DNA of 64,000 nt, taken from assembly GCF_019649055.1 (NCBI RefSeq), contig NW_026570225.1, positions 1,736,001-1,800,000 on the forward strand, in the 5' to 3' direction. Source of the DNA: Paramacrobiotus metropolitanus. Lineage: Eukaryota; Tardigrada; Eutardigrada; Parachela; Macrobiotidae. The notes under the pieces were generated by a model that did not search any database, had not been told where the DNA came from, and saw only the letters and a list, made by a program, of their open reading frames with translations. Shown here piece by piece: positions 1 through 64,000 of this stretch (the first letter of the stretch is position 1; every line of letters begins with the position of its first letter). A program made the translations under genes and the position numbers.

Positions 1-540
1 GGAGTAAACTCCGGTTCGGTTCAGTCTTGGGCCGGTCTCGGTACGGTTCGGTTCGGTTCGGTTCTGACCAATCAGAGAAGAGGGCGTGTCTGACCAATCA
101 CGTGTCCCTGCTATTCTGCCCCCCATACTACTGATCTGGTAGATCTGGGTGGTCTGGAAGATTTGGTGGTTCTGGCAGATCTGGCTAAATTTGGGGGTTT
201 TTGTAGTTCTGGCTGATCTGGTAGTTATGGTTTATCTGGCTGATCTGGCATATCTTGTGGTCCTAGCTAATCAAGTAAAGACACTAAGGTCTTGAAACTT
301 TCGTACGGGCTGAGCCAGCTGAACTGGTTAATCGGAAATTGTACAGGAACTGTACTAAGGTTTCGAAGCTTAGTAAAGGCTTTGGGCTGAATGCAACGAA
401 GGTTAAAAGGCTGTACAGGCCTGAAAGCCGTAAAGCAGGTTCTGACCAAACAGAAGGTAAGGCCGGCGCTGGCCAATCAGAAAGGTTTGGAGGCGGGATC
501 TGTTCGAACAGAGGGTTCTGCTTTAATATACTAGATAGAC
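1..540. repeat. CCAAT-rich flank of the minisatellite with short degenerate repeats
   Basis: There is no convincing gene here. Positions 45-64 are a short GGTTC pentamer run. Positions 120-260 are a degenerate array built on GATCTGG and TCTGGC. The motif TGACCAATCA or GGCCAATCAG recurs at about 65, 93, 445 and 470; the copy at 93 runs directly into a CACGTG E-box. CCAAT boxes and an E-box are typical promoter elements, but their repetition here is more simply explained by duplication of repeat-derived sequence. The segment at 464-535 resembles the segment at about 3118-3190 on the far side of the minisatellite. Confidence 0.55.
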
Positions 541-559
541 AAGCAGGACGCGCGGCGCT

Positions 560-2925
560 TACGCGCCGCGCTGAAGCAGCTTACCGCACGCTTGGCCTTC
601 GGTGTCCAGAGGCTCGAAACGGCGGGTACCGCACGCGGGGCCCTCTGTTACCAAAAGTTCAAAAAAGTGGGTACCGCACGCGGGGCTTTCGGTGATCAAA
701 GGCTAAAGGGCGGGTACTACACGCGCGGCCTTCGGTGCTCAAAGGCTCAGAAAGGCGGGTACCGCACGCGCGGCCTTCGGTGACCAAAAGCTAAAAAAAG
801 CGGGTACCACGCGCGTGGCCTTCGGTGATCAAAGGCACAAAACGTCGGGTGCCGCACGCGTAGCCTTCGTGGACCAAAAGCTAAAAAGAGCGGGTACCGC
901 ACGCGGGGCTATCGGTGATCAAAGGCTCAGAAAGGCGGGTACCGCACGCGCGGCCTTCGGTGACCAAAAGCTAGAAAAAGCGGGTACCGCACGCGGGGCT
1001 ATCGGTGACCAAAGCTCAAAAAGGCGGGTGCTGCACGCGTAGCCTTCGTGGACCAAAAGCTCTAAAAGGCGGGTACCACGGGCGTGGCCTTCGGTGATCA
1101 AAGGCACAAAAAGGCGGGTAATACACGCGCGGCGTTCGGTGATCAAAGGCTCAAAAAGGCGGGTACTACACGCGTAGCCTTTCGTGACCAAAAGCTCAAA
1201 TAGGCGGGTACCACACGCGCGGCCTTCGGTGACCAAAGGCTCAAAAATGCTGGTACCGCACGCGTGGCCTTCGGTGGCCAAAGGCTCAAAAAAGCGGGTT
1301 CAGCAGGCATGGCTTCGGTGACCAAAGGCTCCAAAAATGCGGGTACCGCACGCGTGGCCTTCGGTGACCAAAGGCTCAAAAGGTCGGGTGCCGCACGCGT
1401 AGCCTTCGGTGACTAAAGGCTAATAAAAGCGGGTACCGCACGTGTGGCCTTCGGAGATCAAAAGCTCAAAAAGGCGGGTACCGCAGGCGTGGCCTTCGGT
1501 GACCAAAGGCTCAAAAAGCGGGTTTAGCAGGCATGGCCTTCAGTGACCAAAAGCTCAAAAGAACGGGTACCGCACGCGTGGCCTTCGGAGATCAAAAGCT
1601 CAAAAAGGCGGGTACCGCAGGCGTGGCCTTCGGTGACCAAAGGCTCAAAAAGCGGGTTCAGCAGGCATGGCCTTCGGTGGCCAAAGACTCAAAAAAGCGG
1701 GTTCAGCAGGCATGGCTTCGGAGACCAAAGGCTGCAAAAATGCGGGTACCGCACGTGTGGCTTTCGGTGATCAAAAGCTCAAAAAGGCAGGTACCGCACG
1801 TGTGGCCTTCGGTGACCAAAAGCTAGAAAAAGCGGGTACCGCACGCGGGGCTATCGGTGACCAAAGCTCAAAAAGGCGGGTGCTGCACGCGTAGCCTTCG
1901 TGGACCAAAAGCTCTAAAAGGCGGGTACCACGGGCGTGGCCTTCGGTGATCAAAGGCACAAAAAGGCGGGTAATACACGCGCGGCGTTCGGTGATCAAAG
2001 GCTCAAAAAGGCGGGTACTACACGCGTAGCCTTTCGTGACCAAAAGCTCAAATAGGCGGGTACCACGCGCGGCCTTCGGTGACCAAAGGCTCAAAATGCT
2101 GGTACCGCACGCGTGGCCTTCGGTGGCCAAAGGCTCAAAAAAGCGGGTTCAGCAGGCATGGCTTCGGTGACCAAAGGCTCCAAAAATGCGGGTACCGCAC
2201 GCGTGGCCTTCGGTGACCAAAGGCTCAAAAGGTCGGGTGCCGCACGCGTAGCCTTCGGTGACTAAAGGCTAATAAAGCGGGTACCGCACGTGTGGCCTTC
2301 GGAGATCAAAAGCTCAAAAGGCGGGTACCGCAGGCGTGGCCTTCGGTGACCAAAGGCTCAAAAGCGGGTTTAGCAGGCATGGCCTTCAGTGACCAAAAGC
2401 TCAAAAGAACGGGTACCGCACGCGTGGCCTTCGGAGATCAAAAGCTCAAAAAGGCGGGTACCGCAGGCGTGGCCTTCGGTGACCAAAGGCTCAAAAAGCG
2501 GGTTCAGCAGGCATGGCCTTCGGTGGCCAAAGACTCAAAAAAGCGGGTTCAGCAGGCATGGCTTCGGAGACCAAAGGCTGCAAAAATGCGGGTACCGCAC
2601 GTGTGGCTTTCGGTGATCAAAAGCTCAAAAAGGCAGGTACCGCACGTGTGGCCTTCGGTGATCAAAAGCTCAAAAAGCGGGTTCAAGCAGGCATGGTCTT
2701 CGGTGACCAAAGGCTCCAGAAGGGTGGGTACCGCACGCGTGGCCTTCGGTGACCAAAGGCTCAAAAAAGCGGGTTTAGCAGGCATGGCTTCGGTGACCAA
2801 AGGCTCCAAAAAGGCGGGTTCCCCACGCGTGGTCTTCGGCGACCGAAAGCTCAAAAATAGCGGGTACCGCACGTGTGGCCTTCGGTGATCAAAAGCTCAA
2901 AAAGGCGGGTACCGCAGGCGTTAAA
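560..2925. repeat. 44-bp GC-rich minisatellite, about 50 copies
   Basis: The unit is about 44 bp: a GCGGGTACCGCACGCG core, then TGGCCTTCGGTGACC, then AAAGGCTCAAAAA. It repeats head to tail with scattered substitutions and 1-3 bp indels, mostly in the A-run. Variant units carry GCAGGCATGG in place of the ACGCGTGG core. Each unit has Asp718/KpnI-like GGTACC and ACGCGT (MluI-like) palindromes, so the array is rich in CpG and short dyads compared with the AT-rich surroundings. Long open frames run through it on both strands because the unit lacks stops; I treat them as by-products. Confidence 0.93.
961..2664. repeat. Higher-order tandem duplication of about 850 bp inside the minisatellite
   Basis: A diagnostic variant unit with CTAGAAAAAG followed by GGGGCTATCGG occurs at 971 and again at 1823, 852 bp apart. 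The variant order after each is the same: the GTGCTGCACGCGTAG unit, the CACGGGCGTGG unit, the AATACACGCGCGG unit, the TTTAGCAGGCATGG unit near 1517 and 2356, and the CAGACTCAAAAAAG-type units. Two near-identical blocks of about 19 units each therefore lie in tandem, separated only by small indels, which points to a recent unequal exchange. Confidence 0.85.
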
Positions 2926-3117
2926 GAACTAAAGTTTTGAAGCTTAGTTAGGAGTAAAAATGGAGGTGGGATCGGGTTTATCAGGCGAAGTTTTTCACAG
3001 GAGAAGGTATTAAGTTTCGGAAACCTAGTAAGGACAAAGGCGTAAAAGCACAGGTTTAAAGAGCTGCAAAAGCTTAAAAGTTGTTAGGCGGGTTCTGGCA
3101 AATCAGAAACGTAAGGT

Positions 3118-3190
3118 CTTTTCTGGCCAATCAGGAAACGTTGAAGACGGGAGCGTCACGGAATCACGGCTCTGGTTTAATATATAGGAT
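3118..3190. repeat. Direct-repeat partner of the segment at 464-535
   Basis: CTGGCCAATCAG, then a short GAAGACGGG-like element, then TCTGGTTTAATATA occurs here; a similar order occurs at 464-535 (GGCCAATCAG, GGAGGCGGG, TCTGCTTTAATATA). The minisatellite is thus bracketed by two related direct repeats ending in a TATA-like stretch. No LTR hallmarks (TG...CA ends, primer-binding site, polypurine tract) or polymerase ORF were seen between them. Confidence 0.5.
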
Positions 3191-3717
3191 ATTCCACAGA
3201 CCGGTTTTCTTTCGGGTTTTTTCTACACCCGATTAAACAGGATGGTACCTAAAGACGAATATACAGTATACACCGCTAGGCCACCGTTCGACTATCGTGA
3301 TTGGGAATAATAATAATTCACAACTTCACAGTCAGTTAAACATTGCATCGTCTTTCACAATAGGCTCTCGTCTCCGTGGACATTTTGCACAGTATGAACA
3401 CTTTGTTTGTTAACTACAACAACAAAAACACTACAGGACATAACATTATCCCCTGTCTCCGATGTATTCTTCGTATCGATATCGATTTCGTGTATTGACG
3501 ATGAATTTGTCTTTAAAGCACAATATTTGTACTGATCATGATAAAGAAGTACTGTGTGCACGTTAGCATGTCCTCATCGTACGATATGCAAAAGTCTATA
3601 ACACATCAGGTGTTTTGTGACTCACTCAGCCAGAGCGCATAAGTATGTCTGATAACACAGAAACTGCTAATAGGGCATTGTACACAGATCCTGGAACGAA
3701 TGAGTTATGCAACCGTT

Positions 3718-3778
3718 GCTCAGTCAGCTACTACATCGACTTCCACACTGTGGAAGTCGATGTAGTAGCTGACTGAGC
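3718..3778. repeat. Perfect 30-bp inverted repeat (hairpin) with 1-nt loop
   Basis: The left arm at 3718-3747 begins GCTCAGTCAGCTACTACATC and the right arm at 3749-3778 is its exact reverse complement, with one base between. A near-perfect cruciform of this size is unusual in unique DNA. It lies about 100 bp left of a second inverted-repeat element, and may be the tip of a larger foldback sequence. Confidence 0.9.
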
Positions 3779-3882
3779 ACGCGGTGCCTGCGGAGGCGGA
3801 GGAGCTCGGGCACGGCAAGCCCACACCACTGCGAGCACGAGAACCAACGTCGTCAGAGCGCTGTCTACGCCGCCTAAGATAA

Positions 3883-4354
3883 TAACTGTATTGCGGTGAC
3901 TCTCAGATCGCTACATCTCAGCATACCGCTTCATCTTAGCTCTCTGCCGGCTGATCCGAAAAGGCTGGGTTTTGAAAGAAGCTTGCGAATATACAAAGTA
4001 CATAGCAGGCGTTTAGCACATCAGCACCAACAGATTTGATGTATAATAACCGCTAAAAGCGCGTGTGGAGCCAAGAGTAACTGGCCTGCCCTTCTCTGTG
4101 GCTTTTTTGAAAGGGAGCAGGGAGCTGCAGGACACCTGCCCTTCCCTGTGTCTTTTTTGAAAGGGCTCAGGGAACTGCAGGACACAAATACCTACTGGTT
4201 GAAAAAGGCGATTTGGACCGTGCTGCAGGATCGTCACAGAAGACGGTCTGCAGGGAAGAATGGGTCTGATTCAGACCGCTTGCCATTTTTATGGCTTTTG
4301 GACCGTTCTGCGAGGCTGCGATGTAGCGATCTGAGAGTCACCGCAATACAGTTA
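3883..4354. mobile_element. Small element with perfect 35-bp terminal inverted repeats
   Basis: The sequence starting TAACTGTATTGCGGTGACTC at 3883-3917 is exactly reverse-complemented at 4320-4354. The enclosed 400 bp has no transposase ORF. It contains a 50-bp tandem duplication at 4086-4185. Size, TIRs and lack of coding suggest a non-autonomous MITE-like element; a target-site duplication is not clear (both ends are next to TA/AT-rich bases). Confidence 0.6.
4086..4185. repeat. Two-copy 50-bp direct repeat
   Basis: Positions 4086-4135 and 4136-4185 both read CCTGCCCTT(C/T)... then TTTTTTGAAAGGG, then GCTGCAGGACA-like, differing at only a few positions. It lies inside the 35-bp-TIR element. 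Confidence 0.8.
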
Positions 4355-4508
4355 ATGTATGACATGGGATCCGCCATGTTATCTTGTTAAAGATGTTAAA
4401 TATGTTAAAGAGTGTATGTTGTTAAATTAGCATTACCTTGTGCAATGCGGATAAGTTTATATATACGTTTCAGTGCGCCGTAGGTATTTGCGGCTACGCT
4501 TAATACGA

Positions 4509-4794
4509 TGATACACTTCCTGGTTGCCAGCTGCACGACGAGGCACCCAGGAAGTGTATCACTAATATGTCGGCACCGACATCCAGGTATTCTTCACTAT
4601 AGGTCCAGGTGAAGAATACTTTGAAGCGGAAATCATTCCCCTGACTTACTGAAAATTTTTTCAGTAAATATTTGCCGAATACCTCTAAGCAAGTTTTGCT
4701 GCGCCAGCTCTTAGTAGCGAAAACTTGATCACAAGCATTTCTCGTAATGTTGGCCCGGAGTCTCCAGGGCGACTTTAAGAGAAATGCTCGTGAT
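4509..4794. repeat. Cluster of three short hairpins
   Basis: First, TGATACACTTCCTGG at 4509-4523 pairs with its reverse complement at 4547-4561. Second, GGTATTCTTCACT near 4586 pairs with GGTGAAGAATACT near 4608. Third, ATCACAAGCATTTCTC at 4728-4743 pairs with GAGAAATGCTCGTGAT at 4779-4794 with one mismatch. They lie in a gene-free stretch and may be stems of degraded foldback elements or of a structured RNA. Confidence 0.65.
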
Positions 4795-5214
4795 TGATTT
4801 GATAGGACATACTAGCCGACACATGATTAATACTGGATTCGAAATCCTCCACCTGAGTTTTTTCTTAGTACATTAAAAAAATTCTTTATGGTTGTTCACA
4901 GAACTCGCCAATTACTATTATAAATTGTCAATAACGATTGTAATAAAACGCAAAATTTAATACTGCACAATGCACATACATAGCATTTACAGTGCCAGTT
5001 TCTGCATATAATACTAGTAACTGTAACACTCCATTATATTAACGTGTCGGTAATTACGCATGTACTATTTACTTACGTTTGTGTTATACTGACTAATATT
5101 GCCTGTTCATTTTATTTTATCAAGTTAACATCTTTACTAAAATCGCAAAATCCTTTTGAAGCGCGAATGAAATGCAGTGCGAATATGAAAATATCACAGA
5201 CCGTACATTTTATA

Positions 5215-7470
5215 GGTGAAGGCTCCGCATACCACCTTTATACCACCGTTGGCTCCTAATACCACCTTTTGCACACCACTTTTGACTCCGCATACCACCA
5301 TTTAATTTTTTAAAATTAAATTTTTAATTTATGTAGTTTAATTTAGGTGAAGGCTCCGCATACCACCTTTTACCACCTTTGGCTCCTAGTACCACCATTT
5401 AATTTTTTTTGCAGCTGCAGTGTTATGAATTAACAAGTATCGGTCGCGCTAGCGCGCGACCAGTTGTGTTCGAGGTATGGAAGAATGAAAAAATACAAAA
5501 TATACTTCGTACAGCAATAAAAATGATCTTGAGAAATATTTCAAATATGAAACCCCAGCGAGTCCAGCTACGAAATATTTTGACATGTAGAAATGCGGAC
5601 AGTTTTCGAGCTTTCCGGTCAGTTTGCATTTTTCACGATTCTTTTTCACGCTTTTGATGTAGCTTTATGTTGCCGATCTAACGAAATGAAAATTTGAATT
5701 TTTTTGTACGACCGATAATATTTAAACGGTGATTGAATGAATGGAGTGGGATCATTTACACGATGCCCACAAAACCATTCAGCCGATATTTTAGCGCAGA
5801 TTAATGGAAACTTGTGAGAAACAATTAACGGTTGCCCAAGGTGACCTGGGAGGCTGCATCTTTAGCTACTAATTGTAAGATTTTCAGCCATTCAGTCAAG
5901 CTCTTGAGTATTTATAAAAATAAAATAAACACATATTTATTAGATTTTGAGGTTAGTGAATACCCAAGCTACCGCCAGTATTACAGAGCCGCTTTGTGAG
6001 TGAATACGGTAAACGGGCCGCGGACTGGCTTTTAGATATTTACAAATTACATATAAATTAGACAATTTAGACCGTGAGATATTGAGGTACTCAGATTTCT
6101 AGATATTTTTAAATTTCGGAACTTTGGAGGCTCAAAAAATTAGAGGTAACGCTTTGGAGCCGATTTTCGAAAAATTTATATTTATTTTGAGGTATTCAAA
6201 CAGATTTAAAAACATCTTAAAGGTTTCAAGAGTTAAAAAAAAATTAAGTTTGATGGGATTGACAATTTTAAATAAGTAACTATAGTTTAGGTTGCTAAGT
6301 TGCGAAACTTGTATTTGCTCATTCGAGACGTTTCTAGAATTTACTGGAAATTTCTATGAACTTTAAACGCTAAGTACTGAAAGTTTGAAAGGGTTTTGAA
6401 AACGTTCCGGAAACCAAAATTTTTTTTCGAAGCTGCAGTAGGAAGCTTTAGAAGATGCTAGATTTTATAAAATAATCAAAAGTTTCACAAATGGAATCTT
6501 GAATTAGGAGATAATTTCCAAAACTAACAACCTTTAAGTACTAACAACCTTTAAGTACTACAGCTTCTAAAAATTTTTTTAGACCTTCTCCAAAACTTTA
6601 GATTTTTTCAAAGATAAAGGTAGGAACGTTTGCGCTAAGCTCTATTTTATAAAATTATCAACTTATTGAAAAAATCAATCTTGATTTAGGAGACAATTTC
6701 CAAAAAATAAGGACGTAAGGATATATGAATCAATTGATATTGATAAGGATATCTGGGAAAACCGAATGCAGCCGCGTCCAAATCTACGCGCTGCGCTTCA
6801 TGTACATATACAGTATGTTGCATGGAGGTTATAAAATTAAATCCTGGTCTTTTCAAATTACTCCACTACTACCAGCCATTTTCGGATACCGTGTTCGGTG
6901 TACAATGTTCGCAACGTAGCGCTATGTACGGACATTACGGACACAAGCTTCCATACAAACAGTACGAAAACAAATTTCCGATGTGTGTTCGTACTGTTTT
7001 TCCATTGCGTCGGTTGCGATACTGAATGCCTTCAACTTGCTAGTTGGTACATATCTTTTCCCAGGCGGTACACAGAAAGATTTGGATCTCGTTTCTTGAT
7101 GTTAATAATTTAAAGGTGAAGGTTCCGCATACCACCTTTATACCACCGTTGGCTCCTAGTACCACCTTTCAACCATTTTTGGCTCCTAGTACCACCTTTT
7201 GCACACCACTTTTGACTCCGCAATCATTTTTATTGCTGTACGAAGTATATTTTGTATTTTTTCATTCTTCCATACCTCGAAAACAACTGGTCGCGCGCTA
7301 GCGCGACCGATACTTGTTAATTCATAACACTACAGCTGCAAAAAAAAATTAAATGGTGGCATGCGGAGTCAAAAGGGGTGTGCAAAAGGTGGTATTAGGA
7401 GCCAAAGGTGGTATGACAGGTGGTACTAGGAGCCAGAGGTGGTAAAAGGTGGTATGCGGAGCCTTCACCC
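5215..7470. mobile_element. Foldback transposon, 2.26 kb, long TIRs and 8-bp target duplication
   Basis: The left end starts GGTGAAGGCTCCGCATACCA and the right end is its reverse complement, ending TGCGGAGCCTTCACC(C). Inverted similarity runs from 5215 to about 5526 and from about 7223 to 7470. It includes a distinctive inner block: GAATTAACAAGTATCGGTCG at about 5426 against its complement at about 7302-7325. The octamer ATTTTATA directly flanks both ends (5207-5214 and 7471-7478). The terminal regions are made of short subrepeats (TACCACC, GGCTCC), and an extra left-end copy lies at about 7112-7200. An 8-bp duplication is typical of hAT and some other cut-and-paste families. No transposase-like ORF is present between the ends, so it is non-autonomous. 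Confidence 0.85.
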
Positions 7471-7478
7471 ATTTTATA

Positions 7479-8326
7479 TTGTTATCGCTTATGCATAATG
7501 CCACCAACAATTATCAATTATCAACAATTGTCACAAACAATTAATGCCACCAACAATTAGCAATTTTCGCAGAAAGAGAAAAGCAACGTGGAAATCTCAT
7601 TAAAAACTGACATAATAAGTTGTATGATAAAGGTCATCAATTATGTAGGAGTAACTATCACAAACAAATTAGTAACATTATAAGTTACAATCTAATTGAA
7701 CATAAGTTACAATCATAAGCTAAAATAGTGTGTAGTTATACACATTTCGTGTAGTGATAAACGTGTAGTGTGTAGTTTTAGTTGTCCAAGTGTGCAAGAT
7801 TAAAAAAGTTCAAAACCGTTAAAAAAAATTGGAGGGGGTCTCTTGAAAATTAAAACTATAATAATTCTACTATTTTTTATAGAATTTCTAGCAAATCTCA
7901 CAAGAAAAACGTGCGTCGGCTTCGCGCTTCGCGCGAAACTCACCTTATCTGTCAATCTTACATCGATCTAGCTTGGCATTGTATTTGTCCTTTAACCTTC
8001 GTTAGCTTCAAATAATTTGGTCATTGCAGTGCTAATTTGCTATTTTTAATCAAAACTCTTGCTTTTTGCAGTTGAAATTCCCTGGTTTCGCGCTTCGCGC
8101 CGGAAGTTGACATTCACGATGATTTTTAACGCTAAAATTCGTGTAATGCGTCGCTGATTTTGCCTTTCTTTAAAAAAAGAATCCAACAATTTTATTGTTT
8201 TTGTAAACTTTTTTGCAGTTACTCCCTCCGGGGGCACCCCCCAGGGGCGCTCAGGGGCAGTGTGTAGTGATAGAATTAAGATATTTTAGCCCCTGGTTAC
8301 AATCTAATTGAATCTAATTGAACTAA
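7479..8326. other. AT-rich intergenic DNA, no gene seen
   Basis: No coding exon with splice sites is evident. Short repeats are present: AATTATCAAT/ACAACAATT around 7505-7560, and two copies of a TTCGCGCTTCGCGC palindrome at about 7920-7940 and 8087-8102. A C/G run (CCGGGGGCACCCCCCAGGGG) lies at 8228-8247. Confidence 0.5.
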
Positions 8327-9858
8327 TTGAAATCAAAATTTTGGCGAGCCGACACGGTAGAACCTCTTCTTAGTAATCTAAACCGAAATGATTCTGCAAA
8401 CGATAACGACATGGTTGTTTTATTAATGTCTGTCGACCAGGCGCCGGCGCCGGTAAATAAGGTTACCATACAGCTTGCGGAAAAGGGTCACAGGATGGCG
8501 GTATTTACAGTAATTTATATACGCTATTTATTACTGTATTATCACAGATTGTGCTCGTTATTATCCTTATTTTTGGTCATCATCAATGCCTTCATAACAA
8601 TTATATGTTTTTATAATATCATCACCATCAAATTATTCATCCTAATTCTTTATATTTAATACGGATATTTGAATCATGTAAAAAAATATTTCCACGGTTA
8701 AGCATATTTTAATCCCTTTAGTACATTCGGGAATTGAGGATGGTATGTTGCGGTTGGTGGCGGAGGACGCCGTTTATCAGTGCTATTGTTGCGTTATGGG
8801 GAATGCGTATTGTTGTGGCCGTTAACCGGTACTACGGTACCTATCTATACAGCCTATGGATCGGTGAGTGGTCTTATTAGCCGTAAAAAAATAATTATTA
8901 ATTGCATATGGTGCAAATCCTAAATAATAATGCACTAGTACAGCATACCGTACGTAAACCAGGCTCTTTTATACTGTATATCAATACAAGGTGATATGAT
9001 CATGACACCTTCCGTACGTGCGCACGGCGCCTCCAATCTTCGGCACCGGAAGTGGCACATTGAGTGCATGGACGGCGAAGCTGTTGTGGGAAATAGGTAC
9101 AAAGCTTTTTAAATCTGCAGTAATACGCTGTTATTTATTTTTACTTTTTACTACGACAAGGTCAACTAGATTTCGCGCATGACGTAATAAGCCATATTTC
9201 TTCCGCGGTTTTTTGCCGGAATACTTTTTGTCAGGAAGTACCGAAGGGTGGATTTACTGGACTGACGGTGAGCCGTCACATCGACCGGCCTTCTTATTGT
9301 TCGTCTTTGAACTGGTCTGACACAGTGCAAAATTTTATCTCTTAGATAATTTTTCTTGGCGGCTGTTATTTGTTAAATTGTTCCCCATTTTTAAATTAAT
9401 GGGTGGTTTTTGGCAGTTTTATCTTTCTGGCACGTGTAGTCCGCGCTATGGAATACCACTGCATGTGCTCATCGTGGCGCATGATTATTATGCCAAATAT
9501 TGCATATGGGCTTTGGCTTGCATTGTTGTGGTTCTGACCATCGAGAATCTGTCATGGTTCAAGTTCGGAATGGCTGCGGATGTACAATTCGAAATAGTTT
9601 GTTGAATATATTAATCGATACAACAGTTATCGGTACAATAGATGACTAATTTCGGTTAACGCAGCTGATGTCACCGCGAGGCTGGACTACTTGATTGACC
9701 AGTGTCCAGCCGAGAAGACCCAGCAGAAGTGTAGAACGTGCTAAGGAGATCTATGAACATCCCGATGCTGGAGAAACACCGTATCGTCGGCGGCGGCTGT
9801 ACCACAGCGGTTGTGCATTTATTTTTTGTATATTAAACTGGGATGATAACTCGCTGAA
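8327..9858 (+). pseudogene. Possible unrecognised multi-exon gene or its remnant
   Basis: Several short stretches look coding but do not chain cleanly. These are 8327-8500 (reading VDQAPAPVNKVTIQLAEKG before a GTATTT), about 8737-8865 (GWYVAVGGGGRRLSVLLLRY, later TGTTVPIYTAYGS, then a GTGAGT donor), about 9010-9090 (APPIFGTGSGTLSAWTAKLL), about 9232-9310 (STEGWIYWTDGEPSHRP) and about 9700-9858 (ERAKEIYEHPDAGETPYRRR, then a TAG stop). They may be exons of a real gene, a decayed copy, or chance. I do not recognise a family, and the phases between these pieces could not be made consistent. Confidence 0.2.
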
Positions 9859-9859
9859 G

Positions 9860-12388
9860 TTTTAGTGATCCAATAGCAAGTCGTACTTCCATCTTCTTCG
9901 CCCTTTTATATGGATGTGTGGGGGAGACTAAACGACGGGGCCGAGGTTGGATGACGGGACACCTGTGTTCTGATGGTACTGTCTTCTCCCAGTGGACAAA
10001 TAAAGCTGTGTCCTCACATGTCACTGACTGATTGCTGCTGCCGCAGATTGCACTGCACGTCATCCCTTTGTAGAGATGTAGCGGCTCCTGCTTTTGATTT
10101 TTTCCCAAGACGGACGAATACGTACCATCGTAAGACACCAAGTGTACATTCCCTTGACATACCATGTAAGTACGTGCAGGCTACTGATATCACGGGTATA
10201 AACAAAGACGAACTAACTCGTATTACTGTATTACTCTCGGCACGAACTAGTCTATTTTACTTGTATTGTATTTTACTAGTCTATTGTAGTCCAGACTCGC
10301 GATCAGCATCCGCTGCGTTATACGGTAGTACATGTATTTTGAATTGCTAATAGCCAAATTCAGCAGTTATCTGAAAGAGCCTTGACCTGGCGCACTGACC
10401 TTTGGGAACGTATTTTGAGCAGCCTTTTCCTTAATAAAAATATATTTATGCATGATACAAAAGAATTTCGAACCGCAAAAATGCAAAATCAGCCTCAGGC
10501 TGCATTTGCTTCTGATATTTAATTATGTGCTTCAGCAGGTTTATAAAACGTGTACTTTACCTTACGTATCTGTACTACACATTTGTATCACCACACAGAA
10601 AATGCCTGACTATATGGGCAACAATTTGTAATACCTGAACTCGGTATTTTTCGTAGAGTAGATGTACTCGTACATTTGTTTCGCGCGGGATTGTTGACTG
10701 ATGTACCTCTGCACTCTGCAGTAATAGTAGGGTATTAGTTCATGCGGTAACGCGCAAAGAATTGCCTGCAAGATGAAGTTCCCTTTCACGTAAGACATTT
10801 TACCTGGTTAAGACTGGTTAGGTGACTTTTCAGTTAATACATTTTAGGCGACTTTTCAACCACAACTCTGCAAAACGTATTTCTGTGTTGTGCCCAGCGT
10901 CGATCGGAATTTGCGGCAGTTTAAAATCAAAATGTTTGTAAATGAACTTGTACGCCATAAATACTGTATAAACTCACCGTACAGTTGAATACCGGTTAAA
11001 ATCCATGATCGTGACTTTGCGCCAGAAAACAGTTTTATTAAAGTATTGGGAATTGACTTTGTGAGTCATGCACAACTGGTACGTTACTATGTCCAGCTAT
11101 TATTATTGCGGGAGTGGCTACATTATAAAATTGCTTACTGTAGCTGTTATTATCCGGTTAAACACGATCAGACCAACAATACTCCTAGCCAATCGGTTTA
11201 ATTTCCTGGTCGACAATGTTTTTCTGCGCCGGTGGATGTTGTTGGAAAGAGACTTAATTAGATCATGGCTAGGAGAACGGTCAATGGCGTTCAGTTGCAT
11301 CATTAATAGCGTGTGGATATGTACAGCTAGATTGTAAATGAACTGATGAACTGAAGTCGGTCGATAATCCACAAAAGCACACTGTGTCCGAAAATTATTT
11401 GAGTCCGGCACACAACTGACCAGATATTTGTACTTGTCGGTTCCTTTGACATCAATGGAGCCGACGCCTAGTGCGGACGGTCCTGGGGATTTCTCTGTCC
11501 CTTAATATCGTGTAAATACAGTAATTGTTTGGATGATGTTCCAGTAATCTCGCCTACTCGTATCTTCCGTTTGTGCAGGAGCCTGAAATTTGTTTTCCTG
11601 AAATCATATACTTAATTTTTCGGGATTTCGGTATCCCGGCAAATTTCTCCGTACATCCGAACAGAGAAAGGGGGATATTTTTAATGGTGGAATATGTATG
11701 TGCTACGTCAGGTCGCCTCAGCTTTCTTAAAGTATTAGAAGTATTTGCGACTACATATCCTACGTTACTGACTGACGCGCTTCCTAACAATTTAAAACGG
11801 CCCGCGCTCAAGCTCTGACTCTGACTCAGACTCTGACCGCTCAACCTCTGACTCTGACTACTCAAAGTCTGACTCTGACTGTCCAAACTCTGACTCTGAC
11901 TGAATAACCTAAGAATAACTTAAGAAACCTAAGAAACCTAAGAGAACTAAGAAACCTAAGAAACCTAAGAAACCTAAGAAACCTAAGAAACCTAAGAAAC
12001 CTAAGAAACCTATTAAGAAACCTTCAGAGTCAGAGTCAGACTTTGAGCGGTCAGAGTCAGACTTTGAGTAGTCAGAGTCAGAGTTTGAGTGGTCAGAATC
12101 AGAGTCAGAGTCAGAGTTGGAGTCCAGGCCATTTAAAACCGGTCTGTTCGCGACGGTGAATTACGGTTATTTTAGGTGCGGAATGCACTCACTCAATAAA
12201 TGCAGACTGTCGGTCTTCCGTGTTAATACAGTGTTAATACTCTTCTTGGATGCTAGAACATTTTAAAACCATACTTGATCCAAGTAAATTTTTTCGTTTA
12301 TGATTTCGAAATGTGACTTCAAAATTCACTGCATTTGAATATTCCGTACTTTAGGTTTTCGTGAGGATCGTTTACGACAGTGCTTCCA
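9860..12388. other. Intergenic region upstream of WDPCP, no supported gene apart from repeats
   Basis: Open frames here (up to about 125 codons) show no recognisable domain or splice pattern. The only clear structure is the palindromic microsatellite complex at 11809-12120. The last 250 bp precede the WDPCP start codon and should hold its promoter, but no TATA box or other element can be singled out. Confidence 0.5.
11809..12120. repeat. Palindromic microsatellite complex
   Basis: The left arm (about 11809-11900) repeats CTCTGACTCTGACT with spacers such as CGCTCAA and ACTCAAAG. The right arm (about 12024-12120) repeats AGAGTCAGAGTCAG with TTTGAGCGG and TTTGAGTAG spacers, which is the reverse complement of the left. 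Between them, about 11905-12022, lies an array of CCTAAGAAA nonamers. The whole can fold into a long stem with the nonamer array as the loop. Confidence 0.85.
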
Positions 12389-15300
12389 ATGGCCATAAAT
12401 GTACCCGTCGTGGCTCATCTGCGTGTTTTATCTCTGATTGCTGATTTGCGAGGTACGTAAACATCACTCGAAAAACATAAGTTGTAGTTTAATATAGGAT
12501 TTCAGTAATTCTGTTTTGATTTATGTAGATGAACTGCCAAACTGCTCCAAATACATTCCTAAAGGTTGGTTGGTTGCTTATGCATTAAACAATTGACTGC
12601 ATCAACATTAAACTTGGATTTCAGTAGGTTAAAAAGACACTAATTTTATCGTTGCATTTCTAGAGCAAGTACTCGTGGGAAATACAATCCGAAGCTTTCC
12701 TGTATCGTCACTACAAAGTATCCTATATTCAACTGAATCTTATCTATGTGAACTAAGAAGTGACTGACATTTTCTTATACAGGCATTGGACTGAAACCAT
12801 CTTTACCACCGAATTCTAACTTGGCTCAGCTGGAGGTATTGTTGTGAGACGGATGTTTGCCCGAACGAAACAATCCCATTTTTCCATTTAAGATCTGATT
12901 TAGTTGTTTTGTATTCGCTTGATGTTACTCGTTGCTTTTGTACTTCCTTTCATTATCTGAAATTAGTGAATCAAAGTTAAAAATTCTGATTTTTTAAAAA
13001 CTGACAATTTTTGGAGTTAAGAAATAAACCTGGTTTTATTATGAAAATTTTTATGTGACATGTTTTCCTTGGCAGATTCTCTTGCAACATTCAAAAGTTC
13101 TGGGTTGGCACTGGACAAATCGGTTCCGATTGCAGGTTTGAATATCTTCGCAAATCAGCTTAACTTTGAGTTGTTGAGTTGTTAATATCTGTGGGATTGT
13201 AGTCCTGCAGATCATCATCGTTCTTACTTCATAGGTCTCCAAAAGTAAATTTTTATTGTATTTTAAGATTCTGCTTTCATCTTGTGTATTGGTGAACGTG
13301 TTTCTGAATCCCCAAAACGGAATCGATGTTGTCAAAGTGACCCTGGACCAGACGCTGACCCCGACGGTACGGAAACGTTTTCCCGTCTGCTGCGAGGTAT
13401 CGGACTCGCTGGTTGTGGTTGGATTTTCAAATACGGAATTGACCTCTTACCGTGTAAATGGGCCAAAGGATGGCACAGCGGTGAGTTCAGCCTTGTCGAT
13501 GCTTTTAGACCGACTGTGCTTTTAGCATGCGCCCATATGTGGCTGCTGAGATCGGCAATTCCAGTACAGAAACGTTTCGCGTTTTGCAGATTTGCCATTA
13601 CAAGAAACGCTCAAAGCTGCATAATAACTGCGATATGCAAATGGCCTTTAGCGATGATAAAACCAGGGTCAGTTAATCCATCCTAATTGGAAGCGTTTTG
13701 GAATTTGGAATGAACTCCACATGGTTTTTTACCATAGACATGGAATTGCAGATGGTATTATGCTTTGCGCCGGTGCGGACGTACGCCGGCAGACAGTGGT
13801 TCCCAAAAAAAGCAGAGGATTCCTGTTGGACGCTCCATGTCTACGCATGCGACGTTAGGGACGGCGTTCCGCTCAAACGACTCCACAGATCTCAAGGCAG
13901 AGCTCGCTCCAGAGTTCTGCAACTCTGCTTCTTGTAAGGCTGCAAGTACCGATGATTGCTGCTTAAGACACTAATGCTGCAGACGATTTTTTAATATACA
14001 TACACTGCAGTTCAAGTACCGTACATCGTACGTACCACCATGATAAGGAAGAAAGCTAGGTCTGCGCGCCTTAAAAAGTTTCCTTTTTATTGCTTTCAGT
14101 ATTTGTCAGCGAATCATAGTTTTTTTTGCAGTTTTTGTTGTTACACAAGATATATCGGTACTGGTACATCAATTATTAAAATATAATTTGCCACCGGAAC
14201 GTAATGCCGAAATTATGATGCTTTCTTTAGACCAAAAATTCCCGGATGTTTCATCGTGATGGATTATGTCGATGGTCCGGAACCAAACATTTCGGTTTTG
14301 TACTACGGAACTAATGGACGATCTCTCCAACTCTTCTCTTGTGTCAGTGTGGATACTTTGGGTACACTTGAGTAGCTACATACCCTACAGTAGTAGTCGT
14401 TATACGAGTATATACAGCAGTAGAATTTGTATAGTATAGCCTTAACAGATAAAACAATGTACTTTCCAGCAACTCATTCGCTGTGTACTCCAAAAACAAG
14501 TGAAACTGAACTAAATTAGTAAGTCATTAAATTTTAGTTATTTTAAGTTCAACTACTGCAGAGGTCAGGACAGTATGCAGGAAACGTGCATGATGGGCAA
14601 GACTGAATGTTGAGATTGTTGAGCGCATGTCGAGAAATGGAGTTGACATCTCGGGTTTTTTAGGATATGCGAACGCACTGATTCATTACGTTTCATAGAG
14701 AAATGTGCCGTGCAAGTGTTTATTTGCCGCACAATTAAGGTGTTTTAAAGTCTTAATTCATTTTTGCAGGAACGTTGCTTTCTTCGGCCATTCATGCTGA
14801 AAAAGAACTAATTGGGATTGGCTTGGAAGACTGTTCTGTTGCAATTTTTGACATCCGGCAAAATACTCTCCGTCGAAAGATTTGCGACGTGGTAAAACGG
14901 TGGCAGTTCTTCTTATTTGCCATTAGTAATTTCTTCCTACATTTAGACCGCTGATTTAAAATTAATTTACAGAGACCGGAGCACATTAAATGGAATCCGG
15001 ATGGACTTTTCCTGGCCATTATCAATTCAGAAGCTTCCGTCCAGATTATGGACCTATCGTTACAGTTCCTTCCGCAACTGTTTCTGAATGATGTGGAAAG
15101 GCCGGCTAATCGTTTACGCCTACGAACGTCTTTTAAGTAAGCCCTTATTAAGAAATTTAAAGTCAAAACCTTATCAAGCGAGTAAAATGATATTCATTTG
15201 TCACTTTTACATTGAATTATGTATTCTAGTACGTGTAAAGGTATGAGGACAGAAATTACGCACATTTACTCAATTGTTAGCATTGACTTCACTGTTTTTC

Positions 15301-16994
15301 CATAGTTCGGTATCGCCACTAGCAAAATGTGAGTGGATAAGTTTGATCGCCGAAGGTCAGACCGACTCGCCCACCGGTTACTTCTCCTCAGGAATACTGC
15401 TCCAGTTTGAACGGTAATCGTGTTACTGTATATGCAGCCCTTTACTTGTTACAACGATAAAAACAAATAATCGTAGACAATTTACAGAGGACCTTTGTCC
15501 ATCCTGTCCTTTGCCAGAAATCCTGATAATGTGTCCCAAATCCAAGTATTAGTAAATTATCGGATAGCACGAGAGGAATTTATTCAGGTTTGCCTAACGG
15601 TTTCAAAATTCTGTGGTTAAATTAATCAGTTGCTGAGAATTTGCTTTTTAATTCAGGTTGTGCGATTACTCAAGCAAACAAACCACGAAGCAAATTCCAG
15701 AGAAGCGATAACCGGGATTCGCAACTTGTTGGGCTACATTGTTCAAGTTATTCAGGAGCCCGATGAATCAGTGGGCGGTAAATTCTTACAAATTTTAGTG
15801 GAGATATATATGACCAGCACACTGAGCTTTAAATTTTCAGCAGGTCTACAGCTATATAGTGTAGCTCTGTATTCTGAGCTACGAACATAACTGTATAACT
15901 GACCTTTTTATTAACTTATGTCTATTATGCGTATTGTATAATTGTACTATACTTGTATTGTACAGGATGACAGTATATAGTAGAATAACGTGCTTGGCAC
16001 ATGGTAGCGGTTTTAAGCAAATTTGGTTAACGAAAGAAAAAAGCTGAGAATTTATCCAGTACTCCCACTCTGTATATTAGCTGCAGCTGCAGCAGAGAGC
16101 TGCAGTATCTGAGTCCTCTTACTGACGCACTGGCGTGTTTTGAGTATTGGAATGAGCGATATCTTACAACATTTATGCCTATCGTTAAATTATATTATAA
16201 CAGATGTTAATTAATTTAAATTTAAAATTAGTTGTTAATTAATTGCAGATCTGATATGCGATGCGCTCTCTACGCTGCAGGAGGCAGCATCCACCGCACA
16301 GGACGAGAGTGCTGAAGAAACGTATTACTCGGTGGGCAGACTAGTGTTTAACTTTTTCTTAAGGTAAGTCAAGATCCTTGCATTAAAACTGATGTTTTAT
16401 ACAGTGATAATAAACTGAAAGCTTTCGTAGAGTTGGTCAGCTTTCTTCGGCACTTACAGCTGCCAAAACGCTCAACGATGAGCGTTTGTATAAGGTACGG
16501 TGATTTAGCTGCAACGTTACACTTCTAGGAGTGTATATCAGGTTAAAATGCAGCTACGCATAAATCATTGTGGGAGGTTCCATGAATTAGCAGCCGCGGT
16601 ACATAATTTACTTTTAGCAAGTGTGGCGAGCAGCATGTCGTCGCGGCGAAACTGAGATGATTACCGCCGCTGAGAAGGAGATGACGGAGTACAAAACATC
16701 CGAAAAGGAACTGTTCGAATTGTTAGAAACCGACCGTAAGTGGGGTCTCTCAGTCGGATTGGAAACCGGCAATCAACATGTTTTACTGCAGGAAATGATC
16801 ACGACGAACCGGATTATATGACAATATACCCGACCATCACTCCCACGGCCCCGCCTCTCAGTCCATCACCCCTTCCGCCGCGACTGATACAGCCACCACC
16901 AGGAGGACGCTCAGCCAGTCGCCTGTCCAGCGTCTCAACTACTTCGGAACGGTATATACCGACCTTTATGTGGACGGACATGGGAACAGTTTAG
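12389..16994 (+). CDS. WDPCP: WDPCP/fritz, planar cell polarity and ciliogenesis effector
   Basis: The WD-repeat protein fritz/WDPCP acts with inturned and fuzzy (the CPLANE complex) at the base of cilia and in planar cell polarity. Seventeen exons chain with consistent phases to 654 aa: 12389-12452, 12529-12564, 12783-12835, 13076-13135, 13268-13480, 13509-13667, 13738-13933, 14132-14200, 14770-14891, 14973-15136, 15306-15413, 15488-15587, 15657-15777, 16249-16363, 16431-16494, 16618-16735, 16792-16994. Diagnostic stretches are SDSLVVVGFSNTELTSY, the IGLEDCSVAIFD beta-propeller strand at about residue 300, WNPDGLFLAIINSEASVQIM, and FERGPLSILSF at about 412-422. After this comes a helical C-terminal half (REAITGIRNLLGYIV, then VFNFFLR). 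Order and spacing follow vertebrate WDPCP. The Pro-rich tail (TAPPLSPSPLPP) is poorly conserved. The start is the first ATG in the frame forced by the splice chain. Exons 6-7 are least similar to the family, but their phases fit. Confidence 0.9.
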
Positions 16995-19993
16995 TATTGT
17001 TTGTTTCTTACGCATGTTTTGTCAAAAGAAAAATGTTGAATTAGCTTTGTTGTACTAATTGTAAGTAATCCGCAAAAGTGACCTCTGCAGTGCATTTTGT
17101 GATGGTATGCGACGTGGTATTGTCAATCCCGAAGAGAAACCAGTGGCTGTAACTTGTGTAACAATGCATTACGTATACCTAGTATCATCCGAATAATATA
17201 ATTGCGTTATTTTGACAATTATCGTTGTTTAGAAACTTTTTCGCTATTTCTTTTTTACAGCCCAATTCGGGTACATTGCTTCCCGTATAGAAGCATACTA
17301 ATTAAATTTACAAACAAAAGTATCTTGTGCATTGAGTGGTCGCAAATAGAAGTACTAGCCATATTTACTATGCATAACAGTTCTTGTAAAACGATATGCA
17401 TTTCTGAAGATCTGCGTAATATTTGTACTGGTTGCACCTCGGTGAAGATTGACGAATATCCGGAGACATAAATTTCTTTATGATTACGATATTGTTGTCC
17501 TACATAGCGTCATTCCGACTGTGTAAATCTACGTAATGTATTTACTTTTTGCTCGACCAGTTTTGGTAGGTACTTCATGCTTGCATCGACCAGCAGCGAC
17601 TACCTTAAGCTTACAATCAGCACGTATGATTACCAGTTTTATGGAGCTTACAATCATATCTGAAGTGGCCATTAACGATCTACATGCTCATCTACCACGC
17701 AAATTTATAACTACTTATTCAAGCAAACGCTTGTAATTTATGGATGCTTGCAAAAAGTCGAAAGATATACGTTCTGCATTTCGACAATAAACTATAATTG
17801 CCAAGCAGTTAAGCAATAATTAATATAATTCCAAAATGCGTGTACGCCGATTGGCGGTCAGCGCACAAGCTCCCTGTTAGAGGACACCGGTGGCTCGCCT
17901 GAACAGCATTCTGTCCGCACACGGCACAAAACAAAAACACACCACATCAGCACCGTCGCCGATCGATTCGCGCTTGATTGGTTGTCCTGTTCAATATTGA
18001 AAACTTTTTCTACTTGTTGAGGCTATGAACTTGTGAATTCCCAAGGTAATCACGGTTAAATTAATGTCTTTAATTAAAAGAACGAACAGCGTGCTTTAAA
18101 TATAGCCTCTGTTGTGTTGTGTTGTGTGTGTGTGTGTGAGCGTCGCCGCATGGAAAAAAACGACCCAACATACTCTGCCGGCAACGCATCTCCTGGTGTG
18201 CATTTGATCGCGATGTGCACCGAATACCGCCCACTTTGAAGACGCCTTACCCAAGTGAGAGAGAGATGGTCATTATTAAATAAGGTAAGCATAACAGAGC
18301 ATTCCTAAACGGTGCACTACTGCTTGTAGAAAGAAAAATATCCTGCTCCGACCAGTTGCCTGATCGTCTTTGGTAGACGTGCGCTAAGGAAGCGCAAAAA
18401 ATATCAGCAGGTGGTGAATAAATTTCTCAAACCGGCGAATATCTCCTCAACCGCCGCTTAAACCACCGTCGCGACATTGCGTGCCTACTTTAAAACCCGT
18501 CCATTACGGCTCATACGGACATGTAAAGATTTCCTTCGCTCTCTTTTGGAATGCGCTTTAATAACCTAGTGGAACAAGACGGTGGATTATGTTTGAGAGA
18601 GAGAAAGTGAAATTATTATCCTCAACACAACCCTCAGCTGTGTGTTTGTGTGTGTACGCCGAATGAATGGCTAACTTTGATTCACACTTCTTATTGCCGT
18701 TTTGTACATGCACACACTTTCCGTGCCGCCATAATCATTCGCTCTGCTGCGCGCACACACTGGAATTTGTTTACCGTTCTTCATTTACCTGTTAGATGAG
18801 ATGATGGAATTCTTGCTGAATGGGCATATTTTTCTATGTGGATTGGCTATTCTCGCGCTCCACTGATTACGCGCCGGTATGGAATTGGCGTTTATGTGTT
18901 ATGCCGAAGAGTGAAAACGTTTTATGATATCTTTCACTTTTTTCTTCGTCTCTCGCTCTCTTACCGTCCACAAGTGCAACTGTTAACTGCACAATCTCCT
19001 ACAAGCGGTTGTATTATTTTCCATGCTGACGGATCTGTTGTCACACGGAGAAAAGTGGAGGGATTTATTGCTGACAGCGGCTGTTTGTCCGCCATCTTTC
19101 GCCTTTTCCATTTTGTATTACTATTACTTGAGCGAATTTCGGCCCAGTGAATTCTGTGCATTGGATGCCAGTTGAGCACTTGTTACAATTTAATGTGATT
19201 CGCGCTGATCGCTTTTGCCCACAGAAAATGTAACGCTGACCACTTGGGGATTTTTTTCCCGACGCTGTTGTCGATTATCCCCAAGCGATGAGAGACAATG
19301 CTTGAGATGTGATGCGGTAAATCGAATTAGCACGTATTCGCTCCGTTAGGGCCTCTTGTGTATTGTTCAGATACTTTCGAAACCGCGTTCTAATGAGTTG
19401 GGTTATTTTGCGAAATGACGAATAACTTAATCTTTTAACATTTGAATACATACTATTTCATTTTCACGCTTCGGTGAGTATGTGAATAGTCAGGAGCGTT
19501 GCCGTATTTTTACTGTCAATGTGATAATTTCGCTTTTTAATAAGTTCCAGCATTTACCGAACGAATTTAACTGATTAACGATGCCTTTTCGAATAGTGAT
19601 TGGTCAATCTTGAATTAACGCGGAACTCTTTTCATAATGGTTGTTTCATAAGAAACGGTTTGATTTCTTAATGATTTCTAAAAAACTTTCAAGAGGCCGC
19701 ACTTAAAGATTGATTGTTGTCAGCGGTCGGTCGGACGAGGAGAACGTCGTGACGGGAAGTGATAATCCACTTACCGATCATCAAACCTTGACTGTATAAA
19801 CCGTCAACAGTAGCCAGTCGGCGTATTGTGCTGACCGACCGACCGCTGTCTAGCACGCCGCTGTATATGTGAATAATTAATTAATTTACGTAGCCAGGCT
19901 CGTTGCTTTCCGATTGGCTTAAGACCTATGCGCGGACTCCTTACAGGTTGATGAATGCTGGATTGTTGAATCGAGTGCAGTCTGTGCGTGGCC
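16995..19993. other. Intergenic and probable 5' regulatory region of the PTB-domain gene
   Basis: This 3-kb stretch between WDPCP and the PTB-domain gene has no supported coding exon. It holds a (TG)n run at about 18118-18138, a GAGAGAGAGA tract at about 18594-18606, another TG-rich tract at about 18640-18655, and a 14-bp inverted repeat at 19721-19847. Such GA and TG tracts are common near animal promoters. An untranslated first exon for the downstream gene could lie here but cannot be placed. Confidence 0.5.
19721..19847. repeat. 14-bp inverted repeat upstream of the PTB-domain gene
   Basis: CAGCGGTCGGTCGG at 19721-19734 is the exact reverse complement of CCGACCGACCGCTG at 19834-19847, with about 100 bp between. 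It ends 146 bp before the PTB-domain start codon, so it lies in the promoter or 5' leader and could form a stem in the transcript. Confidence 0.65.
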
Positions 19994-21592
19994 ATGGCGG
20001 TTCCATTGTGCCGGTGTCGGGTGCTGTATTTGGGCTGTGCAGTGCCCAAAATAACCAAAGACGGTCTGCAGGGCATCCAGGATCCCCTGAAGGACATCTA
20101 TCCCGAGGGCGGGGCCGCCGATGTCACCGGGATCGATGCGTGGCTCAGCGTGTGGAGCAATGGATTACTGTTGGAGTATCTGGATTCGATGGGGCTTACG
20201 GTGACGAAATTCATGCCCATTGAGACGCTGCACTACTGTGCGGCGGTGCGCTACGTGGAGGTGACGGCCATTAGCGCGTCCACGCCCATCTCCGAAGTGG
20301 TGACTATGCGGTTTTTCCCTCTAGACCATCACCAAGCGGCGGCTAGTCCCCACCATCCGCCGCTGTTTTCCTGTATCATGCGGCGCACATCGGGAATAAA
20401 AGTGTTAGAATGTCATGGATTTATCTGTAAGAACGAGATGGCAGCCAATGCCTTGGTTCGCGCATGCTTTCATGCGTTCTCCGACAGTATGCATTTACGT
20501 TTGTATGACTTTGTCCCCCGCCAAGCCGTCCCGGTGATCATTCCCAAAACTAAGAGTATTTTTAAGTTTGGCAAGAAATCACGCTCCAAATCACTGGGTC
20601 CGCCGCGGCTAATTCCCATGCGGCCGGCCGCCACGGTCAATTTGGATCCTTATGCCAATGTCAATGGCAATTACCGCATCTACAATGACTGGCGATCCCC
20701 GTCGACCACCTCATCAGGCACCTCTCGCCCGGTTTATCTGGCCACGCACCCAACACCCCGCTTGGTGAAATCGGCCGGCGGCGATTATCGTTATGCAAGC
20801 AACGCAATCTTGTCATCAGCATCCTCATCAGACCGGATTGGCAGTCATCAGCGCAAATACCAGCGCGTATGGTCCGGTAGTAGCCAATCCGGCTCGGAAC
20901 GTGAGCAGTACATTTACGGGAACAACCAACTTAATGATCATTATTCCACACCATTGACCAACAGCCACACACAGCGACCGACCCGAGCCCGGGCCAACAG
21001 TCGGCGCAGTCAGAATGACAGTGATTACGCCGATGTGGTGGTCATGCGTCATCAACTCCGCCACCGATTAGGCTCCACGGACGACGTCTATTCCGCGTCG
21101 GCCTGGACCAACCCGATGACCTCATACCAACCCGGCACGAAACCGCCGTCGAGAACGAAAGAAGAGTACTACGAAACCTCGGTGACCGAGACCAAAAAGG
21201 GCAAGAAGAACAACGCGAAAATGGAAGAACACGAGCAGAGCAGTGTGACGTATTACCGGACAAATCCGGCACCGTACATGAGCGAATTGGAGCGTACTTT
21301 ATCCAATGGACAGCATCTGCCCCGGCGGAACTCCGGCTACAAACGCTACGAGTCAATGCCGGATTTAAACAAGATTAACGGTGCGGAAGTGACGAAAGGC
21401 CGCGATGAACTGCCGGGTTTGATGAATGGAATGCGATTACAGGGATCAGCTGGCTCGGCTGACCAGACGTCGACCGGCAATACGACACCGATTTCCACGC
21501 CGGCTACCTCGCTCAACGATAGCTTACGCGGCCGGAAACGCAACGGCCGACCACGGACGCCCGAGATTCCCGAAGCTGATTATTATCATTGA
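19994..21592 (+). CDS. PTB/PID-domain adaptor-like protein, single exon, 532 aa
   Basis: An intronless ORF starts at an ATG in a strong Kozak context (GCCATGG). The N-terminal part, about residues 10-165, reads as a phosphotyrosine-binding (PTB/PID) domain: VLYLGCAVPKITKDGLQGIQ, then GIDAWLSVWSNGLLLEYL, PIETLHYCAAVRYV, a HPPLFSCIMRRT strand and the closing helix NALVRACFHAFSD. PTB domains bind NPxY-like peptides or phosphoinositides in adaptor proteins. The remaining 365 residues are low complexity, rich in Ser, Arg, Pro and Tyr, with KEEYYETSVTETKKGKK and RRNSGYKRYESMPDL. No catalytic domain is visible. Similar PTB proteins of this type occur across protostomes, but I cannot name an orthologue with confidence. 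An AATAAA lies about 410 bp downstream. Confidence 0.85.
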   Translation: MAVPLCRCRVLYLGCAVPKITKDGLQGIQDPLKDIYPEGGAADVTGIDAWLSVWSNGLLLEYLDSMGLTVTKFMPIETLHYCAAVRYVEVTAISASTPISEVVTMRFFPLDHHQAAASPHHPPLFSCIMRRTSGIKVLECHGFICKNEMAANALVRACFHAFSDSMHLRLYDFVPRQAVPVIIPKTKSIFKFGKKSRSKSLGPPRLIPMRPAATVNLDPYANVNGNYRIYNDWRSPSTTSSGTSRPVYLATHPTPRLVKSAGGDYRYASNAILSSASSSDRIGSHQRKYQRVWSGSSQSGSEREQYIYGNNQLNDHYSTPLTNSHTQRPTRARANSRRSQNDSDYADVVVMRHQLRHRLGSTDDVYSASAWTNPMTSYQPGTKPPSRTKEEYYETSVTETKKGKKNNAKMEEHEQSSVTYYRTNPAPYMSELERTLSNGQHLPRRNSGYKRYESMPDLNKINGAEVTKGRDELPGLMNGMRLQGSAGSADQTSTGNTTPISTPATSLNDSLRGRKRNGRPRTPEIPEADYYH

Positions 21593-23834
21593 GTTAATTG
21601 AAAACGCACGATTTGTGGTGGGGATCGAGCGGAGCTCGCGATCCCCGTTGATGGGGGAGTGATACATGAGTTGTTGCCGGTACACAAAGTACGTGCCTGG
21701 CTAATTACGTGCCTGTTTAAACGGACAAAATCGTGTATGCAGTGTTATGCGATCGGCGAGATGGGTCGGTGCATGGCCGCCTGTAATAAGCGTTAGATCA
21801 TCGGCATACTGAACTAGCTTGTTTTCCCTAGCTTTGTATAATATGAGATCAGTTGAGGAATTCTTCGGCGTATTATTAAGTATGTACAGATCTAGTTAGA
21901 GAATTTAGACAGAGGCGGTGAACGATCGTGATTGTTTGTTTTTCTGATGTTTAGAGAAGAATCCACTTCTTTTCAATGTCCTCTTGCTGCTTCTCGAGTG
22001 TATAAATAAATGCACCGTTAAGAGATGTATCATACCGGTACCTTTCAAGAAATTCAGCGCGCGTACTATCAATCGTCGATGCTCCAATTACCCATCAAAT
22101 CTGCACCTTCGCCAGTTGCAGGCAGCATGAATTGCGTCTTTTCTCGACACATTCCGCTTCGTTTTTCTGTCAAATACGATTAATATAACATAGTATTCAG
22201 CTGGAATTTTTTCGTCTGGCGTAGTAGTACCGTAAAAGTGATAAAACCGTTGTAGTACCGGTAGGTTGATCCGTATGTTTATGGTAGCCAGCATATTGTA
22301 TCAATGCATAAACAACCAGTTTCGCAAGACCCGCCAACCAAAAGATGGCTATTGTACGTGCCATGCTTTGTTGTTGGTGTTAGAGGTGATCTGATGTAAT
22401 TCTCACGGTCTGCCTTGGCGCCAGTCAAAATATTTTAGTGGTACTTAAACTTGGCCAATGGTCTTGAATTGTTCACCAACTTATCTGCTACGAGCAATAC
22501 AGTACTTTACAGATACAGTTAATTTTGAGGCACACTGTCTGCATTAAGTGCGTTCCTATTCTTGTTTTTGTCTGTGTTCGCGCAAGCCGAACATAAAACC
22601 GAAAAACTATCACAAAAAATTTACATCAATTTCCTATTTGTTATGACGATGATCTTTTTATCAATCTAATGGAAAGGTTAAATGCGAGTACGTTACTGTC
22701 ATAGTATGACCTTTTCCAGTTACTATATTGACCTTTTTAATAATAAATGCAAGCGCTGGGACACTACTTGATAGTTAGAATTTTAAACTTTAAAAATTAT
22801 ATTGCAAGCTGTGTGCTACCTTCTAAAGTTCTACGCTTTCGAATACCGTATACATGCATACCGTAATTGTAATTAAGGGTTCCTTATGTACATGATGGTT
22901 ATAAATATATGGACGGACACTGAGCGGAAAAACAAAATTGCCGATACTTTTTAACGTCCATTTTGACTAGCGTTTTAATGTTCATCCGTACCTGTTCATC
23001 TGTGCTCACTGCTTACATAGGGCATTCCAGGTAGTATAATTACTTATAGACCTATTTTTTGACTTGGAGATCACATACAGTGTATCTGGGGTCACAAAAT
23101 CCTTACACAATTGGATGATTTCTAGCTAACTTTGCTCATCCAGTAAATCTATGCAGGAAAGTACAAAGGAAAGGCATTTTTGAGAAATAATAATAAATTA
23201 TACTTGCAATCTGACAACGGTTACGGTAGCTGGATGTTTATATACTGTAATCGGAGTGGCGAACACATTTTCCAAATACTGGATACCTTTGACATTAGTT
23301 TTCTATGGAAAACTGTGGCTGCTTGTATAAATATGAGTGCTGCTAGAATGCGTACCCTACCACAGTATTCGACTCTGAAATGCCGAACAGTTTCGCACCT
23401 GTAGGTCTACAATCAGCTCAGAAGAAAACGATTACTTGTTATCCACCACCAGAAACGTGTTCGATTGAATCGATTCATAAAGTTTTTACATATGAAAAAC
23501 ATCCCATGTACTGGACTATACTCGATGACTATCCGACAAAACTGAAGACCTTAGTCGGCGACGAAAAACTGTTAGCGTTCTGTGCATCTTTATTAATCTG
23601 GCTGGTTACGAGACAGCAACAAAAATTTAGCATTCGCTTTGGCACAAATGTCACAATCTGGGATAAAAAGCACAAGCCGTAGGAGCAACGCAGAACGGAT
23701 TAATCGAAATTGTTAAGCGTCAGTCTGTTCGTTATCAAAATAACTTTTACGACTATTGCAGCGCAGAACGTTCGCTATCGGCTAACGATACGATATCCTC
23801 TTCTTCTTCTTCCACTCTTCGTACAGTTCTGCAA
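21593..23834. other. Convergent intergenic region, no gene seen
   Basis: This stretch lies between the stop of the PTB-domain gene (+) and the stop of the repeat-module gene (-). It must contain both 3' UTRs. Open frames are under about 120 codons and show no domain. The TTTATT at about 23585-23590 is AATAAA on the minus strand, about 250 bp beyond the minus-strand stop. Confidence 0.5.
22005..22010 (+). terminator. Candidate polyadenylation signal of the PTB-domain gene
   Basis: AATAAA on the + strand, 413 bp after the stop codon. It is an AT-rich region, so this could be chance; transcript 3' ends would settle it. Confidence 0.35.
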
Positions 23835-26800
23835 TCAACAGTTAATTAATGTATGTATTAATGTGTGCAAGGAGAAAGGTTCGGAGAAAATAACCGCGGC
23901 GCACCTCGTTGTCGTGGTTTCCTCAATAATTGCATCCGACAGGCTCCACGTGTCATCATCCGCGCGACCTTTGAATTTCTCGAGGATTTTATCGGGTGAA
24001 TCTTCGATCTGCATTAGAATGTCACCCTCCACAGGGATGTCTTCCTCTCTAACGGCAACCTCCCTCCACTGACCATCAATCAGTTTCCGAACGACAGTGC
24101 GCTTCGTGCGTTTCGTTTCCGGCGAAACAGCATCTCCACGCCTAGAAAACCGCCAAAATCAACAACACTATAACAGCACAACGGAAACCTGGCATTCCAT
24201 TACCTCGCAAACGATGTATCTCTGGTTTCTTCTTCCGCTCCATCCGTCCGTCGTAATGTCCGGCTGGTTTTTTCCAGCTCTTCTAGACTAACCGCATCAC
24301 CCAGATTCTTCCGCTTCAGCTGCCCATAAGCTGCACTTCCCCCTCGTCGACTCCCCGACAAACTAGGCAGACTCTGCGACATACTGGCGTACGCTTCCAG
24401 GTTAGACTGAACGGCCGACGTCCCGCTCTCTTTCATGGCTTGGTCGCTGTGGAAACGGCTCTCTTCAATGGTCTCCTTCGTTTCCGTTGCATGCCGCTTA
24501 TAACTCTTCATTCCTTCCGTCTCCTCGCTGTGGCCGAGGGCAGCGGCGGATAGCTGTAACGTATCCCACTTCCGTAAAGGCGACGTATCGGCTGCGGTGC
24601 GCCGACGTTGATTGTTCTTTTCGATGGCACGTTCCAGTGCGGCTTCCAGCGGTGTTTCCTCCGGGAGATTGCCTAAATGTCGTTTCACAGGCACATCTCG
24701 GGCGTACATGGTGGACTTCTTTCTTTCTTCGGCGATGCGCACCCATTCCGGCTTGTCGTCTTCGGGTTCCGCTGTGTAAGCGGGCACCGTACGATGCGGC
24801 GCAGCAACGGATGTGACACGACGCCGTCCTTCTTGTGACGCCTCCGAGTAGCTGCGCTGCGACTCACTGCTTTTTTGGGTGACGGTAGTTTCCGTTTCCA
24901 TTCCAATTGGACGATATCTTGCTTCACGGCTCAACGGTCGTGTGGATAATTCCCGTTCCAACTCATTGGCTGCTTCTTCGAATTCTCTGAACACCCCGCT
25001 CTCGTCCGACCCTCGGCGTCTGCCAGAAACATCGCGAAACATGGATCCGCCTTGTGTTTCTACAATTTCTCGTTCTTGACGAATCCGCGCGGTGGTTTCA
25101 GTAATTCGTTCGTACACTTCCGCCTCTGGGGATAACACCTGCCCAGCGACTTCCTGTCGCTCATCTTTCTTCAGCGTGAAAATCTTTTCAGGATACTGTT
25201 TATTTTGGAGAATATCGCGTTCCATAGATGAGCGTAACTTGTCCGGACTGCCGGGTTTCTTCCACGGCGAATCCCTGGACGGTTCAGGCAGTTCCCTCAC
25301 CGCTGACATCGGGGTTGTCTCGCGCGAATACCCACCCGGGGTGGCCATTACCGGTGTTGGTGTAACCGGCGGCGTGGACCAGGGCGGTGTGGCCGACATG
25401 GTTTTGACGCTCTCGGGTGGTGAGCGTTTGCGTGACTCCGCATACATTTCCAGCGGGCCACCATGGCCGTCGTGTCGCTTATGAATCTCCGAGCCGTCCA
25501 GCGTCGCGTGGTAGGTGAAACCGTATGTACCCATCTCGGCGGACATAGGCGACCCGTGTCCGTCGACCTGTGCTTCGTAGACAAACCCCGAATACTCGGT
25601 TAAGGGCGGACTAGGCTGCTGTGGACTAGCGGAATACTGGAATCCCCCGGTGGCCGGCGAGAATGTGCGGGCCGTCGGTGGGGAGGGGGCCATGTACATC
25701 TGGCTTTTGATTCGAGGTTTGACGTTCATACTGATGGCCGACACTTCTAGATCCATGAACTCTTCGTCAATGGCCAAGTGTTGTTCCGCTAACCATTTCT
25801 TCTCGTCTGGAAGTATCACATCCTTCTCCTTTAAAATCCCCCCTAGAAATATCACACCGGTTGCAAAACAATCACGGTAGTTACCCTTTTTTAATAAAGC
25901 ATGCGTGCTCAAGCAAAGCAAAAGTGTGCAGAAATAATGGTGCAAAATTTCGATATCCCGCATTCCCTTCCGCTCCCAAAGCGTTCTGCCCCCAATAAGT
26001 GCTCTTCCCTGCGGTGATAAATACCCGCATGAGATCTAGAGTTTCATCCTTCCCATCACCTCCTCCCAACCGCGCCTGCATCTCCTGTAATGTCGGTCGT
26101 CGACCTTTCCCTTCGCTGATCACTGTCGACCGGCGTTTGGCCGGTCGCGTGACTTTTATTTCCTCTACTGGTTCTGGAACGAACGTTCCCCTCGTCGAAC
26201 CGAATATATCGTCATCTAATTCGCCACCGCTAAAAATATCAGGAGAAAACAGCGGCGAACGGACCTCTGGCTCCGGTTCCTTGGGCGGTGGCGGGGGTTC
26301 TGGTTTGGGGGGTTCGGGTTCAACAGGGGGTAGTGGTGGCGGAGGCGGTTCGGCAATGACAACTTTTTTGGCCGGTTTTGTTTTGGGCTTCTTTTTATCA
26401 CGCGGATCCAGAGAGGGTAGATAGGATCTGTCGCCCATAGCTTCCTCTTTACGTATTCGTGCCATCGAAGCAGGAGACAGCGAAGCCCGCGCAGCCTTTC
26501 GGCGATTTTCCCATCTAATCCTTTTTAATTTTCTAATTTTGGCCTCCAGCAAAACCGATTCCCAGCGAGGATCAAGTTTGCCACTATCGCCATGAAAACC
26601 AAAGGGAGACGGGTTCCGCGATCCGGGAAGGCTCATACTGAATGTCACATCCCGTTCAATCTTATTCAGATGTTTGGTAAACTGTAATTCCGCTTCCTCC
26701 CCATCACTCTCGTCCTTGGACGACACATTTTCATCATCGAAATCCCGTTTGTGTAATAGACCGATATATGCCCCGATTCGTTCGCGTTCTTCGTACGTGT

Positions 26801-29800
26801 AAACACCTTGAAAAGTGGACGGATACAACGTCTGACCTTCTTCGTCGGAGCTGCTGTCTAGGCCAGAATCTTTATAGGCCAACAGTCGATTCGTAAGGGA
26901 GCGCCTCTTCCGTGCGTAATGAACTAGCTCGGCGAAATCAACTGGGAAAAATAGATTAGCAACATGCATCAAGGACTAGTAGATCAGTTAGTATATGGCC
27001 ATTAAGCATTAGAAGCCAAATTCGAAATACAACAGTTTCCCGTTGAAGGCCTTACCATGCCCGATATGGCGTTCGCCCTGGGTGCCCACTTGTAAGTGAC
27101 GCGTCTCATCCAGCCATTCCGGATGCGGTCCTTCATAATCACCAGGACGCCGAGGATGATCGGGCACATCAAACTGGGAGGCATCACGGTAAACGCGATC
27201 CTTGCGCTGCTCCGAGCTGGTGCGCTCCCATATGCCTCGTTCATTGATGCGGCCGTACGTCTCGTGCTCTTCTAGGCGTGACATACGTGACCCATGGGTA
27301 GACTGCTCGAAACGTTCTATCATCGCTTCGGTCTGAGATTTCTTGGAGGCGGGGAAGATTTCTCGAAGTGCGAAAAGTAGCTGACGTTGCTGTTCCGATG
27401 TTAGTGGAGGACTGACCTACAACAAATGATACCCATTTTAGCGCCAATACGCTAATGGTCGTGCAATTAATTCCATTTCAAACATATTTATACACAAACT
27501 ATGGTAATCGTTAAAAAACAATGAAAAGTTCGTTTTTGCTAAACTGTTAGTGCGGTCCACTGCATTACAAATCACATACAATGTAAGGAAAGTGCGTCGG
27601 AAAGTAAACAATACTTACTTGGGTCATAGCATAGATTAACTGCTTCTCCAACCTGGATGTCAGCGTGAAAATATCGGAGCTGGCCGTCAGTAGTTGTTGT
27701 TGCTGTCGAGTGGTCAACGGTGGAATGATCAGATCGCTTCCGGTTAGTAGCTGTCGCTGCTGACGCACAGTCATCGGCGGCAGAAGCTGTACCAGCACAT
27801 TAAGGATTCTGCGTTGCTGTTGCTCGGTTAAGCGGGGGAAAATGTCACGGCTGGCAATAAGGAGCTGGTGCTGTTGTTTATGGGTCAGCGGCGGTTGAAT
27901 GTCGGCGAAGGCAGCCAACATTGCGTGTTCGACATCCAGCTCGATGGAAGTGATATCGACGTCCCGGAGATTGATATCCAAAGACTGGAATTCAGCGGCC
28001 TCATCTGGTTTAACATGTGTTATGTACAAAAAGCCGAATGTTCCCAGCGCTTTCGGCTGATAAGCTGTGGCTGTTAATTCCTGCGAAAAAAGCGGAAATA
28101 CTGTTGAAAAATAATAAAAAATTATTGTGTGACCTTTGCCCAAAATGCACATTTCAAGGTTAGTCATATATTGTACCGCAAGTGGACAAGTAATTAAACA
28201 TTTACCTGCAAAATCTGAGCAATTTTTGAAGGGGCTGGGAACAAGCGGTTAATACCGTTCAAAAACTGCTGCTGTTGGGACACACTGAGGGGCGGATAGA
28301 TATTCTCAACCACATGCACCAATTCTAATTCATCCCTAACTGACATAGGGACAATTCCCGCGCTGGCTCGCAGCAACTGCTCTTGTTGCTGATTGGTCAA
28401 AGGCGGTGAAATATCATTTCCACCCAACAACTGATGTAGCTGCAGCGGCGACAGAGGCGGGTGCACTTCGAATAGCGCCTTTAACAGTTTCTGCTGCTGG
28501 CTTTCTTCCAGTACCGGTATCAACTTGACAGCCGCGTTGAACAGTTCTTCTTCCTGTTGGACACTCAACGCCGGTTGAATCTCGTCTAGTACACTGAGTA
28601 CCGCTTTTTTAGCATCGAGTTCGATCGTGCGAAAGTCGATTTCCGTCATGTTAACAGGGCGACCACTGACCAACGCCAAGGAATCCACATGGGCCATGTA
28701 CAGGTATCCGTACACACCCAGGGCGCGTGATAACTGCGGCGTAGCCGGACGATGTCTTGAATCGGCGGAACGAGCTCGAGGTGTCCGTCGCCCGGTTGTG
28801 AATGGTGCTGGGACCCGATCCAGCTAACAAACGAGAATATTCAGCTTATACAATACAAAGAAGCTGATCAATGCACACGAAAAAAATGATGTATAGTTAA
28901 TGTTTATCAATATTTCATAAATGGTTTTTCAATAATGCCATAATCCTAAAATGACACGGAAAGCAAAATCGGGAACTATTGCCAATTAGACAATGGCGAT
29001 ATTTAAACTGTACAACACTTAAGCAGAATAAGTAGAAAAACTGCCATCAGATAATTGACTGATTAGTCAATTACCTTCAAAATTTCCATTACTCTTTCCA
29101 GTGTGGGGAACAGCATGCTGATGGCATGCTTGTACTGCTTCTGTTGTGAGGGCGTTAATTTCGGGTATGCATTCGCTGCGATGTAGTCCAGTGTCCGTTC
29201 TTGCTCTTCCGTAATTGACAGGATTTCGGCGCTGGCAATTAAAAGAAGTTCCCGCTGTTCCTCTGTTAACGGTGGGGAGACTTTTCTCCCCGCTAGGATC
29301 TGCTGCATCTGCATGTTGGTCAGGTCAGGCGTAATTAATGAAAGAACATTAAGGATTTGTTTTTGTTGAGTCTGGGTCAGCTCGGAGAACACTTCCACCG
29401 TAGCGTCGAACAATTCGGTGATCTGGTTAGTGGATAATGCCGGTTGGATGTCCGACAAAGCGGAGAGAACGGCTTTTCGAATATCCAGTTGAATACTGGA
29501 TGCATTAACTGTGTCCGGACTGAATGGACGCGACGAGTGTGCATCTACGTGGGTAGTATACAGGAACCCGTACAGTCCAATCGGTGGCTGCTGGGACATC
29601 GTAGAGGTAGTTGTTTCAGTTCGTGAAGTGTACTTGTTATTGACTGATCGATCAATCTGTGAGAATACAAAAATAAATCAGTATACAAATTTTCTGTCAC
29701 TGTATTCACGGGAGGACCGTTCAACAAATTTTGAGAGCAAAAATTACTAACAATAAGCGATGCGCCGATCAGTGGTGATCAGTAGCCTGTTGGTTTGCAA

Positions 29801-31493
29801 GGAGAAGACTAACAGAAAGTACCGGTCTCCTTGGCCTACCTGAATTAACTCGCGGGCATTCTGCAGATTAGGAAACAGCAGACTAATTGCCCTGACGTAT
29901 TGCTTCTGCTGGTCAACGGTCAATCTGGGATACACATTGGCCGCAATGTACTCTAGTGCATCTTCTTGTTCTCCCGTGACCGCAAATACTTCTGTGCTTC
30001 CTATCAACAATGCTTCCCTCTGTTCTGCGGTGAGCGGCGGCACCACAGTCTCGCCATGTAGAATCTGCTGTTGTTGCGTCGGCGTCAGAGCCGGCACGAT
30101 CCGCGAAAGCACACTGAGTGTCTGGCGTTGTTGGATGGTGTTCAGTTCCGTTAGCGTCTCTACCGTTGCACCAAAGAGTTCCGAAATTTGCTGTGGTAAC
30201 AGGGGCGGGTGAACTTCGGAAAGTGCCGACATGACGGCTTTCCGAATGTCCAGACGAATGGAGGAAGAGTCGAAAATCTCCAGTCGAAACGGACGGGTGG
30301 TATGAGCGTCAACGTGAGTGGTGTAAAGGTAACCGTAAATACCCAGCGCCAATGGCTGGGGACGGGAAGTGGGAGACGGAGTGACGCCGGTGTGGACGGT
30401 GTGTCTCTTCCGGCGAAGATCTTCGCTGACTTCTTGCGAACGACTCGTCTACAAAGAAAACAACTAAAATATTTTTCTGTTTTAGTTACTGCGAAAATGT
30501 TCTGAGAAAACCCTAGCATCTGCATTAGTACGTAAGGTGCAGTAAATAAATAGCAATAAGTTTGACACTAGTTTATGGCAATTACTATTTAAAGCGGCAC
30601 ACATCCTCGGGCCGGTGGTGACTGTACCTCGATTATTTGCTGTACAGTCTCCAGCGTCGGGAATAGCATAGTAATCGCCCACATAAACTGCTTCTGCTGC
30701 GACTCCGTCAGTCGTGGCTGCACATTAGCCCCAACGTATTCAAGCGCCTGTCGCTGTTCTCTGGTCAAAATAAAGGTTTCCGCGCTGGACACCAACAGTG
30801 TTTCCTTCTGTTCCCACGTCAGTCCCGGTACGATTTCGCTGCCCGTTAACAACTGCTGCATCTGGGAAATGCTGAGCGGCGGGTGAACATGTGATAGCGC
30901 GTGCCGTATGTCGCGCTGCTGGGTCACATTCAATGTACCGATAATCTCCACTGCGGTGGTGAACAGTTCGGTTGTCTGCTGAGTGGAGAGTGGGGGTTGG
31001 ATGTGCGATAGGGCGGATAGGACGGCTTTCCGGATGTCCAGCTGGATGGTCGAGGTGTCTAGTTTCTCCACAGAAAAGTGCCGCGTGGTCGTATCTACGG
31101 TGCTCGTGTAGAGGAAACCGTAAATTCCCAATGCCGGGAGAGGTGGCTGAACCGTTGGAGCAGGATGGACTTCGGTGCGAGAAGTTTGCTTTCGCCGGTG
31201 AACGGTGGTGGTTTCTTCGGTGCGGCGTAGTTGTTCCAGCTGAAAAAGTTTTATGACAGCGCAGTCAATATTTTTGTACTATTAAAGAGGTAAAATACTA
31301 GAGCAGGTAAAACACCTGCATAGAAACCTTTGGACACTTCAAATTCGCCAAGTAAAAACACTAATAAAATAAATAGGAAAAAACTCAGCAGTTAACCACT
31401 TACGCGGTCACTAACTATGTCTTCATAGCCATCGCTAATATTCATGATGGTTTCACCATAGTCGCCGTATACGATATCAATTCGAGTCACCAT
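23835..31493 (-). CDS. Repeat-module protein, distal half (gene B), about 2,060 aa
   Basis: Exons, in transcript order: 31493-31404 (starts MVTRIDIVYGDYGETIMN), 31239-30628, 30448-29840, 29656-29075, 28823-28206, 28080-27619, 27416-27056, 26941-26025, about 25828-24204, 24141-23835. All phases fit; the 26025/25828 junction is the least certain because several acceptors work. The protein has five 200-residue modules (G-x-Y-G-F-L-Y signature plus six 19-residue P-P-L-T-x-x-Q-Q repeats). Next come a charged Arg/Glu-rich segment, a Pro-rich segment with runs such as PPPPPLPPVEPEPPKPEPP, and a Ser/Arg-rich disordered region with two more signature peptides (YSGFVYEAQVDG, GTYGFTYHATLDG). It ends in a tail beginning KRTKRTVVRKLIDGQWREV. 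No signal peptide, transmembrane segment or catalytic motif was seen. I do not recognise the family. The first exon has no acceptor before its ATG, so it looks like a true or alternative start. The second exon could also be spliced from gene A (both ends phase 0), making one gene. Confidence 0.7.
26025..26941 (-). other. Charged and Pro-rich exon of gene B
   Basis: This is the phase-1-in exon after module 8. It begins VDFAELVHYARKRRS, then an acidic patch (SSSDEEGQT) and KIRKLKRIRWENRRKAA, a predicted basic helix. Then comes a proline-glutamate tract of about 45 residues (VEPEPPKPEPPPPPKEPEPE). It ends near LQEMQARLGGG. The composition suggests a flexible spacer. The donor is taken as the GTATTT after 26025; an alternative GTGATG donor about 35 nt earlier also works. 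Confidence 0.6.
27619..28080 (-). repeat. Repeat module 8, split by an intron
   Basis: This 154-codon exon has LGTFGFLYITHVKPD and five repeats (for example PPLTHKQQHQLLIASRDIF, PPLTTRQQQQLLTASSDIF). The sixth repeat (PPLTSEQQRQLLFALREIF) lies at the start of the next exon (27416-27056). Module 8 is thus the only one interrupted by an intron, and it leads into the non-repeat C-terminal part. Confidence 0.88.
28206..28823 (-). repeat. Repeat module 7 (206 codons)
   Basis: Phase-0 exon with a basic linker (FTTGRRTPRARSADSRH), signature LGVYGYLYMAHVDSL and repeats such as PALSVQQEEELFNAAVKLI and PPLTNQQQEQLLRASAGIV. It ends PSKIAQILQ at a GTAAAT donor. Confidence 0.9.
29075..29656 (-). repeat. 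Repeat module 6 (194 codons)
   Basis: Phase-0 exon with IGLYGFLYTTHVDAH, IQLDIRKAVLSALSDIQ and repeats including PPLTEEQRELLLIASAEIL and PKLTPSQQKQYKHAISMLF. It has the shortest linker before the signature of the complete modules. Confidence 0.9.
29840..30448 (-). repeat. Repeat module 5 (203 codons)
   Basis: Phase-0 exon with LGIYGYLYTTHVDAH, IRLDIRKAVMSALSEVH and six repeats including PPLTAEQREALLIGSTEVF and PRLTVDQQKQYVRAISLLF. Closest relative is module 6. Confidence 0.9.
30628..31239 (-). repeat. Repeat module 4 (204 codons)
   Basis: Phase-0 exon with LGIYGFLYTSTVDTT, then IQLDIRKAVLSALSHIQ and six repeats such as PPLSTQQTTELFTTAVEII and PRLTESQQKQFMWAITMLF. Modules 4, 5 and 6 resemble each other more than they do modules 1-3 (shared QLDIRKAVLSALS and LEYIAAN-like stretches). 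Confidence 0.9.
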
Positions 31494-32277
31494 TGTTCCA
31501 TAAAAAATCAACGTTTGCCCATATCTCTATAATACTCCACTGACTGCACTGATGCAAGATATTAGGTACCTATCCTTTATCAACCACCTAAAAACATCCC
31601 CACACCGCCTGACGGAAATGGCTGAGCACACAGACTGACGGTTTCCTGTAGTGGACTCTAGTCTATACAATTACGTGAGACGGCGCGCTATATTGGTTAA
31701 GCAGAGAAAATCTATTCATACCGCTGAGATAACAATAATGATCTTTTGTGATCATCATTTTCCAGCCCGATCCATATCCTCACAAACAAGACACCAGCAA
31801 AAACCCTTTTATATTCTCGTTTAGGAAAGGCCATCGCCAAACATTTCACCATTGTTGCTTTGTATTATGTAAGCCGCACGTGCATAATCGCTACCGAAGA
31901 GACTGAAGGCGAAGACCACTTCAGCCGGGCCAGACCGGTTTGAAAACTGTTTACGGAAGGCATTTAACTCAGGTGTTAATAGGATTTCCGTCCGCCATAT
32001 AATGGTTTTTGCGGGTCTCATAAATTATTATTGAATTTGGGTGTCATTATGATTAAAAATATCTTAGACACTCATGATACCCATGCAAAATTAATGTGTG
32101 CTAAAACCTAAAATGAATGAAATCCTGTCTGTGCACCGCGGTATACTCAAGCGTATTTCGAAAAATCTGCTCGTATTTGGTAGGATGGCAGAGCACAACG
32201 GAAAACGTAAAGTTGTCTGCCCGCTTTAAAAATCGATCATAATATTTTTATTGTATTATGAGTAAACTAATCTAATT

Positions 32278-35200
32278 TCACAGTTTCACCAGGTAGAAAT
32301 ATGATGTCACCCCAAAATAAAATATTAAAAGCAGACAGAATAAATTCTGACTTACCCGTATCATCCGCTCCGCTTTCTCCGGCGAGGGGAACAACCCCGT
32401 AACATGTTCAACGATCTGTTCCTTCTGTTCAGCTGTCAGTTCAGGTTTAATATTGACCATGCTATATAATAACTTCCGCTCCTGCTCGATCGTAATCGAG
32501 ACAATCCTGGCACTGGCCAACAGTAGCTGGCTCTCCTGTTCTACCGTTAACGCTTCAGTAATCTCCTCTTTTCCGCTCAGAATTTCCACCTGCTGCTGCG
32601 CCGTCAGTGGCGGAACAATATCCGAAATGGCCCGCAATAATCTTTCCTGCTGTTCGTCTCGTAACGGCTCGAAAACCAGGTCGGTGGCCACAACCAGCTG
32701 TTCTATTTGTTCGCGCGTAAGAGGTGGGTGGACGTGAGCAGCAGCTGTGCGAACGACGTGGTGGAAGTCCAGTTCGATGTAGGTAGAGTCCATGGTGCGG
32801 ATATTGATCGGTTCTCCCCGCAAGGCTGATTCGGCTTTGTGGTCAACATGCGTAAGGTAGAGAAAACCGTATGTGCCGGTGGGATGCAGAATGGGGAGGG
32901 TGCTGGATGGGCGGATGTGGTCAGTCGTCACATGCTTAACAGGACGCTTAGAGGGTTGGGGAAGAGGGGCTATTTCTACATCTTCCAACTACAACATTTC
33001 CAGTTACAAATTATGCCGCAAGTCATTTTAAACGATAACCGAAAACTTTTTTGCTAAAAATAAGCAATTCTTGAATGTAAATAACATCTTCTTTTCAAGG
33101 TAGTCAATATTGTAGCAGCCGAATTAACCACATTTTTCACCCAAAACAGTGACGGTAAAAAAATTTCTAAAGTATATCACCAAAGCCATTCTCCGTTAGT
33201 AAAGCTATTTTAAAACCCTTCAAACGCATGGAATTTCGAAATTAATAAGCAAAAGAGTTCCAGCACTAATTAGCATTGCAAGTGCCAGAAAGCGTGAGAT
33301 TACAGTGGCTTATTAGGGGGCAATTAAATTAAGTAAAAACAATCGGAACCAGGCTTTATTTTCACACAAACCTCCACATAATAAGTACTTTTGTATATGT
33401 ACTCTTTCAGCTCTTTGATTACACAAAAGAAATTGAAACGCACCTGTATTAACTGTTCCACTCTCTCCGGTGGCGGGAAAAATTCTTCCAGACTATTCAG
33501 AAGTTGCAGCTGCTGTTCCGGCGACAACGGCGGGACAATCCTCGTTGACGCTCTCAGCAGCATTTTTTCTTGATGTTCCGTGATTGTTATGATCTCAGCA
33601 CTAGCAATCATCAACTGCCGCTGCTGCCCAGGGGTCAACGGCGGATGGATCTCCTCATCCAAAAATAGCTGCTCCTGTTGTCTGACTGTTAAGGGTGGAC
33701 GAATCTCTGTCAGAACATCCAGCAATCGTCGCTGTTGCGTAACAGTCAACGGTGGAAAGACCTCACTGGCGGTGGTAATTAGCTGTTGCTCTTGTTCCAT
33801 GGTAAGAGCTGGCTGGATATGACTAACAGCCGACAATAGCACTTGCTGGACATCCAGGTCGATGGATTTAATGGTGACTTCGATGGGCTGGCCGGGCTGT
33901 TCGCGAGCTGGTTTAGCGGGTTGTACGTGCGTGACGTACAGGAATCCATAGGTGCCCAGTTCTTTTGGCAACGTCTGACCGGTGGGGGCCAGCTCCAGCT
34001 TACCACTCCATGTTTTACGGGGAATGCGCCAAGAGGGCGTGGGAAGGGTCGGCTGTGGCGGTTGTGGAAACTCCAGCTGAAAGCGTTATGTTCAAGTATT
34101 ACAAGTTAAGCAAACAACTACTGAGGAAATACAATGAAGAGTATCAAACACATTTTTTAAAAATATACTAAACTCTTCTAGCTGATTAATTAATTAAGTA
34201 CTTCACTAACATTGTAAAGCGTACTTTTTGTGAAACTATCGAGTCTACTATTAACATTATTAATTTCTTGTCCAACAATAACTTTTTGTGTTTTCCAGAA
34301 GTAGTAATTGTTTGGTACAAAACATTAAGCATGTAACAAAGAATTTGTAATTCGAAGAAGGCAGGCAACTTTTTCGAAAATACTGCAAGATGGCATAATT
34401 TTCTAAATGTGGACGTATGTGTTCTAGTGTACACTGTACAGTGTAATTCGCTGACACCGCACCTCGATATCCTTTACGGCCCTTTGAGCGGGAAAAACCT
34501 CGGCAATGGCAGATAACAACTGCCGTTGTTGCTCCGGCGCCAACGGTGGAACAATTTCCACACTTGCCCGAACCACCTGTCGCTGCTGTTCAACGGTAAA
34601 TGTCGGTACAATTTCCGCAGTAGCAATGGATAACTGCACATGCTGTTCCCGTGTCAGAGCCGGCACCACTTCTTCCGCGCCCGTCAGCAACTGGTATTGT
34701 TGTTGCGGGGTCAGTGGTGGCACAATCTCCACCATGGCGTTCAGGAGGCTCTGCTGTTGACCTTCCGTTAAGGGCGGGAAAACTTCGGCCGTTGCAGTGA
34801 GCAGCTGTTCTTGTTGTGTTATCGTTAAAGGCGGCTGGATTTCGGAAAAGGCGGCAAGCAAGACTTGTTGGACATCTAGCTCGATGTAGTTCAATTCCGT
34901 TTCGCGAACAATCTGGGATGTTTCGTATGCTTCTTGAATCACAATCGACTGAGTGGGAGGCAATAGTTTGGGCTCTAGTGTGGCAATGTAAAGAAAACCG
35001 TAGGTAGCGACTGATTTGGGCAGTGGCTTTCCTGTCGGTTCCGGGGTCACCTTTTCGCTTCCCGTTAACTTTGGAATACGACCAGAGACTGGAGGCGGTC
35101 GGACCGGTGGAATAGGAGGCTTCTTTAACTATATAAGGACAAAATTATTCGGTGACCAACCCTTGAAGCGTGCCCAGGAAGTCAGTGACTGAAATGAATG

Positions 35201-38200
35201 ATTAAATCCATGAAATTCATACCTGTAGTTTTGCTTCGGCCCTTTGCGGTCGACGCAGCGGTGTCCGCTGGTAGCTCGACTTCCAGCGCTCTTCTTCTTC
35301 AGCAGTCAGACCGAGTTCGGTATGATGAGTTGGTACGGCTGTAATATTGTTTGCTTATCAAATGATTTGATAAACGAAAAGAAAAGCCAACCACGTAACC
35401 AAGAACTAACGAAATTTAATTCCACATCCCAAAAAAATGCAGTTAAATACTATGCACTGTTCGATTAGCCTTAAACAAAATATAAAAGAGATAGCAAAGA
35501 TTTACCTTCGGCAATAATTTTTCGAATCATTTCGCTGATTTGATTCTTCAACGGTGGCGGAGGTGGCAAGACGACCTTCTCAGTGCTTTCCACTCGTTTC
35601 TTATCTTCCACACGGCTGCGTACGTGTTCGTCCCGGACCTGCGTTGTCGTAACGGTTTCCTTTTTGGGTTTCGTAACCTTTTTCTCCACCGTCTCCTGCA
35701 CGCTCAGCCGTTCTTCTTCATCCTCCCCGAAATAATAGCGCGGTGTAACGTCGGCATGAGTCGGCACCACGGGTGGCTTTTTCACCGGTCGCACTTCTTT
35801 GGGCGGTGACACCTCCACCGCCGCCGTAACCCTGGTCGGCGTAATGATTTCGGTGTTGGCGGTCAATTCCGGATGGCGCGGAGGTGATACCGCGCGCGGC
35901 TCACCAAAGCTGGACTCACTCTCGGAAATCTCCTCCACCACCGCACCTTCTCGGACATACCAGTCGATCTTCTCCACAAGTTCTTCCCTGACTTCCGTAG
36001 GGGTTTCGATTATGTGGAAATCAATGGCTTTTTCTCGTTCAGGTGTTTTCGCATCCAGAGTCGCCTGATAAACATAACCATATGTTCCCAGAGAATGCGG
36101 CAGAGGCTGTCCAGTTGGTTCCGGCACTATCGTCTCCAAATTAACGTGTTTCTCGACGCGACCGGAAGTGGGCGGTAGTTTCGCAGGTGGAGGCCCTTTC
36201 ACCTGAAAATCATCTATTAAACTATCGAATTTTAATATTGAGGCCTATTTTTATTTCATACTTCGACATGTTCTTCGACGCGTTCTCGCTTCTCATGTGG
36301 AGTATAATCAACAGTGGTCTCGTAGATGCGTTTGGGAATGGGCACCAAATCAACTTCGGTGTGGTGCGCTTCGGTGGCTGAAAATAAATACGTCAATAAA
36401 ACAAGCTGTTGTGCCCTGCAGACTGCAAGCAATTGGGGCTTACCATCTATAGCAGTAGTCAGTGATGTTCGCCGCGGAAGAGGTGGTACCACCTCAGTCT
36501 TGGCTTCCAAGAATGTCGGCGTCTGAATTTCCACATCGGCGGTGATCTTGGGAGGCGACTCCCTTACCTCCACGATTCTCTCTAATACATCCACTCTCCT
36601 CATATCTTCCCGCGTGAAAATTGGCCGCTGCGGCGGTGGCAAAACGACTCGTTTCATTTCTTCTACCCTGACATCTTCTTCGTAGTGATAGTGATCGTCC
36701 GGCATGGGTCGAGTGTGTTGTACAACCTGTTGCATAACACGCACATCCTCCCGCACCTGGGTGACGGTTTCTTCTCGCAACGGTGCCGGCGAAGGAGTGA
36801 TGAATTGCCGGTATTCATCGACACGCAGGTCCTCCGCATACTGTTGCGTATATTCCGGAACCGGTTCAATGGGCTGTCTTCGATATTGCTCGATTTGACG
36901 CACGTCTTCTCTGACCCTTGTGGTAACTGTTTCCTCTCGCAGTGGTGCCGGTGAGGGCGTGATGATCTCCCGCAGTTCCTCCAGTCGCGTATCTTCTTCG
37001 TAATGCTGAGAATATTCCGGAACCGGCTCCAGCACTGTTCTCCTCACCTCCTCCGTCGTTTTCACATCCTCCACGGTGCGCGAATAGCGCGGTACAATTT
37101 CCGGCGTGATAATCGTGGAATCGGAGATAACCGACACCGGTCGCGGTGAAGGAGCTTTAATCAGCGGCTCCTCCAGTCCGAAAGTCACAGCCACCGGCAA
37201 CTCGGCCGGGACCACTCGCGTTTCTTCAAAGGTGATTTTTTCGATTGGTATCGGCTCAACTGGAGGCAGCGGCTCAATGCCTAGTGTCAAGCTCACATCT
37301 CTAGTGACTTCTCGATCTTCGTGGAAAGTCACCTTTTCGGCTTGCGCCACAGGTAGCGGCTGCATGCCCAACGTGAGACTAACATCCCGTGTTATCTCCC
37401 GATCTTCCCGGAACATCATTTTGTCAACTGGCTGACGATAAATATCTTCTCGCACTTCTTTTCTCTCATAGATCTCCGTCCGTTCGGCTGTCCGCTTGTG
37501 CCGTTCCTGCTCCTGCTGCAAGCCGATGACAAAGTTCACATCATGCTCGCGCTTGATTTCCTCTTCAAAATGGAACTTATACGCAGGCAACGGGGCACGG
37601 GATGTCACCACATCCTGTTGGGTGTCGATGGCCAGTTTCACCGAGACATCCCGTCGCGGTGCTTCACGGATTTCATCAAACACAAACTTATCCTCCCGCA
37701 CCGTGGTCTCCGTCGTGGTACGTGCCTGGTGCGCCATGCCCAGTGTCAGTGAAACATCATGTAACCTTTCGCGGGTCTCTTCGAAGGTGATCTTCTCCGA
37801 GGGCTGCTGCTGCGCTCCCTGCCAGGTGTACTCTCGTGTCTCTTTACCGACACCGGGCACATCGTAACTGATGGTGATCTGCCGTTGATTCTCGCGAGTC
37901 TCTTGGTAGGTCACTTTCTCAGACGCCGATTTCTTGTAACCTTTCGTGTCGGTTACTCGCGTAAAGCCGGTACGAGCAGCTTTGTCGCTTTGGTGCACCA
38001 ATGTCTCCTCGTCGGTTACGGCCACAGGGAAGGGCCTGTCCGTAGGCTCCGTAACGATACCGTGGACGGGTTCTTGTTCGCCGTTAACGGTAATGAGCGT
38101 ACTGCCACTAGGGACAGTTACGATCTCCTCGATGCGCGGAGTGGGGCTTTTGGCGCTCGGGCGAACGTAATGGAGGTGTCTGCATTGATAGGTAATCTTA

Positions 38201-41200
38201 AAACAGTGGTGGCTAAGATAGGCAATACGTACTCCTGTTTTTTAAAGAAAACATTCTTTAAAGAAATCAAAAACAACAAGACGGCTTAAAATTAACTAAA
38301 AGCGAAGTTTTAGAAGTATTTTTATCATGTGCGACTGCGAATCAAGTTAATGTTATACAATATAGAAGTACTACGTACGGAAACAGCTTTCGCACCTCAT
38401 TACACTAGTACTGCCGATGCCGCGGTACAACTGTCAAGAAAATTTAACCAAAATTATCTGCGCTATGGCTAAAAATCGCTTTTCTAAAAGATTAAATAAT
38501 TTAATTTCTTTTTTTTCGTATGAGTAGCTTACGTTTCTCCAGAGAAATGTTGATCAATATTGTGTACCCAGTCCGGTTTGCGCGACGTGTCAACATAATT
38601 CACCAGCACTTGCTGGTCACGGGTCATCTGCTGCTGTTTAACGGAAGCCGTCTGCAATGTGCCAAATCAAACTAATAAATACATGCATCCCGCCATTAGG
38701 AATTATGGATAAGTAAATGTTCCGCATACCCGCGTTTTATTGGCGTGTGTCTGCGTCTGCTGGCGGGTAAAGTGCGATTGTGTCATGTTGGTCGGCAATG
38801 TAATATCCGAGGTACTCAAAACATCATCCGGTGCGTTTTCTATGGGAAGCAGTAAAATCAAACCCTCCATCGCCAAACAATTATAATATGCTTACAAATT
38901 TAAAAAAAAATGGAATTAACAAAAAATAAATACAAATTACACGAAAATTCGGAAACGACAGCAATCAAAATAATGGTGCGAGTTATTTACGCGCCAGTCA
39001 AACGCAGAAGAAACAATTTTTCGTTAGTTTTCAAAATGACAGCAGAACTTATGCTGTGCTAACCGGCCTACTCCGTACTAATCTTTGCAGTTATAAAACA
39101 GCTGACGGAGTAGAAAATTCATGAAAGCGCGCAGATGAGTGAGAAAGCGGAAGATGGTCGAATAAATACTGGCTACGTAATATTACGCATGCAACAGGTA
39201 ATACCGGTGGTGTGGTGTGACATATGGAGCATGCGAGAGATTTGCTCTTGTAACATCCACGCGACAAATTATCCGATGTGTATTTGCACAGAAAGATGTA
39301 CACCAATTGACTAATCAGTCCACCTACCATCGCCAAAATGATGCTTGACAGGATTACGCGACGGTGGCCGACGCAAACCCATACTGCCACCTTGCGCCAA
39401 GTTACCACGGTCCCGCAGGATGCGATTATCCAGCAAATGCTCTCCAGGCTACCAAAAAGCGTTCAGTGTAATTATTTATTTCAGTTTTACAATTTCCATA
39501 AAGAGAATGAGGCGCAATACGCGAGCAAAATTCTGATAACTAAACACCCTAGCTGTCACCAAACACCAAGACTAAATTAAGATGATTCTGTTAAAAGGTA
39601 CATAACGAATACCGGTACAAATGAATCATATGATAATATGTTTTCTTCTTACGGTAATTTTATAAGTAATGCCGGTATCAGATCCACATTTATGTATCAC
39701 AGTATCGTACAGACGAAGAGACATAAATATACACTGATACCTATACGAACACATGCACTGAGCATACCGAGTTGTTTTCTAATGGTATAAACCGCTCTTT
39801 AGTCTATACATGAATGTACAAGCCCGTTTTCAAACCTATAGACCGCTGTAAGCGGGATATTTGAAAAACGTGGGCTTGAGCCATTCAAGGTGATTCGGCA
39901 CATCACGGCGTATTGGTCGTTAACGCCACTGCTAACATATTTTCGTCTGGGAAACGATTAGGTATAAAGTAATCAACAGAGCTTCATAACTCCAGATTCG
40001 GTAACCGGCATCTGCTTTAAAATACTTGCCCTTATACTGCTCTGAAACAATGCTATGCAGTAATTCAGACGTTCCAGTAATTAACCTGTATTATTTCGCA
40101 AGAGATCAACGAGGCTGCCAAAATGATTAATAAAAATTACCAAAAATAGCCTGGCAGTTAGTTTTTCTAACCGTCACCTGCGTCCGTTAACACACAGCCC
40201 ACATGTCCATTTCGACACACAGCGTGCAATTAGCCATCTGAATTACCGTCACATCAATCAAACACCATTTCAAAAATCATTAAATTCCTGAATTGATTAT
40301 CATGAACATTTCCTGCATTCCGACCTGTTGGATAACCATAAAACGTCTAGGATGCGTGCAGCACAAGCACCGTAACAATGGCATCGCAAAACGCGCGCCG
40401 CCACAGAATGATTGATAAATGTATGTAACTGCACTTCACACCTACGGGAAAAAGTGCACTGCGATATTGTATACCTTGATATCGGATAAATCGACACTCG
40501 ATGATCGTGAACTCTGGCCGTGTGTTGTATCCGCACCGGTCACACCAACAGGAATGATCCGCTCCTACACAATATACCATCGTCATAAATCAAACAACAT
40601 CCGCGCGCTATTTCATTGCTCACGTTTCATCAAGTCTAACATATCGCTGGCGTCATCTATTTGTAAAATTTCTGTATTATTTCCAAATTACTGTTAATTT
40701 CTGCATTATCAACACATGCCTTCTGACAGTTTTATAAAGGGTAAGTACTGCAGAAGTCATTTATGGTTGTTACGATCGCATAAACTTTGACTCCACAATA
40801 CAATTATAAGATTCTTAATTTCTTACTTTGTTTTTTAACAAACGAGATGCCGAAAGATAATAATTTTCAAGCGACCAAGGCATTTACATAACACTTAAAT
40901 GAAAAGCATTTAAATTCTCTAGACTACACAGATAAAAATAACAATCAAATTCAAATTGGGATGAGTCTAAGCGTAAAAACATGTAAAAACATCTCGTCTC
41001 CATGTTCAAATATTATCAGTTATTGCCAACAAGCCTATGAATACCTAGACTTTGTCAGTCTGTTAAAACGAGTAAATTACCCACATACATACCTTGACGG
41101 TAGTCCGCTCAGATTGCCACTCCGTCGTTTGTTGATCCGCACTGTGGTCCTGTGGCCCCACCACACGATACCGGTCATCAATGGTCACCCGCTCGTGCCG

Positions 41201-44200
41201 GCTCTTCCGTTCCTGTGACGGCGTCGGACTCTTTCCATCCGCTGTCGCATCCACATTGATATCCGTACCCACCATGGTATTGCGTGTGCTGTAATCTTCC
41301 CGCCTAGTAGTCTGACTGGTCTTTTCCACGGTGTACGGCAGCGGTGTATCGTAATAATTTTCCTCGACGGTTTCCTTAATCACTTCTTGGGTTTGACTGA
41401 CTGGACGTGGCGGGACACGCACGCGATGGTATTCTTCGATATCCGTCCGTTCAGTGTTCTCCACAATCGATTCGCGCGGCACAACCGCCTGCCGTGCTTC
41501 TTTCCGGTTTTCAGCCTGACTGGACAGATTCCTCACTTCCACTGTTTCTTCGCGAGTTTCTGTCGCAACTTGACGATTGTCCACCCGGGGCAGAATTCGA
41601 TAATAATCTTCCGTAATGGATTTTTCAATTGTTTCCTCCGTATGATCACGTTTTTGTTTAGTCGAGGGTATAAACGGACTTTTCACTGTATCGACTCGTT
41701 CAATACGTTCATCCCGTGTTTCGGTGGTGTGGCTCTTCTTGGACACAGGACGCACCCGATAATATTCCTCTACGTTAGTTTCCTCTGTATTCTGTTGAAA
41801 CGCTTTTTTCTGTTCCGATGGATAGGGAGCCAGATCAGTTTGGATAATTGTCCGCGTCTCGCTCTGCTCTTCATCAGTTCGTGTCGACGCCGGTTTCCTT
41901 TGCGACGGTGCCACACGATAGTACTCCTCAATGTTCGTTGTCTCGATATTCTCCTCGACTTTTTCTTCCGGCTGACGATACCGGGGGAACACACTTTGTT
42001 TAACGTCTGTTGTGGCGCTTTTCTCTTCGGTTGTTATTTGTGTCGGTGGAAAGCGGTAACGGTCTTCCACCGTAGTTTTTTCTATATTTTCCTCAGTTGT
42101 GCTTTTTTGAGCTGAACGAGACGGGGTCAAATTAGTTCCAACACGAGTGACTTCCTCGGTTCGCTCGTCTGTGCTGACCGCCGAGTGAAGTTCGGGGTGG
42201 ATGCGGTAATAATCCTCCGATACGGTTTTTTCAATGTCTTCCGTATGTGCTCGTCTGATTCCGTTGGGCCGATCGGTGCGGTACGGTTTCGGTGTTTGAT
42301 AATAATCTGTAGTTTCTTGGCGTGTTTCCTCGTTGTAAACGGAATCGTAGTCGCTTTCCTTGCGAGCCGGTTGTGACTGGTACCAGTGTTCGGCGACGTC
42401 GGTCCGTTCGGTCGTGTCCAAGCGGTCGTGTCGTTGATCTGGCTGGGATTTCTAAAAATATACCGACATAAGATTAATAAACACCGGTAAAAGATTGGTT
42501 TTGTCATTTTCGAATTCAAACACGATTACTACGAGTAGTAGACTTGAACAAAATGCCGCCCAGATCGAGCTAGCAAAACAATTAATTTATGACGAAGCTT
42601 ATCTTTCTCACCAAGAGATTCAAACGTTCCGACTGTGCCATAAAAATAATGCATAGTCCCGGAAATCATAAGGCTGTAGTTTATATAAATATTTCTAACG
42701 CAGCAAACCTTGCTAAGGTTTAACCTTATTGAAAGGGTTGATTCTCACGACTTTATATAAGATCCACCCCAAAAAGTGTCAAAATTTCCAATCAACCCCA
42801 AAATTTTCCACGAGTCTTTTAATCTGTCTCCGCTGTATGGGTTGGTTGTGGTACTTACTTTATTGGATAAGGATAATACGGATACTGTACGGATACATTT
42901 CATAGTTTCCCTACCGCCGAACTACGATACAGGCTACGATTTTATTTACGCACGTGTAAAATTGCAATCATAGTTTACCGGTAGCATCTGTGAACGCTTT
43001 TTCAGGCATCAGCCTATTTACGTTCTGTTTAATTCTTTTGCAGATTCAGATGCTCGATACCAAAACTTAATGGGAAACCCCAATCACCGTGTATCGAATC
43101 ACCAGCATCCAGCTTAAGCTTACCAACCTGATATTGGGCTTCCAGCAAATCCTTTCGTTTCTCAGTTCTTTCGGTGAATTCCGAGTCAAAGTCACTTTGC
43201 CTTGAATCGACCCTCCCTTTACCCGGCTGAACCCGATAATAATCCTCCTCGGTGACCTTCTCGACCTTCTCCACCAGATTCCCTTTGTGATCCCGCCGCA
43301 GTTCCGTCTCCCCGTTGGTCGCCCCTTCGCCGTCCTTCAAGTGATCGGGATTCGGCGGGTAGGAGCACTTGAACTGACGATGATCAGTCTGAATGTCCTC
43401 ACCGGAATCGTAATACTCTGGCTCCGGTGGCTCTCGTTCCGTATAGTATCCGCGCCGGTTCTCAAAGGTGGTAGTCTTCCCGGCACGCCGGCCACTGCCG
43501 GTTGGTTTGTCGTCGGGATGGTAGCGATACTTATCCTCGACGTTGATGATTTCCACGTCTTCCGTGCGATGTTTCCGGTCTAAACTGTTGTAGGGACTGT
43601 CGTCGGGCGATTCAACAATGATGCCGTTCTCCTACGAAGCAAATGCAATCAATCGATAAATAAGTCACACATACCATGAAGAATGTTCTTTCTGGCACTT
43701 GAGAAAAATAAGATTGGTGAGGTAAGCAAATAACTGGGCCGGCGCTTCTAATGAGTCTGTGCGGTAATATGAAAATAGCATGACACATTCGCTTGGTCTG
43801 TTGTGTGTACATAAGAGCGGTTACTTCAACACATGCAGCTCTTATTTTTTCTAAATGCTGACGATGGCCACTCGCCAATGAAATGTTTACATTTTAATAT
43901 CAATCTGAAATTCAAATTTTTTCTTACGCGGATTGCTGTAGACTACGAGCCTGAGATTACCCTGCTATACTGAAAATGAAGATATCATATCGACAAACAT
44001 ATTTACGTGCATGCTACAGTACACTAAAAAGATTTCACTAACGATACAGTTCATGTAAGTATTTTTATCCATCCGTTTAAAACTGTTATTGCAATCCATA
44101 TATGTTGTAACTGTAAGCTGTTTGACTTCTAAATCCAGTGCAGAATAAGCTCTGCACTGTTTAAGATATATCAGCAGTGCCGATATTGGCCGATTAGCTT

Positions 44201-46475
44201 TTAGAAAGAAGGTGAACATGTCTGATTGAGATTACTATTTAGCTCCACAGTATCTCTAACAGATTCTGCATTGATACATGCAGCGCGTCCTCAGTCCTGG
44301 TTTAAATTTTTCCTTAGGAAATTACTGACAAGATGACAATTACTATAAAAATTTCGCGGTTGTCAAAAAACAATTTTCGAACCATCAGTGTCAGTCACTA
44401 GCACTTCACGATATCTACCGGTTTCAAGCAGTCACAAGGATATAAATACGAGTATCTGCAAGTTTGCAACCGTGCAGTATATAAGCAAAGGTCATAAGGT
44501 GGTGGACAATACCTATACACTGTGCGGCATTTAGGTAGTCAGCAGCACATCCATTAAAATAACGAAACACCACATAACTTCCCGCTCGTAATCCGCACAC
44601 CACGTCAAGCAATATTCATACATGGAAAGCATGTTATCACAGCCACTCAATGAGCCGAGAAAATAACCATCTTTCGCCAATCTTTACCTGCCGATTTCCA
44701 TCTCGCCTCTGCACATCTGAATGGTGGTCATAAAACTTGGAGTGCGCATCAACACGATGGCCATTGCGACGCTACGCGAGAGCATAAGAGAAAAACAACA
44801 TTCTGCATTGCGCATAACACGCGATAAAGCAAACAAAAATCCACGTGACTCACCTCACTTGTGGCTGCCGTCGTCGCAGTGGCCGTCTCACCATCGAAAT
44901 ACATAACCTGGCTCTTATGCGTTTCTGTCACCTTCTCATCCGTGACGCTCTGCTTAGTGAACTTCCGCCGACTACTCTCCGTACGCTCTGACACTGATCG
45001 CAGATTACGTGAATAGCGCTGCTGATGATCAGGATGATCGACATTTACACCCTGCAAATTGCATCATCATTAATTCGTATTCAAATCACGACCATCACGA
45101 GAAACTATGGCCTCAAGCGAAGACAAGCACCTCTTCGGTGCGCAGCTCTTCCATTTTGGAGGTCAGTCCAGCCGCGCCCTGTGTGAACTTTTTGGTTTTC
45201 TTGGACACGTATGCAACACCGTTCCGGTGTCCCTGCTCGTACTCTTCGTCGTCGGCATGGCCGTATTCATATTCTTCATCCACACCGCTAGTTCCGTTAT
45301 GGACGCCTGTTCCGTTGACAACAACGGTTTGGTCATCGAAGACGGTAATGGCACCGCTGCGCTGCTCTTCGATAACTTGCTCGTCTTTTATGCGCAACTG
45401 CAGAAGAAGGTATCGACCTCACAATTCAAAGCCAAAATCAGGAAAAGACATTTCATATTTCACTAACTAAGCTAAAGCGGCAAATAACGGCTGTAAAGCC
45501 AACAAATTTCTCTCTTCCCATAATGCTCAGTGATAGCACATGTACGATTGCTGTGACCTAATTATCAAGAATTCAAAGTTTTGTAAGGTTGGCTGAGAGT
45601 ACGAGTACAATAATTTTATGTAGTCGATGCAATCAGCTCAGTATTCTTCACCCATGTTTCAACTTGCCTTTCGCGATCTCTCAGTTCTTCTGGAGCGCTG
45701 GTTAGTTTGAATCTCCCGCAGTTCCCATCCGTCCGGCAGGGTCACCGGCAGATTGCGGGGATCCAGTGGGACTTTATCCGGCTTGCCGCGGATCTTCACC
45801 ACCAAATTCCCATCATCGCCCACCGTGCACTCAATCTTGCCGGCCGCTCCATTACCGTTAACCGGCACTAATTCCGTCTGCGCCGTTACATAGACAATTA
45901 CCATGCATGACAATCAGTTCCGCTGCGCTGATTAAAAGCACGCCAACAGTGCATGTTATTAGCCAATTAAGACTACAGAGTAAACGTACACTGGTCGTTC
46001 CGTTGGTGTGAGTCGTGTCGGCGGGACCGTTTGAGTCACGAGGAGTCTCCTCGCTGTATGTGTACACGTACTCGATGGGAGCGTTCTTGTCGTCTCCCGA
46101 GTAACGATAGAAATCGCGGCGGGTACGCTTTTCTGTAAATTTCATGTCGTTGAAGTACAGTACACGTCTAAACGATCCATGCATGTAATGATATACGTAA
46201 TAATTTCGAAATAAAAATTCGTTTTACCATGTTTTGAAGATGTCTTCTGTTTCACCTGCGCGCGAATAAAATAAAACAAGAGTTAAAATATTACATTATA
46301 GTACTTCGTAAGTGGAAATATCAGCCAATAATAATGCTTTAACAATCAGAATAATTTCCACCTCCAGAACCGGCTCCCGCGGATTTCGTCCTCCGGAGCG
46401 CGAAGACGGACGCGGCACAATAGTTGTGGTCTGGTCATTCTGGTTAGTGCCACCGGAAGTGTCCGCTATCACCAT
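32278..46475 (-). CDS. Repeat-module protein, proximal half (gene A), about 2,590 aa or more
   Basis: Eighteen exons chain in phase: 46475-46362, 46255-46228, 46132-45990, 45877-45668, 45397-45131, 45051-44854, 43631-43128, 42451-41093, 39448-39328, 38839-38730, 38651-38533, 38179-36444, 36377-36262, 36202-35506, 35338-35223, 35128-34463, 34076-33444, 32988-32356. The start MVIADTSGGTNQ follows an in-frame stop. N-terminal to C-terminal it has an acidic Tyr/Arg-rich half with 53-residue E-E-Y-Y-R-V repeats (residues about 489-941), a block of E-K-V-T-F/D-V-S-L-T-L-G repeats and E-P-V-P-E-Y repeats (about 1058-1636), then three of the 200-residue modules. At the last exon either a GTAAGT donor (after 32356) is used to join the module exon at 31239, or translation reads on through a hydrophobic tail (NLFCLLLIFYFGVTSYFYL) to a stop at 32278, with AATAAA just beyond on the minus strand. 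No known domain is recognised; it is probably a large, mostly disordered scaffold or cytoskeletal protein (inference from composition only). Confidence 0.7.
32356..32988 (-). repeat. Repeat module 3 (211 codons)
   Basis: Phase-0 exon, the same length as module 2. Signature TGTYGFLYLTHVDHK, then PPLTREQIEQLVVATDLVF and PPLTAQQQVEILSGKEEI. It ends at a GTAAGT donor. This is the last module before the internal ATG exon at 31493, and the point where one gene may end or continue. Confidence 0.88.
33444..34076 (-). repeat. Repeat module 2 (211 codons)
   Basis: Phase-0 exon with signature LGTYGFLYVTHVQPA, helix SIDLDVQQVLLSAVSHIQ and six repeats, for example PALTMEQEQQLITTASEVF and PPLTVTQQRRLLDVLTEIR. 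Repeats 3 and 5 are 18 residues, and repeat 5 has lost the prolines (ITEHQEKMLLRASTRIV). Confidence 0.9.
34463..35128 (-). repeat. Repeat module 1 (222 codons)
   Basis: Phase-0 exon. The signature VATYGFLYIATLEPK is followed by the helix LNYIELDVQQVLLAAFSEIQ. Six perfect 19-residue repeats follow: PPLTITQQEQLLTATAEVF, PPLTEGQQQSLLNAMVEIV, PPLTPQQQYQLLTGAEEVV, PALTREQHVQLSIATAEIV, PTFTVEQQRQVVRASVEIV, PPLAPEQQRQLLSAIAEVF. This is the most regular module. Each repeat looks like one helix capped by Leu-Thr and ended by proline. Confidence 0.9.
35223..35338 (-). other. 116-nt linker exon, second copy (H-H-T-E motif)
   Basis: Duplicate of the 36377-36262 exon: same length, same intron phases, shared T-HHTE-L/V start. 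It sits directly before the first full 19-residue-repeat module, so the duplicated block was probably linker plus signature exon. Confidence 0.75.
35506..36202 (-). other. Signature exon without 19-residue repeats (ancestral or degenerate module)
   Basis: The exon begins VKGPPPAKLPPTSGRVEKHV, then PEPTGQPLPHSLGTYGYVYQ, which matches the openings of modules 1 and 2 (EPTGKPLPKSVATYGFLY; PTGQTLPKELGTYGFLY). After the signature it lacks the P-P-L-T repeats and instead has an acidic and Lys-rich segment ending LKNQISEMIRKIIAEG. It is either a module that lost its repeats or the parent form from which the repeat modules arose. Confidence 0.65.
36262..36377 (-). other. 116-nt linker exon, first copy (H-H-T-E motif)
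   Basis: This exon is 116 nt, phase 1 in and phase 0 out, and encodes ATEAHHTEVDLVPIPKRIYE followed by a charged tail. The exon at 35338-35223 has exactly the same length and phases and begins AVPTHHTELGLTAEEEERW. The shared HHTE and geometry indicate an exon duplication. Each copy precedes an exon that opens with a Pro-rich linker and the G-x-Y-G signature. Confidence 0.75.
36444..38179 (-). repeat. Exon with two further protein repeat families
   Basis: This 1,736-bp exon first carries seven units of about 26-34 residues built as EKVTFHEDREVTRDVSLTLG (variants EKITFEETRERLHDVSLTLG, DKFVFDEIREAPRRDVSVKL, YKFHFEEEIKREHDVNFVIG). The alternating pattern suggests a short beta-strand after each charged segment. 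Three units of about 50 residues follow, with EPVPEYSQHYEEDTRLEELR, then ITPSPAPLREETVT, then VREDVR. These families are distinct from the Tyr repeats upstream and the 19-residue repeats downstream. Confidence 0.85.
41093..42451 (-). repeat. Array of about 53-residue E-E-Y-Y-R-V protein repeats in one exon
   Basis: A single 1,359-bp, phase-0 exon (453 codons) encodes about nine degenerate units. Each ends in a line such as NIEETNVEEYYRVRP, with variants SEDYYRIHP, VEDRYRFPP, IEEYYRVAP, TEDYYRILP and IEEYHRVRV. Two adjacent units are exactly 53 residues apart. Between the tyrosine motifs the sequence is Thr/Glu/Arg-rich and predicted disordered. Two more units lie in the preceding exon (43631-43128: VEDKYRYHPDD and TEEDYYRVQPG), so the array crosses an intron. 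Confidence 0.85.
45667..45668 (-). other. GC-AG intron donor in gene A
   Basis: The exon ending RSRRTERSRK is followed by GCAAGT rather than GTAAGT; reading on would soon meet a stop. Splicing at AG|GCAAGT to the acceptor before 45397 keeps phase 0. The strong AG|GCAAGT context is the usual one for GC-AG introns. Confidence 0.7.
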
Positions 46476-48892
46476 GATCTCACAGTCAGTGGTATGGATA
46501 TCACAACGGTGTTCACAACTGCAGTTGCATTATCCTGAAATACGCAGCCAGACTTCATTGATGTCAAGGATCATAAAAACGAAAAGCGCATAGATAAAAC
46601 TCGGTGGGTAAAGCAAAGGTTTTTCGGACGAAAAGTGAAACAATTTTTAGAATTGAGTGATTGTGCTATTCGAAACTGGAACTGCGATTACAATACGGAA
46701 ATGCATCACTGCAGTGCATCTTGACCACATGGCACCGGCAACGACTGACCAGTCATGCTGAACTTTGCGTACTCAACGCATTTAATCCAAGTTCCGTGCT
46801 TTTTCCTTCCTATGAGAAATCCGCGGTGGCGGCTGTTAATGCAACTGCGATGCATTTTATTGTACGCATGACCGCTTTGCTTTTTTCGTCTTGGCTAAAT
46901 TGGTTTAGAGCCATTGTTTTTACAGCTGCTTATACATATGGTACAAGTTTACAAGACAACACCAATATTCTATACTGCACTCGTACTCAAACGTAAATCA
47001 TATTATTGTACGCTGTTTAATAGGGCAGGCACGAGGCAGTAGGAAGACGTGTCTAACTTGTCAGGCATACATAATCGTGGTTTGGCTATTATAAAAGCAC
47101 GTGGAAATAGTGCTACCTTCTATTAAAGTTATTTCAAAATTTGTGAATTTTCATATGTTAGACTACAACTGATTTCGGAAGCACAAGGGTGCAGGTCCCC
47201 TAGCGGCGCCAGTTTTTCGGCAGGAATTTGTGGTGCGCATGAAGTCAGATCTGACATTACGAGTACTACTACGTTAGTAAGAACATTGAGGTGCTTGCCT
47301 TCCTCGAGCTCTGTACAGATAGTTCATCAACAAATTTTCTTTACAATAATCGAATGCTAATGAATTGGCTATGTGTAGCCTGCTATCCGAAAGAACAACA
47401 AAACAGCGAAAGAACGAATCTGATATCGCCTACTTGAACTTACATAGTGTTTTATGACTAACCATAAGCTATACAGTATACATATAGATATATTGTAGAA
47501 AATAGCGAAGAGCTACAGTACTGCAGTGCTAATTCGTATCGGGGTATTTAACTCATCATCAGATGACAAGTAAATCTCGCAGTTCTTTCACTTAATAATT
47601 GTCCACGATCTGAACACTTACATATCGTAAAAAAAGTATGACAATTTGAGGCTACTTATAGAACCTTATAAAACTATGTATGGAGAGCAGCTCGCTTATT
47701 GTGAATAATAAAATGATAACCTTTACATAAAATTAAATTATTGACCACCATGTACTTTATAGAAATTTTTACTTTTAACAATTTTTTAGAATACTGGGTA
47801 TTGCATAGATGGACACGTTATGTGTAAAAAATAAAGAAACTAGTATCTCGGTTTTCTTACAAACAACTGCTATGTACAAACAACTGTAAATACAGTTTTT
47901 TTGTCACAAAACTGCATTTGTTACGAAGCTGTCATGTTGCGAACAACAGCTAAAACGCGGACATTTTTAGCACTGTTCTACAAAGTTCAACAGTTACAAA
48001 GCAAAGGGAAATCCACTCGCCAATGCAAATTTTATGACAAGATTTTGTAAAAAGGCTCGATCGCGATGAACTAAAAACGTTAATAATCAGATAAGGATAA
48101 CCATGACAAAATTGTTTACCTTTGATCACACCAAAAATCGTCACAGATTCATCCCAGACTCCCAGCGAAATGAAAATATCCAGTAAGCCACGTTCCTACA
48201 GTATGTAATACTTAAAAGTAGGCAAGTATCCGACTCTCCCAGCACCCCATACGCCGCAACCAAAAATGTGCGTTTCGCTAATTTACGAAACAAAGGTGTT
48301 CTTTTGGCATACAACCAAAGAGATGCGAATCTTAATGAGTTTGGTGGACATAACCAGCGACACATAACAACCGAACGGCTGGTTAGCGTCAAAAACTCGA
48401 ACTCAACCCAGCCAGCGAATCTCTCCTTTTGTGGAAAGTGAAGACGATGAGTAATCAACAAAGATCATACACTTTTTCTCATATGTATTCAATTCAACCC
48501 GCAGAATTCTATGGAAGCAAAGCTACGTACAATGCACTGAAGCAAAGTCGCCTCGGGCGCGATACTTGTGTGTATCGTATTTCTTATGAGACATTGCGTA
48601 TCACGCTCATTTACAACCGACTAGCAAACACACATAAATTCATCACCACACACCGCCAAAAACGATGTAAAAGGCACAAAATGGTCGTTAAATCACTTCA
48701 ACCACCAAGAGTTTCAAAGAAGCACTAAAGGATACATACTTCGAAGAACAGCAAGCTCCAGCAGTGTTCGCATTTTTCTTCATTTCGAAGATCCTGCGTA
48801 CCTCCTCGTCCTGTCGGCGATCGTCTGCGCACTCCCATATCACAGATCTCATTGCATGTTTGGTCTTCTCCTTTGGACTTAGTACGGTCCTT
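46476..48892. other. Intergenic region between two minus-strand genes, no gene seen
   Basis: It contains the 5' flank of gene A and the 3' flank of the twin-CX9C gene. The only coding-like stretch is minus-strand 48920-48750 (reading VLSPKEKTKHAMRSVIWECA), which could be an alternative 3' exon of the twin-CX9C gene. The rest is AT-rich without exons I can support. Confidence 0.45.
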
Positions 48893-50194
48893 TCATAATG
48901 ATTTATCTTTTTCTTCCTTTTCGCGACTCCGAGCCAAAGGGCTACGAAACGAGAATGAGGACTGTTTCACAGTGCTCTTGTATGTATACGACGCTATCCA
49001 TACATTTTAGCGACTGATTTCTTACATTCCTCCCAAGTGGCACAAGCAGATATTAAAATTTACAAAAGATTTCCGTGGAAGAATACCTGGTTTTGAAGAG
49101 GTTGTTAATGGTATTTGGCAGCGGCAAAGCCCAATCAGCCGGCGCCTCCGAGCGTTGCTCCCATACATCGTTGCTTACAGCATTCAGGGTGCGTTTCGCT
49201 ACTCGCGCTTTTTCATGCTGCACGACCCTCTTCTACAAAAATTCCGATGTATATTATTAAAATATTATGCACCATGCATAATTTGTATGGTTCTCACACA
49301 ACAAAAAAATGTTCCACCACTTTCTAACATTCAGCAAAAATCAAGAAAACATGTACGGCAGGTTCCCAAATGTTAATGTATAACCAGAAAACGTTGAAAA
49401 ATTTATCGCAACGATGTCTGAAAAAATTGTAACAAGTGCTTCACTAACTTTACTGCAAACTAACAGCTATGTACAATGGTTATTATTAAATACGAGGAGT
49501 AGGCATTTACAGTGATTTACTGTAAGCATTCATTTTAGCGAAAAGGATGATAAGCTGCCGTGTGTCACTTGAAATTACACATAACACTGAACAACAACAA
49601 ATTAACGTAAGCTGAAGAACTTTACAATGCCTGTGCAGGTTTATTCACCCGCTACAGGAAACACAAGTTCACAGTCCAAACATGTGCTCGGTACTTGGCA
49701 GTGCTTACCAGAGCGGCCTGATCCATCTTTTTGAACCACTGCAAGCAGTCCTTGAAGTCATCTTTCCACTCTTCGCACGAGAACGTCTCTCCCGTGGTAA
49801 ACAACTGATGAAACCTTCCTCGGATCGCTGAAACAGTTCAGTATCAACACGGGCTCTCGCGTGAGGTGGCTGCGCATCTTACATTTGCACTCTCGGTATT
49901 CGTCGCGGTACATTTCGCAATCGCGAACCTGAAAAGAACTCGATAAACGCGCTGTCTCAGTATTTGCGGCGCATCAAGTTATTGGTAAATGGTACGTATT
50001 AAGTCCGTATTGCTACCGTTAAATTATCCCTGATCTATTACAATGTACGACGCTCACATCACCGAAGTTACGTCCAAGGTTCAATAACAAACTCTTCTTA
50101 TAAGGAGAAAGTCACAAAGGCATTCAATATCTCCAAAAATGTAGAAATGTTTTACCATCCAAGAATTGGGCTCCTCATCCTCCGTTTGGCTCAT
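48893..50194 (-). CDS. Twin-CX9C protein of the C22orf39/PANTS (UPF0545) type
   Basis: Exons: 50194-50156 (MSQTEDEEPNSWM), 49928-49883, 49827-49709, and a terminal exon probably starting at about 48961 or 48951. The core has two CX9C motifs, CEMYRDEYREC and CEEWKDDFKDC, separated by a stretch with RFHQLFTTGE. These are the hallmarks of the C22orf39 family (synaptic plasticity regulator PANTS in vertebrates), which forms a CHCH-like helical hairpin with paired cysteines. The first three exons are in phase and confident. The 3' end is not: the acceptor at 48961 gives a tail ending REKEEKDKSL, the stronger polypyrimidine acceptor at 48951 gives a 12-residue tail, and a different frame contains a longer VIWECADDRRQDEE stretch. 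Expected length is about 80-110 aa. Confidence 0.72.
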
Positions 50195-50705
50195 GGCATC
50201 GGCTTCGACGAAACAGATATTTTTCCGAATGATGACAGAAACGAAAAACGTTAGGAACTGATTTAACCTGATTTAACTTCTGGAAGCAACAACATTTGAG
50301 TATTACAGAATTAATCGTAAGCGGTAAGCAATCACAAAATAATAAAAATAAATAAAAGGACTTCTGTATCGTATTGTACATTTGCAATCTGTTTAGAGCG
50401 CAGCTGCAATAAGCCTTCGTCAAAGAGAACAAATTTGTGTGCTGCCTCAAAGTGGCAACAGAATACAGCAGTATTGCAGTCGAACAGAAGAGTATCGTAT
50501 AGTAAGTTGTTCCTTCGCTTCCTTGCCAGCACACTAGAAACTGGGAAGAATTATTTTTATTTTTTGCCCAGTTATTACCAACACATAAAAATTTGCCATC
50601 TGTATTTTTCTCTTGGATGCAAGATTTTTTTATGCGTTAATCTATTTTCCATTTTTTGGCAGTACAGTTTTGCACCCAATTTTTCACACGTATATTGTTT
50701 TTCTA

Positions 50706-53700
50706 ATGGAAGCGAACGGGAGGAGGCCTACGGCTCCCGGCATACCAGCCCGGCAGTGGGATGGGACACCGAATAGACCGCCAGCATCCACACCTCCTCC
50801 ATCTTTAAGGAATGCCGCTGTGCCGACGCCACGAGAAGATGAAACAAAACCGGTGGATAAGCGAGCGCCACGGCTAGTGCTCATTGACCCCAACATCGGG
50901 CTCCCTTCGAGAGATCCTAATCCGGATGAGCCCACAGGAATATGGTACACACTGAGGAAATCTATTCGAGGTAGGAAACTAGGTAAAAGCGCTCGATAAA
51001 CTTTCAGTTAACACGTGATTCTAGCGTTCTGGGCTACGCGAGAAACCGAAGCAACCGTCACCAACCGGGAAGCATACGTGAGAACGACCTTACGCGAGCT
51101 ATTCGTCTATGTCTTGTTCCTTGCGTGCATTATGATGAGTACGTTATGAGCTAATGTTTATTCGAAAACTTTACTGTGCGTTAAAAAAATTGATGGTCAG
51201 GGGGACTCACATATCGGCTGTTTTATTTAGTGACCTTTGGCGCGACTGATTCTTCTATGTTCTACCTGCATCGAGCAATGGAATTATCGTTCGTAGAAAC
51301 CTCCCCGAGACCCTTCACTCAGCTGGTTTCGTTCAACGATGTTTACGAGGTGCTGTTTTGCAATACTGTTTAGCACATTGCAGTACCCGCAGCATATATG
51401 TAGATGTACAATATTGTACATGCATTACGCTACGTACCCACATTTACACACGTTTGCTTTATCTGGCATTAAGCATGTGGGATATTTTCCCAAGAACGAT
51501 AAAACTATACTCTTTTGTTAAATTTTAGTATTACGAAGTCTCCTTAATAAATGGATTATTTTGGGAAGATTTGATGGAACTCCCTAAGCCCAATCGCTCA
51601 GACATACCGGACATTTTGTAAGTTTTCCAATACCCACTTTGTACCGGTGCAAAAAATTGTGTCGTTTTCAGATTTTCGCCAGAGTTCCAGAATATGACAG
51701 ATTTTGATCCCCACGCGAATTTTATCTTTTACCACAACAAAATGTTGGGTGTGCCAAGGATGCGGCAACTGCGAGTTCGCAATGGAAGCTGCGGAATTCC
51801 GGAACAATTTCAAAGCTTTATATATTCTTGTTTTAATCACTTCACAAAGTCGGCTGAGGATCAACTTCCATTCGGCGGAGCGAACGTAACGTATGTACAC
51901 ATGAAGTAACTGCCCGCATACGCATTGATATATCCTAGATTTAAATTACCGGATCCTGTACAGACTCTGTACAGCACATTATGGACAAATAGGATTAGTG
52001 TGAATTTAGCCAGATTTTTAGATGGACCTATACACCAATGTCAAACTCTTCGCTCGCTGCGCATTGGGGAAAAATCTGCACTTACCATGACGGTGGATTT
52101 ATACAAAATCTCAATTTAACGAAAAACGCAACTGTAAATATCATAAAACAAATGCGTCAACATCGGTGGCTGAGCGAAGGCACCCGGGCAGTTTTCATTG
52201 ACCTTTCCACATACAACGCAAATCTCAATTTATTCGCCATCATTCGGTAGGGAATGCTAATTCGTAGCATGATACTGAAGTTCTCCGATCAGTTTACCAG
52301 TTGTTCAGTTCATTAATAGCATAAGATATACGACGTTAATTCCTAGATTGGTAACAGAATTTCCGGCGACCGGTGGTCTGGTCAATTCCGCAGACATTCG
52401 CGTGAGCAAGTTCATCAAATACGTGGACAATTGGGATTATGTTGTGCTGTTATTCGAGGGGCTATTTATTGTGTTTGTGCTGTATTATGTTGGTGAGGAA
52501 ACAGTGGAATTGTTGACCTTAAGACATCATTACTTCCGCTCGTTCTGGAATGTGTTGGATCTCATTGTTTTGGCCATCTCCATCTGCTGCATTGCATTCG
52601 AAATCCAGCGTTACATGATGGTAAGTGTTCAGCAGCTTCATTAACAATAAGGAGTAAATTATTATTTAACTTATTAATTTTTATATGTATGGTATCATAT
52701 TACCGTCTGATAGTTAAAAATTTTGAAACTGTTGATGGTGATTGTACAGAGTACAGTAGACGATCGTGCATAATGACACTCTGCAACTGTGTTGTTGCAG
52801 TTACCGCTTTTACCGACCGTATTACGTACGAACAGTTACCGATGTGAATATATATGAATGTCTTTACCATATACCTGATCTTTTAGGTAGAAGAATTTCT
52901 TGGCACGCTTCTCAGCAAACGGAATGAATTCGTTGACTTTCAATATTTAAGTTTTTACCATGCGTGCCTTAATAACGCCTTTGCCGTTTTGGGATTTCTT
53001 GCCTGGATCAAGGTATGTTTTACCAACGCCTTACTTATTGCACTGTGAACAAGATAAATAGTTATATAGACTATATTTCTTGTTGACCGGTTCTCTCTGC
53101 TTATTTGCAGCTGTTTAAGTATCTCAGTTTTAACAAAACCATGATGCAGTTGAGCTATACCTTGTCGAAGGCGGCCAAAGACATTTTCAACTTCGCCATA
53201 ATGTTTTTCATCGTATTCTTCTCCTTTGCGCAGCTAGGGTACTTCATGTTTGGAACACAGGTACGGCACATAATTAAATTTTGTTTGTCGGCACCGGGAA
53301 ATTCGCGATGGTTTCCGAGTAGTGTGCGTGTACAAACCTTCAAGAAATATATGTATTGTATTATAATCGCAAAGCAGTAATACTGTACTGTATGTGTATA
53401 GCATCTACTGCATTACCGTACAGATTAACGCCTGATTTTGGTTGATATCTGTTTTAAAAACTGCACAATGTACATAAATCACGAAGATAGTACAACACAA
53501 CGATAGTACAACGGCTGGGATTTGCTAGCATTGCTTTGATTTCTGCTAAAGAAATCAAAGGATTGCTAGCATTTCTTTGATTTTCTTCTTTTTTATATTC
53601 AGCTGGAAGGATACAGCGATATTGGCAGTGCAGCCATGACCTTACTTCGAGTGATTCTGGGTGACTTTGATTTCGACCAACTGCAGAACGCTAACAGCGT

Positions 53701-54755
53701 TTTAGGACCGATATTCTTCTTTACCTACATCTTCTTCGTCTTTTTCGTGCTGTTCAACATGTTTCTGGCCATCATCAACGAGACCTACGCGGCCGTCAAA
53801 GAAGATCTGGCTACGCGTAGAAGTGATTTTGATATTGGCGAATATATCAAGAAAGGATTCGACCGAATTCTGCGTAAGCTTAACTGGAAATCGTTGAGGA
53901 AAAAAAAGCAAGAAGAACTTTTAGTCCATGATAAAGTCCTGAAACAGAAAGCCCTGGATGAATTGGCCCGCTGGCAGGACGACCTGAAGAACAGGGGATA
54001 CACCGAAGAAGAAATCAAGACCGTTTTCGGCAACAGTGCGCTACTTCCGGGACAGGTGGGCTGCTTCCTAACGTTTCCCCTGGGCCTTACAATTAGTGAT
54101 TTTTGTGTTAGATACCGGCGCTTTACAGACTATTGTGCTACTAACATTATAAAACTGTGCCGCGAATTTTAGGAAGAATACGAAACAATCGGAGGGATCG
54201 ATGCCGCGAAGTTCAATGAGTGCGGGCAAGACATAGCAAATCTTTATTAGGACCAAGATATTTTTGCTGCATTCATAAATTAATTACAGAATGGAAAAGC
54301 GAATGCAAAAAATCGAAAGCGCTCTTAAAGCCATCATTGGGCATTTCGATGCAGCGCTCAACAAGCTGGACATGATGGAAAGAGCTAAACTGAACAGAGC
54401 AAAGAAAATGGACGCTATCATTGACCACCTGGACGAGGTACTGCTACTGCATGCTGCATGCACGTTTTTCTGTCAATCCCATCATTAATGTAAAATAAGT
54501 ACTAAATAAACGGTTTGTAACAGAAGTAATAGCCCGACGTTTTTTACATTTACTGAACACATTTATTGAATGTGCAATACTTACGAGCACATCCAGAATT
54601 TATAAAAACCAAATTTATGGTATCATGAAAATTAATTGAGTTGAAGTTGTTTGCAAATTCAACAGGGAGAGTTCGTTACAAATGAACGTAAGGAAGAGCT
54701 AACAGCTCAAGATATCCAGAAGCGTCGTAACCGGAAACGATCGTCAAGACCTTAA
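50706..54755 (+). CDS. PKD2: Polycystin-2 (TRPP-family cation channel), 774 aa
   Basis: Thirteen exons in phase: 50706-50970, 51025-51138, 51231-51349, 51529-51617, 51672-51890, 52022-52246, 52347-52620, 52887-53012, 53111-53260, 53603-54055, 54173-54225, 54290-54437, 54666-54755. S1 is [16 protein letters not shown] (about residues 111-126). The polycystin (TOP) extracellular domain has [17 protein letters not shown] with its conserved cysteine pair, and [18 protein letters not shown]2-S5 follow (for example [37 protein letters not shown]). The pore helix and filter are [11 protein letters not shown], and S6 is [19 protein letters not shown]-terminal coiled coil ([20 protein letters not shown]) aligns with the trimerisation helix. 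Polycystin-2 is a calcium-permeable channel of cilia and ER. The usual EF-hand loop is not recognisable. Exon 11 ends at a GC donor (TGCGG|GCAAGA), required to avoid a stop. Confidence 0.95.
54226..54227 (+). other. GC-AG intron donor in PKD2
   Basis: The exon at 54173-54225 would run into an in-frame TAG at 54248-54250. Splicing at CGG|GCAAGA leaves two bases that combine with the first base of the exon at 54290 to give Gly, and the frame then enters the conserved [15 protein letters not shown] coiled coil. The phase fit supports a GC-AG intron. Confidence 0.7.
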
Positions 54756-55265
54756 GGTATGGAAACAACACTTTTCTGATAATCATCACAATGTTCAGTC
54801 TTCAGGTGCTTTAAAAGGGTGCATGGACATTTTTGAACAAGTACGCACAAAATTCTGAACGCAGGTTACACTACTTTTTTTGCAAAACTGCAGGAGCGGA
54901 CCTAACCGGGAAACCACTGCCTTGCTCGCAAGGACCAACCTTAATCAATCAAGCAGCCATCTGAATAAGTATTTGCAACTACAGTCAAGGAAGTGCTGCG
55001 TTGCTGGAAAGTGTGAAAGATTCATATCGTGTGAACTGTTGAGTACCTGCCTACCATCCGCCCCAACAGCAAAGATGCCAATGTTTTCTTTTTATAGCAG
55101 AATAATTATTATGAATTAAGAAATTAACTAACGCAATAAAAAAGATTACGACGAACAAAGCGACAATACGGAACGACAACTACATTTTTTTAGCCTTTAA
55201 GCACAAAATTAAGCGAACCAAAGATGAAATATTAATCGATCGCACAAAATCCCACTTAACACAAT
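54756..55265. other. Tail-to-tail intergenic region of PKD2 and eEF2
   Basis: It holds both 3' UTRs in 510 bp. An AATAAA at about 55134-55139 can serve PKD2, about 380 bp after its stop. No further gene is seen. Confidence 0.5.
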
Positions 55266-58988
<3,723 letters not shown>

Positions 58989-61462
58989 TTTTGCGGTTAG
59001 CAGGCAGTCTTCCGATTAAAATCTGCGACAACAACAGAATCGATGGAACGAGACAATTTTTTTGGGCTCCGGCGAAGAATGAAACTTCAGGAACCAGCAG
59101 GATTTTCAAAATTTAATATGCCGCAGTGCCAGATGGCAGACTGTTTCTGAGCAAGTGAGCTCATCGGCGAAGTCGGCTACGCTGCGTTACCGGTCCACAG
59201 AGTATCGAACCAGTCGAACCAGTTAACTCCGCCCACTCCGTAACCGAATCCACTGAACATGACTGATTGGCTGGTTTGACTCATTTCGTGTTTAACATTA
59301 AAAGCACGGATTTCCACCACATGCGCACAGTTTCTTTGGCCGCCCTCTTTCTTGTGTGATGCGCTTTAAATCGATAATTTTAAGTACTCGTACCTCTAAA
59401 AGCTTAATCTTTGCAGCGACTGGGACTTTTATTAAGCAGATTTTTAATAGACATTACGGAGATTTGAAATTTGTCAACTGAAGATTCGAAACTTTGGAAA
59501 CAAGAAAGTCTACAAATTTGCAAAAATCTCGTGCTATTCAAACGGAGGCATTCTCCTGAGAGGCGGCAGTTAGTCGATAATTTGAGAAATTTTATGGCAC
59601 TACACGTAGTCACGTAGTGCGTGAGAGAATTTTAATGGGCCGCATTCACCTGTGACTCATATCGGTGAGTCGCCGCCAGTCAACGCATGCATGCAAGAGA
59701 AACTTGTCCTCCCGCTTCTCTGAGCGAAAATCGGATATCCTTGGCATAGTCAACAAATTTATGTAATCCGCTCTGCACAAGACAAGATCTCGCATCTTTT
59801 ACATCCCCTTGGGATCTACGCCGTTCACCACAGACTTGACCGTCTGCTCGTTATTCTCCGCGACTGAGTCATTTTTAAAAGATTTATCTTTCCGTGGTAT
59901 GAGGAATTCCCTATTTTGCGATACGATGGAGATATGCAATATGCATGGCGAGTTGATGGTAGATTGCTTACGCAGTCACGCAACCACAATTGCTTCTAAA
60001 GTTTACATCAAGTGATCGAGTCACGTCCAAGTGGTATCCGCATTATTACTGTTATCCCTTATTTCTCGCTGGACGATGCTGGAGATCTTTGACTGCCGCT
60101 GCATCTTCTCTTGTTCCATTGGGGACGCATAAAAAATTTCGTTCAGCGCGTTGTGGAAAGGTACTGAAAACCAGAAAATTATTTTTGAGATGTTTAGGTC
60201 TGCGCTTTTCACCTCGTCAATAATCTGATGCTGCAAAGTGCTGTTGCAGAGTAATAGCGTAACTCGGTAACTGGTAACAACTAACAAGTTAACAGCGGCG
60301 ACGTCAGAACATTGCAACAGGTTTGCACTTTGGCGGATGCAGAAATTTTGGTTATCCACACGGACTGTGTTCGCAGGATGTATGTAATTTGTGTTTTTGT
60401 CTATCCATTTTTCGCGAGTCAGTACTGATAGTTTTTGAAAATTTTCGTTAGATATGAGCTAATCATGTGTAAGTTTTATTTTCGACTTAAAAGTGTAAAC
60501 GATATTGCCTCCGAATATCAAATCACAAAGATAACTTGGCCTAAAACTGACAATTGAAATTGTTGAGTAGAAACCGGTTTGTTTGGTCAGCAGAATTTAT
60601 TGGGTTTAGACTTTAGGTTTCACACTTTCAATTTGTTTGTAACGCTTGTTGTAAGAAAATTGTTTGTAAATAAATAGATAGATACTACAGTATTGAACTA
60701 TTATTTTATAGTTTTTGAAGTAGCCCGAAATTGTGGCTTGATATGTCGGGCCGGGCGTTTTTTAACTGCAAGCTGACAATGAGCGGGATACTTTCGTTTC
60801 TGTTCGTTGTCATCACGGTCACATGCATTCAGTTACTGGGTCATCTTCGATAAAGTGGTTGTAAACTTTTGAAAGGCTTGGATTTCAGATCACTAAAATT
60901 AAATATAACTGTTACTTCTTGTAATTTTTTTAGGTTCTAATTTTTTTAAGCTTTAGCAAGCTCTTTCGTTATGGAGCAGTAAAGTCACTGAGCTTACAGA
61001 TATTTCCAAATATTTTTGTGCTATGCAGCGCATCCTTGCCAATTAATTTTTCTGTCCTCGTTGCTCTTGTGCGAGTATCTCAATTGAGATTTCGCGGTTG
61101 GGTATTTTTTCGGTGAGTTTGGCGCTGCCGTCAAATGAATAAACGGAATGAATTGAGCTGAAAATGAAGGTCAGCAGTGTTCTTTTACAGTTTATTTGTT
61201 AACGGTGTCACTGCGAGCGGTGGATACAAAATATGAAGCGTATTGAATGCGATTAATACTCTGCATGCTCATCTGCGCAACCCTCACGGTGCTTTTTCTC
61301 ATCTGTCTCGCGCGCGCGTTTCCGTTCCTAACAATCGCCATCGGCGATCCTTGCTCTGTGAGAGCACTCTTGTTTTTTTAACCGTTTCTCTCCTGTAGGC
61401 TGCATTATTGATGGGATTTGGATGAAAGGCGTCATTTGTATCACGGAGTGATTGTTTTGGAC
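58989..61462. other. Divergent intergenic region between eEF2 and PKN, no gene seen
   Basis: It contains the eEF2 promoter side (58989 upward) and the PKN promoter side. Open frames of up to 112 codons lack domain or splice support. The segment about 59160-59280 has the repeated motif CGAACCAGTCGAACCAGTTAA and GATTGGCTGG (an inverted CCAAT), plausibly part of the eEF2 promoter. A short GCGCGCGCG run lies at 61311-61318. Confidence 0.45.
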
Positions 61463-64000
61463 ATGTCTTCCAGTCAAATGGCGTCTTTGACAACACAATC
61501 GGGAGAGACATTCAGTGCGCCGGTAAGTCGGGTAAGAGCGAAGGAAAAAATAGCACCGAAAAATCTGAGCGTTATTTTCTTCGACTGGCCTTATGGCCAA
61601 CTTGTCACAAGTCATTGACTGCTCAAGTGGTCGTTCACGTTTATCCATAATTATCTGCACAGAAAACTGAAGAATGTTTTCTTAATCAGGTGTTGGCGTT
61701 CTGGGTGTTTGATTGTAGTGGAGATGTTTATGACAAGCGCTAAATTTACCTTTGAAATATGACGGTAAATATGCACCATTAGGGTAATACTGGTTATTAG
61801 CGTTGTAAATAGTTTATTATGGTATTGATTTATCTCTGCAACGTAATCTCGTAAAAGCACGAGATTTTTTCGATCGATTTGCACTGGAAAATGAGAGAAT
61901 TAAGTGCAGATTTGAGGAGATGGTCGGTGGGTTTCGACCTATTGATGTCTAATGAACCTGTCAGTCGATTGGGCGCCGAATTTGCTTTCAAGAGAGTGCA
62001 CACGAACGTAAGGCTTTTAATTTGTTATCGATTTGTTAATAATTATCGTTCTTAACTCTGAGACACCAGACGTGTCTGAAGATTAAGGCCTGGGTGAAAA
62101 TTGGTTATTGATTAATCCTGATAAAATCAGCTGATCAGTGCCAAGATTTCAGATTTAGCCAATTAAATCGTACGGGATAGTCAGAATTGAAACTACCTAA
62201 CTCAACATCAGATTCCTGCTTCATACCAGCCTGTTAGAGGAGCTTTCCTTTTGGTTAGTTATAGACATCTCGCTAGTTACGGTTTTATGTGGGGACTGAA
62301 GAGCGGCGTTTATGTTACTCTGTATCATGATTTTACATCGAAATGCAGAAGTTCTACGGGAAAACATTTTCGAAATCTTTGGAAGAGAGATCGTCGTATT
62401 TTGTATCACGCTTCCGACGTGTACGTAACACTGAAATTGTCAGTTCAAGCACTGTGATGAAATTCCTGTGCCGTATAAATATGATGGTTCATGTTGCCTC
62501 TAGTAATTTTCGTTGGTACCGTTTTGTGAATTCTAAGTTGCAGTCGTTTACCGCGGTGCGGTGTCATGCGTTAGACCTGGATGATGATCAGAGATCGACT
62601 TTCTCCGTCAGCTCGCCCGTTACAGAATTCAAAAATTGTCAACCATTTGCAGCAATTATACGTACTTAATTTTTATGTTTCTATATAATCGTACGGTCGT
62701 TTTGTTGTCACTGATTTACAAAGTTCTGGAAATTTATTAGGGCCATCGCGGCAGCAGTGGTGACCATCCATTTCGCGATATCGAGGAGAAGTACGGAATA
62801 GCGGAAAATGGCGATGCCGATTTGATTCCTCGTATAGATCGCGTTATTGACTACCTGAAAAAATGAACTAAGGAAAGAACTGAAGCTCAAGGAAGGTGCG
62901 GAGAAGATTCGCAGAGTGACCACTGACCGCAGCAGCTCCACACAAGCTCGCAGCATGGTCAAGAAGTCCACATCTGTGTTGCTGGAATTACAAAAAGACC
63001 TGAATGATCTTAATAACTTTCGGTTGTTTGTGGTCGGTGGGGATTCGAAGCTTGGTATGTTTTTGAATTTTCTGCATGTTTTTTTACTGCTGGGAGAGTG
63101 GATATTTTGCTGCATTATGGTTTCGTAACCTGAAGATGTTTATGTTGTGTTTGGCTGGGCAGATGCGTCGCCCCGTGTTATGCCACGACGAGAACAAACG
63201 CTGTCTCAGGGAGATTCACTCGACGATCAGCACGAGTCCGATGCCCGCTTGGAGCATATTGCAATTCTGCAGCGACAGCTTGACCGTGAAATGATGGTAA
63301 GGTGTTGTAAGTTTGTAACTTGAGAAAGATTCGTCTAGTTATTCGTATGTCAACAGATGTTGATTCCTAGGTTGTAAAGTTTCACTTCGACGACAGTAAT
63401 TACGGAAATTAGCAGATTTAACGGAAATTTGCACACACCTGAGTCTTAATAAATTAATTGCCCATTATTTCACATCTTAACTTTATTGTTATATTTTTGG
63501 AAAAACTGATGGCTGTTCGCTAACACGACATGTTTTGTTTATTAAAGTCAAAACGAATTTTTTTTGTGCTTACCATTAGTGCTTTTCGTTTTCGGTAATT
63601 TCCGTTAGTAGTTTCCTTTATGTTTTACTTAGTACAGTACTTTCCGTTATCGGTAAAATGTTTAAGTTCGTAATGGATGTGCGGTGTAATGAACTTTCAT
63701 TATAAAACTACATACATACGACTTGTGAATTTTTATTGTATATATGTGTGTGGGGTACTCAGCCAGATTATTCAGATGTGATCCTTTTAGGTCAAACAAG
63801 GCGCCGAAAAGCTGTTGCTGACTTTGGGAACTGGTTCGACGATGCAAAATAAAGACAAAGTAAAACTTTACCAAGAGGCGGATAATATGTTACGTGAAAG
63901 CAAGAGTCGTATGGAATACATTCGCATGCAGATTCTGAGGGCGCAAGCTGCCGTGGAGAATGGTCAGAATGGGCGTAAGTGTGCGCATGTGTGGGAATGA
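61463..64000 (+). CDS. PKN: Protein kinase N (PKN), 5' part, truncated by window end
   Basis: PKN is a Rho/Rac-regulated AGC kinase whose N-terminus has three HR1 coiled-coil repeats that bind the GTPase. Exons seen: 61463-61522 (MSSSQMASLTTQSGETFSAP then GTAAGT), 62741-63054, 63163-63296, 63791-63974 and onward. HR1a includes ELRKELKLKEGAEKIRRVTT followed by a leucine-rich helix. HR1b includes LEHIAILQRQLDREMM joined across an intron to VKQGAEKLLLTLGTG and SRMEYIRMQILRAQAAVENG; both match the KEGAE/KQGAE signatures of PKN. The C2-like and kinase domains lie beyond the window. Exon 2 needs one base removed within the A6 run at 62858-62863 to stay in frame. Its length (314 nt) is also one base too long for the phase of the next exon, so a 1-nt insertion (sequence error or real allele) is likely. 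Confidence 0.85.

Follow-up and report, generated by a model that had tools for sequence, protein, structure and literature searches.

Spectrin and talin exemplify the giant modular proteins, scaffolds or linkers of the cytoskeleton, in which helical domains follow one another in tandem. Among sequence families, the nearest Pfam entry to the repeats considered here is DUF3106 (PF11304), a bacterial one-helix repeat of unknown function on which one open-access library yielded no paper. CAHS proteins are reported to form gels (PMC9592077, PMC10949331).

The window was a stretch of 64,000 nucleotides from the tardigrade Paramacrobiotus metropolitanus (contig NW_026570225.1, positions 1,736,001 to 1,800,000 of the forward strand). 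It carries a predicted gene resembling spectrin and talin in its serial helical domains and very long product, here with hydrophilic arms, but differing from them in that Pfam showed no domain of those types in the exons scanned. Searches of one open-access library, on tardigrade repeats, giant proteins, exon duplication, restricted genes, the cytoskeleton and disorder, turned up no account of the gene. The reading favoured here, with a probability of roughly 0.4, is that the single gene encodes a giant intracellular (cytoplasmic) scaffold in which eight helical beads on a string provide multivalent binding.

Module exons and repeat units

Eight consecutive module exons, all of phase 0-0 and 462-666 nt in length, run along the minus strand, which had not been named beforehand, from 35128 down to 27619, and a ninth exon completes module 8; together the nine encode the eight paralogous modules noted originally (Table 1). 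The boundaries are exact to the exon: 35128 directly follows an acceptor, and 27056 directly precedes a donor. With a second acceptor, 6 nt inward, the module 1 exon shortens to 660 nt, and the gene model chose this acceptor.

Table 1. Coordinates of the predicted gene, its module exons and related features within the window.
Feature	Coordinates	Strand	Length	Phase	Content	Basis
Predicted whole gene	23753..46475	-	31 exons, 4,661 residues		first exons uncertain	computed splice-and-codon model
Upstream exon	35506..36202	-			carries GTYGYVYQATLD signature, without helical units	
Module 1 exon	34463..35128	-	666 nt	0-0	six units, each exactly 19 residues	
Module 2 exon	33444..34076	-	633 nt	0-0	units of 19, 19, 18, 19, 18 and 19 residues	
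Module 3 exon	32356..32988	-	633 nt	0-0	six units	
Candidate alternative first exon	31404..31493	-	30 codons	0 into module 4	ATG-led, GTAAGT donor	inspection only
Module 4 exon	30628..31239	-	612 nt	0-0	six units	
Module 5 exon	29840..30448	-	609 nt	0-0	six units	
Module 6 exon	29075..29656	-	582 nt	0-0	six units	
Module 7 exon	28206..28823	-	618 nt	0-0	six units	
Module 8 first exon	27619..28080	-	462 nt	0-0	units 1-4 and most of unit 5	
Module 8 second exon	27056..27416	-	361 nt		end of unit 5, unit 6 (48th), hydrophilic tail	
Downstream exon	24204..25828	-			carries GTYGFTYHATLDG (Tyr codon at 25525), without helical units	

The expected layout of a lead helix followed by six one-helix units was supported, and the estimate of about 48 units became exactly 48 (8 x 6), with the joined units recovered letter for letter in the spliced translations of all eight modules. 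Six 19-residue repeats per module had been proposed; the number held in every module, but the length did not, being 19 residues in 36 units and 18 in the other 12. Module 1 is indeed an exact 6 x 19, and is the sole module of that pattern.

Ile, Val or Leu and then Pro-Pro precede the helix cap in the units. Unit position 3 is Leu in 41 of the 48, position 4 is Thr in 34 (Ser in 8 more) and position 7 is Gln in 46. When a 19-mer profile was trained on the units, it recovered 42 of them unaided; composition-shuffled modules, used as the control (200 shuffles), gave a mean of 0.68 matches and a maximum of 3. The six units that were missed are fifth units, lacking Pro-Pro and one residue shorter. 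The linkers between modules are rich in Pro and in charged residues.

The signature G-x-Y-G-F-L-Y-x-T-H-V-D, previously assigned to each module, was confirmed in its core, best written [YF]-G-[FY]-L-Y, while its T-H-V-D end is only partly kept. A second look-alike of the signature was seen by eye in the downstream exon of Table 1. When the genome was scanned with a DNA pattern encoding G-x-Y-G-[aromatic-type codon]-x-Y-x-[AT], 18 sites matched, of which 7 lie inside this gene. Since a control pattern matched 7 places, the 11 outside the gene are near chance; a few may be real, and wider occurrence of the signature elsewhere was rejected.

Divergence of the modules

Protein identity among the 28 module pairs was 35-59%. 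With module 8 taken minus its last unit, pS was 0.72-0.87 in 27 of these pairs and 0.62 in one (modules 3 and 8), and pN was 0.27-0.45. Because pS is near saturation between modules and pN is not, the exons are old coding sequence under purifying selection. Pseudogene exons were rejected on the open frames and on pS of 0.62-0.87 against pN, and an assembly artefact on the extent of protein divergence together with the near-saturated synonymous sites. In the module tree, modules 4-6 group with a support of 97 and are joined by module 7 with a support of 98, as expected under tandem exon duplication. The gene is single-copy in the assembly, one diverged fragment aside.

Units at the same position in different modules share identities of 0.43, 0.38, 0.46, 0.52, 0.30 and 0.46 (positions 1 to 6), and units at different positions 0.21-0.42. 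Within modules, unit identity is 49% in module 1 and 43% in module 8, but only 23% in modules 4-6.

Predicted fold

Models were built with AlphaFold2 from nine alignment rows, eight of them paralogues of one gene. On that basis, module 2 (33444-33959) was predicted as eight successive helices of 8 to 14 residues (pLDDT 82.5, pTM 0.72). Module 1 was modelled with a pLDDT of 67.9 and a pTM of 0.54, without strands and with its first 42 residues below 50. Only one of the two models shows the Tyr-Gly-Phe signature as a short strand. Each module is predicted to fold as eight short helices, namely a lead helix, the six units and a closing helix.

A search of the PDB with the module profile gave no match at E <= 10. 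Foldseek (PDB and BFVD) and VIA-align gave no confident fold among the families listed there, the best Foldseek E in the PDB being 0.63. Residues 268-352 of 6eqo_A, part of propionyl-CoA synthase, aligned by VIA-align with module 2 (Z 6.1, rmsd 3.0, 75 aligned) and module 1 (Z 6.9, rmsd 2.7, 74 aligned), and the best spidroin N-terminal domains were 9lki_D (Z 5.0, rmsd 4.0, 85 aligned) and 4fbs (Z 4.9, rmsd 5.0, 85 aligned); all these Z values lie under the level that VIA-align calls meaningful for helical models. Foldseek listed talin R3 at no better than chance level (E 1.8). Judged by their titles, the weak look-alikes are mostly compact bundles, with one synthetic solenoid.

A solenoid or elongated rod had originally been suggested, in which the six units of a module would stack regularly and the eight modules would form one long rod. 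In keeping with it, every unit contributes one helix at a spacing of 18-19 residues, modules 1 and 8 still retain identity between their units, and the synthetic alpha solenoid 9hnh is among the weak matches (Z 3.5, rmsd 4.5, 59 aligned). As worded, however, the suggestion was unsupported: the units are position-specific and not interchangeable, those within modules 4-6 share only 23% identity, the helices of the module 2 model vary in length, the linkers set the modules apart and the structural matches are mostly bundles. We consider a regular rod unlikely. As the units keep their position-specific character across modules, a closed eight-helix domain fits better than a uniform solenoid, and the sequence argues for each module being a specific domain of this kind.

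Comparison with known families

No repeat family had been named for these units beforehand. That stands in so far as none was clearly matched; a look-alike does exist in DUF3106, although the match is marginal. A strong match to a known solenoid family was sought with the eight module frames and none was over cut-off: HEAT, ARM, TPR, spectrin and talin were all absent at the Pfam cut-offs, and the only solenoid-type row was TPR_CAND1 in module 5 (12.7 bits, cut-off 32.8). EAD1 (PF19955, cut-off 24.2) scored 13.4-13.8 bits in three module frames and a summed 28.3 bits in the joined modules, where no single stretch passed the cut-off. The LTXXQ motif family (PF07813) gave no match at E <= 1 in the eight frames or the joined modules; the units nevertheless carry L-T-x-x-Q. 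An NCBIfam scan of the nine alignment rows touched six families by one or two rows each, with a best E of 0.0033.

DUF3106 shares with these units one helix per unit, an L-[ST]-x-x-Q-type cap at the helix start (L-[ST]-P-E-Q in DUF3106) and a near-equal spacing, and true kinship by shared descent or transfer was considered. The module 1 frame gave the best Pfam match (23.6 bits, E 7.6e-5; gathering cut-off 24.3 bits), the module 1 repeats alone scored 25.4 bits and the joined modules, in which related copies add up, 48.2 bits, while four shuffles and one reversed copy gave no match. The profile score was 43.1 (probability 91), whereas the highest score among 60 permutations was 16.2 in one set and 18.6 in another. 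However, although five of the eight module frames matched at E <= 1, none reached the cut-off. Ten bacterial members scored 87.9-147.5 bits, and seven of them also hit helix-cap families to which they are unrelated, with some 20-27 bits; the score of the present units, around the cut-off, is at the level of such generic helix-cap cross-matches. In the ten members the spacing is mostly 18 or multiples of it (some 15 or other values near the end), and Trp or Phe, without Pro-Pro before the Leu, stands ahead of the cap; the units described here are mostly 19 long and have Pro-Pro. With the module 1 repeats, scans of prokaryote and viral collections gave 253 and 28 pattern stretches, of which none was confirmed as a relative, and tblastn of phages and plasmids with module 2 gave no match. 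Membership of DUF3106 was rejected on the spacing and the residues before the cap, and kinship is very unlikely. The predicted helical domain is of a kind that goes unrecognised in the libraries searched.

In the tardigrade genome itself, DUF3106 gave three matches with E <= 1, all of them below the cut-off. Two are modules 2 and 6; the third, C69:544693-544953 (E 0.876), was dropped as a chance match, since no such units were seen in it and its frame resembles by eye a retroelement protein, with a coiled coil and an aspartic-protease-like motif.

The predicted gene and its product

The gene model, open across its 31 exons, was a custom splice-and-codon computation, trained partly on the module exons. 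Its start is weak, with an unusual donor and a 28-nt exon among the first exons, and the N-terminus is therefore insecure, as is the absence of a signal-peptide-like start, none having been seen by eye. The predicted protein contains 2 Cys in 4,661 residues, and its mean hydropathy is negative in every 100-residue block outside the modules and near zero in module blocks; the scarcity of Cys and the negative hydropathy fit an intracellular, partly unfolded protein. Where pieces of the gene's other exons were scanned with Pfam, no match reached E <= 0.01, and a PDB search with the C-terminal 340 residues gave a best E of 0.3. A COX1 search for a mitochondrial contig found none.

A tardigrade source and hydrophilic flanks poor in Cys would also suit a desiccation-protection protein forming gels or filaments like CAHS, but this gene has 31 exons and stands single in the genome bar a fragment, and AlphaFold2 gives the module ordered helices at fair confidence instead of disorder; this reading is very unlikely.

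Because the module exons are symmetric, they could be skipped in frame, and isoforms differing in bead number would result. A candidate alternative first exon lies ahead of module 4 (Table 1); an internal promoter there, a candidate from inspection alone, would yield a five-bead form. On the same strand TATAAAAG starts at 31813, also noted by inspection only.

Skippable exons, and tandem helical domains flanked by long arms in a giant protein, would also suit a mechanical ruler or spring, as in muscle or junction proteins, whose modules unfold singly under load or whose length is set by module number. None of the exons scanned matched an Ig, spectrin or other domain known to bear load, however, and the modules have diverged more than a pure ruler requires, which makes such a function quite improbable.

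Discussion

The scaffold reading is preferred. The protein would contain, eight times over, a helical domain of about 170 residues that had not been recognised before. Linkers rich in Pro and charged residues would join the copies, with long hydrophilic arms on either side of the bead region. The ancestral module probably arose through amplification of a one-helix unit, and the whole module exon would then have been duplicated in tandem. The modules may act as repeated binding beads, with which a single protein could bring together or crosslink numerous copies of its partner; the cytoskeleton and cell junctions are the most plausible sites. More tentative, and on balance doubtful, is the full form of this proposal: a lineage-restricted domain with a fold absent from the PDB, born from one 19-residue helix and multiplied to eight in the form of symmetric exons, would make up the multivalent core of an undescribed tardigrade scaffold, and exon skipping together with an internal promoter would tune the number of beads.

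If this is true, a folded domain has arisen by repetition of one short helix with successive stages still visible, as the higher unit identity in modules 1 and 8 than in modules 4-6 indicates, and the locus would offer a testable case of fold birth through repetition. The eight in-frame exons would ease isoform and knock-down tests. It would also add a giant scaffold, without a description found in the literature, to a tardigrade cell biology that is thinly mapped at the protein level.

Module exons and repeat units

Eight paralogous exons, nearly all phase 0-0 and of 460-670 nt, had been claimed in the original prediction; eight such exons, all phase 0-0, were found on the minus strand, with lengths for modules M1 to M8 of 666 (possibly 660), 633, 633, 612, 609, 582, 618 and 462 nt. 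For the M1 exon there are AG acceptors at both 35128 and 35122 (minus strand), 6 nt from each other, so the first two residues of the module may or may not be included. In each module a linker rich in Pro or charged residues is followed by the signature [YF]-G-[FY]-L-Y, a lead helix, six one-helix units and a closing helix; the core of the signature was as claimed, the longer wording G-x-Y-G-F-L-Y-x-T-H-V-D being narrower than the form found.

The joined unit letters are present in the spliced sequence of all eight modules. The expected total of 48 units was recovered, as was the exact 6 x 19 layout of module 1 (and of that module only); unit length is 19 residues in 36 units and, departing from the claim, 18 in the other 12. 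The consensus is P-P-L-T-x-x-Q-Q-x-Q-L-L-x-A-x-x-E-I-x, with Gln 7 in 46 of 48 units and hydrophobic residues at positions 3, 11, 12 and 18 in 88-100%; T-x-x-Q at the helix start resembles a capping box. A profile trained on these same units recovered 42 of the 48, and on shuffled modules (200 shuffles) gave a mean of 0.68 hits and a maximum of 3. The eight-module array is a real and unusual feature, well seen in the original prediction.

Features of the module array and its surroundings (window positions unless another contig is named)
Feature	Position	Strand	Remarks
Module exons M1-M8	35128 down to 27619	-	AG/GT borders, phase 0 on both sides
Ninth exon	27416-27056	-	Completes module 8
Candidate alternative first exon	31404-31493	-	In 1.1-kb intron before M4; ATG-led 30-codon frame
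540-residue frame	19970-21592	+	Tail to tail with giant gene
Polycystin channel exon, neighbour	53570-54172	+	PKD_channel, E 2.5e-17
Diverged fragment of module 3 exon, other contig (C65) of the same assembly	C65:581001-587500, about 2654-3178 of that piece	+	

Gene model and surroundings

A purpose-written splice-and-codon dynamic programme, whose training set included some of these exons, gave one frame of 31 exons and 4,661 residues (46475 to 23753, minus strand). The modules span from near residue 1988 and, with their tail, finish at residue 3710; the N-terminus is uncertain, since the exons at the start of the model are weak, with an unusual donor and one exon of 28 nt. The model contains two Cys. 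Mean hydropathy was negative in every 100-residue block outside the modules (-0.39 to -1.75) and ranged from -0.69 to +0.06 in module blocks. Pfam scanning of pieces outside the modules found no family at E <= 0.01. The signature was found 10 times in the window by six-frame search, always in this gene, and occurs without helical units in exons 35506-36202 and 24204-25828.

Further repeats were seen on the minus strand of the same gene: acidic-Tyr-Tyr-Arg motifs of the type E-[DE]-Y-Y-R-V-x-P at 41093-42451 and 43128-43631 (a loose pattern matched the model 8 times), and E-K-x-T-F-x-E-x-R followed by D-V-S-L-T-L-G in exon 36444-38179 (4 matches for the latter half), where the Pfam scan found no family.

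The 540-residue frame, which we take to resemble a PTB-domain protein, had no Pfam match at E <= 0.1, and neighbouring exons at about 55266-58074 (minus strand) resemble elongation factor 2 when judged by eye. A GC-rich minisatellite lies at 582-2921 (plus strand; 45-base unit, 52 copies, 80% matches), with a 15-residue repeat readable through part of it. Trehalose-phosphate synthase family matches were seen on three contigs of the assembly; PMC8277472, the source of the published Paramacrobiotus sp. TYO assembly, deals with trehalose synthesis genes.

Coding constraint and module history

Per-site synonymous differences (pS) were 0.72-0.87 in 27 of 28 module pairs and 0.62 in one, with replacement differences (pN) of 0.27-0.45 and protein identity of 35-59%, module 8 being used minus its last unit. 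The module exons are constrained coding sequence. The diverged C65 fragment, an open frame, matches 485 bases inside the M3 exon (76.5% of bases, 66% of 161 residues; dN 0.21, dS 0.79). A stretch immediately downstream of it shares 92.6% identity with a short-period repeat region of the window (11799-12023). When the genome was searched with module 2, and again with module 6, at least nine places were found each time, made up of the eight modules plus this fragment, with no further copy among the matches listed; the C-terminal part and part of exon 36444-38179 found only the giant gene among the matches listed. These copy counts are lower bounds.

Units at the same position (1-6) in different modules had identities of 0.43, 0.38, 0.46, 0.52, 0.30 and 0.46, against 0.21-0.42 for different positions, so the six units had largely diverged from one another by the time the modules were multiplied. 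Identity between units within a module was 49% in M1, 43% in M8, 39% in M2, 31% in M3, 30% in M7 and 23% in M4-M6. The module tree grouped M4-M6 (support 97), joined by M7 (98), and placed the C65 fragment with M3 (100); its deeper forks lacked resolution.

Likeness to DUF3106

The search for a known family led to DUF3106 (PF11304), a bacterial one-helix repeat, as a pattern match, with none of the eight module frames over its cut-off of 24.3 bits. It was the best Pfam match of module 1 (23.6 bits, E 7.6e-5); M6, M2, M5 and M8 scored 20.4, 18.9, 15.7 and 11.7 bits, and M3, M4 and M7 gave no match at E <= 1. The module 1 repeats alone scored 25.4 bits and all modules joined 48.2. EAD1 (PF19955) summed to 28.3 bits in the joined modules (cut-off 24.2), with no single stretch over the cut-off. 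Four shuffled and one reversed sequence gave no DUF3106 match. Profile comparison against ten DUF3106 proteins reached a score of 43.1, where two rounds of 60 permutations peaked at 16.2 and 18.6; the likeness is therefore real as a pattern. Common descent, which that score would favour, is nevertheless improbable: the ten members score 87.9-147.5 bits, are spaced mostly by 18 residues rather than 19, and carry Trp/Phe before the cap without Pro-Pro before Leu, and 7 of 10 show secondary matches of about 20-27 bits to unrelated helix-cap families. From these sequence comparisons, the likeness is read as convergence on a one-helix unit.

Predicted fold

Modelling of a module, as the original prediction had proposed, gave eight successive helices (AlphaFold2, nine-row input alignment). 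Module 2 (pLDDT 82.5, pTM 0.72) was modelled with strands at residues 7-14 and 28-35 and helices at 37-45, 54-67, 73-85, 92-99, 110-123, 128-138, 147-160 and 164-171. Module 1 (pLDDT 67.9, pTM 0.54) had the same helix order but lacked strands, and its pLDDT stayed under 50 over residues 1-42. The best Foldseek E values were 0.63 (PDB) and 0.36 (BFVD). VIA-align placed 6eqo_A first for modules 2 (Z 6.1, rmsd 3.0, 75 aligned) and 1 (Z 6.9, rmsd 2.7, 74 aligned), with spidroin N-terminal domains next (Z up to 5.0); by its own yardstick such Z values may reflect merely a common arrangement, and we therefore write of no recognised fold rather than of a new fold. Since the units are position-specific and the structural look-alikes mostly compact, we consider a closed eight-helix domain more likely than a uniform rod.

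Proposed role

The domains are repeated and constrained within one predicted gene, and each module is predicted to fold as a helical bead. Lineage-specific repeat proteins without an assigned role are common. Our tentative joint reading (probability about 0.4) is that the giant protein would stay intracellular as a scaffold, its eight beads binding multivalently, and that in-frame exon skipping would generate isoforms. A uniform rod is less probable than this reading, a mechanical ruler or spring slightly less so than the rod, and a drying protectant is improbable.

The candidate first exon before M4 ends at a GTAAGT donor that is in phase 0 with M4; 320 bases upstream of its ATG, at 31813 (minus strand), TATAAAAG begins. 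Together they mark a candidate internal promoter, which, if real, would yield a short isoform with modules 4-8.
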